A model generated the notes under the pieces. It searched no databases, was not told the origin of the DNA, and was given only the letters and a program-made list of their open reading frames with translations. Positions 1-64,000 of a stretch of 64,000 bases of DNA are shown here, piece after piece. Position 1 is the stretch's first letter; every line of letters begins with the position of its first letter. Source of the DNA: Medicago truncatula (taxonomy: Eukaryota; Streptophyta; Magnoliopsida; Fabales; Fabaceae); assembly GCF_003473485.1 (NCBI RefSeq), contig NC_053047.1, forward strand, positions 4,293,001-4,357,000. Reading direction: 5' to 3'. Made by a program: the position numbers and the translations under genes.

Positions 1-1009
1 GTGTTGTTTGTTTTTGTGTCATTGGAGTTTTAATTACTTTGAATATTGAGCTTTTTCTGCTACATTTGCTTAATTTTCTTTGTGCATCTGGAATTTGGGA
101 AAATTCTGAACTTGTGGTGGTTGTTGAGTTTTGAATTTGAAGAAATTTAGTCCAGAGTTGTCAATCGCGGTTCGAAGAAATTAGTGGTTTGTTCAAATTC
201 CACTACATACGGCTGTAGCTGCTATTTTACAACATTTTGTACTAAATAGTGTATAGCGGAACAAGTGATTTTGTTCAACCGTAATTTAACAACAACGCTG
301 AATTTTAGTCTTGCATATGTTAGAGTGCTATTGCTTGAATTGAAATGCATTGTACATCATTCTCTATGGAACTTGTTTACTGCATTTGAGTTTCCTAACA
401 CTATTGCCAAAATCACTTGCTTCATTCTGTTTGTATGTTGTTCCATGGATTTATCGTTCTTCTTGCCAACTAGGATCTAGGAAGTTAGAATTAGACATGA
501 GACACATTTAAGATACGGCAAAGAGGTGGGGATGAATTGATACATGAAGTTTTAGAAATTATAGGATACAATATGAAGACGGTGCAACATATAGTGTAAA
601 ATTAGCATAAAAACACAAATGTGAATAGAAGAAATAATCAATGTTTTAGAAGTTAGAATTTTTTAACGAGTATTTTCATTTGAACATGATGAAATTCAAT
701 TAATCAAAGTTAAAAAAGTATAAAATGTTGCTAGGAGTATCTAAAGTGTCTAGAATGGGTATGGTGACTACTTTATGGTTTAGCTTTTAGGAACTTTAGA
801 AGTATTGAAATTTTTTAAGATAGATGTGGTATTTATGAATTATGAGACTAGAGCAATTAATTCGACCAAGAAGAACGAAAAATTGTTTTCTCTTTGCTTT
901 GTTTGCGTCGTTTTGTATTGGTTTCTTCCGTTGGCTTGATGTTTACCATTTTGATGTTTGTCGACACATAAAGTTGTTATGAACTGATAATTTTTCTTTG
1001 TTTTCTCAG
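1..1009 (+). promoter_or_regulatory. Upstream region and probable 5' UTR intron of the EID1-like F-box gene
   Basis: No coding region is supported here. A T-rich tract ending in TTTTCTCAG directly precedes the ATG at 1010, so a 5' UTR intron probably ends at 1009. Two later stretches (about 19275-20060 and 27725-28310) are diverged copies of this region, which is why it can be recognised as part of a duplicated unit. Positions about 165-300 carry a degenerate repeat built around TTGTTCAAATTCC and TTTGACAACA-like words. The same repeat recurs at about 19435-19610, 27780-27955 and, as several degenerate copies, at 48050-48480. Confidence 0.5.
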
Positions 1010-1765
1010 ATGAGGGAAATGATTATCACAAAGCAGTACCGATGCGTACACTCTTCTTCTTGCCAATGCACAAAAGGTCATTTAAGTGAAGATGCTATAT
1101 TTTTGGTGTTTAACAATTTGAATTGGAACCCGAAGCTAATAGCTACTTTGTCATGCGTATGCAAATGGTTTGATGACCTTGCCAAGCGAGTTTTATGGAA
1201 AGAGTTTTGTCGAACAAGAGCTCCTAAGATGATGATTGATCTTCAAACAAGTGGGACTCACAGTATCGATGGAAACTGGAGTGCTCTAGGGAAGCTTCTT
1301 ATACACTGTTCCGGATGCAAGAAAGGCGGTTTGTTCAAGAACGTTCATATCCCCGGTCATTTCGTTTACAGGACTAGATTTTCTAAAACATCAGGAAAGA
1401 GCTTTCTTTTGCCGCAATGTATAAATGATATTTTGTATGTGTCTGATCCTTGTGAGCATCTGGATCAAGGTGAAGAAGGTGATATAGGATTCTTCCGCGG
1501 TGTTTTCAAGTCATTTGCAACTACAAATGTCAGGAGGATGCTCATTAACAAAGGCGCTCAGCTCCATCCGACAGAGGTTTGTCCTTATTGTAAGGCGAGG
1601 TTGTGGAGCATGCTGCAGGCTAATATGATTCCACAAACCGCTAGTTGTAGGTTGGGTTCATATGAAGAATGTGTTGATTATCATGTGTGCCTTAATGGAC
1701 ACATGGTTGGAATCTGCACTCTGTTGCCTTTGTCTGATTCAGAAGGGGCATCTGAGAAGGAGTAA
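1010..1765 (+). CDS. EID1-like F-box protein (EDL3-type)
   Basis: The predicted protein is 251 residues in one coding exon. I chose the ATG at 1010 because the open frame upstream begins with TTG and an acceptor CAG abuts this ATG. The N-terminal part has a Cys-rich HSSSCQCTKGHLSED start that runs into an F-box-like helix region with LSCVCKWFDDLAKRVLWKEF. The C-terminal half has paired cysteines (VCPYCKARLW, then CLNGHMVG) and ends LLPLSDSEGASEKE. These match the plant EID1-like F-box family, most like Arabidopsis EDL3 as I recall it. Family members are substrate receptors of SCF E3 ubiquitin ligases in the nucleus; EDL3 has been linked to ABA, flowering and clock output. The frame is open and looks functional. 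Two degraded copies of this gene lie at 19.3-20.3 and 27.7-28.6 kb. Confidence 0.85.
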   Translation: MREMIITKQYRCVHSSSCQCTKGHLSEDAIFLVFNNLNWNPKLIATLSCVCKWFDDLAKRVLWKEFCRTRAPKMMIDLQTSGTHSIDGNWSALGKLLIHCSGCKKGGLFKNVHIPGHFVYRTRFSKTSGKSFLLPQCINDILYVSDPCEHLDQGEEGDIGFFRGVFKSFATTNVRRMLINKGAQLHPTEVCPYCKARLWSMLQANMIPQTASCRLGSYEECVDYHVCLNGHMVGICTLLPLSDSEGASEKE

Positions 1766-4306
1766 GATATTGATGATTTTAAGGTATTCTTTGGTACATG
1801 AACACAACTTCGTACTTGTTTATTTTTTCGTTTTTAGTTTTGTTTGAGTCCCACAATGGATAAGATGTGAACTGAAAAATGTATTTATAAGTGGGAGACA
1901 TTCCTCGCCTTACAAACCGGTTTTGTAAGGTTGAGTTAAGATCCGTTAGGACTGCTATCCCTCACCTTACAAATTGGTTCTGTAGAGTTGAGTTAGTGCT
2001 AAACAATATTTTAAGTTTAATTATTTCATCGTAAAATCAAATTTAAGGCTAGAAATGCATTTTCTGGTAATTGTGGCATTAGGTTTTTATTGAAAATTGG
2101 AATCAGTTTCAAGAAATCAACAGCTTATCCTTCTTTATAGGTGTTTTAAAACCTACAAACTATGCCACAAACTATGCTTGCAGAAAACTCATGTTTTAAT
2201 CTGGAGAAATTTGGATATTATAGAAGTTCATGATGTAACTGTAGCATATCTGCACAAAAAATAGAAAATATTGAGAAGCATTTCACATGTTTCAGGGAAA
2301 AAGATACTCCTATAAATTAGGAGAGTGTAGCGTTATTTTTATCTCTTGTTGTAAGTGTTCATTATGTTTATTATTCATGATCAGTTCAAAGCAAAACCAG
2401 TAGAATACATTCTGCATTTGCAAATGTTTATTAAGATGCTGAGTGTTAGCTCCATCTTTTATTGTAAATCCACTCTCAGAACACAGCTTACTATCTGGTG
2501 GGAAAATCTATTTCCTGTTAAATTAATATCAAAATTGAAAATGTTTAAATTTAACAGTAAATTCTATTAGGTTTCTAAAAGGTATTGGTTAAAGAATTCA
2601 AATGAAATATTTTCATTGAAATTTGCAACATTTGATGTTACTGATGGATATTTGCTGTGCTTTTTAATAAAAACTTAATATTTCTTGATTATTTAGTAGT
2701 ACACTAAGGCTATATAGTACCGACACTTCACATGGAAGACATATATGATGTTGAAACGTGTTGGTTTCCGACACATGCAGTTGCATTCAATTATTTTATT
2801 TTCTCAAATTGTTACTCGTGTTGATGTGTCGGTGCTTCATATACTTTATGCTAACTGCAGGGGAACTTATTAACTAGATCCAAAATTAATATGAAGAGAA
2901 ATGTTGGATGCACTTGCCTTATATACTTTATGCTGACGATTTGACAATGTACATTTCCTTGGACAGATTTGCATAAAGTCCTCACAAGAAGTATGGTTGA
3001 ACACACTGCTGTTTTGCTCACGGGTAAATTTCTACCTAAGGGTAGTCAGAAATGTCATTAACGATTTTATTGAAACCACTATGCCTGATGTTGCCATATC
3101 AATAAATGCTAGCATTTTCTACAACGGGCAAAATTTGCCAACAATTTTTCTTCATGAATCAGATAAAAAGATGTTACTGTGAACTATGTGGTATATCATG
3201 TATATTGTGATGTCTGGATATCTGAACCTGAGTGACCAATTTGGTGGTGCAATATTCGTAGTTTTTAAAGAATGATTTTGTTTCAGTTACATTTTCTCAT
3301 TCCGATTTAAATATTAGTAATTATATTAATTAGGATAAAATTATGTTTATATGATTATTAATGTAATATGATAATCAGTGAATCTGTTCTAAATTATAAG
3401 TCACTCTAGCAACTTCAGATAAATTAAGGAATACAGTTAATATTGTATGAAAAAGAAGCTGTTAGTATTTTATTTTTTAAAGCAGCATATTTTTTTGAGA
3501 AAGATAATAGTTGGTTTTTTATTTCCTATCAGTCTTAGATTTAAATTTTAATCTGAAAAAGAATTGAGTTGTTAAAGGTAATTTTGTCTAAAACAAATCT
3601 GAAAAAAATTGTCACTGCGGGCACTTGGTCAGTTGGTTGGAACCATAAGACCCCAAATTAAGTTAAAACTTACCATTTAAAGCTTTAACTTTTGACCAAT
3701 TAAGGATTTCACTTCTAAGTTTAATAGAAAAACACAGTACTAGCTATCAATTATCTAGGCTAGATATATTTCGTGGTATCTGAAGTTTAAATCCGAGACC
3801 TTCCACTTTGTGTCCGAGTCTATAGTGGTGCTTAATACTTCAAAAATCGTCTAAATACCAAAAAAAGAATTGACAATACACATTTGTTTCTTAATCTCAT
3901 GTGCTGTTTCCAGAGCTATGTTACAGGTGTAGTAAACAGCACATTAAATGAGTGTAAGAAATTCAAACACCTGAGTGGTAAGGATTTCAAACAATCTCAG
4001 CAACAAATAGAGGCCCAAAATTACAGCATCAGACCAAAAATACACATCCATATCGTCTGGAGAAGAAAAATAGCTATCATCTTGTTCAAAATATCAGAGT
4101 TTAAAGAAAGAGAAACATTCAAACAAAACAGAACCAGGAAGATCAGTCAGCTACAAAACATGACTAGGATGCAGGCGAAAAAAGAAACATTGATTTAAAT
4201 ATATAAATGTACTAACCAGATTAAGCTGTTTATAATACAATGAATGCAAGAGTTTATAAAACATAAACTTAAATCAGACTGAAACAAATCTTGAATATTG
4301 ACATAC
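1766..4306. other. Intergenic region with the start of tandem unit 1
   Basis: I see no supported gene. Short open frames here are AT-rich and lack family features. About 60 bases at 3178-3240 recur at about 7698-7750, and 3620-3660 recurs near 7795-7835, so the first hAT-bearing tandem unit probably begins near 3.2 kb. The stretch 3895-4300 is repeated, diverged, at 8750-9660 and 13800-14090 in the next two units. Confidence 0.45.
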
Positions 4307-4454
4307 CAACACCATCCATCCCAGCTAGTTTTGGCTAGAACAACTGCCTGATGTGGTCGTCAGCTGCATTCTCAGCTTGAGTGTCTTGAATGAAACCGTG
4401 ATTCTTTTCGTCCCATGTTTTTGTTCAACCATACCTGTGATCAACTTATCCCGA
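4307..4454 (-). pseudogene. Relic of exon 4 of the 59-kb conserved gene (unit A)
   Basis: On the minus strand a pseudo-acceptor is followed by codons equivalent to WDKLITGMVEQKHG, then KRITVSF, and later a recognisable PKLAGMDG-like end followed by a GTATG donor. It matches exon 4 of the gene at 59025-63784 base by base. A short deletion around the ECETLKA segment shifts the frame, and a TAG interrupts the PKLAG part. It sits just downstream of hAT-like copy A in the same orientation, as exon 4 sits downstream of hAT copy G in the 59-kb locus. Confidence 0.75.
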
Positions 4455-4796
4455 CTATTCAAAGGTGAATGCAAATAATTTTTTTTTGAAGAAAAAAGGT
4501 GAATGCAAATAATAAAATGAACATGTCATCAAAATGAAGATTATACCAGGATAGCAAAATCCTATAAAATTCACAATAACCATATATACATGCATATCAA
4601 TTCATATATAATCATATAACATAAATAAGAAAATCACAACAAACACTACACTGAACTTAAATTCGAAACCCATAGGAAAGTCGTACACAATTCATAAGTC
4701 AGAATTAACAACTTAAGCTATAGTATTTAAGCTTTTAGCAAGTGACAAGCTCTAAACACCCAAAACAAGGAGTCAAATTCTAGATATTTAATCTAT

Positions 4797-7313
4797 TTAA
4801 TTTTCATCTCCATTTTCATCTTCATGTCCATCTTCATTTCCATCGTCATCTCCGTCTTTATCTTCATCATTTTTATCATGCATATCCGCAATCGCCGCAT
4901 CAGCTAGACACTTCAGACATGGTGTATCCAAGTCCGAGGCGTCTACATCTAGAACTTCAACATTTCCATTGTCATCAAGATTTAGCTCACTTGACGCTCT
5001 CTTCTTTTCGGCCAATTTTGAATTAGCCATGACAAAAACAACATCACTATTAACAGTCTCTTCCTTCAAATTCTTAGCATGTACCTAAACAAATGCAAAT
5101 ACGATAAAGAATTAAGGTTAGAAAATAGTACGTATTTTACAATTCATATTCAATATTCTTTATCATCTTACCATCTCGAAGGCCTTCCGATTATGCTCAC
5201 CCCCATAAGAACTGCCTGTCAAGCATAATACACGAATTGCGAAATTCTGGAGATCTGCATATTCATCTGCGAAAGATGCCCACCAAATTGGTGGAGTCTC
5301 CTCACCAGCAGTAATTATGGCTATTGGATGACCAAAATGATTAGCCTGTTTATCGAAATCTTCAAGTTGAATTTCAATCCTAGATCTTTCTTCAGGATTG
5401 GCTACCATCCTTGTTATACAATGTTGTAGACTATGTTTAAGTCTAATATCATCTCTAAATCCAGGACTATAGTGAAATTGAGGGTTAAGAAAATATCCTG
5501 CAGCATGCAAAGGGCTATGGAGCCATGTTCCACCAATGATTTGCCATATAAACATAGAACTAAAAAAATGGAAAAAAATTGAATTACTTTTCGTTGTTTA
5601 AACCAAGACTGCGAAACAAATGTTCAATTTTAAAACTAAAGTTAATACTCGATCCTGCCGAACATATTTACCTTTCCCTTTCTTTGTCATCTTCGGAAAG
5701 ACTCTTCTGTATCTCCTCTATAGCTTTCACCATTGCCTCATAAATGAAACCCATAGTTGGTTTCTCGATTGAATTGGCCAAACGAAACACTTCAAGTATA
5801 GGATATATACCTTTATAACAAATCATAACATTTTTCCAAAACCCTTTGTTCAAAACCGCATCCTCAATGTATTTCCCATTCATCGTCTTTGCAAACTCGC
5901 TGGACTTCCACTCCTTGGATTTGAACATTCTTCTCAAAGCTCCTTTGTTCTCATGAAGACAACATAAAGTTAAGTATACCGAGTCATATATAGTAATGCC
6001 AACTTTCCAAATATCTATTCCTTTTGTGAAGAGTAGCAATAGAGTCCTGAGAGAATCCTCTGAGTTAATAAAGAATACAATTCTTTGACACTCCATAAGT
6101 GTCGCTTTGTGAATAGGTATCTCCCCGCAGTGTTGCAGCATCATTCCAATGCAATGTGTTGCGCAAGGTGTCCAATACAGCCTAGTCCTTTTCGCCATCA
6201 ACATCCCAGCGGCAGCTACATAGTATGGTGTATATTCCGTTACAACGTGGACAACATTTTCTTCCCCAACCTCTTCAACAACGTCATCCATCATTTTAAA
6301 GAGTTTCTCAGACGATTCCAACATATCAGACGCATCAATAGTCTTCAAAAAGAATGTTCCCTTTGGACTGTTCAGTAACAAGTTTAGTATGTTCCTCTTG
6401 GGAAAGTTAGTAAATACATCGACCATTATGCTGCAACCTGTGATCTTCCACATAGCTCTATGTTCTTCCAAAACTTCATTCGTCAACTTAATTTCTTCCG
6501 GAAAATATTTCCATCCAATATCAAAGAACCCCGGTGGCTTAAATCCTACGCCATGTCTTGAAACCAAATCACACATTGTCTTAAATTCATCACTTTCTAC
6601 TATTTCGAAGGGTATGGCATTGTTCAAGAAAAACCTTGCAACCGCTCGACATGCCTCCTCACTCAAAGTCTCCTTACTATTGACGGAGTCTTGTGAGCAA
6701 CCTCTCTTTCTCTTGAAACTATCTCTACACCTCCCAACACTCGCTTTACCGCCTTTTCTTTTTTCGCCAACTCCAACATACCCTTCCTCATGAATCTCTT
6801 TCAAAGTTGTAAGTATCTCCAACATTTCCTTCTTCACCTCATCACTAACACCCTCACAAGATTCAACATTTTCCTTTCCAGTTAAGTGACATGCAAATCG
6901 ATAAAATCCGCCGGTTACAACATTATCACAATATTTACAATAAACTATATCTTGTCCATGTAATTTAAGATCAAGTGAAATGCAATGCTTCAAAACCACT
7001 TCAACAACATATTTTGCCACTATCTGTTTAGGCATGTTTAGAGCAATAATCGAGTCTGAAACAGCAAAAAACAGAATCAATGCAGAAACTCAATGATTAG
7101 GTTTATGGTTTCAACTTGAAAAAAAAAAACTGTTTTTTTTCTGTTGCATTTGGATAACAAAAAATACCCATTTCCACAAACCCATTGTAGATTCAAAAAA
7201 GTGAAGGAAATGAAAATGGGTAAGTAAAAAAAAGATGAAAAATGAAATTTAAGCAGAAAAGGTTTTAATTTTTAAGACTGAAATAACTATAGGAAAGTAA
7301 AAAACATACCCAT
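4797..7313 (-). CDS. hAT-like BED/DUF659/dimerisation protein, copy A (intact frame)
   Basis: Coding exons are 7310-7313, 5672-7055, 5172-5559 and 4797-5084 (minus strand), 2064 nt and 687 residues without a stop. The first coding exon is only ATGG, split by an intron, and joins to give MDSIIALNMPKQ. Order: BED-like finger (CKYC, then H and C, residues about 30-75); basic KRK-rich linker; DUF659 core with FFLKTIDASDMLESSEKLF and LYWTPCATHCI; hAT C-terminal domain in exon 3 with WWASF and LCLTGSSYGGEHNRKAFE; acidic D/E tail. The core Asp that reads VTDNT in copies D-F is VTEYT here, and VDGWTD is VDVFTN, so catalysis is unlikely. Known family role: hAT transposases, some domesticated as nuclear regulators. 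Function here is unknown. Confidence 0.75.
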
Positions 7314-7499
7314 ATTTGTTTGTGTGTTGTATGAACAGTGCTTGGTTCGGTTTTCCGACAATGCCAACTGATGAAGAAGAAGTTGAAAGTAGAACTGCTG
7401 CTGTCTTCTTGAGCTGATGCTCCAATGTGTTTTTTGTTGGATCATCTTCATAAAAGTGTAACATTTTGCATTATTTTTTTCTCTATTTAAAAATAATTG

Positions 7500-7834
7500 C
7501 AATTTAAAATTTTAATGCAATTTTTTTTTTTTCATTAATATATTCTTACTTATTGAATTTCACTTCACTTAATTACTACAATAACTATAATTAAGAGTTG
7601 TAAAAAGAACTATAATTAAGAGTTGTAGAGTTTATTGAGAATTTGAGAATTTTAATTTTTGAGTTTAGAAAAAAATGGAGTGATCAGAGAAGGAATATGT
7701 GAACTATGTGGTATATCATGTATATTGTGATGTACCTAAACCTGAGTGTTCAATTATGTATATCATGTATATGTATATTAATGAACTAGGCATTGTTGGC
7801 ATTTGGTTGCAACAATAAGATCCCAAATTAAGAT
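7500..7834. other. Intergenic spacer, boundary of tandem units 1 and 2
   Basis: AT-rich sequence without a supported gene. From about 7698 it repeats the sequence of 3178 onward, so the junction between units 1 and 2 lies here. A MITE (7835-8390) sits immediately to the right. Confidence 0.45.
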
Positions 7835-8390
7835 GAATTCTGCTCTTCACCTCGCGCCCTGCAACCGTTCTAAATTTACCCTTGCGTTAGTTAACTCACA
7901 TAAGTGTAAAACTATGCGCTAGTTAACTAACGTTGCGCAACTTAAAAAGTGCAAGTGTAAGTTAACTCATGCACAGTCTGTGCATACAACAAGAAGAGGC
8001 AGAAACGTCTATTTTTCCTCTTTTTTTTCAATCCTTCTTTCATACATTCATTCAAGCAAACATTTTTCATCATTCATTCAAGCATCATTCAATCAAGCAT
8101 TAATTCATAAGTATATTACAAAAAATAACGGAATAAAATAACGAATAATGTTATAAAAACGCTAAAAAGCGCAAGTGTTATAGGATTACAACCAAATCCA
8201 ACATAATGTCAAACAAAATATAACGACTTAAGTAACTGCTGCGTGAGTTAACTCACGCTGCGCTACTTAAGTGACACACAAAATATAACGTGCGCAAGTT
8301 AAGGCACGCAACGTGACTTAACTTGCGCAAGGGTAATTTAGGCAACGCTGCAGGGCGCGAGCGAAAAGTGCTGGATGAAGAGCAGAATTC
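7835..8390. mobile_element. MITE with 15-bp terminal inverted repeats and 9-bp target duplication
   Basis: The element starts GAATTCTGCTCTTCA and ends with the exact reverse complement TGAAGAGCAGAATTC. It is flanked by direct AATTAAGAT copies at 7826-7834 and 8391-8399. Inside are further inverted words such as CGCGCCCTGCA near both ends and repeated ACTTAAGT/GTTAACTCA palindromes, so it can fold back extensively. A nine-base target duplication is typical of Mutator-like elements. It is non-autonomous: no transposase frame is present, and the short open frames inside are by-products of the palindromes. A relative with the same ends is at 55494-56220. Confidence 0.85.
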
Positions 8391-9659
8391 AATTAAGATT
8401 TGGCTTCTTATAAAATAATCCAAAGAAAGATAAAATTTACCAATTAATTCTTCAACTTTTTTATCAATAAAGATTTCACGTAGTCTCAAGACACCTGAAC
8501 TCTAATCCAATTAAGATTTTACTTCTATAATAATAGAAAAATATTTTAATAATAATTATCTATTAAAAAAAAAAATTGGACAATTACGTACTTATTTCTT
8601 AAGGCGAGAAAGTTACCGTGACTTTATGTCTCTCTTATATTATCATCTCTCTCATCTTATTTATCATTTCTCTTTCATCTTTCTTTCTCTCTCATAAAAA
8701 CATAAATTTGCACTAAAGTTATCAACTTTCCCATCTTAAAGTCATTGAATCTCAATCCAGTGCAATATACACCACATTAAACAAAATGATAAGAAATTCA
8801 AACACCACAGTGGTAAGGAATTTAAACAATTTAAGTAAGTGATAAAGAAGTTCAAACACATGTTTCTAATAAAGGATGATTTTTGGGGCAAACAACACAT
8901 TCCTACCTTTGTACAAGAATTGTTCAAATCATGCAATTTAAATCATACAATATCAAATTTTCAACGGGGGAAAACAAAAGTCCTCATCATGAATCATCTT
9001 ATTTCTCTACTTTCAAAGGCAGACCACTCCATTCCCTCCCAAATTCATCTCAAAATTCAAAACATTTCTTCTGTTAACATGAACTATATATTAAGCCAAA
9101 TTGTCATTGCTACGGGGCAATCATGCAACACATGCATGGTATTCTCATGCACATCTCTGAAATCCTTATTAACCAAGTGCATATAAGATTTCCCGGCTGT
9201 TTGTGAGAAGCCGACCATGTTAAACTAACCACAAGAAGGCCCTCATTCTCTCGGACACCAGCAGCTGCCACAACCGTTTTCACACTTGCGAACCTTCTGC
9301 CGAACTGACATTTGACAGTAACCAAGATGCTAAACTGATATACAAACTTCCTAATTCAGCATCAAACCAAACACACACGCACGCATATCCATATCTTCTC
9401 CACTGCAAAAGTTTAAAGAAAGAGAAACATTTAAAGAAAATAGAACCAGGAAGATCTATAAGCTACATAACAGAACCAGGATGCAGTGGAAAAAAACAAA
9501 CAATGATTTAAATATATAAATGTAGTAAACAGATTAAGCTGTTTATAATACAATGAATGCATAAAACTTCATCCAAGTAAATTAAAGAATACATTTCAGT
9601 AAATCCAATAGGGTTTATAAAAAATAAACATAAATCAGACCAAAACAAATCTCGAATAT
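8391..9659 (-). repeat. Tandem-unit 2 spacer with a conserved segment of unknown origin
   Basis: This spacer is homologous to 3.9-4.3 kb and 13.36-14.09 kb. The part at 9184-9325, read on the minus strand, has an open stretch including VTVKCQFGRRFASVKTVV and ENEGLLVVS. It is also recognisable at about 13630-13765, with substitutions that keep much of the reading. There is no ATG at its start and I do not recognise the family. It lies beyond the exon-4 relic in the same orientation, so it may be a later exon or 3' UTR of the captured host gene, or another gene fragment. Confidence 0.35.
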
Positions 9660-9813
9660 TAACATATCTATCCCAGCTAGTTTTGGCAAGAACAACTGCC
9701 TGATGTGGTCATCAGCTGCATTCTCAGCTTTCAGTGTCTCACACTTGGATGAAACCGTGGTTCTTTTCTTCCCATGTTTTTGTTCAACCATACCTGTGAT
9801 CAACTTATCCCGA
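9660..9813 (-). pseudogene. Relic of exon 4 of the 59-kb conserved gene (unit B)
   Basis: The minus strand encodes DKLITGMVEQKHGKKRTTVS, then KCETLKAENAADDHI and LPKLAGID, nearly colinear with exon 4 at 63633-63784. The frame is open across the relic, but the acceptor side and the donor end have changed, and I find no matching exon 2 or 3 nearby. Position and orientation relative to hAT copy B match the 59-kb locus. Confidence 0.75.
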
Positions 9814-10204
9814 CTACTCAAAGGTGATGCAAATAATAAAATGAACATGTGATTAAAATGAAGATTGTACTAGGGATTGGAAAGGGAAGTCAACTTAGTA
9901 AAGAGTAATATTATAACAAGGAAGGTAAAATCCTACAAAATTCATAATAACCATATATGTATGCATATCAATTCATATATAATCATAAAACATAACATAA
10001 ATAAGAAAATTACTACAGACAGTACACTACACTTAATTCAAACCCATAGGTAATTCATACACAATTCATAAGTCACAAATTACAAACTTAAGCTTGAGTA
10101 TTAAGCTTTTAACAAGTGGCAAGATGCAAACACCCAAAACAAGGAGTCAAATACTAGATATTTAAATTAGAAAGTTTTTCAAATTAAAAACAATAATCTT
10201 CCAT

Positions 10205-12728
10205 TTAATTTTCATCTTCATATCCATCTTCATCTCCGTCTTCATCTCCGTACCCATTTACATCATGCAAATCAGCAATTCCCGCATCAGCTAGACACTT
10301 CAGACATGGTGTATCCAAATCCGAGGCTTCCACATTTAAACCTTCAACGTCTCCATTATCATCAATATTTAGCTCAGCTGAGGTTCTCTTCTTTTCGGCC
10401 AATTTTGAATTAGCCATGACAAAAAGAACATCATGATCAGTTCTGTACCTCAAACTCTTAGAGTGGACCTAAACATATACAAATACAATTCAGATTAGAC
10501 AGCAGTAGGTATTTTAAAATTCATATTCAATAGTTTTTATCATCTTACCATCTCGAAGGCTTCTGGAAAACGGGGACTCCCATAAGAACTGCTTGTCAAG
10601 CTTAATACACGGATTGCAAATTTCTGTAGCTCTGGTGGTCCATCTACTAACGATGCCCACCAAATTGGTGGAATCTCCATATCAGCTGTAATTACGGCTA
10701 TTGGATGACCGAATTGATTAGCCTGTCTATCGAAATCATCAAGTTGAATTTCAATCTTCGATCTTTCTTTGTGATTGGTCACCATCCTTGTTATACAATG
10801 TTGTAGACCACGTTTAACTTTAACATCATCTCTAAATCCAGGACTATAGTGATATTGAGCGTTAAGAAAATAGCCAGCAGCATGCAAAGGGCTATGGAAT
10901 TGTTTGTCCCATCTTTCATCAATGATATCCTTTAGAAGCACAAAACTAAAAAAAAAAGTAGAATAATAGAATTACTTTTCGCTTTTCAAACCAAGACTAC
11001 AGAAAAAATGTTCAATTTAAAATAAAAAAAAAAGTTGACACTTGATCCTGCCGAACATATTTACCTTTCTCTTTCTATGGCACTTTTGGAAAGACTCCTC
11101 CGTATCTTATCTTTAGCTCTCTCCATTGCCTCATAAATGAAGCCCATGATCGGGACCATGGTTGAATCGACCATAAGAAGCAAATTCAGCAGAGGTTTTA
11201 CACCTTTATAACAAATCATAACATATTTCCAAAACTCCTTGTCCAAAATCATATCCTCTGCCCATTTCCTAGACCTTGGCTCTGCAAACTCGCTGGACTT
11301 CCATTCCTCGGATGTGAACATTCTTACCAAAGCTCCTTTGTTCTCGTGAATACAACATAAAGTATAGTATGATGTTTGCCATTGATACATGCCCAATTTT
11401 AAAATATCTTTTCCTTTTGTGAAGTGCCACAATAGAGACTTGACAGAAGGCCTTGTATGAATAAAGGTTATAAGACTCTGACACTTCTTAATTATCTCTG
11501 AGTGAATAGGTATATTCTCCTCACAGTCTTCCAATATCGTCAGAATGCAATCTGTTGCACAAGGGGTCCAATACAGCCTAGTCCTTTTCGCCATCAGCAT
11601 CATAGCGGCTGCTGCGTAGTATTCTGTATATTCCGTCACAATGTGGACAGCATTTTCTTCCCCAACCTCTTCAACAACGTCATCCATCATCTTAAAGAGT
11701 TTCTCAGGCGATTCCAACATATCAGACGCATCAATAGACTTCAAAAAGAATGTTCCCTTTGGACTGTTCACTAACCAGTTTAGTATGGTCCTACTCTCCG
11801 TGTCACTGTCAGCCGATCCATCAACCATTATGGTGCAACCTGTTACTTTCCATATAGCTCTATGTTCCTCCAAAGCTTCATTTGTCAACTTAACTTCATC
11901 CGTCAAATATTTCCCTCTAATCTCATCATAAGACGGTGGATTAAATCCTACGCCTTGTCTTGAAACCAAATCAAACATAGTTTTAAATTCATCACTCTTT
12001 GCCGCTGTAAACGGTATGGCATTGTTGTAGAAAAACCTTGCAATCACTTGACATGCTTCCTCTCTCGAAGTCTTCTCATTTTTTTCATCAACAACAGAGG
12101 CTTTTGAGCCAACTCTCCTTCTCTTGTAACCATCTCTAGAGCTTCCAACAACCACTTCATTGCTACTTCTTTTTTCGCCCTCTTGCAAATTGGTATGAAT
12201 CTCCAACATTTCCTTCCTAACCTCATAACTAACACCCATACAAGCTTCAACATTGTCCATTCCAGTTATGTGACATATAAACCAGTAAATCCCGCCGGTT
12301 ACTACATTATCACAATGTTTACAATAAACTATATCTTGTTCATATAGTTTAAGATCAAGTGAAATGCAATGCTTCAAAACCACTTCAACAACATTGTTGG
12401 GTATGATCTTTTTAGGCATTGTTTGGGCATTTATAAAGTCTGAAACAGAAAGACACAGACTCAATCAAGAAATTCATTAATTAGGTTTAGAGTTTCAATT
12501 TTGACCCCAAAAAACATTTAATTTTTTTTATTTTTTTTGCAAATTGGTTCAAAAAAAATACCCATTTTCTGTTTGATCTCAAAATTCAGGACCTTACATT
12601 AAAAAAGAACGAAAATGAAAATGGGTCACTGAAAAAGCAAATTTAAACAGAAAAAGTTTAAATTTTTAACACAAAAATAAATATAACATAGTAAATAAAT
12701 AAATAAAAAAGTAAAAAAACATACCCAT
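10205..12728 (-). CDS. hAT-like BED/DUF659/dimerisation protein, copy B (intact frame)
   Basis: Coding exons are 12725-12728, 11065-12439, 10549-10945 and 10205-10468 (minus strand), 2040 nt and 679 residues. As in copy A the start codon is the last full codon before an intron (ATGG|GTATG) and splicing gives MDFINAQTMPKK. Features in order: BED-like finger (CKHC, H, C); KRRRVGS basic patch; DUF659 core with GTFFLKSIDASDML and RLYWTPCATDCI; the block FHSPLHAAGYFLNAQYHYS; dimerisation motif LTSSSYG; and an acidic tail. The core reads VTEYTEYY where copies D-F have VTDNT, so one likely catalytic Asp is lost. An E2F-like TTTCCCGC lies at 12862-12869, upstream of the start. The open frame and conserved splice sites suggest a maintained gene. 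Confidence 0.75.
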
Positions 12729-12861
12729 GTTTTGAGTTGTGTTGTGTCGTAAGAACAGTGCTTGATTCGGTTTCCAACAATGCCAATTGATGAAGAAGAA
12801 TGAAGCAGCTGAGATCTTCTTGCTGCTACTGCTACACTGTGGTTTGTTTTGGTCTACTCAC

Positions 12862-12869
12862 TTTCCCGC
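12862..12869 (-). promoter_or_regulatory. E2F-like site upstream of copy B
   Basis: TTTCCCGC matches the plant E2F consensus (TTTSSCGC). It lies about 135 bp upstream of the split start codon of copy B. The same word occurs at the equivalent place in copy C (17546-17553), and GCGGGAAA occurs upstream of copy F and of the 38.5-kb fragment. Binding is inferred, not shown. Confidence 0.4.
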
Positions 12870-14092
12870 TATTTCATTATATTCTCTCTCTCTTGAGATT
12901 AAATTACCAACCTATATCCCACTTACTTTTTACCAAAAAAAACCCACTCAACACAATTTTAAATCACTTAAAATTAGAAAATAGTTTTGTCAATTTCACT
13001 GATTTTTTTTTTTTGTTAAATATGTTTTTAGTTCTTATAAATATACTAATTTTTTATTTTGGTCCCTCATAAAATTTTCTTCGACTTTTAGTACCCAAAA
13101 ATTTTCTATCTTCACCTTTGATCTCTCCTTTTGAGTAAATTTACAGGTAAAATTTATACTTTTAATCTGCTCAGTATCATTTTCTAAAATATCCTTATTA
13201 ACTGTAGTTAGTGAAGTAGTTAAGTTGCATGAAATTTAATAAATAAGGGAATAATAAAGAAAAAAATAATAATAAATGATGTATTGTTATTCTAAAGTGA
13301 CAAGTACTATTTTGAGACCGAGAAAAAAAAGTTTAAAAAGACAATTATTTCTCTACCTTTGAACAAGATTTGTTCAAATCAAACATGCAATTTAAATCAT
13401 ACAATATCAAATTTTCAACTCAGGAAAACAAAAGTCCTCATCATGAATCATCTTATTTCTCTACTTTCAAAGACAGACCACTCCATTCCCTCCCAAATTC
13501 CTCTCAAAATTCAAAATAATGCAGCCATGGAGAGTTCTAGAAAAGAAAACATTTCTTCTGTTAACATGAACTATATATTAATCCAAATTTTCATGGCTAT
13601 GTGGCAATCACGTAACACATAAGATTTCCCGGCTTTTTGTGAGAAGCCGACCATGCTGAACTAACCACAAGATGGCCTTCCTTCTCTCTGACACCAGCAG
13701 ACACCACACCCGCTTCCAACCTTGCGAACCTTCTGCGGAACTGAAATTTGACAGTAAGCAAGATGCTAAACTGATAGACAAACTTCCTAATTCAGCATCA
13801 GACCAAACACACACATCCATATCTTCTCCACTGCAGAACGAAGAATAGCTATCATGTTCAAAGTACAAGAGTTTAAAGAAAGATAAACATTTATACAAAA
13901 CAGAACCAGGATGCAGGGGAAAAAAGAAACAATGATTTAAATATGTAAATGTACTAAACAGATTAAGCTGTTTATAATACAATGAATGCTTAAAACTTCA
14001 TCCAAGTAAATGAAAGAAAATAGATTTCAGTAAATCCAATAGGGTTTATAAAACATAAATCAGACCAAAACAAATCTCGAATATTAACATAC
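12870..14092. repeat. Spacer of tandem units 2 and 3
   Basis: 13005-13140 carries an AT-rich dispersed repeat built on words like ATGTTTTTAGTYC and TTTTGGTCCCT, also seen at 17610-17720 and 54780-55490. From about 13340 the sequence matches 8.9-9.6 kb of the previous unit. I see no supported gene. Confidence 0.45.
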
Positions 14093-14248
14093 CAACACCA
14101 TCTATCCCAGCTAGTTTTGGCATGAACAACTGCCTGATGTGGTTGTCAGCTGCATTCTCAGCTGTCAGTGTCTCACACCTGAATGAATCCATGATTCTTT
14201 TCTACGAATGTTTTTTGTTCAACAATACCAGTGATCAACTTATCCCGA
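14093..14248 (-). pseudogene. Relic of exon 4 of the 59-kb conserved gene (unit C)
   Basis: The minus strand carries a decayed copy of exon 4, with the GTATG donor end and a PKLAGIDG-like end preserved. An insertion of T in the EQK region and other changes disturb the frame. It lies downstream of copy C in the arrangement seen for A and B. Confidence 0.7.
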
Positions 14249-14592
14249 CTATTCCAAGGTGAGTGCAAATAAGAAAATGAACATGTCATCAAAATGAAGA
14301 TTAGACCAGGATAGCAAAATCCTACAAAATTCACAATAACCATATATACATGCATATCAATTCATATATAATCATATAACATAACATATATAAGAAAATC
14401 ACTTCAGACAATACACTAAACTTAATTCAAAATCCATAGGAAAGTCATACACAACTGATAAGTCACAAATTAACAACTTAAGCTATAATATTAAGCTTTT
14501 CACAAGTGGTATGATGTAAACACCCAAAACAAGGAGTCAAATTCTAGATCTTTAATCTAGAATGCTTTCAAAATAAAAACATAATCTTCCAT

Positions 14593-17451
14593 TTAATTTT
14601 CATCTCCATCTTCATCTTCATCTTCATCTTCATTTCCGTCTTCATCTTCATCTCCATTAGCATTTTCATCATGCAAATCAGCAATTCCCGCATCAGCTTG
14701 ACATTGTAGACATGGTACATCCAAATCTGAGTCGTCCACATTTAAACCTTCAACGTCTCCATTATCATCAATATTTAGCTCAGCTGACGTTCTCTTCTTT
14801 TCGGCCAATTTTGAATTAGCCATGACAAAAAGAACATCACGATCAGTTCTGTACATCATACTCTTAGAGTGGACCTAAACAAATACAAATAAGATTAGAC
14901 AGCAGTAGGTATTTTACAATTCATATTTAATAGTTTTTATCATCTTACCATCTCGAACGCATCCTGAAGAGGGAAACCACCATAACAACTGCATGTCAAG
15001 CTTAATACACGAATTGCAAATTTTTGGAGCTCTGGTGGTCCATCTACTAACGATCCCCACCAAATTGGTGGAATCTCCATATCAGCCGTAATTATGGCTA
15101 TTGGATGACCGAATTGATTAGCCTGTTTATCAAAATCATCAAGTTGAATTTCAATCTTAGATCTTTCTTCGTGATCGGTCACCATCCTTGTTATACAATG
15201 TTGTAGACCACGTTTAACTTTAACATCATCTCTAAATCCAGGACTATAGTGATATTGAGCGTTAAGAAAATAGCCTGCAGCATGCAAAGGGCTATGGAAT
15301 TGTTTGTCCCATCTTTCATCAATGATTTTCTGTAGATGCATAAAACTAAAAAAAAAAAGTAGAAAAAAAGAATTACTTTTCGCTTTTCAAACCAAGACTA
15401 CAGACCAAATGTTCGATTTAAAAAAAAAGTGATACTTGATCCTGCCGAACATATTTACCTTTCTCTTTCTATGGCACTTTTGGAAAGACTCCTCCGTATC
15501 TTATCTTTAGCTCTCTCCATATCCTCATAAATGAAACCCATCATCGGGACCACGGTTGAGTTGACCATAAGAAGCAAATTCAGCAGAGGTTTTACACCTT
15601 TATAACAAATCATAACATATTTCCAAAACTCCTTGTCCAAAATCATATCCTCTGCCCATTTCCTAGACTTCGGCTCTGCAAACTCGTTGGATGTGGACTT
15701 CCATTCCTCGGAAGTGAACATTCTTACCAAAGCTCCTTTGTTCTCGTGAATACAACATAAAGTAAAGTATGATGTTTCACTTTGATACATGCCCACTTTT
15801 AAAATATCTTTTCCTTTTGTGAAATGCCGCATTAGAGACTTGACAGAAGGGCTTACATAAATAAAGGCTATAAGATCTTGACATTTCTTAGTTATCTCTG
15901 AGTGAATAGGTATATTCGTCTCACAGTCTGCCAAAATCATCTGAATGCAATTTGTTGCACAAGGGGTCCAATACAGCCTAGTTCTTTTCTCCATCAACAT
16001 CTCACCAACAGCTCTGCAGAATGGTGTATTGTCCGTCACAATTTGGACAACATTTTCTTCTCCAACCTCTTCAACAATGTTGTCCAAAATCCGAAAGAGT
16101 TTGTCAGGCGATTCCAACATATCAGTTGCATCAATAGACTTCAAAAAGAATGTTCCGTTTGGACTGTTCACTAACAAGTTTATTATGGTCCTACTCTCTG
16201 CGTCAACCGATCCATCAACCATTATGGTGCAACCTGTTACCTTCCACATAGCTCTATGTTCTTCCAAAGCTTCATTTGTCAACTTAACTTCATCCGTCAA
16301 ATATTTCCCTCTAATCTCATCATAAGACGGTGGCTTAAATCCTTCGCCTTGTCTTGAAACCAAATCAAACATAGTTTTAAATTCATCACTCTGTGCCGCT
16401 GCAAACGGTATGGCATTGTTGTAGAAAAACCTTGCAATCGCTTGACATGCTTCCTCTCTTGATGTCTTCTCATTCTTTTCATCAACAACAGAGGCTTCTG
16501 AGCCAACTCGCCTTCTCTTGAAACCATCTTTAGAGCTTCGAACAACAACTTCATCATTGCCACTTGTTTTTTCGCCAACTCCAACACAGCCTTCCTCATT
16601 AATCTCTTGCAAATTGGTATGAATCTCCAACATTTCCTTCTTCACCTCATCACGCACACCCTCACAAGCTTTAAAATTTTCAATTCCAATTAAGTGACAT
16701 ACAAATCGGTAAAACCCGACGGTTACTACATTGTCACAATATTTACAATAAACTATATCTTGTTCATATAGTTTAGGCTTAAACGCACTATTCACCCCCT
16801 AAGTTTGCAAAAGTAGCGATTTTGGCCTCCTTTTAAAAAAAATGGCAAAAGTGACCCTCCATGTTTAGGGAAATATGCTCTTTTGACCCCTAACATAAGG
16901 GAAATATGCTCCTTTGACCCCTTATCTTTACAAAAAGTTGCGACTTTTTTTTTGGGACATATGGCGTTTTCTCAGCAATTTTGAGATGAAAGGGGCCAAA
17001 ATTGTTTTTTTTTTGTTAGGGGGCCAAATCGCAACTCTTTAGAAGTTAAAGTGTCAAAAGTGTGTTTAAGCCTTCTTTCAAAAAAAAAAAAAGTGTGTTT
17101 AAGCCTATAGTTTAAGATCAAGTGAAATGCAATGCTTCAAAATAACATCAACAACATTGTTGGGTATGATCTTTTAAGGCATTGTTTGGGCATTTATAAA
17201 GTCTGAAACAGAAAGACACAGAGAACCAATCAAGAAACTCATGAATTAGGTTTAGAGTTTCAATTTTGACCCAAAAAACAATTTCTTTTTTTTTTTTGCA
17301 AATTGGGTCAAAAAATACCCATTTTCTGTTTGATCTTAAATTTCAGGATCTTACATTTAAAAATAACGAAAATGAAAATTGGTCACTGAAAAAGCAAATC
17401 AAAACAGAAAAGATTGAATTTTTAACACTAAAATAAATAAAACATACCCAT
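14593..17451 (-). pseudogene. hAT-like gene, copy C, broken by a nonsense codon and a MITE
   Basis: The exon layout is that of A and B: 17448-17451, 15459-17202 (with a 339-bp insertion), 14949-15345 and 14593-14874. The spliced start would read MDFINAQTMP, then TAA at 17174-17176, where copy B has AAA. A 330-bp MITE at 16776-17105 then interrupts the BED region and brings another in-frame stop. Downstream of the MITE everything is open: finger CKYC, DUF659 core with VTDNTPFC (the Asp is kept, unlike A and B), LYWTPCATNCI, dimerisation motif LTCSCYG and an acidic tail. The first in-frame codon usable as a start after the MITE stop is GTG at 16795, so no ATG precedes the finger. Either N-terminally truncated protein or, more likely, none is made. 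Confidence 0.8.
16776..17105. mobile_element. MITE inserted in hAT copy C, 9-bp target duplication
   Basis: The ends are GGCTTAAACGCACT and AGTGTGTTTAAGCC (one mismatch when paired). It is flanked by TATAGTTTA at 16767-16775 and 17106-17114. Copy B has the empty site (a single TATAGTTTA near 12341-12350), so insertion boundaries are exact. The right end word is doubled, because GTGTTTAAGCC also occurs at about 17062-17072. There is no coding capacity. The nine-base duplication points to a Mutator-like source of transposase. Confidence 0.9.
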
Positions 17452-17545
17452 GATTGTGTTGTGTGCTGTAAGAACAGTGCTTGATTCGGTTTTCCAACAA
17501 AGCCAACTGAGGATGGAACACTGTGGTTTGTTTTGGTCTACTCAC

Positions 17546-17553
17546 TTTCCCGC
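17546..17553 (-). promoter_or_regulatory. E2F-like site upstream of copy C
   Basis: TTTCCCGC sits about 95 bp upstream of the split start codon, in a stretch nearly identical to the promoter of copy B (GGTTTGTTTTGGTCTACTCA precedes it in both). Confidence 0.4.
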
Positions 17554-17559
17554 TATTTC

Positions 17560-18347
17560 TTTATTCTCTTGTGCCATTCCCTCCAATACTTTTGTCTACT
17601 TGTAATATATTGATGATTGGGGTAAAATATCTTTTCGGACCCGTAAATATACAAATTTTTCATTTTAATTTTTTTAAAATTTTCGTTCCACTTTTAATAT
17701 CTATAAAATTTGAAGTATTTGTCTAATATGTGCAACATTGTACATGTTAAAACAACTAATAGTAATAATTATTTTTTTGGAAAACAACAATTATTTATTC
17801 AAAAGTTTTATCTTTAATATTAAATGTGCAAGTTCAATACAAAATTTCTATTTTAAACTTCTTAACATGTGTAAATTTGCGCATGATAGAAAAACTCAAT
17901 TTTTTCTTTGGTACAAGTAAAACCCAATTTATAATCATCATTTTTTGTCCTTAATTTTAAGTTAATTAATGTGTAACATTTGTATTTTTTAGCGAAATTG
18001 TGTAGAATATTGTAAAAATCTCTACCAAAAAACTTAGTTTTTTTCAACAAAACATGAATTAAATATGAACGGGTCGTAACTCCCGTTTAAGAGGAAAGGA
18101 TAATTAACTATTGTTTGGGGTACTTTTGAAAATTCAAGGTGCTTGTGGGCAATATAGGTGTTTAAAGAGCAATTTTCTCACTTTAATGCCTTTAATATGT
18201 AAATATAATAGGCTATATTCAAACTTAACCTATTTTTAAAGTTAGGTAAAATGCAAATTCTGACTCGGTCCGATCTATTTTTCTTGAAAGGTCAAATGCA
18301 AATTCCGACTCGGCCTGACCTATTTTACTTTAAAGAAATTTGGAAGT
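17560..18347. other. AT-rich intergenic region
   Basis: No supported gene. 17605-17720 resembles the dispersed repeat seen at 13005-13140. Two short direct repeats containing GCAAATTC(T/C)GACTCGG(T/C)C lie at about 18252-18275 and 18297-18320. Confidence 0.4.
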
Positions 18348-18957
18348 ATGGAGAAGTGGAAACCCTATACAACTTCATATTTCAGTAAAGTAATCTGCAA
18401 GACGATGATACTTCGGTCTTTGTTTGTCCCAAATCATCGATGTTCTTCCTTTCTTTATTGCTCAGAATCTCTCCTTTTCGTTTCTCATTACTCGGTTAGC
18501 AAAAACCAGGCTAAGAAAATGTACGTAGCACCTCTTTTTTCATGCACTCTTAAAGGTCACTTTTTTGTTTAGTTTCATGTTCTTTTCATTCACTTCAAAC
18601 CCTTTGGAATTCAAACACAAACTCAAATTTTTTGTGCTATAACGATATAAATATTCTTATTAGATAGATGCATGCATACATTATATTCTTAGTATATTGT
18701 TTGTTTATGTTGATTTGCTTTATTTATGCAGGTCAAAGATTGGAAAAAAGAAGTATCATGACGTGTATGTTCGAAGCTATCCAGAATTTAGGAGTTTGGT
18801 TGAGCAGTATGTGATTCGGGGAGGTGCACCTGCAGTATCTTTTGACATATCCGACTATGTTTCTTCACGAGCCTACGGTCATATGTTGGACGAAGTAATC
18901 GCGAACAACTCAAAGTTGGGCCGACTTGATAAAATTGAACATCCAAGAAAGAAATGA
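18348..18957 (+). CDS. Unrecognised two-exon small protein, possibly organelle-targeted
   Basis: Exons 18348-18520 and 18732-18957 join cleanly (AT|GTACGT donor, TATGCAG acceptor) to give 132 residues. The N-terminal 60 residues are rich in Ser, Arg, Phe and Leu with few acidic residues, which is compatible with a mitochondrial or plastid presequence. The remainder includes KIGKKKYHDVYVRSYPEF and RGGAPAVSFDISDYVSSRAY. I do not recognise the family. A second open stretch, 18926-19159 in another frame (includes TCYTVKEMELVYKAIGSNW), follows at once, so the gene may be frameshifted or have another intron. It may therefore be a decaying copy. Confidence 0.4.
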
Positions 18958-19274
18958 TCACCTCCCACAACCGATCATCACCTGTTACACTGTAAAGGAG
19001 ATGGAACTTGTTTACAAGGCTATTGGATCTAATTGGAGGGCCTTTATCGCTTTACGACCATATTACAAAAGTGAGAGGAATGATGAAACATCGGAGGAGA
19101 TGGACGAATTTACCATACTTTATGGGATTGTGGATCACATCAGAGAAAGATATGGGTAAGACATGGGATTTCAAATACATGACAATGATCTGGAATTCTA
19201 GAATATTGTCAGTCTTGAGAGCCGATGGAGTGGAGTGTGGGCTTGCATTATACTATAGTACCACCTAGTTTCTT

Positions 19275-20330
19275 CTCAGCTTGGTGTTGTTTGTTTTTGG
19301 GAGATTCAAATTTGAATTTCTCTAAATACAGAGCTTCTTCTGCTACATGTGCTTTATCTTCTTTGTGCATGTGGAATTTTGGGAAATTCTGAAAGTGTTG
19401 TGCTTGATGAGTTTTGAAGAAATTTAGTCCGTGTTGTCAATCAATCGCGAATTGCAGAAAATAGCAGATTGTTGAAATTCCGCTGCACAAAAATGCTCTA
19501 CGCCGCTATAGCATTTTATTTGACAACATTTTGTAGTAAATACCGAATTGCAGAACAAATTGCTCAAATTCTACAACTTATTATAGCCGCTACTTAACAA
19601 CACTGATTTAGTCTTGTCTAGGCTACAGTGATATTGCTTGAATTGAAATGCATTGTTCATCACTCTCTTTACGAAACCGGTCTACTACATTTGAGTTTCC
19701 ATTTACGCTTCATCATGCTTGTAATCGTATGTTGTTCCATAAACTGGTTTTTCTTCCTTCACGTTAGGAACTCGGAAGCTAGAATTAGATATGTGACACA
19801 GCTAAAAAATACTTCCAGTTTGGATAGAATAAGTTTTAGAAATTATAGGATATGACACATCATCAGCACAATATATAGTGTAAGTTTAGTATAAAGACAC
19901 AAAAATGTAACTAAAAGAGTAACAGAAGAAGAGTGCTTTCTTTTTTGTTTTGTTTTCATAGTTTTGTATCGGTTTCTTCTGTATAAAATACTAGAGTATG
20001 TCAACAGAGATCAGCTTTAATGAACTGATAATTTTTGTGAATATTGGTCTTGATGTTTACCGTTTGCAACTACGCATGTCAAGAGGATGCTTATTAACAG
20101 ACGCGCTCACCTCAATCTGACAAAGGTTTGTCTGTATTGCAAGGCGAGGTTGTGGAGCATGCTGTAGGCTAATATGATAGCGCAAATCCCTTGTTACAGG
20201 TTGAGTTCGTATGAAGAATGCGTCAATTATCATGTGTGCCTTAATGGTCACATGGTTTGGATCTGCTTCCTTTTATCAATGTCTGATTCAAAAGAGGCGT
20301 ATGAGAAGTAAGATATTGGTGATTCAAAGG
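19275..20330 (+). pseudogene. Degenerate EID1-like F-box copy (unit D)
   Basis: 19285-20060 is a diverged copy of the promoter and 5' intron of the F-box gene at 1010. At about 20062 the sequence jumps from GATGTTTACCGT to TTGCAACTAC, which in the intact gene lies in codons near 1515. All of the F-box half is thus deleted. The remaining 3' part (about 20073-20310) keeps CLYCKARLWSML and NYHVCLNGHMV-like codons but has TAG after the ARLWSML segment. The copy at 27.7-28.6 kb has the same deletion junction. Confidence 0.8.
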
Positions 20331-21240
20331 TATTTTCTTGTACATTAAAATCCCAACGTCCCGTCTTTTATTTCTACTCCTTTTCAGTTTAACAATTTCT
20401 ATGAAAACTCAAAATTAAGGCTGGAAATGTGCTATGAAGCACTAACACAGATACAAACATAGACACCAGACACGACACTTACCCGTAGACACAGGTAATT
20501 GAATGTAACTACATGTGTCTGTCCTATATAGAAAATGTGTTTTCTCGTAATTGTGACCATAAGTTTTTATTGAGATCTGGAACAACTTTCAAGAAACTTA
20601 TGTTGATTTTCAACGGCTTAATCCTTCTTTGTAGGTGATTTTCAAGAAACTTACATACTATGCTTGGAGAAAACTCATGTTTTAAACTGGGAAATTTGGA
20701 TCCAAAATCTTTCACTTTTAAGCAAATTATGCTGTAAAATAATAAGAGGTTTGTTTGCATAAGGTGTTCTTAATTTTACCTTCTAATGCAAAATGTTGAG
20801 TCACTATTTTTAATGTTTCAATTTTCTTTCCAGCATCATATTCAGCTTCTAGTAGACGTACGTCTACAAACATGAAAATAAACAAAGCAGAAGCTGTTTA
20901 TAATTCAATGCTTAAGCTAATGCATGTATCATGTATGCAACTCCCTCAAAGTAGATGATAAGGATACAGGGGAAGAAATCAAGGTAGCAACATGATTTTT
21001 ATTTTAAGCTTCATATTGTAGTTTTTGCCAAAATCACGATGATCTGCCGAGATTCCGTCAAACTAACCACCAATCCGAACATGCATCTTAGATAGAAGTA
21101 TTTATACTACTAGCTTCTATTACAACAGTAATTATACACGCAAGAGTTATATCAAAAGTGGTATCCTGATAGGAATTCAGCTTCATCTTAGTAACATTAT
21201 TCTCATTGTTTATCTTGAAAATTATACAGATTCAGAATAA
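20331..21240. other. Intergenic sequence of unit D
   Basis: No supported gene. Parts match the 3' flank of the F-box gene (AAGGCTGGAAATG onward near 2045 and 28650). The end matches 33.1-33.4 kb upstream of the next exon-3 relic (CCGTCAAACTAACCACCAATCC in both). Confidence 0.4.
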
Positions 21241-21251
21241 AATGCTTTATC

Positions 21252-21470
21252 CTTGAGCATCCTCAGTACAGTGGAACCGAGCAGGCATCGTGGCCTTTTC
21301 ACGGTACAACAGTGACTCGTTCTTTCTTTGTCTGTTTTATCAAAAACATTTAGGCATGAAGTGTATGATGGACAGGAAAAGATAAACAACAAAAATGACA
21401 CAGTCACAACATTGAAATCTGTGATTGTGAGTTTGTTGAGATGATAGTTACAATTCTTTCACCATGAAAA
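21252..21470 (-). pseudogene. Relic of exons 2 and 3 of the 59-kb conserved gene (unit D)
   Basis: The minus strand at 21252-21331 is a copy of exon 3 (63180-63259), with the acceptor GATAAAACAG and the segment for CKGHDAARFH still visible but interrupted by TGA and an inserted base. At 21408-21470 there is a shortened exon 2 ending in ACAATCACAGATTTCAATG, preceded by TTTTTCATGGT as in the source. Both lie downstream of hAT copy D in the host-gene order. Confidence 0.8.
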
Positions 21471-21759
21471 AAGATTGAAAGGAAAACATACATACGTAAT
21501 TATTCAAGATAAATCAACAATAACAACCATAAAGAGAATTGGCTTACATAGAAGAATTCATCAGCAAGTAACAAACATACAGATAAATCAACAAGGTCAT
21601 GAACTAAGGGATTTTTACTACCTTAAGAAAGCCAAACACAATTCATAAGTCACAAATTAAAACCTTAAGCTATATAGTATTAAGCTTTTAAAAAGTACCA
21701 AGACATAAACATCAATAATAGTCAAATTCTAGGTATTTAATCTAGAAAATCTTTCAAAT

Positions 21760-24029
21760 TTAATCAGAATCTTCCATTTGATCTTCATCTTTGTCTCTAT
21801 CTTGAACTTCATCTCCAACTCCATATTCATCATACAAATCAGCAATCACGTCATGTAGAGACTTAAGATATGGAGTACCTTCACTGTTTCCATTATCCTT
21901 CAGATTTTGAAGTAGCTCAATAAACCATCTTGCTTTGTCTTCAGCCAATTTTGAATTAGCCATGACAAAGAGAGAATCATTATAAATATTTTGCCACAAA
22001 GAGTTTCTTCTCTTAGCATGGACCTAACAAATACAAATACAATTAGCATAAGCAAGTAAGTGCTATGTATTTTACAATTCACATTCAATATTTTTCTCAT
22101 CTTACCATCTCAAATGCACTCCGATTATGATCACCCCCATAAGAACTGCATGTCAAGCTTAATACACGACATGCAAATTTTTGGAGCTCCGGTAGTCCCT
22201 CTCCAAAGGCGCTCCACCAAACTGATGGAACCTCATTACCAGCTGTCGTTACGGCTACAGGATGAGTCATATCGTTTGCCCATTTATCGAAATCATCAAG
22301 TTGAATTTCAATCTTAGCTCTCTCTTCGGAATCGGCCACCATCCTTGTGATACAATCATGTAGACCACCTTTAACTTCAATATCATCTCTAAACCCATTG
22401 CTATAGTGAAACTCAGGGTTAAGAAAATAGCCTGTTGCATGCAAAGGGCCGTGGAGTCGTTCGTCCCATCTTTCGTCAATGATCTCCCATAGAGGCATAA
22501 AACTAAAACTAAAACCAAAAAATCAAAAAAAGTTGAATTACTTTTAACAGTTCAATCCAAGATATCGAAACAAAAAATCAATTATAAAAGCTAATGTTGA
22601 TAATGGATCCTGATGAAAATATTTACCTTTCGGTGCCACCTTCGGAAAGACCCCTTCGTATTTCATCTTTAGCTTTCTCCATTGCTTCATAAATGAAACC
22701 AGTGGCTGGTTCATCGATTGTATTGACCAAACGAAGCACATCAAGCAGAGGATTTGCGCCGTTCAAACAAATCATAACATTTTTCCAAAACTCCTTGTCC
22801 AAAACCACATCCTCAACAAATTTCCCACAACTTGTTTTCGCAAACTGGCTAGACTTCCATGCCATGGATGTGAACATTCTTCTCAAAGCTTCCTTGGTCT
22901 CATGAAGACGGTCTAAAGTTAAGTAAGTTGTGGCACAAGAAGTAATGCCTTGTCTCACCAAATCTATTCCTTCCGTAAACTTATGCAATAGAGAAATGAG
23001 AGAATCCCTCGAAGAAATAAAATCTGTAATTTTTTTACCCTTTGTAATTATCTCTTCATAAACAGGTATCTTTTTCTCATAATCTTCCAACATCATCTCA
23101 ATGCAGTGTGTCGCACAAGGTGTCCAATACAACCTAGTCCTCTTCTCCATCAACATCTCACCAGCAGCTTTGAAATAAGTCGTATTATCCGTTACAACTT
23201 GAACAACATTTTCTTCCCCAACCTCTTCAACAACATCATCCATCATCTTAAACAATTTCTCAGGCGATTCCATCATATCTGACGCATCAACCGACTTCAA
23301 AAAGAATGTCCCATTCAAACTATTCACCAACAAATTCAATATACTCCTCTTCTTCTTATCAGTCCATCCATCAACCATTATACAACACCCTGTTTTCTTC
23401 CATTGAACTCTATGATGATCGTCCAAAGCTTTATTGACCAACTTAACTTCTTCCCTCAAATACTTCCCTTTAATCTCATCAAAAGACGGCGGCACAAACC
23501 CTACACCACATCTCGAAACCATATCACACATTCGAACAAACTCCATACTCTTCACCGCCTTCATTGGTATTAAATTGTTGTAGAAAAACCTCGCAATCGC
23601 TCGACACGCTTCCTCCTCATTTTTATTATCACCACTAGCTAATGCGCCATCTGTTTTTTTCTTGAAAATATCTTCAAAATCAAAACTTTCACCACCAACA
23701 TTATTTCCTTTTCTTTTTTTGCCAACTTCGACACACTTTCTCCCCTCCCCCTCATCCTCATCCACCTCATCATTAACATCTTTACGACAAGCTTCACTAC
23801 CATGTTCAGATCCAAGCAAGTGAATCGCAAATCTGTATAGCCCACCCGTTATTATTTCATCACAATACTTGCATTGGATTGCATTTTCACCATCAATTGA
23901 AATTCCATGTTCCCAAATTATTTCAGCATCATCTTTTGGAACTTCAATCTTAGAATCAACGGTGGCATTTTCAGAGATGGAGCCATTAGAGGTAGAAGCA
24001 GAAGCAACATAGGTTGATTTTGAACTCAT
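21760..24029 (-). CDS. hAT-like BED/DUF659/dimerisation protein, copy D (intact frame)
   Basis: Three exons, 22627-24029, 22106-22502 and 21760-22023 (minus strand), sum to 2064 nt, 687 residues, no stop. The start is MSSKSTYVASAS at 24029; there is no 5' intron as in A-C. Order: Ser/Thr-rich leader; BED-like finger (CKYCDEIITGG, H, C, residues about 55-85); acidic then KKRKGNN basic linker; DUF659 core with CCIMVDGWTDKKKRS and VVQVVTDNT, so the expected Asp residues are present; LYWTPCATHCIEMML; dimerisation domain with VWWSAF and LTCSSYGGDHNRSAFE; acidic tail. The exon 1-2 junction creates the codon AGT (S before FMPLW). Telo-box sequence (CCCTAACCCTAA on the minus strand) lies in the 5' leader. 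It is likely nuclear; the role is unknown. Confidence 0.8.
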
Positions 24030-24060
24030 TTTTAAGGTTAGGGTTAGGGTTTGAACTAGA
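24030..24060 (-). promoter_or_regulatory. Telo-box leader of copy D
   Basis: The plus strand reads AGGTTAGGGTTAGGGTTTGA just before the start codon, giving AAACCCTAACCCTAA on the coding strand. Copies E (31618-31635) and F (36611-36630) have similar leaders. Telo-boxes are common in plant genes expressed in dividing cells; activity here is inferred. Confidence 0.45.
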
Positions 24061-24215
24061 GAGAGAAGATGAATCGAAAAATTGAACGGAATGAAGGTGA
24101 AAGAGTGATTAGGGTTAGGCTTTGTATTTAAAACGTAAAAAATCGGGTTTTGCAATCGGGTCAATAAACCCGTTTGTGCAAGATCGTAAAGTCGGAGCGA
24201 TTTTACAATTCAACT

Positions 24216-24960
24216 AGTTACAAACCCGTGCATCCGGTCTCGGGTATGTTTATACAATGTCATAGATTTAGCCAAACAATTATGGTGTCTTAAAAATTGC
24301 TTAATAAGCTAAACTATAACAATACAAAAGCAAAGTTGGTTTGATACTTAATGGAAGCAATACATTACAAATTTAGAAAAGATCATGTTGTCATCACATC
24401 AACACAATTTTAAACATAAATTCTGAAATATGATCTTAATAAAGTACATATAAGTTTCATAAAAGCAACATGGATTCCATTGAGGGTGTTATGGAAAACT
24501 CTTTAAACTCAACATTTGTAGTATTCAATAACATGATTTGCAAGTTTAGTAACATTCAACATAGTATCATTACATGATCACTCAACTTGATATAAATTTC
24601 TCAACAACATGATTGGCATGCCAATATTTAGCTTCAATTGTTAGCTTGGAGTCAGAACTATGATATTTCTTTTCTCAAAAGTAATGATCGAACCATGTAT
24701 AAAAATTTCATTACATATATTAAAATTTATTATTCTAAATTATCGAAATATATATTAGGAAGAGGAATTCAAATTTCAACTCATTCCTTAGAAAAATAAT
24801 GAAGATCCAAACCTGCAATAGAAAAACTATAGAATCCCATCTTAGAAAAATCAATTCATTCCTCCGTTGATATCAACTCCGATTCATGCCATTTTCTTCC
24901 CTCAATAGCCCTTGAAAGGAGGGATTGAGCCATCCAATCTATTTCTCGTGGCCTTGTCTT
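24216..24960. repeat. Upstream block shared by copies D and E
   Basis: This block matches about 31800-32620 with few differences over several hundred bases (for example GATCATGTTGTCATCACATC in both). It shows that D and E duplicated together with more than 600 bp of upstream DNA. There is no gene in it. Confidence 0.7.
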
Positions 24961-25325
24961 TTTCTAACCCTTGCCAAGAATTCAGTAAAAAAACAAGTTC
25001 GAATTATATAATCTGAATTGTAACAACTAACAGATATGAAAATCATACTAACCATGACAACTTCATCATTATGTTTTAGGTTTGTTTCCGTCGTGTCTTA
25101 GTCGAAAAACCTTTCGAATTACTTATCGGATTGCTCAGAAACTTGTCTATAAGAATCTCGCAGAAGAGACTTGTTAAGGGACTTCTCCCCTCAAAATCTA
25201 AAATTCATCGTTTAACCCCATTTTTCATTTGCTTTATTTGATTTTTAGACTTTTCTTTATATTTTATATTTCTTGATTTTCTTTGACAAGTTTTATCTTT
25301 TTTTTACTTTTTTGTTGTATTTAAA
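24961..25325. other. AT-rich intergenic region
   Basis: I see no gene or clear repeat in this stretch. Confidence 0.35.
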
Positions 25326-25338
25326 AGCAAAATTTGCA

Positions 25339-25431
25339 ATTTTTTTTTTTGTGGTGGTCAGGATTTGAACCTGGACCTTACATATAATATTATGTATTGT
25401 TCCTACCAACTGAGTTAAGCTCACGAGGATA
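25339..25431 (-). mobile_element. tRNA-derived SINE
   Basis: On the minus strand: a tRNA-like A box (GAGCTTAACTCAGTTGGTAG), a perfect B box (GGTTCAAATCC) and an A-rich tail (the T run at 25341-25350). AGCAAAATTTGCA at 25326-25338 and AGCAAATTTGCA at 25432-25443 are the target duplication. It is not a functional tRNA: no acceptor stem pairs. Confidence 0.8.
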
Positions 25432-25443
25432 AGCAAATTTGCA

Positions 25444-25985
25444 TTTGCTGAAGTGGAAGAAGGGGTGCTTATTGTTGCTTATATATAAACATATTTCATA
25501 TATATGAATCATGTTTTTTGAGTTTGGATTATATAATCCCGACGGGGTATTTTAGAAAAAAAATTAGACATGCGAGAAATGAATAGGGTAGAAAAAGTAA
25601 TAGACAATAATTAAAGTTTGATCAAGTATTAGTATATTAAGAAATTATACTACAGAACGATTTATTATTTGAAATTTTTTATTACCATTTGAATTGACTT
25701 GATAATTTTAATTCCTTTATTATTTTAATTCATTTTTTCATAAAATATTTCAACATCAAATATAAGCAAAAGTTGGTAGTAAAATCGGACCCACCACAAT
25801 CTAAATCTATTCACAATCAATCTATAACAACCAATCTTATCTTAATAATATACAAATTTTAATCTTACTTTAATAATATACAAACTTTAGCGGTTTTGAG
25901 TGTGGTTCATATTCGTTGGTAAATGGACACACTTTTGAGCGTAGCATAGCAGAATATTTAGAGTTGAAAGCCTTTCATGCTAGAG
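25444..25985. other. AT-rich intergenic region
   Basis: No supported gene. TTAATCTTACTTTAATAATATACAAACTTT is part of a short direct repeat at about 25835-25890 (two tandem copies of roughly 28 bp). Confidence 0.3.
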
Positions 25986-26019
25986 TCAAGTTGTAAATTG
26001 GAGTGTATAATTAAATATA

Positions 26020-26440
26020 AGTTTTGTCAACCCTAATTTTATTGAGGCACAATCCTCTGCAAAATGGTTTGATCTGTCCGGTGAAGACGGATGGTGGCAA
26101 TGGTAACGGCACGGTGTTCCGGTGTGGTGGCGATGAAGTCTTCGCAGTGGAACGGAAGGTACCTGTAGGCACGCTAGCACTCCAGCGCTCAAGTTAGTGT
26201 TGGAAACGGGGTTGAATGTGTAAAAAGTGTAGGAAAATGAATGGTACCTTGAGGATGACGCGGAGTCATCCTTATATAGAGGCCAAATGTATGGTGTGAG
26301 ATGCACGGGGCGTGCTTCAGTAAGGCAGGATGCACTGTTGCTAGCGTATTCCTTCAGGCGATGCGCCTTGGTCCGGTGGACGTTTGGTCCATGTGTCATC
26401 ATAGGATTGGCCTTCTGATCGATCTGAAACATGGTTTAAG
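26020..26440 (-). mobile_element. LTR-like transposon fragment with TATA box
   Basis: A GC-richer block unlike its surroundings. On the minus strand it has CCTCTATATAAGGATGACTC (a plausible TATA box) and the word GAGCGCTGGAGTGCTAG, followed by GTGCCTACAGGTACC. The same order of motifs, diverged, is in the insertion at 54931-55400, which has an empty site in a paralogous block, so both belong to one dispersed family. Ends are not defined here. The open frame inside has no recognisable domain. Confidence 0.45.
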
Positions 26441-26544
26441 GATAAACTTTTAAATTGATAGGGTTATAGGGCTAAAGGATCGTGTTGAACAAGGTAGAGT
26501 TCAATTGTATTTCGACAATCATAGTGCTATTTATTTCGCAAAAA

Positions 26545-27724
26545 CCCAAGTGTATCTTGTCAATAAGGACTAAACATATTGATGTGAAGTTTTAAAGTAT
26601 CATAAAATACTTGCATTTGAACGAATATTACTTGAAAAAATTCATACTTATAAGAGAATGTATCAGACATGTAAATCAAGTTAGTCACCACTTTTGCTTG
26701 AATTTGTTACATGTTTCTCGGTCACCACTATTGCTTGAACTTGTTACATGTTTGTCATTGCTATGGATGACTTGTGCCCTTAGCCTCTCAGGATGTGGAA
26801 CACATTCAATCATCTTCAAAGAGTATGACTCACATTTGATGATAAATTGACAGACACTCTAGCATAGCATCGCGAGTACAGTTAAAAGTACAACGTAAAT
26901 AATGGAGTCGGAACTCGGCCCCTCTATTGTCAATGGCGTAGGCACAAGTACAATTCAGGGGTAAACTTGACCATAGTATTTAAACAAAACTTTGTACTTT
27001 ATAACCTTAGTTTCATTACTTAATAGAACCGAATTTAGCATTCTAACAAAGTGCTTGCCAGAGTTTATGTTTTAAACTAGCATATCGAAATTTCTAACAT
27101 TGTGACAAATTACATGTCATTTCAAATGCTATTTCCAGAAAATTAAAGATAAGCAACTTGTAACTATACTTTCTCGAGTATGATAATTTGTATTAACCAA
27201 ATATAAAGTAAAATATAAACAACTACGAAGTATATGCAAGTTATACACAGGACCAGAGTTCCAATCCAAAATAACAAAACGATCTATTCTCAATATTCGT
27301 GTAAACTTGGCATGGAAGATAAAAGGAAATCATTAAAATGTCTTCATGGAATCTGTGGAAAACTTTCCCTGCTGTCTTTAGTAGTAGATTCTGAATCAGC
27401 TTCGACCCTAACCTAGCTTTTGCTGAGGACGTTGACCTTTGGCAACTACTGTGACTTCTATGTCGACTAAAATTGTGTCCGATTCCATAAATTCTCCTCT
27501 AAGAATACCCTTTGCAAGTTCATTTTCCGCATTTTGTTGAATCACTCGCTTCACTGGTCTAGCACCATAGTTTGGATTATACCCTAAACTTCCAAGAAGT
27601 TGAATAGCAGGTTCTGTTACTCGGATTTTCATCTTGCGGTCAGTAATTCTCTTCTGCATGTGCTCCAACTGTAATAATAAACATAAAAAGTCAGTCATGA
27701 GATGCATAATAGCATGAAAACAGT
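26545..27724 (-). pseudogene. Duplicated last exon and 3' flank of the ClpB gene
   Basis: 27408-27690 encodes on the minus strand the ClpB C-terminal domain, from LEHMQKRITDRKMKI through [20 protein letters not shown] to GQRPQQKL, colinear with exon 10 of the complete gene (41239-41568). A deletion after QQKL removes the VFRR codons and gives a premature TAG. The 3' flank, 26545-27400, matches 40500-41238, and the intron side runs to the GCATGAAAACAGTTTG shared with 41610-41627. There is no retrotransposition signature: intron sequence is kept, so this is a DNA duplication. Confidence 0.85.
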
Positions 27725-28565
27725 TTGGGAAAATTCTGAAAGTGCTGTTCTTGATGAGTTTTGAAGAAATTCAGTTCGTGTTGTCAATCAATCCCGAATT
27801 GCAGAAAATAGCAGATTGTTGAAATTCCGCTGCACAACAATGCTCTACAGCCACTATAGCCTTTATTTGACAACATTTTGTACTAAATAGCGCATTGCAG
27901 AACAAATTGTTCAAATTCTAAAACTTATTATAGCCACTACTTAACAACACTGATTTAGTCTTGTCTAGGCTACAGTGATATTGCTTGAATTCTTTACGAA
28001 ACCGGTCTACTGTATTTGAGTTTCCATTTACGCTTCATCCTGCTTGTAATCGTATGTTGTTCCATAAACCGGTCGTTCTTCCTTCACGTTAGGATCTAGG
28101 AAGCTAGACTTCCAGTTAGGATTGAATAAGTTTTAGAAACTATAGAATATGACACATCATTGACACAATGTATAGTGTAAATTTAGTATAAAAACACAAT
28201 AATGTAACTAAAAGATTAACAGAAGAAGAGTGCTTTCTTTTTTGTTTTGTTTGCATAGTTTTGTATTGGTTTCTTCTGTTTTCATGATGTTTACCGTTTG
28301 CAACTACGAATGTCCAGAGGATGCTTATTACCAGAGGCGCTCACCTCCATCCGACAGAGGTTTGTCTGTATTGTAAAACGAGGTTGTGGATCATGCTGTA
28401 GGCGCTAATATGATACCACAAAACCCTTGTTGCAGGTTGACTTCGTGTGATGAATGCGTCAATTGTCATGTGTGCCTCAATGGTCACATGGTTTGGATCT
28501 GCTCCCATTAACCATTGTCTGATTCAGAAGAGGCGTACGAGGGCTAAGATGATGATTCTAAGGTA
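27725..28565 (+). pseudogene. Degenerate EID1-like F-box copy (unit E)
   Basis: This copy of the F-box upstream region joins directly to the ClpB fragment at about 27725. Like the unit-D copy it jumps from GATGTTTACCGT to TTGCAACTAC (about 28300) and lacks the F-box half. The 3' part, 28310-28550, keeps recognisable codons for NCHVCLNGHMVW but has stops and an extra base after the ARLW-like segment. Confidence 0.8.
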
Positions 28566-29348
28566 TTTTCTTGTACATGAAAAATCCCAACGTCCCGCCT
28601 TTTATTTTTATTCTTTTCCAGTTTAACAATTTCTATGAAATATCAAAATTAAGGCTGGAAATGTGCTATGAAACACCAACACAGATACAAACATAAGACA
28701 CCGGAAGAACACGACAATGACATGTAGACACCGATAATAATTAAAGAAAATGAAAGTAATTGAATTTAACTACATGTGTCTATGTCTGAACCAGACGCGT
28801 CACTGATTTGAAGTGTCAGTGCTATATAGAAAATGTGTTTTCTGGTAATTATGAGAATTGGAACAACTTTCAACAGCTTAATCCTTCTTTGTAGATGTTT
28901 TAGTTGATTAAACCGACAAACTATGCTTGGAGAAAAATCATGTTTTATGTTTCAATGACTGAGAAGTGTTCATGATGTAATGTAGCATATGTGCTTAAAA
29001 ATGGACACTTAATATCTTGAGGAGCATTTCACAGGTGCTGGTGAAGACAATACTCCTATAAACTAGGAAAACATACATAAGTAATTATTCCAGATAAATC
29101 AAGAATGTCATGAATTTGCAAGATCCTACAGAGTTTATAATAACCATATATATATGCATATATCAATTCATATATAATCATAATCATATAGTAATAGAAC
29201 ATAAATAAGAAAGCATACCATTAAACTCAAGTGAAAACCCATAAGAAAGCCAAACACAATTCACAAGTCACAAATTAAAACCTTAAGCAAGTATTAAGGA
29301 TTTAACAAGTACCAAGATAAACATCGATAATAGTCAAATTCTAGGTAT
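28566..29348. other. Intergenic sequence of unit E
   Basis: This matches the 3' flank of the F-box copies and then the 3' flank of hAT copy D (ACCTTAAGC and TAGTCAAATTCTAGGTATTTAATC in both). There is no relic of host exons 2-3 here, unlike units D and F. Confidence 0.4.
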
Positions 29349-31617
29349 TTAATCAGAAACTTCCATTTGATCTTCATCTTCGTCTCCATCTTCATCTTCG
29401 TCTCCAACTCCATATTCATCATACAAATCAGCAATCACATCACGTTGAGACTTTAGATATCGAGTAGCTTCAATTTTTCCATTTCGCCAAACAACCCTTC
29501 TAGCTTTCTCTACAGCCAATTTTGAATTAGCCATGACAAAGACAGCATCATTATAAGCCTTTTGCCACAAAAGGTTTCTTCTCTTAGCATGAACCTGAAC
29601 AAATATAGATACAATTAAGATAATCAGGTACTACTACTAAGTATTTTACAATTCACATTCAATATTTTTTTCATCTTACCATCTCGAAGGCACTCCGATT
29701 ACGCTCACCCCCATAAGAACTGCATGTCAAGCTTAATACACGACACGCAAATTTTTGGAGCTCCGGTAGTCCCTCTCCAAAGGCTCTCCACCAAACTGAT
29801 GGAATCTCAATACGAGCTGTCCTTATGGCTTCAGGGTGACCCATATAGTTCGCCCGTTTATCGAAATCATCGAGTTGAATTTCAATTTTAGCTCTTTCTT
29901 CGGGATCAGCCACCATCCTTTTTATACAATCGTGTAGACCATATTTAACTACAGCATCATCTCTAAATCTATGGCTATAGTGAAACTGAGGGTTAAGAAA
30001 ATAGCCTGCTGCATGCAAGGGGCCGTGGAGTCGTTTGTCCCATCTTTCATCAATGATCTCCCATAGAGGCATAAAGCTAAAACTAAAACCAAAAAATAAA
30101 AAAAGTTGAATTACTTTTAACAGTTCAAACCAAGATATCGAAACAAAAAATCAATTATAAAAACTAATGTTGATAATGGATCCTGATGAAAATATTCACC
30201 TATCTGTGCCACCTTTGAAAAGACCCCTTCGTATTTCGTCTTTAGCTTTCTCCATTGCTTCATAAATGAAACCGGTGGCTGGTTCATCGATTGAATTGAC
30301 CAAACGAAGCACATCAAGCAGAGGATTTGCGCCGTTCAAACAATTCGTAACATTTTTCCAGAACTCCTTGTCCAAAACCACATCCTCAGCAATTTTCCCA
30401 CCACTTGTTTTCGCAAACTGGGTAGACTTCCATGCCTCGGATGTGAACATTGTTCTCAAAGCTCCCTTGGTCTCATGAAGACAGTATAAAGTTAAGTAAG
30501 ACGTGGCACAACATGTAATGCCTTGTCTCACCAAATCTATTCCTTGCGTAAACTTATGCAATAGAGAAATGAGAGAAGCCCTCGAATAAATAAAGGTTGT
30601 AATTTTTTTACCCTTTGTAATTATCTCTTCATGAACAGGTATCTTCTTCTCATAATCTTCCAACATCCTCTCAATGCAGTGTGTCGCACAAGGTGTCCAA
30701 TACAACCTAGTCCTCTTCTCCATCAACATCTCACCAGCAGCTTTGAAATAAGCCGTATTATCCGTGACAACTTGAACAACATTTTCTTCCCCAACCTCTT
30801 CAACAACATCATCCATCATCTTAAACAATTTCTCAGACGATTCCAACATATCTGACGCATCAACCGACTTTAAAAAGAACGTCCCATTCACACTATTCAC
30901 CAACAAGTTCAATATACTCCTCTTCTTCTTGTCAGTCCATCCATCAACCATTACACAACACCCCGTTTTCTTCCATTGAACTCTATGATCTTCCAAAGCT
31001 TTATTCACCAACTTAACTTCTTCCCTCAAATACTTCCCTCTAATCTCATCAAAAGATGGCGGCACAAACCCTACACCACATCTCGAAACCATAGCACACA
31101 TTTGAACAAACTCCATACTCTTCACCGCCTTCATCGGTATTGCATTGTTGTAGAAAAACCTCGCAATCGCTCGACACGCTTCCTCCTCAATATTATTATT
31201 ATCACCACTAGCTATTGACCCACCTCTTTTTTTCTTGAAAATATCTTCAAAATCAAAACTTTCACCACCAACATTATTTGCTTTTCTTTTTTTGCCAACT
31301 CCGACACACTTCCTCCCCTCCCCCTCATCCTCGTCCTCGCCCTCATCCTCATACACCTCATCATCAACATCTTTACCACAAGCTTCACCACCATGTTCAG
31401 ATCCAAGCAAGTGACTCGCAAATCTGTATAGCCCACCCATTATTATTTGATCACAATACTTGCATTGGATTGCATTTTCACCATCAATTGAAATTCCATG
31501 TTCCCAAATTATTTCAGCATCATCTTTTGGAACTTCAATCTTAGAATCAACAGTGGCATTTTCAGAGATGGAGCCACTAGTAGAAGCAGAAGCAACAGAG
31601 GTTGATTTTGAACTCAT
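29349..31617 (-). CDS. hAT-like BED/DUF659/dimerisation protein, copy E (intact frame)
   Basis: Exons 30200-31617, 29680-30076 and 29349-29594 (minus strand) total 2061 nt, 686 residues, with no stop and the same phases as copy D. The start is MSSKSTSVASAS. Order: BED-like finger (CKYCDQIIMGG, H, C); a longer acidic run (DEDEGEG) before GKKRKANN; DUF659 core with MVDGWTDKKKR and VVTDNTAYF; LYWTPCATHCIERML; dimerisation motif LTCSSYGGERNRSAFE, the copy closest to the usual hAT form; acidic tail. It is D's closest paralogue, and the similarity extends well upstream. The open frame and conserved splice sites argue for a maintained gene. I cannot tell transposase activity from DNA-binding use. 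Confidence 0.8.
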
Positions 31618-31640
31618 TTTTAGGGTTAGGGTTCGGCTTT
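31618..31640 (-). promoter_or_regulatory. Telo-box leader of copy E
   Basis: TTTAGGGTTAGGGTTCGG on the plus strand immediately upstream of the start gives AACCCTAACCCTAAA on the coding strand. A second TTAGGGTTAGGGTTT lies near 31698-31712. Confidence 0.45.
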
Positions 31641-31799
31641 TGAAACGGCGAGAGAAGATGGATCGAGATATTGAACGAAATGAAGGTGAAAGAGCGATTA
31701 GGGTTAGGGTTTGTATTTAAACCGTAAAAAATCGGGTTTTGCAATCGGGTCAATAGACACGTGTAAGATCATAAACTCGGAGCGATTTTACAATTCAAC

Positions 31800-32620
31800 T
31801 AGTTACAAACACGTGTATCTGCACGGGTCTCGGGCATGTTTATACAATGTAATTGATTGAGCCAAATAATAATGGTGTCTTAAAAATTGCTTAATAAGCA
31901 AAACTATAACAATATAAAAAGCAAAGTTGGTTTGATACTTAAAGGAAGCAATACATTACAAATTTAGAAAAGATCATGTTGTCATCACATCAACACAATT
32001 TTAAACATAAATTCTGAAATATGATCTTAATAAAGTACATATAAGTTTCATAGAAGCAACATGGATTCCATTGAGGGTGTTATGGAAAACTCTTTAAACT
32101 CAACATTTGTAGTATTCAATAACATGATTTGCAAGTTTAGTAACATTCAACATAGTATCATTACATGATCACTCAACTTGATATAAATTTCTCAACAACA
32201 TGATTGGCATGCCAATTTTTAGATTCAATTGTTAGCTTCAGCTTGACCTTGGAGTCAAAACTATGATATTTCTTTTCATCACCTATCAAAAGTAATAATC
32301 AAACCATGTATAAAAAGTTCATTACATATATCAAAATTTAGTGTTCTAAATTATCGAAATATATATTAGAAAGAGGAATTCAAATGTCAATTTATTCCTT
32401 AGAAAAATAATGAAGATCCAAACCTACCATAGAAAAACTTTAGAATTCCCACCTTAGAAAAATCAATTAATTCCTCTGTCAACCCCGCTTCATGCCATTT
32501 TCTTCACTCGGTAGCCCTTGATGTCAACATTCCTCAAAACAAAATTCTTTAAGAAGATAACACTCTCCTTATAATTGTTTAAGAGTCATCCTATCTATTT
32601 TTCGTGGCCTTATCTTTTTT
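31800..32620. repeat. Upstream block shared by copies E and D
   Basis: Paralogous to 24216-24960. This copy has a short extra segment (AACATTCCTCAAAACAAAATT region, about 32525-32580) absent from the D block. Confidence 0.7.
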
Positions 32621-33420
32621 GAACCCTTGCCGAGAATTCAGGAAAAAACTGGTTCGGATTATATAATTTGAATTGTATCAACACAAAGATTGGATTGGAT
32701 TTGATTCAATTGTGTTTTTGCTTTACACTTGGTTGCTAGATTAATCTAAATTTCATTGATGTGAGATTTGGAGTTACCAAATTCACAAAAACCCTTTATT
32801 GGATCATCACTAAACTATAAACAAGAGACGGAAACAAATTTACTTAAACAGAGAGAAACCTATGGGATAAGAGAAGCATAAGAGGTTTACATCTTTTCAT
32901 TTATTTATGATAGCCAAGGTATGAAACAAACATATTTGAAAGGAAACAACAACAAATTCTCCAACGAAGTGTTAATCACCGCTCAAGGCATACATCAAAC
33001 CTATAATAATAATATAATTGTAACAAATAAATAAATAAAATAACAACTATTTTCATACCATATTTTCTACCTCATTTTTTACCCATTAAATGAAAAAAAA
33101 AATTATACAAATGTGGATGCAGGGGAAGAAATCAAGGTGGCGACATGATTTTTTTGCCAAATTGTAGTTTATGCCAAAATCATGGTAATCCTGCCACAAT
33201 TCCGTCAAACTAACCACCAATCCAAACATGCACGTTAGATAGAAGAATTTATACTACTAGATTCTATTACAACAGTATTTATACTACTAGCATGAAACTG
33301 TAAATAACAGCAAGTCCAATAGAGTTATATCAAGTGTTGTCCTGATAGGAATTCAGTTTCATCTTAGTAACACCATTCTCATTGTTTACCATGAAAACTG
33401 TACAGATTAAGAATAAAATG
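32621..33420. other. Intergenic region entering unit F
   Basis: No supported gene to about 33100. From 33110 the sequence matches 20945-21240 downstream of copy D (GCAGGGGAAGAAATCAAGGT in both). Confidence 0.4.
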
Positions 33421-33431
33421 CTCTACCCATG

Positions 33432-33650
33432 AGCATGCTCAATATTGTGGAACCGAGCAGGCATCGTGGCCTTTGCACGGCACAACAGTGACCCGTTCTG
33501 TTTGTTTTGTCAAAAAAAAAATATGCATCAAGTGTACGATGGACACAGCAAAAGAGAAACAACAAAAATGTCACAGTTACGACATTGATATCTGTGTTTG
33601 TGAGTGTGATAAGGCGATAGTTCCACCAATTCTTTCACCATGAAAAAAGA
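33432..33650 (-). pseudogene. Relic of exons 2 and 3 of the 59-kb conserved gene (unit F)
   Basis: 33432-33512 is a decayed exon 3 (TGCAAAGGCCACGATG and CTCGGTTCCAC preserved on the minus strand, with an inserted base between them). 33585-33650 is a shortened exon 2 preceded by TTTTTCATGGTGAAAGAATTGG. Same order and orientation as the relics beside copy D. Confidence 0.8.
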
Positions 33651-33654
33651 TTGA

Positions 33655-34438
33655 CAGGAAAACATACAGAAGTCATTATTCAACATAAATCAACAATAAC
33701 AAACATACAGAGAATTGGTGATAATAGACTATCAAAATAATTGTTCAGAGAATTGGCTTCCATAGCATAATTCATAATTCATAAGCAAGTAACAAACATA
33801 CGGATAAATCAACAAGGTCATGTACTGAGAGATATTGACTACCTAAAATTGATTGAAAGACACAGAACAAGATCCTCTAGCTGAAAGACTAAATAAAAAG
33901 TATATTGGTTAAAGAATTGAATTAAAAGTTTAATCTATGAAGCATGGACGCCGGACAAGACACGAACACCAACAGCCAATTTTTTTAGAAAATCACATAA
34001 TCCAGGGTAATTATATGTGTCAGTGTCGTGGCGGTGTCTGACACGAGGACACGCCTTATCCGAGAAGTGTCTGTGCTTCATAGAGTTTAATACACAATGA
34101 GCAGGAGTACATAAAATTGAACCAAATATATACAAGGATAGCAAGATCCTACTTTAATTCTTTAAACACAGATTAAGATGGTAGTCAAAGTAAAGATTTT
34201 AGCAAGGATAGCAAGATCCTACAAAGTTCATAATAACCATATAGTAAAAGAACATAGATAAGAAAATCACTACAGGCATCTCATTAAACTTAACTCAAAA
34301 CCCATAAGAAAGCCAAACACAATTCATAAGTCACAAATTCATACCTTAAGCTATAGTATTAAGCTTTTAACAAGTACCAAGATATAAACATCGATAACAG
34401 TCAAATTCTAGGTATTTAATCTAGAAAATCTTTCAAAT
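33655..34438. other. Spacer downstream of copy F
   Basis: No gene is supported. It shares AT-rich 3' flank sequence with copies D and E. 33925-34090 includes a stretch resembling the F-box 3' flank (GACACG/GTGTC words). Confidence 0.35.
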
Positions 34439-36610
34439 TTAATCAGAATCTTCCATTTGATCTTCATCTTCCATTTCATCATCTTCATCTTCGTCTCCAT
34501 CTTCAACTTCATCTCCAACTCCATATTCATCATACAAATAAGCAATCACATCATGTAGGGATTTCAGATTTGGAGTACCTTCAATGCTTCCATTATCCTT
34601 CAGATTTTGAACTAGCTCAACAAACCATCTGGCTTTCTCTTCAGCCAATTTTGAATTAGCCATGACATAGACAACATCATTATAAGTTTTTTGCCACAAA
34701 AGGTTTCTGTTCTTAGCATGGACCTAAACAAATTCAAATACAATTAATATAAGCAAGTAAGTGCTAGGTATTTTACAATTGACATTCAATATTTTTTTCA
34801 TCTTACCATCTCAAATGCACTCTGATTACGCTCACCCCCATAAGAACTGCATGTCAAGCTTAATACACGACACGCAAATTTTTGGAGCTCTGGTAGTCCC
34901 TTTCCGAAGGCGCTCTGATGGAACCTCATTACCAGCCGTCATTACGGCTACAGGATGACCCATATCGTTCGCCCGTTTATCGAAAGCATCAAGTTGAATT
35001 TCAATCTTCGCTCTTTCTTCAGGATCGGCCACCATCCTTGTTATACAATCATGTAGACCACCTTTAACTTCAATATCATCTCCAAATACATCGCTATAGT
35101 GAAACTGAGGGTTAAGAAAATAGCCTGCTGCATGCAAAGGGCCGTGGAGTCGTTCGTCCCATCTTTCGTCAATGATCTCCCATAGAGGCATAAAACTAAA
35201 AACAAAAAATAAAAGAAAAAAATTCAATTACTTCAAACAGTTCAAACCAAGATATCGAAACAAAAAAATCAATTATAAAAACTAATGTTGATAATCGATC
35301 CTGCTGAAAATATATACCTTTCTATGCCCCCTTTAGAAAGACCCCTTCGTATTTCATCTTTAGCTTTCTCCATTGCTTCATAAATGAAACCGGTGGCTGG
35401 TTCATCAATTGAATTGACCAAACAAAGCACATCAATCAGAGGATTTGCACCTTTCAAACAAATCATAACATTTTTCCAAAACTCCTTGTCCAAAACCACA
35501 TCCTCAACAAATTTCCCACCGCTTGTTTTCGCAAACGGGCTAGACTTCCACGCCTTCGATGTGAATATTCTTCTCAAAGCTCCCTTGGTCTCTTGAAGAC
35601 GGTCTAAAGTTAAGTAAGTTGTGGCACAAGAAGTAATGCCTTGTCTCACCAAATCTGTTCCTTCCGTAAACTTATGCAATAGAGAAATGAGAGAATCCCT
35701 CGAATAAATAAAACTTGTAATTTTTTTACCCTTTGTAATTATCTCTTCATAAACAGGTATTTTCTTCTCGTAATCTTCCAACATCATCTCAATGCAGTGT
35801 GTCACAAGGTGTCCAATACAACCTAGTCCTCTTCTCCATCAACATCTCACCAGCAGCTCTGAAATATGCCGTATTATCCGTCACAACTTGAACAACATTT
35901 TCTTCACCAACCTCTTCAACAACATCATCCATCATCTTAAACAATTTCTCAGACGATTCCAACATATCGGACGCATCAACCGACTTCAAAAAGAACATCC
36001 CATTCACACTATTCACTAACAAGTTCAATATACTCCTCTTCTTCTTATCAGTCCATCCATCAACCATTACACAACACCCTGTTTTCTTCCATTCAACTCT
36101 ATGATGATCTTCCAAAGCTTCATTCACCAACTTAACTTCTTCCCTCAAATACTTCCCTTTAATCTCATCAAAAGACGGCGGCACAAACCCTACACCACAT
36201 CTCGAAACCATATCACACATTCTAACAAACTCCTTACTCTTCACCGCCTTCATCGGTATTGCATTGTTGTAGAAAAACCTCGCAATCGCTCGACACGCTT
36301 CCTCCTGAATATTATCACCACTAGCTAATGACCCATCTCTCATTCTCTTGAAAATATCTTCAAAATCAAAACTTTCTTCATCAACATCATTTCCTTTTCT
36401 TTTTTTGCCGACCCCAACACACTCACACCCCTCCTCCTCCTCTTCATCCATCTCACCAACATCTTCATCACTATCAATTGAAATTCCATGTTCCCAAATT
36501 TTTTCAGCATATTCGTTTGAAACTTCAATCTTATAATCAACATTATCATTTTCAGAGATTGAACCACTAGGTGTAGAAGCAGAAGCAACAGAGGTTGATT
36601 TTGAACTCAT
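34439..36610 (-). pseudogene. hAT-like gene, copy F (pseudogene)
   Basis: Exon positions match D and E: 35318-36610, 34807-35195 and 34439-34723. Three lesions are visible. The BED finger is gone: after WEHGISID the sequence jumps to SDEDVGEMDEEEE, deleting the Cys and His ligands. Two bases are missing near 35803 (GTGTGTCACAAGG against GTGTGTCGCACAAGG in D), a frameshift just before CATHCIEM. Eight bases are missing near 34915, removing the Trp pair and shifting frame in the dimerisation domain. The VDGWTD and VTDNT motifs remain. Promoter features (telo-box, two E2F-like sites) are still clear, so transcription may persist. Confidence 0.85.
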
Positions 36611-36830
36611 TTTTAGGGTTAGGGTTTGAAACAAAGAGAGAAGATGAATCGAGAAACTGAATGAAATGAAGGTGAAAGAGCGATTAGGGTTACGGTTTGT
36701 ATTTAACTGTAAAAGAAACGGGTTTTGAAATCGGGTCAAAAAACCCGTTTGTGTAAGATCGTAAACTCGGAGCGATTTTACGATTCAACGAGTTTCAGAG
36801 TAGAAGATGAATGAAGCTGGAATGTCGCGC

Positions 36831-36853
36831 GCGGGAAATTGTAGCGCGGGAAA
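36831..36853 (-). promoter_or_regulatory. Paired E2F-like sites upstream of copy F
   Basis: GCGGGAAA occurs at 36831-36838 and again at 36846-36853, spaced 15 bp apart, in a locally GC-rich patch. The reverse complement TTTCCCGC fits the plant E2F consensus. The 38.5-kb fragment keeps one such site (38826-38833) at a similar distance from its start. Confidence 0.5.
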
Positions 36854-36859
36854 TATATA

Positions 36860-38490
36860 AGGTATTTATTTTTTTGCTTTTATATATTTATTTAATCCTG
36901 CAAATAGGTGTTGTTTGAATTTTGGTCCCTGAATGTACTAATTATTTTAAATTATCACCGTAAAATTTAATCATTTGAAATTTAGTTCTTCAGATCATAA
37001 TCTCGTTGAGTTGGCAATGATTAGTTAACGTGTCTAGTGTTAATTGGGATAAGTGGTTGTTGACTCATATTTTTTACTTGAGTGGACAAAAATACCCTTA
37101 ATAAATTCGGAACATGATGAAAGCACTATTTTTCCCTTGTCTTCTACACCTTTCTTTTTCTGTTATAGCAAAAAAAAAAAAAAAAGGAAAAATAACAACT
37201 AGACCGATTTGACTCAAACTGGCCGAGTCACTGATTTTTTACCGATTCATGCCGGCTCTGATCGATTCTCATTGGGCCAATCACATGGCCGATCTGATTT
37301 CCTGCTCGACCCGGTCTACCCATCGGTTCCAGTCCGATCGGTTGGGTCGAGCTGAGTTTTAAAACTATGCTTGCAAGTGGGCGGTGGACTTGATCCCCTT
37401 GTATTAATCGATTATTGAATCGAATACCGAGTTTTCAAAAAAAAAACTTTATTATTTTAATTTATTTTTTATATATTATTTTAAATTCGACCTCGGGGTG
37501 CATTAGGGTGCAATCCCTCGTCCTTTTAACATGGATTGTCTTTTAGTTAGTTAGTTAGTTAGTTACGCCTCGGTAGTGATCCCCATGCGACTCATTGACT
37601 TTACTCCACCTATACACCTGATCATATCTATCGACTATTAGAACCCAAGTAATGAATCCAAAGAATTGTTGGATACTTGGATCATTAGGCTTGACCTTGT
37701 CATTGGCAGGTCATGTGTTTTGTTATATGAGTATGAGAATGAAATTTCAGATAGAGGTCTATCTAGTCGCAAGATGGTGTCCGAAAGAGCAAGTATTGAA
37801 CCACCCTTGAATTTGTGGATTCTTAACGCATTGTGGATGAAACTCACCCATTGAAAGCATTTGTTCTAGAGTTCCAATGTGAAGAGAGAGGAGGTGTATA
37901 AACCTGTCAATGACTTTATGGCGGGAGATAAAGGAAAAAGGCGATCGAGTTGAAGAAGAAGGCAAAGGAGGACACATGACCTGGTGGTTCTTCATTCATG
38001 AACTTGGACAAACTGATTAAGGAGGTCTTGCTTAAACATAATTAACAAGTTCAGATATAGAACTATAGGTATGAGGATTCAAAGTAAAATGTTGTAGAAT
38101 TTGAGGGACATGACTGAAAGTGTCAGTAGATTATGGAGATGGTTATAAGATTTTTAGCAATACTTTATGAATCAGGTTGAGGTTATGTAAAAATTACGTT
38201 TTAAATAAAGGTCTGCGACAGCAATATGAGTCACGGCATCATAGTTTTTGGGATCTATGCGACCACAGTTGAGACTGCGTTTCACCATGAATATAGTCTC
38301 TTATCATGGTTTCAAAGATAAAAAGAACCTTGTACAATTTTTTCCTTACCTTTTTTCTAACTAAATAGTGATTAAAGAATTAAAATCTTTCTTCAAATCG
38401 ATAATAACAGTAACAATCTTTGGCGAAACATTTCAAAGCATATACCAATGTATTTCACTAGTTTTAAAGAGTTTGTTCTCAATCGATGTA
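36860..38490. other. Intergenic region with transposon-like remnants
   Basis: 37195-37370 is a GC-richer block of unknown repeat type ending in a short A run near 37440. 37547-37565 is a (TTAG)n tract of about five units. Open frames near 37640-38000 show no domain that I recognise. This block separates copy F from a 5' fragment of another copy. Confidence 0.35.
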
Positions 38491-38554
38491 TTTCACAAAT
38501 TTGAATATATCAATGTCATTATTTTAGTCACAAAAGAAAATGGTTGGATTTCAT

Positions 38555-38720
38555 CACAAATCTTGCATTTGATTGCATTTTCACCATCGATTGAAATTCC
38601 ATACTCCCACAAATATTCAGCATTTTCATTGGAAATTTCAACGCAAGAATCAACACTAGCATTTTCAGAGATTGAACGGTTAGAGGTAGCACTAGCAGAA
38701 GAAAATGGTTTTGAACCCAT
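38555..38720 (-). pseudogene. 5' fragment of a hAT-like gene
   Basis: The minus strand reads MGSKPFSSASATSNRSISEN, then VEISNENAEYLWEYGISIDG and IKCKICDEI, colinear with the first 60 codons of D-F including the first Cys pair of the BED finger. Similarity stops at about 38555 and nothing else of the gene follows. The leader retains TTTAGGG and an E2F-like site at 38826-38833. Confidence 0.85.
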
Positions 38721-38839
38721 TTTTAGGGTTTGAAACAGAAAGAGAAGAAGAATCAAGAAACCGAATGAAATGAAGCTGAACGAGCGATTGTAGAAGAAGA
38801 TGAAGGAATGAAGTGGGAAACTTGCGCGGGAAAAAGTAG

Positions 38840-39585
38840 CGCGTTACTTTCACTTTCTTTAAACCGTTTTTATTTTAACATCTAATTTCATAATATTTTG
38901 GTAATTCAGAGTTCGGCGAATCGGACTCTTGACTACGGGTAGACATGGTTTGATTTAGGAAGGAAAACTAAATTGAACCGTTTTTAAATGCATAATAACG
39001 GAATTGGTATTTTTAATCGAAACAAATTGTTAGCATAACTAATTTTTTTAAAATTAAAATTACTATTCTTAGCCAAATTAATTTTTGAACCGAATTCTTA
39101 TTATTAGTACCGTTGAAAATATATAAAATAAACAAAATAGAATATTACAACTTTTTAAAAAACAAAATCGATATGAACCGAACCACATTGATAAATCATG
39201 AATTTAATCAATATGTTTCCGTTTCAGAATTGTTAGTGATGGTTTGATTCCACTTTTTTTTTTGCTCATCCCTGCTCTTGACAATCAAATTCGCATTCTA
39301 AACATTTGTTTTTTATATAGGTAATTAACCACTTGAATTCAATAACTTTGTAAATTTAAGGTGAATGTAGCGGTAACCTTAAAATTATAAATTTGATTTG
39401 ATATGTATTCATCATTCAATTATTAAAAATCGTGTCATATTTTCGAGTTTAAAAAGAAAAAGGCATGGCATATATATTTTTGTCATATCGTGTCATATAT
39501 TTGTGTTAATTTACGTAGAAATAAAATCAAATTTTAAATGAATTTTTGTCATAAAGATGGTACCCAACTAAATTTTAGATATCTA
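38840..39585. other. AT-rich intergenic region
   Basis: I see no gene and no clear repeat. Confidence 0.35.
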
Positions 39586-39603
39586 AGAATTTACCTTATT
39601 TTA

Positions 39604-40135
39604 GCCCAAACCCTAGTTGTCACCCTTTCTTCTTCTTCTTCTTCTTCTTCTTCTTCTCGTCAAAAATCACCCCTCTGAGTTGTTTTACCTTCTATCCTAA
39701 TAGAACAAGTGATTTCACATATTTTCTTTTTTCTTTCGTTTGTTTTTGTGATTTCATGGTCTCTGCACGATTCTGTTTGTTTTGATTTCTCGTCTTTGTG
39801 CAGTGTGTTTTTTATTTCCCATCTTAGTGCGGTGTTTATTTGACTCAGGTTGAAAGATTAACTTTGATCAAGTGCAGATCTGATCACTGACAATGACTTT
39901 GGCGTCGTCAACGTTGCAGATCCGGAGACATGAGTATTCATGAGACTTGAATATAGTCATATTAGTCATATTTGTAGGCATAGATACTTTGCCGTTTTAT
40001 GCTATTAACATGGATGTTGAGAGTTTGTTCACAGATTCATCCGTTTTGTTTTTAGCAAATTTGGATTTGTATTGTATCAATGTACTCTATCAATTTGAAT
40101 GAATGAATATCGCTCATTTTTGTCAAAAAAAAAAA
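39604..40135 (+). mobile_element. Retroposed sequence with poly(A) tail and 18-bp target duplication
   Basis: AGAATTTACCTTATTTTA (39586-39603) and AGAATTCACCTTATTTTA (40136-40153) flank a 532-bp insert that ends in twelve A residues. This is the signature of target-primed reverse transcription. The insert opens with GCCCAAACCCTAG, followed by a CTT microsatellite (about 39627-39656), like a plant mRNA leader. It contains no long open frame and no tRNA-like boxes. It could be a processed pseudogene of an unidentified transcript, or a SINE or truncated LINE of a family I do not recognise. Confidence 0.8.
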
Positions 40136-40153
40136 AGAATTCACCTTATTTTA

Positions 40154-41238
40154 ATTCCTTTTTCCATATATAATGTATATAGTGTGTCCGATATTCTTGT
40201 AATTTTCATTGTGTTTTCTTCTCAAATATACTAAATATATAGTTTAAATAAAAAATTAGCAACATTTTTAGGGAAACAATGATCATGTTGATAGAAAAGT
40301 GTTATATACTATCGGCGTGGAATGGTTAGATTACTACAACATGTGGAACCAATGTTTTAATCTCAACTGAGAAAAATAGTTCCAATGGAGGAAACCATAC
40401 AATGTTAAGATTTAAGTCTTTTTATGTTTCGTCCACTTAAGGTAGATATAATTAACTAGATTTAATATGATTTCTAAACACTAACATAATAAAAAAAAAT
40501 CAAGTGTGAATTGTTAGGACAAAACATATTGATGTGAAGTTTGCTTGCATTTGAACAAATATTACTTGAAAAAGTGGGTACTTATAGGAATATATCAGGC
40601 ATGTTAATCAAGTTGGTCACAACTATTGCTTCAACTTGTTACATGTATCTCAATGCTAAGCATGACTTGTATCTCTAATCTTTTATGATCTAGAAGACAT
40701 TCCATTATATTCAAAGGGAATTGATATTCTCTGATAAATTGAGAGACACTCGAGCATGGCATTTCAGAGCGAGTAGAGTTGAAAGCGCAACGTAAAAATG
40801 GAGCAAAACAAGTCCCCTCTATTGTCAATGGTGTTGGCACAATTGGCCGACGCTTCCGCAGTATAGTACAGTCCAGGGGTAAACTAGTAAACTTGACCAT
40901 GGTATTTAAACAAAACTTTGTACTCTGTAAACTTAATTTCAATTTCATAATAGTGCTTGCCAGCAGAGTTTGTGTTCTAAACTAACATATCAAAACTTGT
41001 GACAAAATAAATGTCATTTCAAATGCTATTTCCAGGGAAAAAAAGATAATGTAGCTTGTAACAGTACTTTCTTAAGTATGATAATTTGTATTGACTAATA
41101 AAAAGTAAAATATAAATAACTATAAATTATATGCAAGCTATACACAGAACCAGAGTTCAAATCTATAATAACAAAACGATCTATTCTCAAAATTCGTGTA
41201 AAACTTGGCATGGAAGATTAAAGGAAAGCATTAAAATG
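40154..41238. other. 3' flank of the ClpB gene
   Basis: 40500-41238 is duplicated at 26545-27400. No gene is supported in it. The downstream end of the ClpB transcript should lie here, but I cannot place a poly(A) site. Confidence 0.4.
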
Positions 41239-44200
41239 TCATAGAATCTGAGGAAAACTTTCCCTGCTGTCTTTAGCAGTAGATTCTGAATCAGCTTCAA
41301 CCCTCCTAAAAACTAGCTTTTGCTGAGGACGTTGACCATTGGCAAGTACCGTGACTTCTGTGTCGATTAAAATTGTGTCCTCTTCCTTAAATTCTCCTCT
41401 AAGAATACCTTTTGCAAGTTCATTTTCCACATTTTGTTGAATCACTCGCTTCACCGGTCTAGCACCATAGCTTGGATCGTACCCTAAACTTCCAAGAAGT
41501 TGGATAGCAGGTTCTGTTACTCGGATTTTCATCTTGCGGTCAGCAACTCTCTTTTGCACACGCTCCAACTGTAGTAATGAACATAAATAGTGAGTCTTGG
41601 GATTTAAAATCGCATGAAAACAGTTTGCAGCAAATCTTGAAATCACAAAGATCAAAACAGTCCCCAAAATATAGTTTTTCCATTTTAGTCCTAGTATTAT
41701 ACTATTTTTTTTTTCTTCGATTTAGTTACTATAATATACTTTTTTTCAGTTCCGTTTGAGTCCCTATCATGCAAAGACTAATTGAACATAAATCAAATAT
41801 TAAAAGGACTAAAAGCAAAGAAAATAAGTATACTATAGGAACCCAACACAACGAGGACTAAAATGAAATATATATTGGAATGTATCAATTAGTGAGGTAA
41901 AAATTACCTGTAATCTGACAATGCTACTTATTTGGTCACGGTCAAGAGGCCGGAAAACAATATATTCATCGACTCTATTCATGAACTCAGGGCGAAAAAT
42001 GGATCTTGCAGCATCCATTACACGCTGTTTCATGGTTTCATATGCCGAATCTTTTGGTACAGAGTCATCATCCATGTTGAGAATGTACTGTGATCCCACA
42101 TTTGAGGTCATGATGATGACAGTGTTAGTAAAACTTACTGTGCGGCCTTGTGAATCGGTTACTCTGCCATCATCCAAAATTTGAAGGAATACATTGAAAA
42201 CATCCGAGTGTGCCTTCTCAATCTCATCGAACAAAATAACTGCATAAGGTCTTCGACGAACTGTTTCCGTTAGTTGCCCTCCCTCTTCGTATCCAACGTA
42301 TCCAGGAGGAGCACCAATCAATCTTGAAACCGTATGCTTTTCCATGTACTCACTCATATCAATCCGAACAAGTGCTTCTTCTGTATTGAACATGTAGGAA
42401 GCGAGGGCCTTGGCTAGCTCGGTCTTACCTACACCTGTGGGGCCCATGAACATGAAGCTAGCAATTGGACGATGAGGATCTGATAGACCTGCTCTTGAAC
42501 GTTGGATCGCCTCGGCAACTGCCTTGACAGCAGGATCTTGACCTACAACACGCTTATGTAGTTCGTCTTCTAAATATAATAGTTTCTCTCTCTCTGATTG
42601 TTGAAGTTTAGAAATCGGGATACCAGTCCACTTGCTCACAATTTCACCAATATCATTCCCAGTTACTTCCTCTCTCAACATAGACTTACCAGAGCTCATA
42701 TATTCATGTAACTCCTTCTCTGCACCCTCGAGTTGTCGTTGCAAAGAATTTAAACTGCCGTACTTTAATTCAGCAGCACGATTTAGATCATACTCTCGCT
42801 CGGCTTGTTGGATCTCAAGGTTTACTCTGTCTATCTGTAAATATAGATACAGAAATGATCAGAATAGGATTTTTCATGTTTTAATAATGAAAAATCATGG
42901 TTGCTGTAGAATTGAGGAATAATTTCTTGAATATCATTTCAAAAATAACGAGAGTACAATCACTAAACTATTAAAATAGGATATATTATACCTAATGGGC
43001 CTGATTACTAGGATGAATACAATTTGTACTATTAAATATATGATCGTATTTACAACACTCCCCCTCGAACTAGAAATGATGATCCATTCCTAGCTTGCAC
43101 TAAGTTGGCTGAATGAAGGCACAGTAAAACCAGGAGCTCTGATAGAATGTAGAATTGGAGAAATTTTCTAAATATAATTTCAAAAGTAATGAAAGTACAG
43201 TCGCTAAACTGTTTAAGGATAGACTACAGTATACATAATGGGCCTGATTAAAGGATTGAATACAATGTGCTAATAATTGCAAAATATGCAATCATATTTA
43301 CAACAGTAATATATATTAGTGAGTTGCTAATGCCAATGTGAAATTACTAAATCAACATGTAGAAGGGCACTAGCTCAATGTGACGAAACGTGCAAAAAGC
43401 TGCAACATAACTATCCTTTAAAAGTTCAGCTATTTGGATAAAAAATAAGAGAACTTTTGGCAAAAGTAATAGAAATAGGATGACACACCTCTTCTTTGAT
43501 TGACTGAAGACGAGTCATTACAGACTTTTCATGTTCCCATTGCTCGGTAAGCTCGCCCTGTTTCTCTTTTAGGAGAGAGAGCTCTGTCTCAAGACGGTTT
43601 AACCTATCTTTAGAAGCCTTGTCTGTATCATTCATGAGAGATAGTCTTTCCATCTCTAGTTTCAAAACTGACCTATTAATCTCATCAAGTGCAGTGGGCT
43701 TAGAAGTGATTTCCATTTTCAGTTTAGCGGCTGCTTCGTCAACCAGATCAATAGCTGCATTTATAAACATCATTTTCAGGCTTAGAAGTTAGCCAGCCCT
43801 TTATGAGCAATATGGATACTTAAATCAGTCAGAAAATGTGCTAACCCGAAACCCAGACCTCATTCTCATTAAACATGTTATGTATCCTAATAATATCATC
43901 GTAATTATTTACTAGAAAAACATAAATGCTAATGAAATTTCCCAATCTTTGTTCAATAAATTCACCCTCCAAAAGTTTTTATTTTCAACGAGTAATTACT
44001 ACCTTTGTCTGGTAAAAACCTCCCACTTATGTATCGATCTGAGAGAATTGCAGCATCCACAAGTGCAGTGTCAGAAATACGAACTCCGTGATGCAACTCG
44101 TATCTTTCCCGCAGCCCCCTTAGTATTGAAATGGTATTTTCCACTGAAGGTTGATCTACGTAAACTTGCTGAAAACGGCGTTCTAGAGCAGGATCCTTCT

Positions 44201-47200
44201 CAATATATTTCCTATACTCGTCTAATGTTGTTGCACCAATGCATCGCAGTTCCCCTCGACCAAGCATAGGCTTTAAGAGATTACCAGCATCCATAGCACC
44301 ATTTGTAGCACCTAGCATATGATAGATTATAGTTGCAATCAAACTCACCATCCACATGTTAATTTTAAATTACCATTCACGGCCATAATCTACAAACAGG
44401 TGCAATGTTTAAGGAAAAATACATGAATTAAAATGTATCATCCAAGATCTGGACATTTATTGACCTCAAGGGTTATCATTTACTAATTGTAACCAATTGT
44501 GTTGTAAAACTCGAGAGTCAGCACCTCATGGAATCTCCATAGACTCAACTACTAAATATGTAAAGTTTACTTAATTACTCCATATACTGCATAAAAATCT
44601 ATCATATTCCTAACCAATAATTCATTACTACGTGCATGGAAATACTTAACACTCTAATAAATATTCTCCAAGCGATGAAACCCTCACAAATCAAAATTTA
44701 TGGACAAACTCACAACTCCAAGATAGGTACTCAACTCAGCCACAAAAAGAGCATTAAAGAGTGAAGATTGATAGGGACTAGGTATCCCTCATTGGAGCAG
44801 GATTCAGCTCGGAAGAGATAGGCTTCAGCTCATCCAAGTTGGATTCACTCACATTGTTAGCCTAATGAGCTCATTGCAAAAAATAAAATAAAATGGTTTG
44901 TTTGAGCTTTCTAGTCCATGACCTTGTTTGTGATCGGAGCCATGGGGTTAAGAGAAATTGAGAACCAATACCTAGACTCTTCAAACAATTTTTATGATAC
45001 CAATATACAATCAATTGTCTAAAAGTAGAGAACTTTGAAGCTCATTACCTGCCCCAACAACTGTATGGATCTCATCAATGAAAAGTATAGTCTGACCATC
45101 AGATTCTGTAACTTCTCTGAGAACAGCTTTCAGCCTGTCCTCAAATTCTCCCCGATATTTTGCTCCAGCAATAAGTGCACCCATATCAAGAGATATAAGC
45201 TGAAAAAACAAAGTATCGGATCAATTTTACCTTCAAAAAGGAGAATAAAACAAGACAAATATTACATTCTTATAAATATGGAATTAAGAGTAGAATTTGT
45301 AGAGGGGGTATACTATACAAATAAAGTTTAACATGGGGGAAATGAGATAAAAACTTAAAAAGCCGGTTGGTTATTGTCAATATTATTGTCTCTTTTTCTT
45401 CTATTCACAGTGTTATTATTCAAGAATATTAGAATAGCCTAATTGGATAAAGCATATACCCTTCGATTCATCAAAGCTTGAGGGACATCTCCTTGAACAA
45501 TTCTCTGAGCAAGTCTGTATGAAAGGAAGAGTTAGGTCGATGTGCAGCAGAACATAATAATTAAAAAAATTAACAAAAGCATCCCTGTAAGACCCGAGCA
45601 AGTATCTAACCTGCTCATGCTAAAACAAAATTATGGAAAAAACGGAATTTTGGTAAAAATAAAATATTCCAATGTTAATAATCTCCATGCCAATTATTGA
45701 GAAGGCTTTCAAATTGTGAAACGTCTCGCATCACTTTTGACATGATGCGGCAATAATATTTGGTAAAAAGAAATAATGATAACAGCATAATAAGTTTCAT
45801 TCAAAGAATATTTTAACAATAAAAATGTTAATTGTTCAAAAAAACAATAAAAATGTTAAACAAAAATACAAACAGACAACATTTAGGAGGGAAGAAGACC
45901 TAAGAACTTACCCTTCAGAAATTGCAGTCTTTCCGACACCAGGCTCACCAATTAGCACAGGATTGTTCTTTGTTCTCCTGGAGAGAATTTGAATGCACCT
46001 TCGTATTTCATCATCTCTTCCTATAACAGGATCTAATTTTCCTGCTTTGGCCATTGCTGTCAAATCTTTTCCGTATTTTTCCAAGGCTTCGTATTTTCCT
46101 TCAGGATCTATAACAAATTTAAGTTGAGCTTAGTACTACAAAATATTTAGAATAAAGTACAGCTTCTAATACAGCCAATTCAAAATCAAACGCATAAATT
46201 TACCTTTAAGTTTAACAACATAAGATTTTTCAAATTTAAATTTAAAAACATACAACATAGATATTGAAACTAAAATTTAAAAAGTTCAGATAGTATGTAT
46301 ATTATAAAACTGAAACAAACAAATTAAATTACAGCGAATATTATACAATAAAACATATATCAAAAGAAACATGACAGAAAACGGACAGACGGACATGTTA
46401 CGTCTTTCCACTAGTAACTATAAAAAGAAGACAGATAGTAAATTACCTTGATCAATAACTGATTGGCGTCCCCTTACGGACTCTATAGCAGTTTTTAGAG
46501 CTTGTTGAGATATTTGAAAATCTCTAAACAATATCTTCCCAAATCGCCGATCTTGGGCAAAACCAAGAACCAAGTGCTCAACTGATACAAATGAATCCCC
46601 ATATTCTTTCTTGAATTCCCTGGCTCTCTGAATCAATGCCTCCAAATCACGCCCTAACATTGAACCGGCCGATTCCCCTAGAACCTAACACAATTGAATA
46701 AGAATTATAATCAGGTTTGTGAGCTACAGACATGGACAGTAAGTCTACTCAATCAGTTAACAAAATAGAATGTCAAATTTTATAAGTGTATTCCTTCATA
46801 ACCACATTATGTGATGAACCTAACACAATTGATATTACTTCCCTTCCAAGCTTCTGTTGTCAGGCTTTAATTTTACTATTTCCTCCAACTTCACTTCTAT
46901 CATCAAATTATAAACTTAATACAGTTCCTATTTAGATATGAACTTTTAAGAAAAAACATGCCAATAAAAGAAGTTGAAAAAGAATATGGGTATAACCAAG
47001 AAAATACTACATAAAGATAGCACCAAAGCATATTTGACTTGGTAGATCACCTTGGGTTGGCGCTGAATGTGCTTGTCGGTAGCCTCCAGAAGCCGGGTGT
47101 TATCGACCCCAACCTTGGTAAAGATCCGGCGAGCAAGCCCATTCTTTTGCTCTAATAAAGCTTTCATCAAGTGCTCTGTCTCCACAATCTGATGCTTGTT

Positions 47201-49316
47201 CTCCTTTGCCACTTCTGGTGATGACACAATTGCTTGCCACGCCATTTCTGTGAATTCTTGCTGTGAAACCTGTCATTGCATCAAAACCAAATATAAACCA
47301 CTATACATTGAAGATCCAACCCAACCAGACACAATTGACCCAAATTACAAACAACTCTGATTTGCGCAATTACAAATGAGCTTGAATGTTTGCTTCCTCA
47401 TATTGTGACACGTTTTGGAATTACTAACAAAAACATGTGCAATAATCAAGAGACTTACTACTGTATTCGTAGTATTAAAGTTATAACATAAAAGCTAAGA
47501 TAATGGAAATGAAATATTTAATTCATCAATCTGGAGTGATAAAGAGAGATGTTTTTACAGTCAACACACCTCAACTAACTAGCTACAAGTAATGGTGAAA
47601 TAACAGAAAACCAGAAAAATAACTATGTTTGAACTCTAAAGCAGTCTACATTCTGTAAAAGAATTTGTGTAATAGTGGACTAAGAAGCATCGACATAGCA
47701 CAGGACACATATATGAAATGATCCATATATAAGGACTTGTGAATACATTACTTCTATAGTCAAAAAGAAAAATATGGTTAAATTGTTTTAATATAAACTG
47801 TAAGCCATCTGCATATCAGTTTCATAAGCTATTTTAGAGAGTTATTGAAATGAGGTAGAAACAACTTATAGATATGGCATAAGCTACGTTCACACACTCT
47901 CTTAAGTGATTTCCTGAGTAGATAAGCTAAAATAAGTTATTCATAAATAAATCCAAACTAATCCTTTATATCACAAGATAAACCCATACTAGCTCTTCCA
48001 AACACTCCATAATTGATATTATGAGATAACACAACATTAAAATATGTCTAACACAGATTGCTGGAAAATCACACTTTGTTCAAATTCCGCTACACTACAA
48101 TACTATAGCGTTGCTATAACTGTTATTTGACAACACTTCATACTAAAACGCAATACACGATTTGTTAGAATTCCGCTAAGCTATAACAACACTACTATTT
48201 CCAAGTGTCTATTATCAATGCTTTCTCGATAAGTGGATTATTTTGAATGCACAAGTGTTATGATATCCAAAACTCCTAATATACAAATATATGTCCAACA
48301 CATTGGAAAAAATAGTAGTTTGTTCAAATTTCGCTACACTGCACTGCTATAGTACTCCTATAACCACTATTTGACAACACTTTATACTAAATTGCATAGC
48401 AATTCGTTAAAATTCTGCTATGCTATAACACCGCTATATGACAACATTTCACAAAATTACAACAAGACTACTATTTCTAGGTGGAATTATGCTAGCAACA
48501 CACTCTCTACCACACTTTTCTCAATAAACTCTCTAATTAGTTAAGAATCAAATATTTCTCTCTAATTGGTCAAAATTCAAACCAGTCTCGCTTAATTTAA
48601 GTGGGACCTACATTTGAAATAAGCAATTAGAAAGTGTGTTGAGGAGAGTCTCCTATCTAAAGAGTGTGTTTATATCACTCTTCTTTCAAAGTATCTAATG
48701 TCAATGGTTTCTTAATAAAGAATTACATTATGAAAGCACAGGTGAATTATTTTACACTGTCATCCAACAGAAACCATGTATTCTATCATCCAATAGCAGC
48801 CATTGGCAGTGTAAAATAATTGTACACTATCATGTCCTATGCACTATAATATCCTAATGAGAAAATAGGCTACTCATTGACAGTGAAAAATAAGTGTACA
48901 CTATCATCCAATAAATACCATGTACTCCGTCATTTAATAGCAACCATGTTCACTACACCCTACTTAAACAGTATGACTCGAGAAAGAAATAATTGATTCA
49001 TATTGGATGACAGTGTAAAATCATTTTACACCAACAGAGCATATCCATTAAACTATCATAATTCCTATACACAAGTTTTTACCTTTCCACTTGAATCTGT
49101 ACACCGAACAATAAACTGCTTAGAATTTCTTCTCCTTCTCGAAAACCCATTTGAAAAAGCTTCTCTTTTCTTCAATGGAATCGAATTCAAGGAAGTGGGT
49201 TTCAATTGAGAGGTACAAGAAGCTTGAAACGGACCCAATTGAGCATTGTTTCCGTTCCGGAAAATTGGAACAGAATGATGAAGTATGAGACTTGAAAACG
49301 ACGTCGTTGAAGCCAT
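41239..49316 (-). CDS. CLPB3: Chloroplast ClpB (Hsp100) disaggregase
   Basis: Ten exons: 49083-49316, 47051-47269, 46447-46684, 45912-46107, 45460-45514, 45049-45199, 44003-44311, 43489-43754, 41908-42834 and 41239-41568 (minus strand). They sum to 2925 nt, 974 residues, all with GT-AG borders. Residues 1 to about 75 are a Ser/Arg-rich plastid transit peptide. The Clp N domain follows (about 80-225). AAA+ domain 1 has Walker A GEPGVGKT and Walker [10 protein letters not shown]. The coiled-coil M domain (about 470-600) is rich in E, K and L. AAA+ domain 2 has [13 protein letters not shown] and [11 protein letters not shown]. The C-terminal domain has [10 protein letters not shown]. ClpB hexamers use ATP to thread aggregated proteins, with plastid Hsp70; Arabidopsis CLPB3 is needed for chloroplast development and heat tolerance. 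The gene looks fully functional. The symbol rests on the plastid presequence and on length close to the family. Confidence 0.92.
42905..43305 (-). mobile_element. TRIM-type LTR element in ClpB intron 8
   Basis: Two direct repeats, 42905-43057 and 43148-43305, both start TGTAGAATTG and end TTTACAACA (TG...CA). They enclose only 90 bp. On the minus strand the internal part begins TTCTATCAGAGCTCC, close to the initiator-Met tRNA binding site TGGTATCAGAGC, and ends with the purine tract TTCGAGGGGGAG. This is the layout of a terminal-repeat retrotransposon in miniature. The LTRs have diverged, and the flanks do not show a clear five-base duplication, so it is old. Confidence 0.7.
48050..48480. repeat. 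Degenerate repeat in ClpB intron 1
   Basis: At least two imperfect repeats (about 48055-48200 and 48300-48480) built on TTTGTTCAAATT(C/T)CGCTACACT and TTTGACAACACTT. The same words occur in the F-box upstream region and its copies, so this is a dispersed family. No coding capacity. Confidence 0.5.
48741..49032. mobile_element. MITE in ClpB intron 1
   Basis: The left end (48741-48767) and right end (49003-49032) are inverted, sharing TTTTACACTGTCATCCAA. Related internal words (TACACTATCATCCAATA, GGCAGTGTAAAATAATTGTA) suggest further foldback or nested copies. It ends 50 bp from the donor site of exon 1. A target duplication is not clear to me. Confidence 0.6.
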
Positions 49317-49918
49317 CGTCGGAGAATGAAAACTCCGATCAATTATGCGGCGATGAGAGAGTGAACAGTGAAAGTTTATTGAGAGTTTGAAACCATGGTG
49401 AAGTGTTTGTTGAAATGTGACCACGTTGTTGGGTTTGTTATGTTCGGTGAAGAACACACTACTTACCTTAAACTAGGTTCATACACGTGGCTTTTTTTAA
49501 ATGGATATATTTTTGTTTTTAAATTTGAGATTCATAATTTTTTCAAAAATTGTTATGATAGATTCTTTATTTAAAAATTGTCAAATATAATATCGCACGA
49601 TAAAGAAATGTGATTGAATGTTTGTGTAAAATGATGTTATATGAAAGATGCATGTTTAGTAGTCTTTGTTTACATGTAAATATAATTATTTTGTTAACTA
49701 AAATCGGTATATATGCGAGATTTAAGGATGGACGAATTTCTCTTAGTCAATGACAGATTAGGCGAGTGATATTACAATCAAAAAAGTGTTATACAGTTTT
49801 TTTCTCAACTTAAGGTCTTGAAGACATCCGGCTTAGGGTGTGTTTGGGCTACCTTTTTATTAACTTATCTTCTTAAATTAATAGTTGCGCCAAACAATTT
49901 ATCTAAAAATATTAAGGA
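49317..49918. promoter_or_regulatory. Upstream region of ClpB
   Basis: The ClpB promoter must lie here (the gene reads leftwards from 49316). I could not find a convincing heat-shock element: TTCGGTGAAGAA at about 49443-49454 has three rather than two bases between the TTC and GAA half sites. The rest is AT-rich with no gene. Confidence 0.4.
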
Positions 49919-51650
49919 GCTTATTTCTAATCGATAATAGAAGTATACAACGAGGCATTTAGGTTGTGCCCTGTGTTGTAGCGCCACTAGTTGAATAAAG
50001 TGGTAAGCACAGAGGCATGTTTTAAGGTAGGTAGGACATATTAGACTATATCAATGGATCACATTGTAAGGTAGAAAGTTGATTTTCGAATGTGGGGAGC
50101 AGTGTACCCCCTTAACGACGGAAAACTCACATTTTAGTTGGCACACAATCAAACTTAAGATATTTGGGTGTTTTGGCCTTCTCCCTGGAAGTCTTACTAA
50201 AGTTATAGCATAAGTCTGGCATTGTGCATCCAAACATCTTCGACCCTTCTGGAGGTCCATTTTAAACCCAGTTTTTTTAGTCAATAAATGGTTCAGTTGG
50301 ATGTGAAGGCGACTCAATTTTGTATTAATCTCCTGTTTATTGGTCTTCTTCAACTCCTTCTTGATGCACTCCTCTTCGATCAACAATTTTGTTATCCTCA
50401 TTATAACCTCATGTTGACGACTAAGTATCCTCGTTATGAGTAAGTGTCTTTGAAGTCTTATTTCTTTAACCAGAACTTAGTCAACCAATCAAGCTTATCA
50501 TAACCAAATTTGAAATTATCTTTATAACCCAGATATTCCCCTGTCATGTCACTTAGCGGGAAGACTTTCCAGTTGTAGACTCCACGCAAAGGAGAAGAAA
50601 TGTCGGTAGTGTTTTCAAGAGAAGACATCAACAATATTAAGCACCTTATTTCTAAAAATATTAAGCATCTTATTTCTTATCTACAATATAACTGGACAAT
50701 GAGGCATTTAGCTCGTGCCCCATGTTATATCGATACTAATTGAAGAAAGCGATGAGTACGGAGGCACGTTTTAAGATAGGTAGTTCATATTAGACTATAT
50801 CAATTGATGAAGTAGCTCCTAACATTGTTGATGTTATCGTTTTTCTTACTATTTTAATTTACCAGATTCAAAGATTTAATCTATACATTTGTTACGCAAA
50901 GAATACATATTTCATACCAGAAAAACAAACAAAATGAAAACTTTTCATTAAACAATTACAATCTATAAAAGTTGTTATTTTAGAAAAAGTGATTATTCCA
51001 AAGACTACACTGTCTTCATCTCCATCCTCATTCAACATTCACCACCCATCTCTTTCATTTCCACTGACTCGCTCTGTTTTCATCTTCCATCTTTCAACGC
51101 AGAATCAAAACGTTCAACGCATATTGCATCGTATGTTACACCTTCAATTTCTTCTATAAGAGGAATCATGTCCTATTACCATCGTTGAAGATGTCAACAA
51201 GTTCATTCATTCTTTTCAATATATTTTTTTTGTTATTTATTAGTATTAAACTATGAATTTATGAAATGATTAGTAAAAAATAGCGAATATCTGATAAGAT
51301 ATCTTATCGGGTGAACTTATAGCGGATAGTTGATAGTTTAAAGCATATAAGTTAGCATATTAAATTTGTAGTGGTTGAGTTAGGGGTCCATAACCGCAAC
51401 TTTTGGAAAGATAGGGGTCCAAAAGTGCAATTAAGCCTATTTTTTTCAATTAAGATAACAAAGGTAAAATTGAGAGAAAAAATGATAAGCTATAGGAGCA
51501 TCCACAATAGAGACCCTTGCATTTGAGGTCTTAAACGGGTCTCATAAAGACATATCACCTTTTGTTTTTTTTATTTTTAATAAGAGTACCTAACAGCTAC
51601 TCAACCACTCCAATGGAGATCCTCCATCAAAATGTCTAAATGGGTCCCAC
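49919..51650. repeat. Region with a pair of direct repeats and remnant open frames
   Basis: About 150 bp at 49918-50065 recurs at 50655-50805 (GAGGCATTTAG, GGCA(T/C)GTTTTAAG and ATTAGACTATATCAAT in both). Between them, on the minus strand, are open stretches at 50051-50401 and about 50460-50630 (SPLRGVYNWKVFPLSDMTG). They could be remnants of one transposon gene; I recognise no domain. Nothing else is supported up to 51650. Confidence 0.4.
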
Positions 51651-51654
51651 CAAT

Positions 51655-52215
51655 AACTATTTACATTTTATAGGGATTATTTTGAAAGACCATTTTTAAA
51701 AAAAAGTTTTCCAAATACAGACTATTCTTACAAAGTAGAATATTATGGAGGATAAAAATTACCATTAATATTTTATAGGGACTAAACTTAAAAACTTATG
51801 ATTTTGTAGGACTAAAAACATATTTATTAAGACCGGATGCTACCATTCCACTTGATTTTTGTACTTCCTTTCTTTGATAAGGTGTATTTAATTTTGAGAA
51901 CTTACATTGGATTAATCTAGGTGAGAATCTTGTCAAAAAAAATCTAGGTGAGAATGATTTTATGCCTTAACATTTTGGAGATTGAATTTCAAGAAAGTCA
52001 AGACATCATAAACCGTTGATAATGTCACCTCATGTGATGCATATCCTGGTACCAATATTCTCAAGTCACACCTTGAACATTTATTTCTTGAACATTGGTT
52101 AAAAACATCAAATTCAAATGTTTGGCAACACATGTAGATTAATGATTGTGGCCTCCATCAAATGTTACATATAAATCAAATCAAACACTATTAACAAAGC
52201 TTATTCTAATATTTG
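51655..52215. repeat. Duplicated block, copy 1
   Basis: Paralogous to 54865-54930 plus 55401-55493 plus 56221-56640. This copy lacks the two insertions found in copy 2 and so serves as the empty-site reference. With the peptide gene downstream it forms a duplicated unit of roughly 1.5 kb before insertions. Confidence 0.8.
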
Positions 52216-52439
52216 AATGAAATTCATATTTATGAGAAAAAGTGCAATTAAGTCATATATTTAATAATTATAACAAATATTTTTTATATTTAATTAATCT
52301 AATTTCTAAAAATTATTTTTACATAATGACAAAAAAAAAAAAATTGAACAAGCCAAAATGGAATTATATAACCATAAACATATCAATTCCAAAAACACAA
52401 GGCGGGCCTAAGAAACCACTGAAAATTTACAAAGTGTAG

Positions 52440-52645
52440 CAGTGTTGCAACATAAGAACAAAAAGCAGTTAGCCTATGCCCAAACAAGCTAAAGGGCTCG
52501 ACTACCACCTCTGAGTACCAAAACCAAATGTGGCTTTCTTAGCTTTCAGCCAACCTAAAGACAACATTTTAACCTTATCCAACAACCGGGGAGTAGGAGT
52601 TGCATCATTATTAAACAGACGATTGTTTCGTTCATTCCACACAAC
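52440..52645 (-). mobile_element. 3' end of an L1-type LINE
   Basis: The minus strand from 52640 to about 52500 reads AWVVWNERNNRLFNND, then RLLDKVKMLSLGWLKAKKA and a stop. This is the typical C-terminal end of plant LINE reverse-transcriptase polyproteins (W-x-ERN-x-R-x-F followed by a W-containing helix). Only this tail and part of a 3' UTR are present, as expected of a truncated or eroded copy. The copy-2 block lacks it. Confidence 0.7.
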
Positions 52646-52903
52646 CCAGGCACAAAGAAGTCATATTAGCTGCAGAAACGAACGTCTAGCTTTACCACCA
52701 CCTATCATATGAGTAAACTTCACTAAATGATCAAAATGATTGTTTCTTACGTTTGTTTGATTCGTAAGTCTTTCTTCCTATTAGCAAATCAATTAAACAA
52801 AATCAATATCCTTAAAATTTTACTTAATGTGACAAAATGAATAACTCCAAAGATTTGCACACAATTAATTTGTCCAATTTTTACTATGTTAGGTTTTCAA
52901 CCT

Positions 52904-52914
52904 CTATATATAAA
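52904..52914 (+). promoter_or_regulatory. TATA box of the small peptide gene
   Basis: CTATATATAAA lies 82 bp before the ATG at 52996, a normal distance for a short leader. The frameshifted paralogue has the weaker TGTATAAATA at about 57491-57500, at a similar distance. Confidence 0.55.
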
Positions 52915-52995
52915 TAAGTACAAACATGTCTTAGCCAAAACCACCAGAATTTGTTTTCTTTGCACACAAAAAAAAAATACCTTTGTCAAGCTACT

Positions 52996-53178
52996 ATGGA
53001 AAAAACATTGAAAACAATGATGAAGTTGATGTTGTTATTTGTTGCTATTGTAACTATCCTAGTGGAAGTTGTTCATGGTGCAAGAAGACTCGAAGAAGAT
53101 TATTGTGTGCCATTGATCGAAGCTTGTATAGTAAACCCTAAATGTTGTCCTCCTCCAGGACCTCCACCTCCTTATTAA
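52996..53178 (+). CDS. Small secreted Cys/Pro-rich peptide
   Basis: A 60-residue product. I chose the ATG at 52996 because the open frame upstream begins with TTG and the paralogue aligns from this ATG. Residues 1 to about 28 form a signal peptide (MEKTLKTMMK, then LMLLFVAIVTILVEVVHG). The predicted mature part is about 32 residues: ARRLEEDY, then cysteines spaced C-x6-C-x5-CC, and a polyproline end PPPGPPPPY. Four cysteines could give two disulphides. It resembles the secreted-peptide genes common in legumes, but the spacing is not the usual nodule NCR pattern, so I do not assign it to that family. The role is unknown. Confidence 0.6.
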   Translation: MEKTLKTMMKLMLLFVAIVTILVEVVHGARRLEEDYCVPLIEACIVNPKCCPPPGPPPPY

Positions 53179-53179
53179 A

Positions 53180-53730
53180 ATTCTTGCGATGGTCTAATCA
53201 CTCTAATAAAAGTTCTCTCGTGGAACTGTTTCATTTGCTGGGAAGGTAAAAATACAATCATATATTGTACGTGGATTAGAGTATCTCTTGTAGTCTTTTT
53301 AATCAAAAATTGTTTGCTTATAAAATAAAGCATAAAAAATAAAATCTTAGCACTTTTTTATATTTCTAGTACTACAATCAGTTTTAGTTTGAGAATTATG
53401 GGAGGATTATTTCTTATGTAATAAATTGAAATTATATGATTTATGATTAATTATTCCTTTTTTGTATGTTACATTTTATATTTTATCTTCTACAATATAT
53501 TGAAACCAAAATGTGAATCATAGCAGTATCATCTCAATTCAATGTGATACCAAGATCATGATTCAGGTCTCTTCCCTCTTATCCAGAGGTCATAAGTTTA
53601 AATTTAACTTTAAGAACGTAGTGTCAAAATTTTTATGAAGAGTTTTATCATTCATTGTAATTGCATCTGATCCATGAATTAAATTTTGCAAATGCACATA
53701 GAAAATATCGTAATTAAAAAACAAATTGAT
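53180..53730. other. 3' flank of the peptide gene
   Basis: AATAAA occurs near 53325. Otherwise AT-rich, with no gene. Confidence 0.35.
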
Positions 53731-53741
53731 CATTGTTTTAT

Positions 53742-54027
53742 GGGTTAATAGTGTTTTTCACCCCTGTAATATATGTCATTTCCGATTTTCGCCCCTATAA
53801 AATTTTCGGTTTGATTTGCACCCTCGTAAAATTTTTATTTTCCGGAAAACACCCTTAATAGGCCATTCAAAAACCAAAATTTCTTGAAAAAAAATTCTGA
53901 AAATGGCCTATTAGTGGTGTTTTCTGGAAAATAAAAATTTTACGAGGGTGCAAATCAAACCGAAAATTTTATAGGGGCCAAAACTGAAAATGACATATAT
54001 TGCAGGGGTGAAAAACACTATTAACCC
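53742..54027. mobile_element. Foldback MITE with 9-bp target duplication
   Basis: The two halves are near-perfect inverted copies, with GGGTTAATAGTG at the left end and CACTATTAACCC at the right, joined by a short loop near 53870-53905. TTGTTTTAT flanks it at 53733-53741 and 54028-54036. Total 286 bp. There is no coding capacity. A single-stranded copy would fold into a hairpin over about 125 bp per arm. Confidence 0.88.
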
Positions 54028-54227
54028 TTGTTTTATATATAGTTATTATTGATTTTGTCACTAACCTAGTAGCTAGAAATTTACTCCTTAAAATAAATAA
54101 ATGGAGAATCTTGAGGTTTAAACCCCGCCCTTATATATATAATACGATGTCCCTAGCAGCAACTAAGATATAATTAGTTCTTTAATAACCGTAAAAACTA
54201 TATTTTACCTTAATATAAGAACGATTC

Positions 54228-54360
54228 AATCCCCGTGAGCTTAGCTCAGTTGGTAGGGATATTGCATATTATATGCAGGGGCTGGGGTTCGAACCACAGA
54301 CACTCCACAATTTAATTGTGTGAGCTCTGGCCACTAGGCTACTTGACCAAAAAAAAAAAA
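54228..54360 (+). mobile_element. tRNA-derived SINE
   Basis: Starts with the A-box-like GTGAGCTTAGCTCAGTTGG, then B-box-like GGTTCGAACC, and ends in twelve A residues. GAACGATTC flanks it at 54219-54227 and 54361-54369, extending imperfectly to AAGAACGATTC(C)AAT. Same family as the SINE at 25339-25431, with a longer 3' part. Confidence 0.85.
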
Positions 54361-54369
54361 GAACGATTC

Positions 54370-54780
54370 CAATCATTTAATTAAAAAAAAATCTATTCTC
54401 ATCAAGATATTTTATGAGTTAAAATGGTTAATCCATTTCAAAGGACTATTTTGGGATTTTCATATTTCTATCATCATCATCTCACAAGGTTTTTAATGAG
54501 ATCAACAATTTTAATGATATCATTTTTTTTATTCTATCAAAGATGTCAACATTATTGGGTTTCTTATGAGACTTGTTTAGAGTAATTGTAGCTGTAAGGG
54601 GAAACGATTTCATTTCTCATCATATAATTTGTTTCTCTCTTTGGGATATTTTTCGATTTGAGAATGTAACACACCTCTTAAATGGTTATCCATTTTTGGG
54701 ATAAAATGAAATGTTGACACCCACCCAATTCTAGCAAATTTCAATAAGATAGATGTTGTTCTTTCAAAATAAAGTAGGGT
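54370..54780. other. AT-rich intergenic region
   Basis: No gene or clear repeat seen. Confidence 0.3.
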
Positions 54781-54784
54781 TATT

Positions 54785-55493
54785 TATGTTTTTAGTCTCT
54801 GTAAAATTACAAACTTTTAAGTTTAATCCTTACAAAATTTTTATTCACTTTTAGTTCCTATTTACATTTTATAGGGACTATTTTGGAAAACTATTTTTTG
54901 TAAAAAGTTTTCAAAATAGAGACTATTCTTACTGAGCTGATGAGAAGGTGACTGCCGGTGCTTTGAATGCGGCGATTTTAGTGGTGGTGAAATGCGCCAA
55001 AATGCTTCTTGGAGCGGATGGGGTGTGTGTACCTGCAGGCACTCCGACACTCAAGTAAGTAGAGATCAGAGAGAGTGAGGGTTTAGAGGAAGAGATAGAT
55101 TCTACCTTGGGGACTGCATTGAATCCTCTATTTATAGAGGTGGAGGGCTGCAAAGCCGTTACAATGGCACACCTTGCTCTGGCGGTTACAAAATCGTGAG
55201 AAGTGTAACCGCTAGGGCGTTTATTGCGGGAACGTGCATAGAGACGTTGTGGTTCGTTTGAACCAGTCTCTTTCGCTCCGTGCACCCCCCTTGCGTGAAA
55301 GGGGTGTGTCACAAGTAACTTTGTCAAACGTGGTGTTTTGGGCTTTGAATGATATTGGGCCTAAGTAAATGGGCCAAATGTCCTTTTGGCCGATCGAGAA
55401 CAAAGTAGAATATTATGGAGGACTAAAATTACCATTGATATTTTATAGGGATTAAACTTAAAAACTTGTGATTTTGTAGGACTAAAAACATAT
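54785..55493. mobile_element. Older foldback repeat containing a later insertion
   Basis: The ends (ATGTTTTTAGTCTCTGTAAAA at left, and the inverse near 55460-55493 ending GGACTAAAAACATAT) are inverted, and inner words such as AAACTTTTAAGTTTAATCC are inverted too. The centre is split by the 470-bp insertion at 54931-55400. The right-hand part of the repeat is also in the copy-1 block (51655-51835), so this element predates the block duplication. Confidence 0.55.
54931..55400 (-). mobile_element. LTR-like insertion, absent from the paralogous block
   Basis: Copy 1 (about 51722-51748) reads GACTATTCTTACAAAGTAG without interruption. Copy 2 has about 470 bp between CTTAC and AAAGTAG. The insert is GC-richer and has a minus-strand TATA-like CTCTATAAATAGAGG and the word CTTGAGTGTCGGAGTGCC, matching the order seen at 26020-26440. 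It may be a solo LTR or similar. A target duplication is not clear. Confidence 0.6.
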
Positions 55494-56220
55494 AAATTCT
55501 GCTCTCCCCCTGCACTTTTCGCCCGTATCCTGCAACCATGACAAAAATACCCCTGCGTTACTTAAGTACTTAACTCGCGCTGCGTGAGTTAAGTTACGCA
55601 CCTTATATTTTTGTGTGACGCTGGTTTCTTCTTCTCCATCGTTCTTCGTTCAGCAGAGTTCATGTTCCTCGGTGGCTTTGTTGATTTGAATGGATAACGA
55701 TTTATTATGTTTAATCCCGTTTTAATACTCTCCTTACAACGAAGATGCTCCATCAAATCGATAATTGCTAAATGATTTTGATGAGTCGGTGGACTTTGTC
55801 ATTGATTTGTTTGAGATTGTTTTCAAACTGGTTGATGTTTCCAAGAATGATCAAAGTGATAATTGTTATCTGATGTTATACCAATGATCATTTTTATGCT
55901 TTATTGGGTTCCCCTCATGTTAATCACTTCCCTACGAGGCCTGTACCACTTTACCAAACATGCTGCAAGCTCCTTCACAAAGCAAAGTATAACTAAACTA
56001 ACAATAGTGCAAGAAGCATTTTTGTGTTTTGAAAAAAGAAGAAGAAACCAGTGTGACTTGTATAAGTTAACTCATGCAGTGTTCTTCACGTACGTTACTT
56101 AAGTGACACAGCGTTAGTTAACTAATACATAGTTTTACACTTGCGTTAGTTAACTAACCATGAGTATTTTAGGCAAGGCTGCAGGAAGCGAATGTTTTTT
56201 CTAGGTGAAGAGCAAAATTC
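55494..56220. mobile_element. MITE of the same family as 7835-8390, with 9-bp target duplication
   Basis: AAAACATAT flanks it at 55485-55493 and 56221-56229. The copy-1 block has a single AAAACATAT (about 51824-51832), an exact empty site. Ends AAATTCTGCTCT and GAGCAAAATTC match the GAATTCTGCTCT ends of the 7.8-kb element with substitutions. Internal palindromic words built on TTAACTCGCG/GCGTGAGTTAA and ACTTAAGT are shared. The middle (about 55625-56040) differs from the other element and may be captured sequence. It has a 79-codon open frame with no known domain. Confidence 0.88.
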
Positions 56221-56640
56221 AAAACATATATATTAAGACGCATTCCACTTGATTTTTGTACTTCCTTTCTTTCAGAAGGTGTATTTAATTTTGAGAACTT
56301 ACATTGGATTAATCTAGGTGAGAATCTTGTAAAAAAAAATCTAGGTGAGAATGATTTTATGCCTTAACATTTTGGAGATTGAATTTCAAGAAAGTCAAGA
56401 CCATCATAAACCGTTGATAATGTCACCTCATGTGATGCATATCCTGGTTGGATGCTACCAATATTCTCAAGTCGCACCTTGAAGATTTATTTCTTGAACA
56501 TTGGTTAAAAACATTAAATTCAAATGTTCGGCAACACATATAGATTAATGATTGTGGCCTCCATCAAATGTTACATATAAATCAAATCAAACACTATTAA
56601 GAAGCTTATTCTAATATTTGAATTAAATTCATATTCGTGG
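56221..56640. repeat. Duplicated block, copy 2 (right part)
   Basis: Paralogous to 51833-52215, differing by scattered substitutions and a few short indels. It ends where copy 2 diverges into unrelated DNA. Confidence 0.8.
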
Positions 56641-57385
56641 TTTATTTTTTTATATATATATATATGAAATGACAATAGTTACTTGAGATGGTTTGTTGCT
56701 TCAGTTGTTCTGACGGTCTGGCATCATATTGTTTCAAGACTTCATTGTGGTTACAACTTAGTGAAGGCATTCTAGAAGGAAGACAGTCTCTTGGTTTATT
56801 TATAGTATTGTGAAGGTGCTCTCCTATTAGTTCATATATCTGCTCCTGAGATTGCTTCAGATTTGGTTCATCCTATTTAGAGAAACTAAACTTGAGATAC
56901 ACGTTATCGCCTACCCTATTTAAATCCATTCTTTAAGGCTACAAACGACTAACTGTTTGTCTTATAGTTTGTTGCTGTTAAAGACAACAGAGCACATAGG
57001 CACTGTTGAATTTATGACGTGAGAATAATGAATCTGAGACCTTGTGATGAGTACAAAAATGAGATACAGAATTGTGAGTGGATTTTTCCCTATGATTAAA
57101 GTACGAATAATAGGTATGGTACGGGTACAAGTACGGGTATTGAAGTTGCTACCTACACGAACATGAGTTTGGTTACAATAGTACCCTACCTCACCTTATC
57201 AATTGTGCATTGTCATCCCTAGTTTGATTCGTATCCATTAAAAAAAATTAAATAAAGAAGGGTACCAATCAATCAATTATTAATTATAAATCAATAAATA
57301 TATTTTTTATAGAGTAAGTTTATTCTTTAACTAGTAAAAAATAGTCAATATCTTTAAACTTTTTCTATTTTTTTTTTGGACCATT
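56641..57385. other. Inserted or unrelated DNA in copy 2
   Basis: Copy 1 has a LINE tail in this interval; copy 2 has unrelated sequence, with a short (TA)n tract near 56650. I recognise no gene. Homology with copy 1 resumes at about 57390. Confidence 0.35.
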
Positions 57386-57565
57386 TTTAATTTTTTTGCT
57401 TAATGTGATAAAATGTATAATTTCAAGATTTGAACACAATTAATGGACAATTTTTTCCAATTTTGAGTATATGTTAGAATTTCAATCTCTTTGTATAAAT
57501 AAGTACACACATGCTTAGCTATGCCACAAGAATTTGTTTTCTTTAAAAAAACACCTCAAGTTATA

Positions 57566-57735
57566 ATGGAGATAACATTGAAAATGATGTTGTCGTTGAT
57601 GTTGGTGTTTGTTGCAATTGCAATTATATCCTGGTGGAAGTTCATGGGGCACAAAGACTTGATGTTATTTTTGAGCCATTAAAGCCAGAAGCTTGCATGT
57701 TAGACCCAAAATGTTGCCTTTTTAAATGCTTAGCT
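57566..57735 (+). pseudogene. Frameshifted paralogue of the small Cys/Pro peptide
   Basis: ATG at 57566 aligns with the start at 52996 and the signal-peptide codons are conserved (LMLVFVAIAI). A single-base insertion near 57629 shifts frame before the mature part and leads to a TAA. In the shifted frame the mature part still reads LVEVHGAQRLD, then EACMLDPKCC, so the Cys-x5-CC spacing survives while the first Cys and the proline tail are lost. Confidence 0.75.
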
Positions 57736-57779
57736 CTTTTTATATTTCTAGTGCTATATCCTATATTTTATTAAGGATT

Positions 57780-59024
57780 TTTCTAACCTATTCAATCTTT
57801 GCACATGATAAAGAGTGATTATTGCAACATTTTACGTGTTTCTTCAAATCTTATTAACGAGTCTTTTTCTTGAATTTATTTTTTCTTCTCTCCTCAATTA
57901 AGTATTACACAGTACTGTGCCACTTAAAAGACACATTCTACAAACACACTAAAGCTAAACATTTTATTCTCTTCTCATGTCACTTAAAGACTCATTTCAT
58001 TCTACAAACAGTTTATCAGCACAATTTGCTGTTCTGGTGTTTAGTATCAAGCTGAGTATGCGGCATAAACACGTTTTGGATCTACCACCTCAATATTAAA
58101 CGGTTACGTAAACACATTTTAACGAAGTTTGATGAAAAAGGGTAACAATGTAAACATATTATGATTTAAAGGATTGATTGGTTACATTAAAATTTAAAGA
58201 CTAAAATTGTTATAACTTATAAGTATCTAACTTAAATAACGACAAGATGTGTTTGACTTAAAATGTAATGATGATAATATCAAAATAACTCTTCTTTATA
58301 TAAATTGAGTTAACAAGTAAACCAAGTTAACGTGGTTTACGTAAAATGAGTTCACATATTATTTTTGCGTAAATCATGAATTTACATATACTACATGAAC
58401 TAAGTTGTTGAAGAATGAGAACTGATTTAAATGATTTTTATACAATTGTAATTATATTTCATTTTAAAGGTATTTTGGCCATTTCATGGTGTAATCATAA
58501 TTTTTTGGAATATGAGCAGAATTTGTCTTATCATAGTAGTGTTATCTTAAGTTCTCAACAATATGGATTGATAGCTCAATTAGTTTGACTTAAAAATTAA
58601 TGAAGTTGTACGTTTGAGTTAAAAAAGCTCTTATATACCCCTTGATTTGCTCATAGACCCCTCATTTTCCTCAAAAATACCCCGTCGGGTTCTACAATTC
58701 GATTGGATTAGATGTTTAGATCCGATGGTTTGATTTTGAGGTTATAACCCGATCTAATTCTGAGCTAGTTCAAGAGTTACGATCCGATAAAAAAAAATTA
58801 TGTTTGTATCTTCCAATATACTAAACCTTATTTATCATTCTCATATTCAGCTCTTGAGTTACCATACCAATTACCATTCTCACAAACATGGGTCAGTGTT
58901 TTTCTCCACCCTTCTTTCGATCACACTCACACTCAAAAAAAATTCAATTTTTTTCCCTCTAATTTTCATTTTTCATTTCCTTCTATTACATTCAGATGAA
59001 ACAGAACAACAACAACAAACAACA
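57780..59024. other. Intergenic region upstream of the 59-kb gene
   Basis: AT-rich. Several sequences read as imperfect repeats of AAACACATT and ACTCATTT words near 57930-58000. The promoter of the following gene should lie in the last few hundred bases. I see no other gene. Confidence 0.35.
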
Positions 59025-62000
59025 ATGGAAGGAGTAGCATCAATAGCATTACTTCCAAACGGTTCAATTTCAGGACACTTCATTCATCTTCCTCATTCCA
59101 CCTGTTATGGACTTCATGGCACTGGTAACTCACTAATTCAACCCTGTTTTTCATGTTTCGACATTGTTTAAGGTTGTGTTTTTTCTTTTCAGACAGTTAA
59201 GGTTGTGTTTTTTATGAATGGTTTAAAGATTTTGTTGAAAATCAAAAATGGGTTTTTGAATGTAAGATCGTAGAATCGTAAAATTGGTAGAATCAATGAG
59301 ATTTTACGTTAAAAAAAGGTTTTTTTTTACCCTGTTGCAAATAAAATGATCCTTTTTAGGTTTATATAGAAACCGTAAACCTAATTTGTGTTTTAGCTTC
59401 ATTTCATTGAGTTTCTCTCTCTTGGTCTCTTTCTGCCTAAACATGAGTTCAAAGCCAACCTCTACTAACCCTAAAAGCTGTTTTTTTAGGGTTTGAATTG
59501 ATACCCTAAACCTAATTTCTGGTTTAGCTTCATTCTGTTCTCTCTCTCTGCCCTAAAAATGAGTTCAAATGCAAACTCTGTTGATTCTGCTGCTGCTGCT
59601 AGCCCTAGTGGTTTATTTTCTGGAAAAGATGATGTAGATTCTAAGATAATGGGGCCAAAGAATGTTACTGATTTGGTTATGGAGCATGGTGTTTTAGTTG
59701 ATGGAGAAGATATGATAAGTTGTAGATATTGTGATGACTGCTTGTCTCGTGGGGTTTACGCATTTTTACGTCACTTGGCTGGAACTGGAACTGAAAATGA
59801 TGTTGAAGTTTGTGAGGGTGTTGGTGGTGAGGTGAGAGAGGAAATGTTGGGGATTATTAGTGATTTGCAAGAGAGTAATGAGGAAGGGTGTGTAAGAGTT
59901 GGTGAAAAAAGAAAAGGGAATGAAGTGGATGTTGGGAGTTCTAGAGATGATTTGAAAAGGAGGAGAGCTGGATCGCAAGCTATCGTCGTCAATAACATGG
60001 TTAAGAAGACTTTGAGAGGTGAAGCTTCTCGAGCGGTTGCAAGGTTTTTCTACAACAATGACATACCGCTTGATGCGGTAAAGAGTGATGAGTTTATTAC
60101 TATGTGTCAGTTGGTTTCAAGACATGGGTTAGGATTTGTGCCACCTTCTTTTGATGACCTTAAAAGGGAAATATTTGGCGGAAGAAGTTAAGTTGACAAA
60201 GGAAGCTTTGGTAGAACATAGAGCTATATGGAAAGGGTACACTATAATGGTTGATGGATGGACCGACCCAAAGAAGAGGAACATACTAAATATCTTAGTG
60301 AATAACCAGGAGAACATTCTTTTTGAAGTCCGTTGATGCGTCGAATATGTTGGAATCACCTAACAAACTCTTTAAGATGATGGATGAAATTGTAGAAGAG
60401 GTTGGGAAGAAAATGTTGTCCAAATTGTGACAGACAATACAACCTACTACAAAGTTGCTGGTGAGATGTAGATGGTGAAAAGGACTAGGTTGTATTGGAC
60501 ACCTTGTGCAACACACACAATTGAGATGATATTGGAAGACTATGAGAAGATACCCATTCATGAAGAGACAATTACAAAGGCTAAAAGAATTTTAGCCTTT
60601 ATTCATTCAAGGGCTTCTCTCATTCCTCGGTTGCAGCACTTCACTAACGGAATAGATTTGGTGAAACAGGGCATTACTTGTTGTGCCACATCTTACCTAA
60701 CTTTAGGTTGTATTCATGAGAACGAAGGAGCTTTGAGAAGAATGTTCACATCCAAGGAGTGGAAGTCCAGCCAGTTGGCGAAGACGAGTAATGGGAAATA
60801 CGTCGAGGATGTGGTTTTGGACACAGGGTTTTGGGAAAACGTCATGATTTGTTTTAAAAGTGCACATCCCCTGGTTGAAGTGCTTTGTTTGGTCAGTTCA
60901 ATAGATGAGCCAGCCACCGGTTCCATTTATGAGGCATTGGAGCAAGCTAAAGAGGAGATACGAAGGAGTCTTTCCAAAGGTGTCATAGAAAGGTAAATAT
61001 GTCTTGCAGGATCGATTGTCGACTTTAGCTTTACTATTGAGCTTTTGTTTTGTTTTCTTGGTTTGACCGTGAAAAGTAATTCACTTTTTTCAGTTTTATG
61101 CCTCCATGGGAGATCATTAATGAAACATTAGACAAACAAATCCACAGCCCCTTGCATACTGCAGGCTATTTTCTTAATCCCAAATATCACTATAGTCCTG
61201 GATTTAGAGGTGATATTAAAGTTAAACGTGGTCTAGAAAATTGTATAACAAGGATGGTGGCCGATCCCGAAGAAAGAGCTAAGATTGAGATTCGACTTGA
61301 TGATTTCGATAAACGGGCAGGTTTTCTGGGTGATCCCGTAGCCGTAAGGGCGGTTGATAAATGGATTCCTTCACATTGGTGGGACTCTTTTGGATATAAA
61401 CAATCAGAGCTAAAAAAATTGGCCATTCGTATATTGAGCTTGACATGTAGTTCTTATGGGGGTGAGCATAATCAGAGTGCCTACGAGATGGTAAGATGAT
61501 AAAAAACATTGAATATGAATTGTAAAATACCTACTACTTGCTTATATTAATTGTATTTGTATTGGTATAGGTCCACGCTAAGAGAAGAAACCGTTTGAGG
61601 CAAAAGACCCGTAATAATGTTGTTTTTGTCATGGTTAATTCAAAATTAGCTGAGGAAAAGCAATCTTAAGGGTCAGTTGAGCTTAAATCTTAATGATAAT
61701 GGAGACATTGAACGTTTAGGTGTGGACAACTTGGATTTGGGTTCGGATACTCCATATCTGAAGTCTCTATATGATGTGATTGCTGATTTGCGTGATGAAT
61801 ATGCTACTGGAGATTGAGATGAAGATGAAGATTGGACGGAAGATTAGATTTTAATTTTATGGAATTTCTAGATTAAAAATCGAGAATTTGATTACATGTT
61901 ATTGGTGTCTATGTCTTAGCACTTGTTAAAAGCTACTATAGCCGACGTTAATTTGAGACTTCTGAATCGCATATGACTTTCTTATGGGTTTCAAATTTAA

Positions 62001-63784
62001 GTTTAATGAAGTGTTTGTAGTGATTTTCTTATGTTTGTTATTTTATATGAATTGATATGCACGTATCTATCAGTATCATAAATTTTGTAGGATCTTGCAA
62101 TCCTTGCTAAAATCCCACTCTTTACGTTCTTGACTTCTCTTCCCAATCCCTAGTAAAATCCTCATTTTGATTCCCTTCTTAATTTGCGTGTAAAGTATTG
62201 TAGTGTGTTCAGTTAAGCGCTGATTTATGTAAACTGTTATAGGAAGCTTATTGTAATAGGCTGAAAACAGTTTATAGATGCCGCAAGCTATTTTGGAAGT
62301 GAACTCAAATATTAATATAAGTGTTCATGTCATGATATAAGTCTAAATAGCTCTTCCAATTTCCTTTAAGTAGAGAATATATCGGTGCATATTTTTATTT
62401 TGACATTTTTTTAGTGAAGACAGAACATGCATTTTTGACTTTTACTATTTTATTTGGTGGGTCAAGTGAGTAGACTAGTGAACATTAGAATGTAATGATT
62501 GATACAACAGTTATGTATAGAGCACATGATTGAGTTGTTAGTATCACTCAACTGGGCTTAAAGAGAAGAAGCACATATCTGCACCATGTTGGGAAATATG
62601 CTTGGTTTGAAAAATGTCTCTATTTTTACTTTTTAATTTAATCTTATTACCATTGCCTTAAAAGCCAGTTCAAGTATTGATTTCTTGTATACCCTTGGTC
62701 AAATGGTTGAATTTTATGTACTCCTTTGTGTTGCTGCTTTGAATGAGAAATTTAAAAAGCGCAGCAAATTGCCCTTCGGTTTCCGTGGTAAAGTATGCTC
62801 AAGGTATAGTTTTTAGTTAGTCTTTCAACTAGAGTTTGTAGCTGTGACTATCATCTCTCAAGGTAGTCAGTACTCTTTAGTATGCCTACCTTGTTGATTA
62901 ATTTGTATGTTTGTTTCTTTCTCATGATTCTACTAAGTGAGGCCATTCTCTGTACAATTATTTTGATAATCTATCATCTCCATTGAATAATTACTTATGT
63001 ATGGTTTCCTCTGTCTTTTTCATGGTAAAAGAATTGGAATGCGAAAGGGAATGCAGTAAGGGTGAGGACTATCGGCTCATCAAACTCACAATCACAGATT
63101 TCAATGTAATAACAGTGACATTTGTGTTTTTTTCTTTTCATGTCTATGTTATAATTAATATCTGTTTTTGATAAAACAGACGAAGAAAGAACAAGCCACT
63201 GTTGTGGAGTGCAAAGGTCACGATGCTGCTCGGTTCCACTGCATCGATCATGCTCATGGGTAAGCATAGTGATCTAAATATGATATACCTTCATGTAGAA
63301 TTTATTTTCCTCAACATTGATCATCTTGTGGTTTCTACTCAAGACAAACTAAAGGAATCAAAATAAAAATCTGGCAAAAATGTAGAGACTAATTGTTTAT
63401 TTCAACATATATTTTACATTTTGCACAAAGTAATTATCAGTAATTTTTTGCATCAGATTGAACTTCTCTATTTATGTCCAATTCATTTGTCCTCTGTACC
63501 TAGTTTTACAAACCGATTTCTCTTTGATTACATTATCTCTCCTCACAAATTGTGTGTTTTTCATTCATTTTGATGACCAATACTATAGATGATTTGTTAA
63601 TTTTTTTTTTTTTTGCATTCACCTTTTAACAGTTGGGATAAGGAGATCACAGGTATGGTTGAACAAAAGGATGGGAAGAAAAGAATCACAGTTTCATTTG
63701 AGTGTGAGACACTGAAAGCTGAGGATGCAGCTGAAGACCACATCAGGAAGTTCATGCCAAAACTAGCTGGGATGGATGCTGTTG
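59025..63784 (+). CDS. Conserved small plant protein, 5' part (runs off the window)
   Basis: Exons 59025-59124, 63032-63105, 63180-63259 and 63633-63784 join in phase: MEGVASIALLPNGSISGHF to GLHGTELECERECSKGEDYR, then KLTITDFN, TKKEQATVVECKGHDAARFH, and GWDKEITGMVEQKDGKKRI to MPKLAGMDAV. Exon 4 ends at a GTATGT donor, so the remainder lies beyond 64000; 135 codons are seen. The acceptor of exon 2 is an unusual AAG. I recall similar short plant proteins but cannot name a family or a function. No signal peptide or membrane segment; E/K-rich and probably soluble. Intron 1 is 3.9 kb because it holds hAT copy G. The exons are intact here, and only here: every other copy in the window is a relic. 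Confidence 0.75.
59345..59575 (+). repeat. Direct repeat of the copy G leader and start
   Basis: About 110 bp at 59345-59455 and 59470-59575 share CGTAAACCTAATT-like/CCTAAACCTAATT, TTTAGCTTCATT, TCTCTCTC and an ATGAGTTCAAA start (59443 and 59559). The first ATG opens a short frame with the same first codons (MSSK) that soon meets a stop. A local tandem duplication of the gene start. Confidence 0.7.
59559..61854 (+). pseudogene. hAT-like gene, copy G, nested in intron 1 of the 59-kb gene (pseudogene)
   Basis: Exon positions 59559-60992, 61094-61490 and 61571-61850 match the other copies. Lesions: one extra A near 60163, an indel near 60310, a lost G near 60405, TAG at 60468-60470 where others read ATG/TTG, and two or more stops in exon 3. 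Exon 2 is fully open (HSPLHTAGYFLNPKYHYSPG, LTCSSYGGEHNQSAYE), and VDGWTDPKKR and VTDNT motifs remain. The leader MSSNANS resembles D-F, while the stretch after the finger (SNEEGCVRVGEKRKG) resembles A and C. It is therefore a plausible close relative of the ancestor of both groups. It has the same strand as its host gene. Confidence 0.85.
61860..63031 (+). other. Remainder of host intron 1
   Basis: No gene is supported. 62030-62165 matches the 3' flank of copies A-C (GAATTGATATGCA near 62048, TTTTGTAGGATCTTGC near 62083, both seen inverted near 4560-4600 and 9940-9990). This shows that intron sequence beyond the hAT gene was duplicated with it. Confidence 0.5.
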
Positions 63785-64000
63785 GTATGTCAATATTAAT
63801 GATTTGTTTCAGTCTACCGATCTTTGATCTTCTTCATGTTACTGCTTTATAACTCTATTGGTCTTGCTGTTAGTTATAGTTTCATGTCAGTTTGGTTCAG
63901 TTTTGACAACCTTGGTTTTAACGGAATTTAGTAGTATAATTACTTTCTTCTAGCATTGTATTAATTTCATAATCAGAATATACAGAAGTTCAGTCCCTCA

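Follow-up and report, generated by a model that had tools for sequence, protein, structure and literature searches.

A hAT-derived gene array in Medicago truncatula that carries relics of the host gene around a nested copy

Transposase domestication is mostly inferred long afterwards, when the founding insertion site is gone. Local gene clusters grow by segmental duplication and gene conversion, and the locus described here resembles them in its tandem units, its mosaic copies and its broken members among full-length ones, but its units carry fossils of the founder's host gene, so that the order of events can be read. SLEEPER is presented in PMC3499209 as an angiosperm-specific family; like SLEEPER/DAYSLEEPER, which are domesticated plant hAT genes, the copies analyzed here are protein genes of hAT origin in which a search for terminal repeats came up empty, whereas the present clade, set apart from SLEEPER by description, consists of eight copies (A–H) in one genome, mostly in one array. 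The alternative-transposition duplications of maize Ac/Ds (PMC3744419) likewise involve neighbouring hAT copies with duplicated segments around them; there, 8-bp target duplications mark the junctions, whereas none were found here. The hAT protein Hermes (PDB 4d1q, 6dww) gives a weak collinear match over the catalytic residues D, D and E (profile 124-604 in 6dww), but only one of the four full-frame copies in our sequence, E, keeps all three. Among the 10-12 papers listed for each literature query (of 18 to 102 found), no title or abstract opening describes this locus.

The window, a stretch of 64,000 nucleotides of M. truncatula (assembly GCF_003473485.1, contig NC_053047.1, positions 4,293,001 to 4,357,000, forward strand), contains a five-exon plant gene with a 157-amino-acid open reading frame, the host gene, whose last exon lies just beyond the window. 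GT/AG junctions bound the exons within the window (exons 1-4) and, together with the reading frame, bear out the initial annotation in placing an intact exon series around a hAT-like copy, G, in intron 1 on the same strand.

59025..59124, plus strand: host exon 1 (open reading frame, GT donor, in-frame join to exon 2)
63032..63105, plus strand: host exon 2
63180..63259, plus strand: host exon 3
63633..63784, plus strand: host exon 4
64178-64245, adjoining sequence outside the window: host exon 5, completing the 157-amino-acid frame
59287..62175, plus strand: hAT-like copy G in host intron 1 (end points are limits of homology)
59559-60992, 61094-61490 and from 61571, plus strand: coding exons of copy G (gene model)

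The frame of G is broken by frameshifts and stops, with 4 stops against about 10 expected. Full-length three-exon frames are found in A, B, D and E, and C and F are broken as well.

4797..7035 (7035-5672, 5559-5172, 5084-4797), minus strand: hAT copy A, 679-amino-acid frame
10205..12419 (12419-11065, 10945-10549, 10468-10205), minus strand: hAT copy B, 671-amino-acid frame
14308..17182, minus strand: hAT copy C, interrupted by an early stop and, within exon 1, by some 340-350 bp of inserted sequence
21760..24029 (24029-22627, 22502-22106, 22023-21760), minus strand: hAT copy D, 687-amino-acid frame, E-like exon 1 and F-like exon 2
29349..31617 (31617-30200, 30076-29680, 29594-29349), minus strand: hAT copy E, 686-amino-acid frame
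34195..36610, minus strand: hAT copy F, frameshifted
38548..38789, minus strand: solitary hAT 5'-end fragment

Relics of the host gene lie beside the array copies in host order and orientation. Using blastn, we found exon 4 beside A (4307-4452, 83.7%, E-value 6e-42), B (9666-9811, 88.4%, 1.5e-49) and C (14093-14246, 83.1%, 7e-41), and the end of exon 2 followed by exon 3 beside D (21448-21411 and 21331-21251) and F (33621-33584 and 33499-33427), with further homology in the flanking sequence.

4276..4478, minus strand: relic of host exon 4 with flanks (host 63609-63815) beside A
4089-4186, minus strand: further host piece beside A (host 64056-64153)
9637..9841, minus strand: relic of host exon 4 with flanks beside B
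9419-9495 and 8857-8939, minus strand: further host pieces beside B (host 64059-64135 and 64300-64397)
14062..14277, minus strand: relic of host exon 4 with flanks beside C
13861-13935 and 13363-13393 (weak), minus strand: further host pieces beside C
21223..21628, minus strand: relic beside D, taking in the last part of intron 1 and exons 2-3 (host 62856-63287)
20896-20929, minus strand: further host piece beside D (host 64018-64051)
29065..29090, minus strand: 26-bp intron-1 remnant beside E (host 62985-63010; 96%, E-value 3e-6), missing from the list of the initial annotation
33418..33904, minus strand: relic beside F, taking in the last part of intron 1 and exons 2-3 (host 62805-63267)
33291-33329, minus strand: further host piece beside F (host 63848-63886)

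These alignments confirm the earlier assignment of exon 4 to A, B and C and of exons 2-3 to D and F, as well as the claimed collinearity, with the exception of one out-of-order match beside F (33983-34094 to 65981-66096, 72%) that is probably a dispersed repeat. Continuing past the window, as had been proposed, revealed additional host homology beyond 64000 for A, B, C and D. Some of it lies downstream of the host stop codon, namely 98 bp in B and 31 bp in C (E-value 2.7e-4), but none of the copies gave a match to exon 5. In D, E and F, intron-1 sequence sits between the hAT copy and exon 2. When the 5' flanks were compared with the host exon-1 region, the score was reached in 0 of 200 shuffles for A, 1 for H, 9-10 for B, C and F, and 98-124 for D and E; a candidate exon-1 relic beside A was rejected, its match falling in T-rich sequence that precedes the start codon. 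Genome searches gave four matches for 63600-63780 (the host plus the relics beside A, B and C), four for 62850-63280 (the host, D, F and one fragment on C1, chromosome 1) and seven for the host protein (all five exons of the host gene, plus the relics beside B and C). The two nucleotide searches scored the best candidates only, which makes them strong, not exhaustive; with exon 4 and exons 2-3 recovered at so few places, we dismissed the possibility that the relics are chance matches.

The way in which exon 4 adjoins the hAT copy in A, B and C is most readily accounted for if a deletion joined two 10-bp direct repeats of the nested locus. The junctions of the three copies were compared with these repeats, and B shows two changed bases in or adjoining the repeat. 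Separate insertion of A, B and C in intron 3 was given up in favour of this repeat-deletion reading.

62162..62171, plus strand: direct repeat TCATTTTGAT, left partner of the inferred A/B/C deletion
63565..63574, plus strand: direct repeat TCATTTTGAT, right partner, 1403 bp downstream of the left one

In the trees, copies A-H split from three outgroups with support of 100/100, H groups with A-C (98.7/100), and G joins D-F with just 71-73%. The expectation that hAT and host-relic trees would match held for B and C, which group together in the hAT tree and in the exon-4 tree (97% for exon 4), but not throughout, as the order of D, E and F differs between hAT exons: the closest partner of D is E in the exon-1 tree (96%) but F in the exon-2 tree (94%), indicating that gene conversion or unequal exchange has reworked the array. 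Divergence of the coding exons is similar to that of the introns. The hAT bodies of A-C are about 74% like G, and their exon-4 relics are 83-88% like the host; for D and F, the relic blocks including introns are 72% and 68% like the host and the hAT bodies 76%. Since the relics are less diverged than the hAT bodies in A-C and slightly more in D and F, and the host exon is presumably constrained, which lowers the host side of the distance, there is no clear contrast in decay. Thus, of the initial proposal that the host exons underwent decay and the hAT frames remained open, the open frames of A, B, D and E stand, and faster host decay is not supported by the identities; the missing host exons look deleted, not eroded.

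Profile searches identified DUF659, an RNase H-like core, in all four full-frame copies (best E-value 1.3e-54) and the hAT C-terminal dimerisation domain in three of them at E-values up to 0.1, best in copy E (3.7e-6; 27.1 bits against a cut-off of 21.4). The N-terminal BED zinc finger was unmatched in the four full-frame copies and reached 13.5 bits in G, under the cut-off of 20.6. Catalytic positions were taken from the alignment to Hermes, a weak match (E-value 0.17-0.19), according to which the second D is replaced by E in copy A, B has the same change and has lost the Glu, and D has Asp for Glu. Among the broken copies, F and G show the full triad and C is without the Glu; by eye, H also has all three residues.

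We then asked how the open frames compare with neutral expectation. Simulations predicted 10.45 stops on the A branch and 9.96 on the B branch with its stem, with 0 observed in each case, and stop-free runs occurred in 0 of 200 for A and for B with stem; neutral openness was thereby rejected for these two copies. The test is weak for D and E alone (17/200 and 7/200 stop-free runs). Distinct gap events were multiples of three in 15/15 cases in the coding sequence of A, B, D and E versus 5/25 in non-coding sequence (Fisher 3.9e-7; first 20 codons and exon 3 left out), although these copies were picked as intact, a choice that by itself obliges the gaps in each to add up to an unbroken frame. The overall omega was 0.647 (2dlnL 37.3 versus omega 1). 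A mean omega of 0.96 in the A/B/C tips and the intron-like divergence of the coding exons count against selection. On these sequence-based tests, selection appears clearly to have kept the frames of A and B, with a weaker signal for D and E taken alone. Comparison of M2a with M1a gave 2dlnL values of 21.8 (A, B, C, G), 14.75 (the same set masked), 17.8 (A, B, C masked), 14.8 (A, B, C, E masked), 12.2 (all seven) and 0.3 (D, E, F, G), with a positively selected class of 5-12% of codons at omega about 5-6 in four data sets and the former catalytic glutamate as the top site; because multi-base changes and gene conversion can imitate such a signal, positive selection is suggestive only.

The simplest reading offered initially, that the array arose by DNA duplication of the nested locus, gains support from the collinear host pieces beside six copies (26 bp at E), from the intron-1 sequence in D, E and F, from the homology that B and C show downstream of the stop codon, and from the repeat junction of A-C. 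Terminal inverted repeats with 8-bp target duplications, which had been named as the finding that would contradict it, were not found at any of seven copies in a scan around each copy; it tolerated 2 mismatches in 11 and 1 in 8 and would therefore overlook decayed ends. Inverted local alignment of the ends of A-H stayed within shuffles (17 to 100 of 100 as good). The best inverted match of G (59290-59307 / 62153-62173; 17/100 shuffles as good) lies at its homology limits, which makes decayed ends possible in this copy. This coincidence is one of the observations that would fit copying of the blocks by the transposase itself, through alternative transposition (reversed-ends or macrotransposon, as in maize Ac/Ds) between neighbouring hAT ends, with the host exons between them being copied along. 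Several hAT copies do lie near one another, D, F and G lose their 5' homology at almost the same position close to the element end (D 24222, F 36797, G 59287) while 3' extents differ among copies, and Ac-end reactions are reported (PMC3744419) to yield tandem duplications. The F/G likeness directly after the element amounts to about 30 bp, as judged by eye. We nevertheless consider this route unlikely, given the scan result, within its blindness to decayed ends, and given that F-box-like and ClpB-like pieces are likewise duplicated in the array region, indicating a general duplication process at work.

It is still less probable that A-F are ordinary insertions of a still mobile family whose frames are open through selection for transposition or through youth. 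Outside the array are copy H and, on C4, a fragment belonging to the A/B/C lineage, both in places where host sequence is unrecognisable beyond short repeat-like matches, implying that some movement occurred; the C4 match (87%) also disposed of another gene as the source of the A/B/C 5' exon, being a fragment of an A/B/C-like hAT 5' end. Full triads in E and, by eye, H, and the 14-bp perfect inverted ends of the relative K on C8 (1/100 shuffles as good), point the same way. Pieces of the same host gene beside all six copies contradict this reading, however, and the element 3' end region matches only eight places of any length (A-H), plus two of 73 and 45 bp, in the genome, indicating a low-copy clade; moreover, terminal structures were not found in the scan, A, B and D have full frames without the full triad, and the divergence of A and B is too great for their frames to be open by chance. 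Capture of the host exons first, in the style of Pack-hAT elements, with G nesting later, would account for host pieces adjoining hAT copies, yet it is scarcely credible, as the pieces lie outside the element 3' end, retain introns and host order (bar the repeat-like F match), reach beyond the stop codon in two copies (B and C), and are preceded by intron-1 sequence in D, E and F.

Duplication of the nested locus as a block of DNA, followed by local duplication and gene conversion, is thus the reading that appears well supported by the sequence comparisons. The history would have begun with a low-copy hAT/DUF659 element in intron 1 of a single-copy plant gene. A block with the content seen in the copies, from near the element 5' end to beyond the last host exon, would then have been copied, presumably as DNA, and placed in inverted orientation some 22-54 kb from the host gene. 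In one lineage, judging by the junctions, the DNA between the TCATTTTGAT repeats would have been lost, removing exons 2-3 and bringing exon 4 next to the hAT copy (A, B, C); the other would have retained exons 2-3 (in D and F, with a trace in E). Tandem duplication followed, with gene conversion, of which the mosaic copy D is an example, and together these may have produced the present array. The host gene would have remained intact, with the nested G losing its frame, probably late in view of its low stop count, and the A, B, D and E proteins would have stayed in frame while transposase function wore away. Taken together, we regard it as probable that this is a local gene family of hAT origin on its way out of life as a transposon, with a history that runs from nested insertion through block duplication to array.

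The likeliest role would be that of a DNA-binding, dimerising protein family derived from transposase and used by the host. A more specific picture is tentative: a young, plant-lineage-restricted family from one intronic hAT insertion, catalytically dead in A, B and C, in frame in A and B and positively selected, might serve the host as fast-changing DNA-binding proteins, perhaps in conflict with transposon relatives. The host-exon fossils mark the founding site and point to spread as DNA blocks, and the non-coding sequence adjoining each copy provides a yardstick, so that insertion, block duplication and loss of catalysis with the frame kept may be read in one locus.

The host gene at the right end of the window carries the broken hAT copy G within intron 1, between exons 1 and 2 and on its own strand; the frame of G is interrupted by frameshifts and stops. 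With exon 5 from the adjoining sequence joined, the host gene encodes an intact protein of 157 aa:

59025-59124, plus strand, host gene exon 1
63032-63105, plus strand, host gene exon 2
63180-63259, plus strand, host gene exon 3
63633-63784, plus strand, host gene exon 4
64178-64245, plus strand, host gene exon 5, in adjoining sequence beyond the window

No Pfam family scored above the cut-off for exons 1-4. Because a search of the genome (430 Mb in 42 contigs) with the host protein gave seven matches, namely its own five exons and the relics beside B and C, the host gene appears to be single copy.

Relics of this gene adjoin the minus-strand hAT copies A-F, at coordinates that the initial annotation had placed correctly to about 50 bases and mostly far closer. 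Exon 4 with flanking introns adjoins A, B and C; D and F each adjoin a block made up of the last stretch of intron 1, some of exon 2, and exon 3, and the host remnant at E is 26 bp of intron 1. Past 64000, host homology continues at 64056-64153 for A, 64059-64135 and 64300-64397 for B, and 64053-64153 (two pieces) with a weak 31 bp at 64300 for C; further homology lies at 64018-64051 for D and 63848-63886 for F, which also has a weak 58-bp match at 64604-64661. Exon 5 proper had no match beside any copy in this extended comparison, and a match of F to 65981-66096, out of host order, is probably a dispersed repeat. Genome searches gave four matches each, for exon 4 the host, A, B and C, and for exons 2-3 the host, D, F and C1:51277015. 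The last (locus C1:51272001-51282000) is a lone piece of host exon 3 with introns on another chromosome; it has an 88-bp stretch in common with D and F that lacks a match in G, and blastn found no hAT coding match in the surrounding 10 kb.

In A, B and C the element end is followed by the last stretch of host intron 3. TCATTTTGAT occurs twice in the nested locus (62162-62171 and 63565-63574), and the junctions of A and C hold one such repeat, as does that of B with changed bases, which fits a deletion between short repeats in a locus that was nested at first. D, E and F retain intron-1 sequence between hAT and exon 2, and F resembles G immediately past the element. With these features, one insertion in intron 1 suffices to explain all copies. 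The alternative, in which the elements captured host exons first, gains a little from the shortness of the F/G junction likeness, about 30 bp and judged by eye; given the retained intron-1 sequence, we consider it very improbable.

Individual movement of the array copies left no sign in scans for inverted ends and duplications or in end alignments. Inverted ends of 11 bp with 8-bp duplications, a pattern that the initial annotation had set against block duplication, were found by scanning at none of the seven copies, and inverted local alignments of the ends of A-H fell within shuffles (17 to 100 of 100 as good). As the best inverted match of G coincides with its homology limits (59290-59307 and 62153-62173), its ends are possibly decayed inverted repeats. 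The relative K (C8:15779001-15789000) has perfect 14-bp inverted ends, GGTAGACAAACTCG, at 2532-2545 and 5799-5812 of that locus, and by eye its 3' end is resembled by those of G and F; the founding copy probably had terminal inverted repeats. The DNA around K holds several GGCGCATG-like words.

The 3' end region matched eight places in the genome, A-H, plus two short ones, and a protein search gave at least 80 matches from 90 scored candidates. In a tree restricted to A-H and three outgroups, the two sets split with 100/100 support and H (C6:5.66 Mb) clustered with A-C (98.7/100). Homology of H ends short of the element 3' end, making host sequence past that end unreadable there. H, at 4826-7206 of C6:5659001-5669000, has three exons with open frames, carries an insertion at the N-terminus and is truncated at its 3' end. 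A fragment at 5023-5396 of C4:7523001-7533000 holds 5' exon and intron sequence from a copy of the A/B/C type; it is 83% identical to B and lacks the hAT body.

The spliced models of A, B, D and E encode 679, 671, 687 and 686 aa. In 200 neutral simulations with exon-1 branch lengths, 10.45 stops were expected on the A branch and 9.96 on B with its stem, with 0/200 stop-free runs; stop-free runs numbered 5/200 for B's own branch, 17 for D, 7 for E and 14 for F. At E's codon sites, G has 4 stops against 10.19 expected. Among A, B, D and E, picked as intact, gaps were multiples of three in 15/15 coding and 5/25 non-coding cases (Fisher 3.9e-7; coding sequence taken without its first 20 codons or exon 3). 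In a comparison with E across exons 1-2, such gaps were 11/12 in A, 10/11 in B, 4/4 in D, 10/12 in C, 6/8 in F and 7/10 in G. A one-ratio omega of 0.647 was favored over 1 (2dlnL 37.3), with 0.96 for A/B/C tips, 0.51 for D/E/F and 0.58 for G, and conservation of exons above introns was not clear. Read together, these values suggest proteins kept whole with many residues free to vary. In the A/B/C sets, site models favored adding a class of sites at omega about 5-6 (2dlnL 14.75-21.8; 12.2 for all seven copies, 0.3 for D, E, F and G), which is only suggestive of positively selected codons in A/B/C.

The catalytic D, D and E of Hermes map to 225, 286 and 597 of E in a weak collinear alignment (E 0.17-0.19). 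All three are present in E, in broken F and G and, by eye, in H; the second D is E in A and B, the E residue is lost in B and C, and in copy D it is changed to D. K has CERNW, and A-G have GEHN, GERN or further changed forms. Upstream, A, B and C have DNA unlike the corresponding DNA of D-G, and they share a possible 5' mini-exon, ATGG (A 7310-7313, B 12725-12728, C 17448-17451), whose splicing to the hAT exon would preserve the frame. E2F-like TTTCCCGC / GCGGGAAA motifs were seen by eye upstream of F (~36820-36890) and of B and C (~12840-12880).

The array has also been remodelled. The distance between D and E, 1-9% along most of the 5' flank, is 5% for exon 1, 10% for exon 2 and 17.5% downstream of it; 300 bp of their 5' flanks (24326-24625 and 31917-32216) are 99% identical, and the adjoining genes differ by 5-17%. 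Separate trees, whose agreement the initial annotation had named as support for block duplication, concur on B+C for exon-4 relics (97%) and hAT, and disagree on D, which joins E in exon 1 (96%) and the whole body and F in exon 2 (94%). Relics differ at 12/193 sites for A-B (p 2e-5 when compared with the 16% of the hAT 3' part), 19/203 for A-C (p 0.001) and 17/205 for B-C (p 0.17). Unequal exchange or gene conversion explains these mosaic distances and trees most simply. Other duplicates occupy the same stretch:

near 1-2322, 19284-20701 and 27724-29068, F-box-like pieces, profile score below cut-off
26540-27741, ClpB-like end, duplicate of 40494-41642 (77% overall)

The three F-box-like copies or pieces adjoin A, D and E, and the host remnant of E (29065-29090) abuts one whose match extends to 29068. 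An AAA_2 domain was found for the ClpB-like gene, and its duplicated 3' end adjoins an F-box-like copy. An inverted repeat at 53742-54027 has 126-nt arms, 94% complementary and 34 nt apart.

Identity to the host is 83-88% for the exon 4 relics and, with introns counted in, 72% and 68% for the relic blocks of D and F; the hAT bodies of A-C are 74% like G, and those of D and F stand at 76%. Faster decay of host sequence thus gives no uniform picture. Of the proposal that host exons decayed while hAT frames stayed open, the open frames hold and were under selection, most clearly in A and B; host exons were lost piecewise, with the decay of the two not clearly different. Duplication of the nested locus proved right in outline, as seen in the collinear relics, the A-C repeat junctions and the intron-1 sequence in D-F. 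We regard it as likely that this locus was duplicated as DNA and the hAT-derived gene family spread locally, with confidence slightly reduced because the stop test is weaker for D and E and the ends of G are possibly decayed. Gene families that derive from a transposase and spread through local duplication are already known; this is a well-marked example, in which the history of the array is unusually readable.
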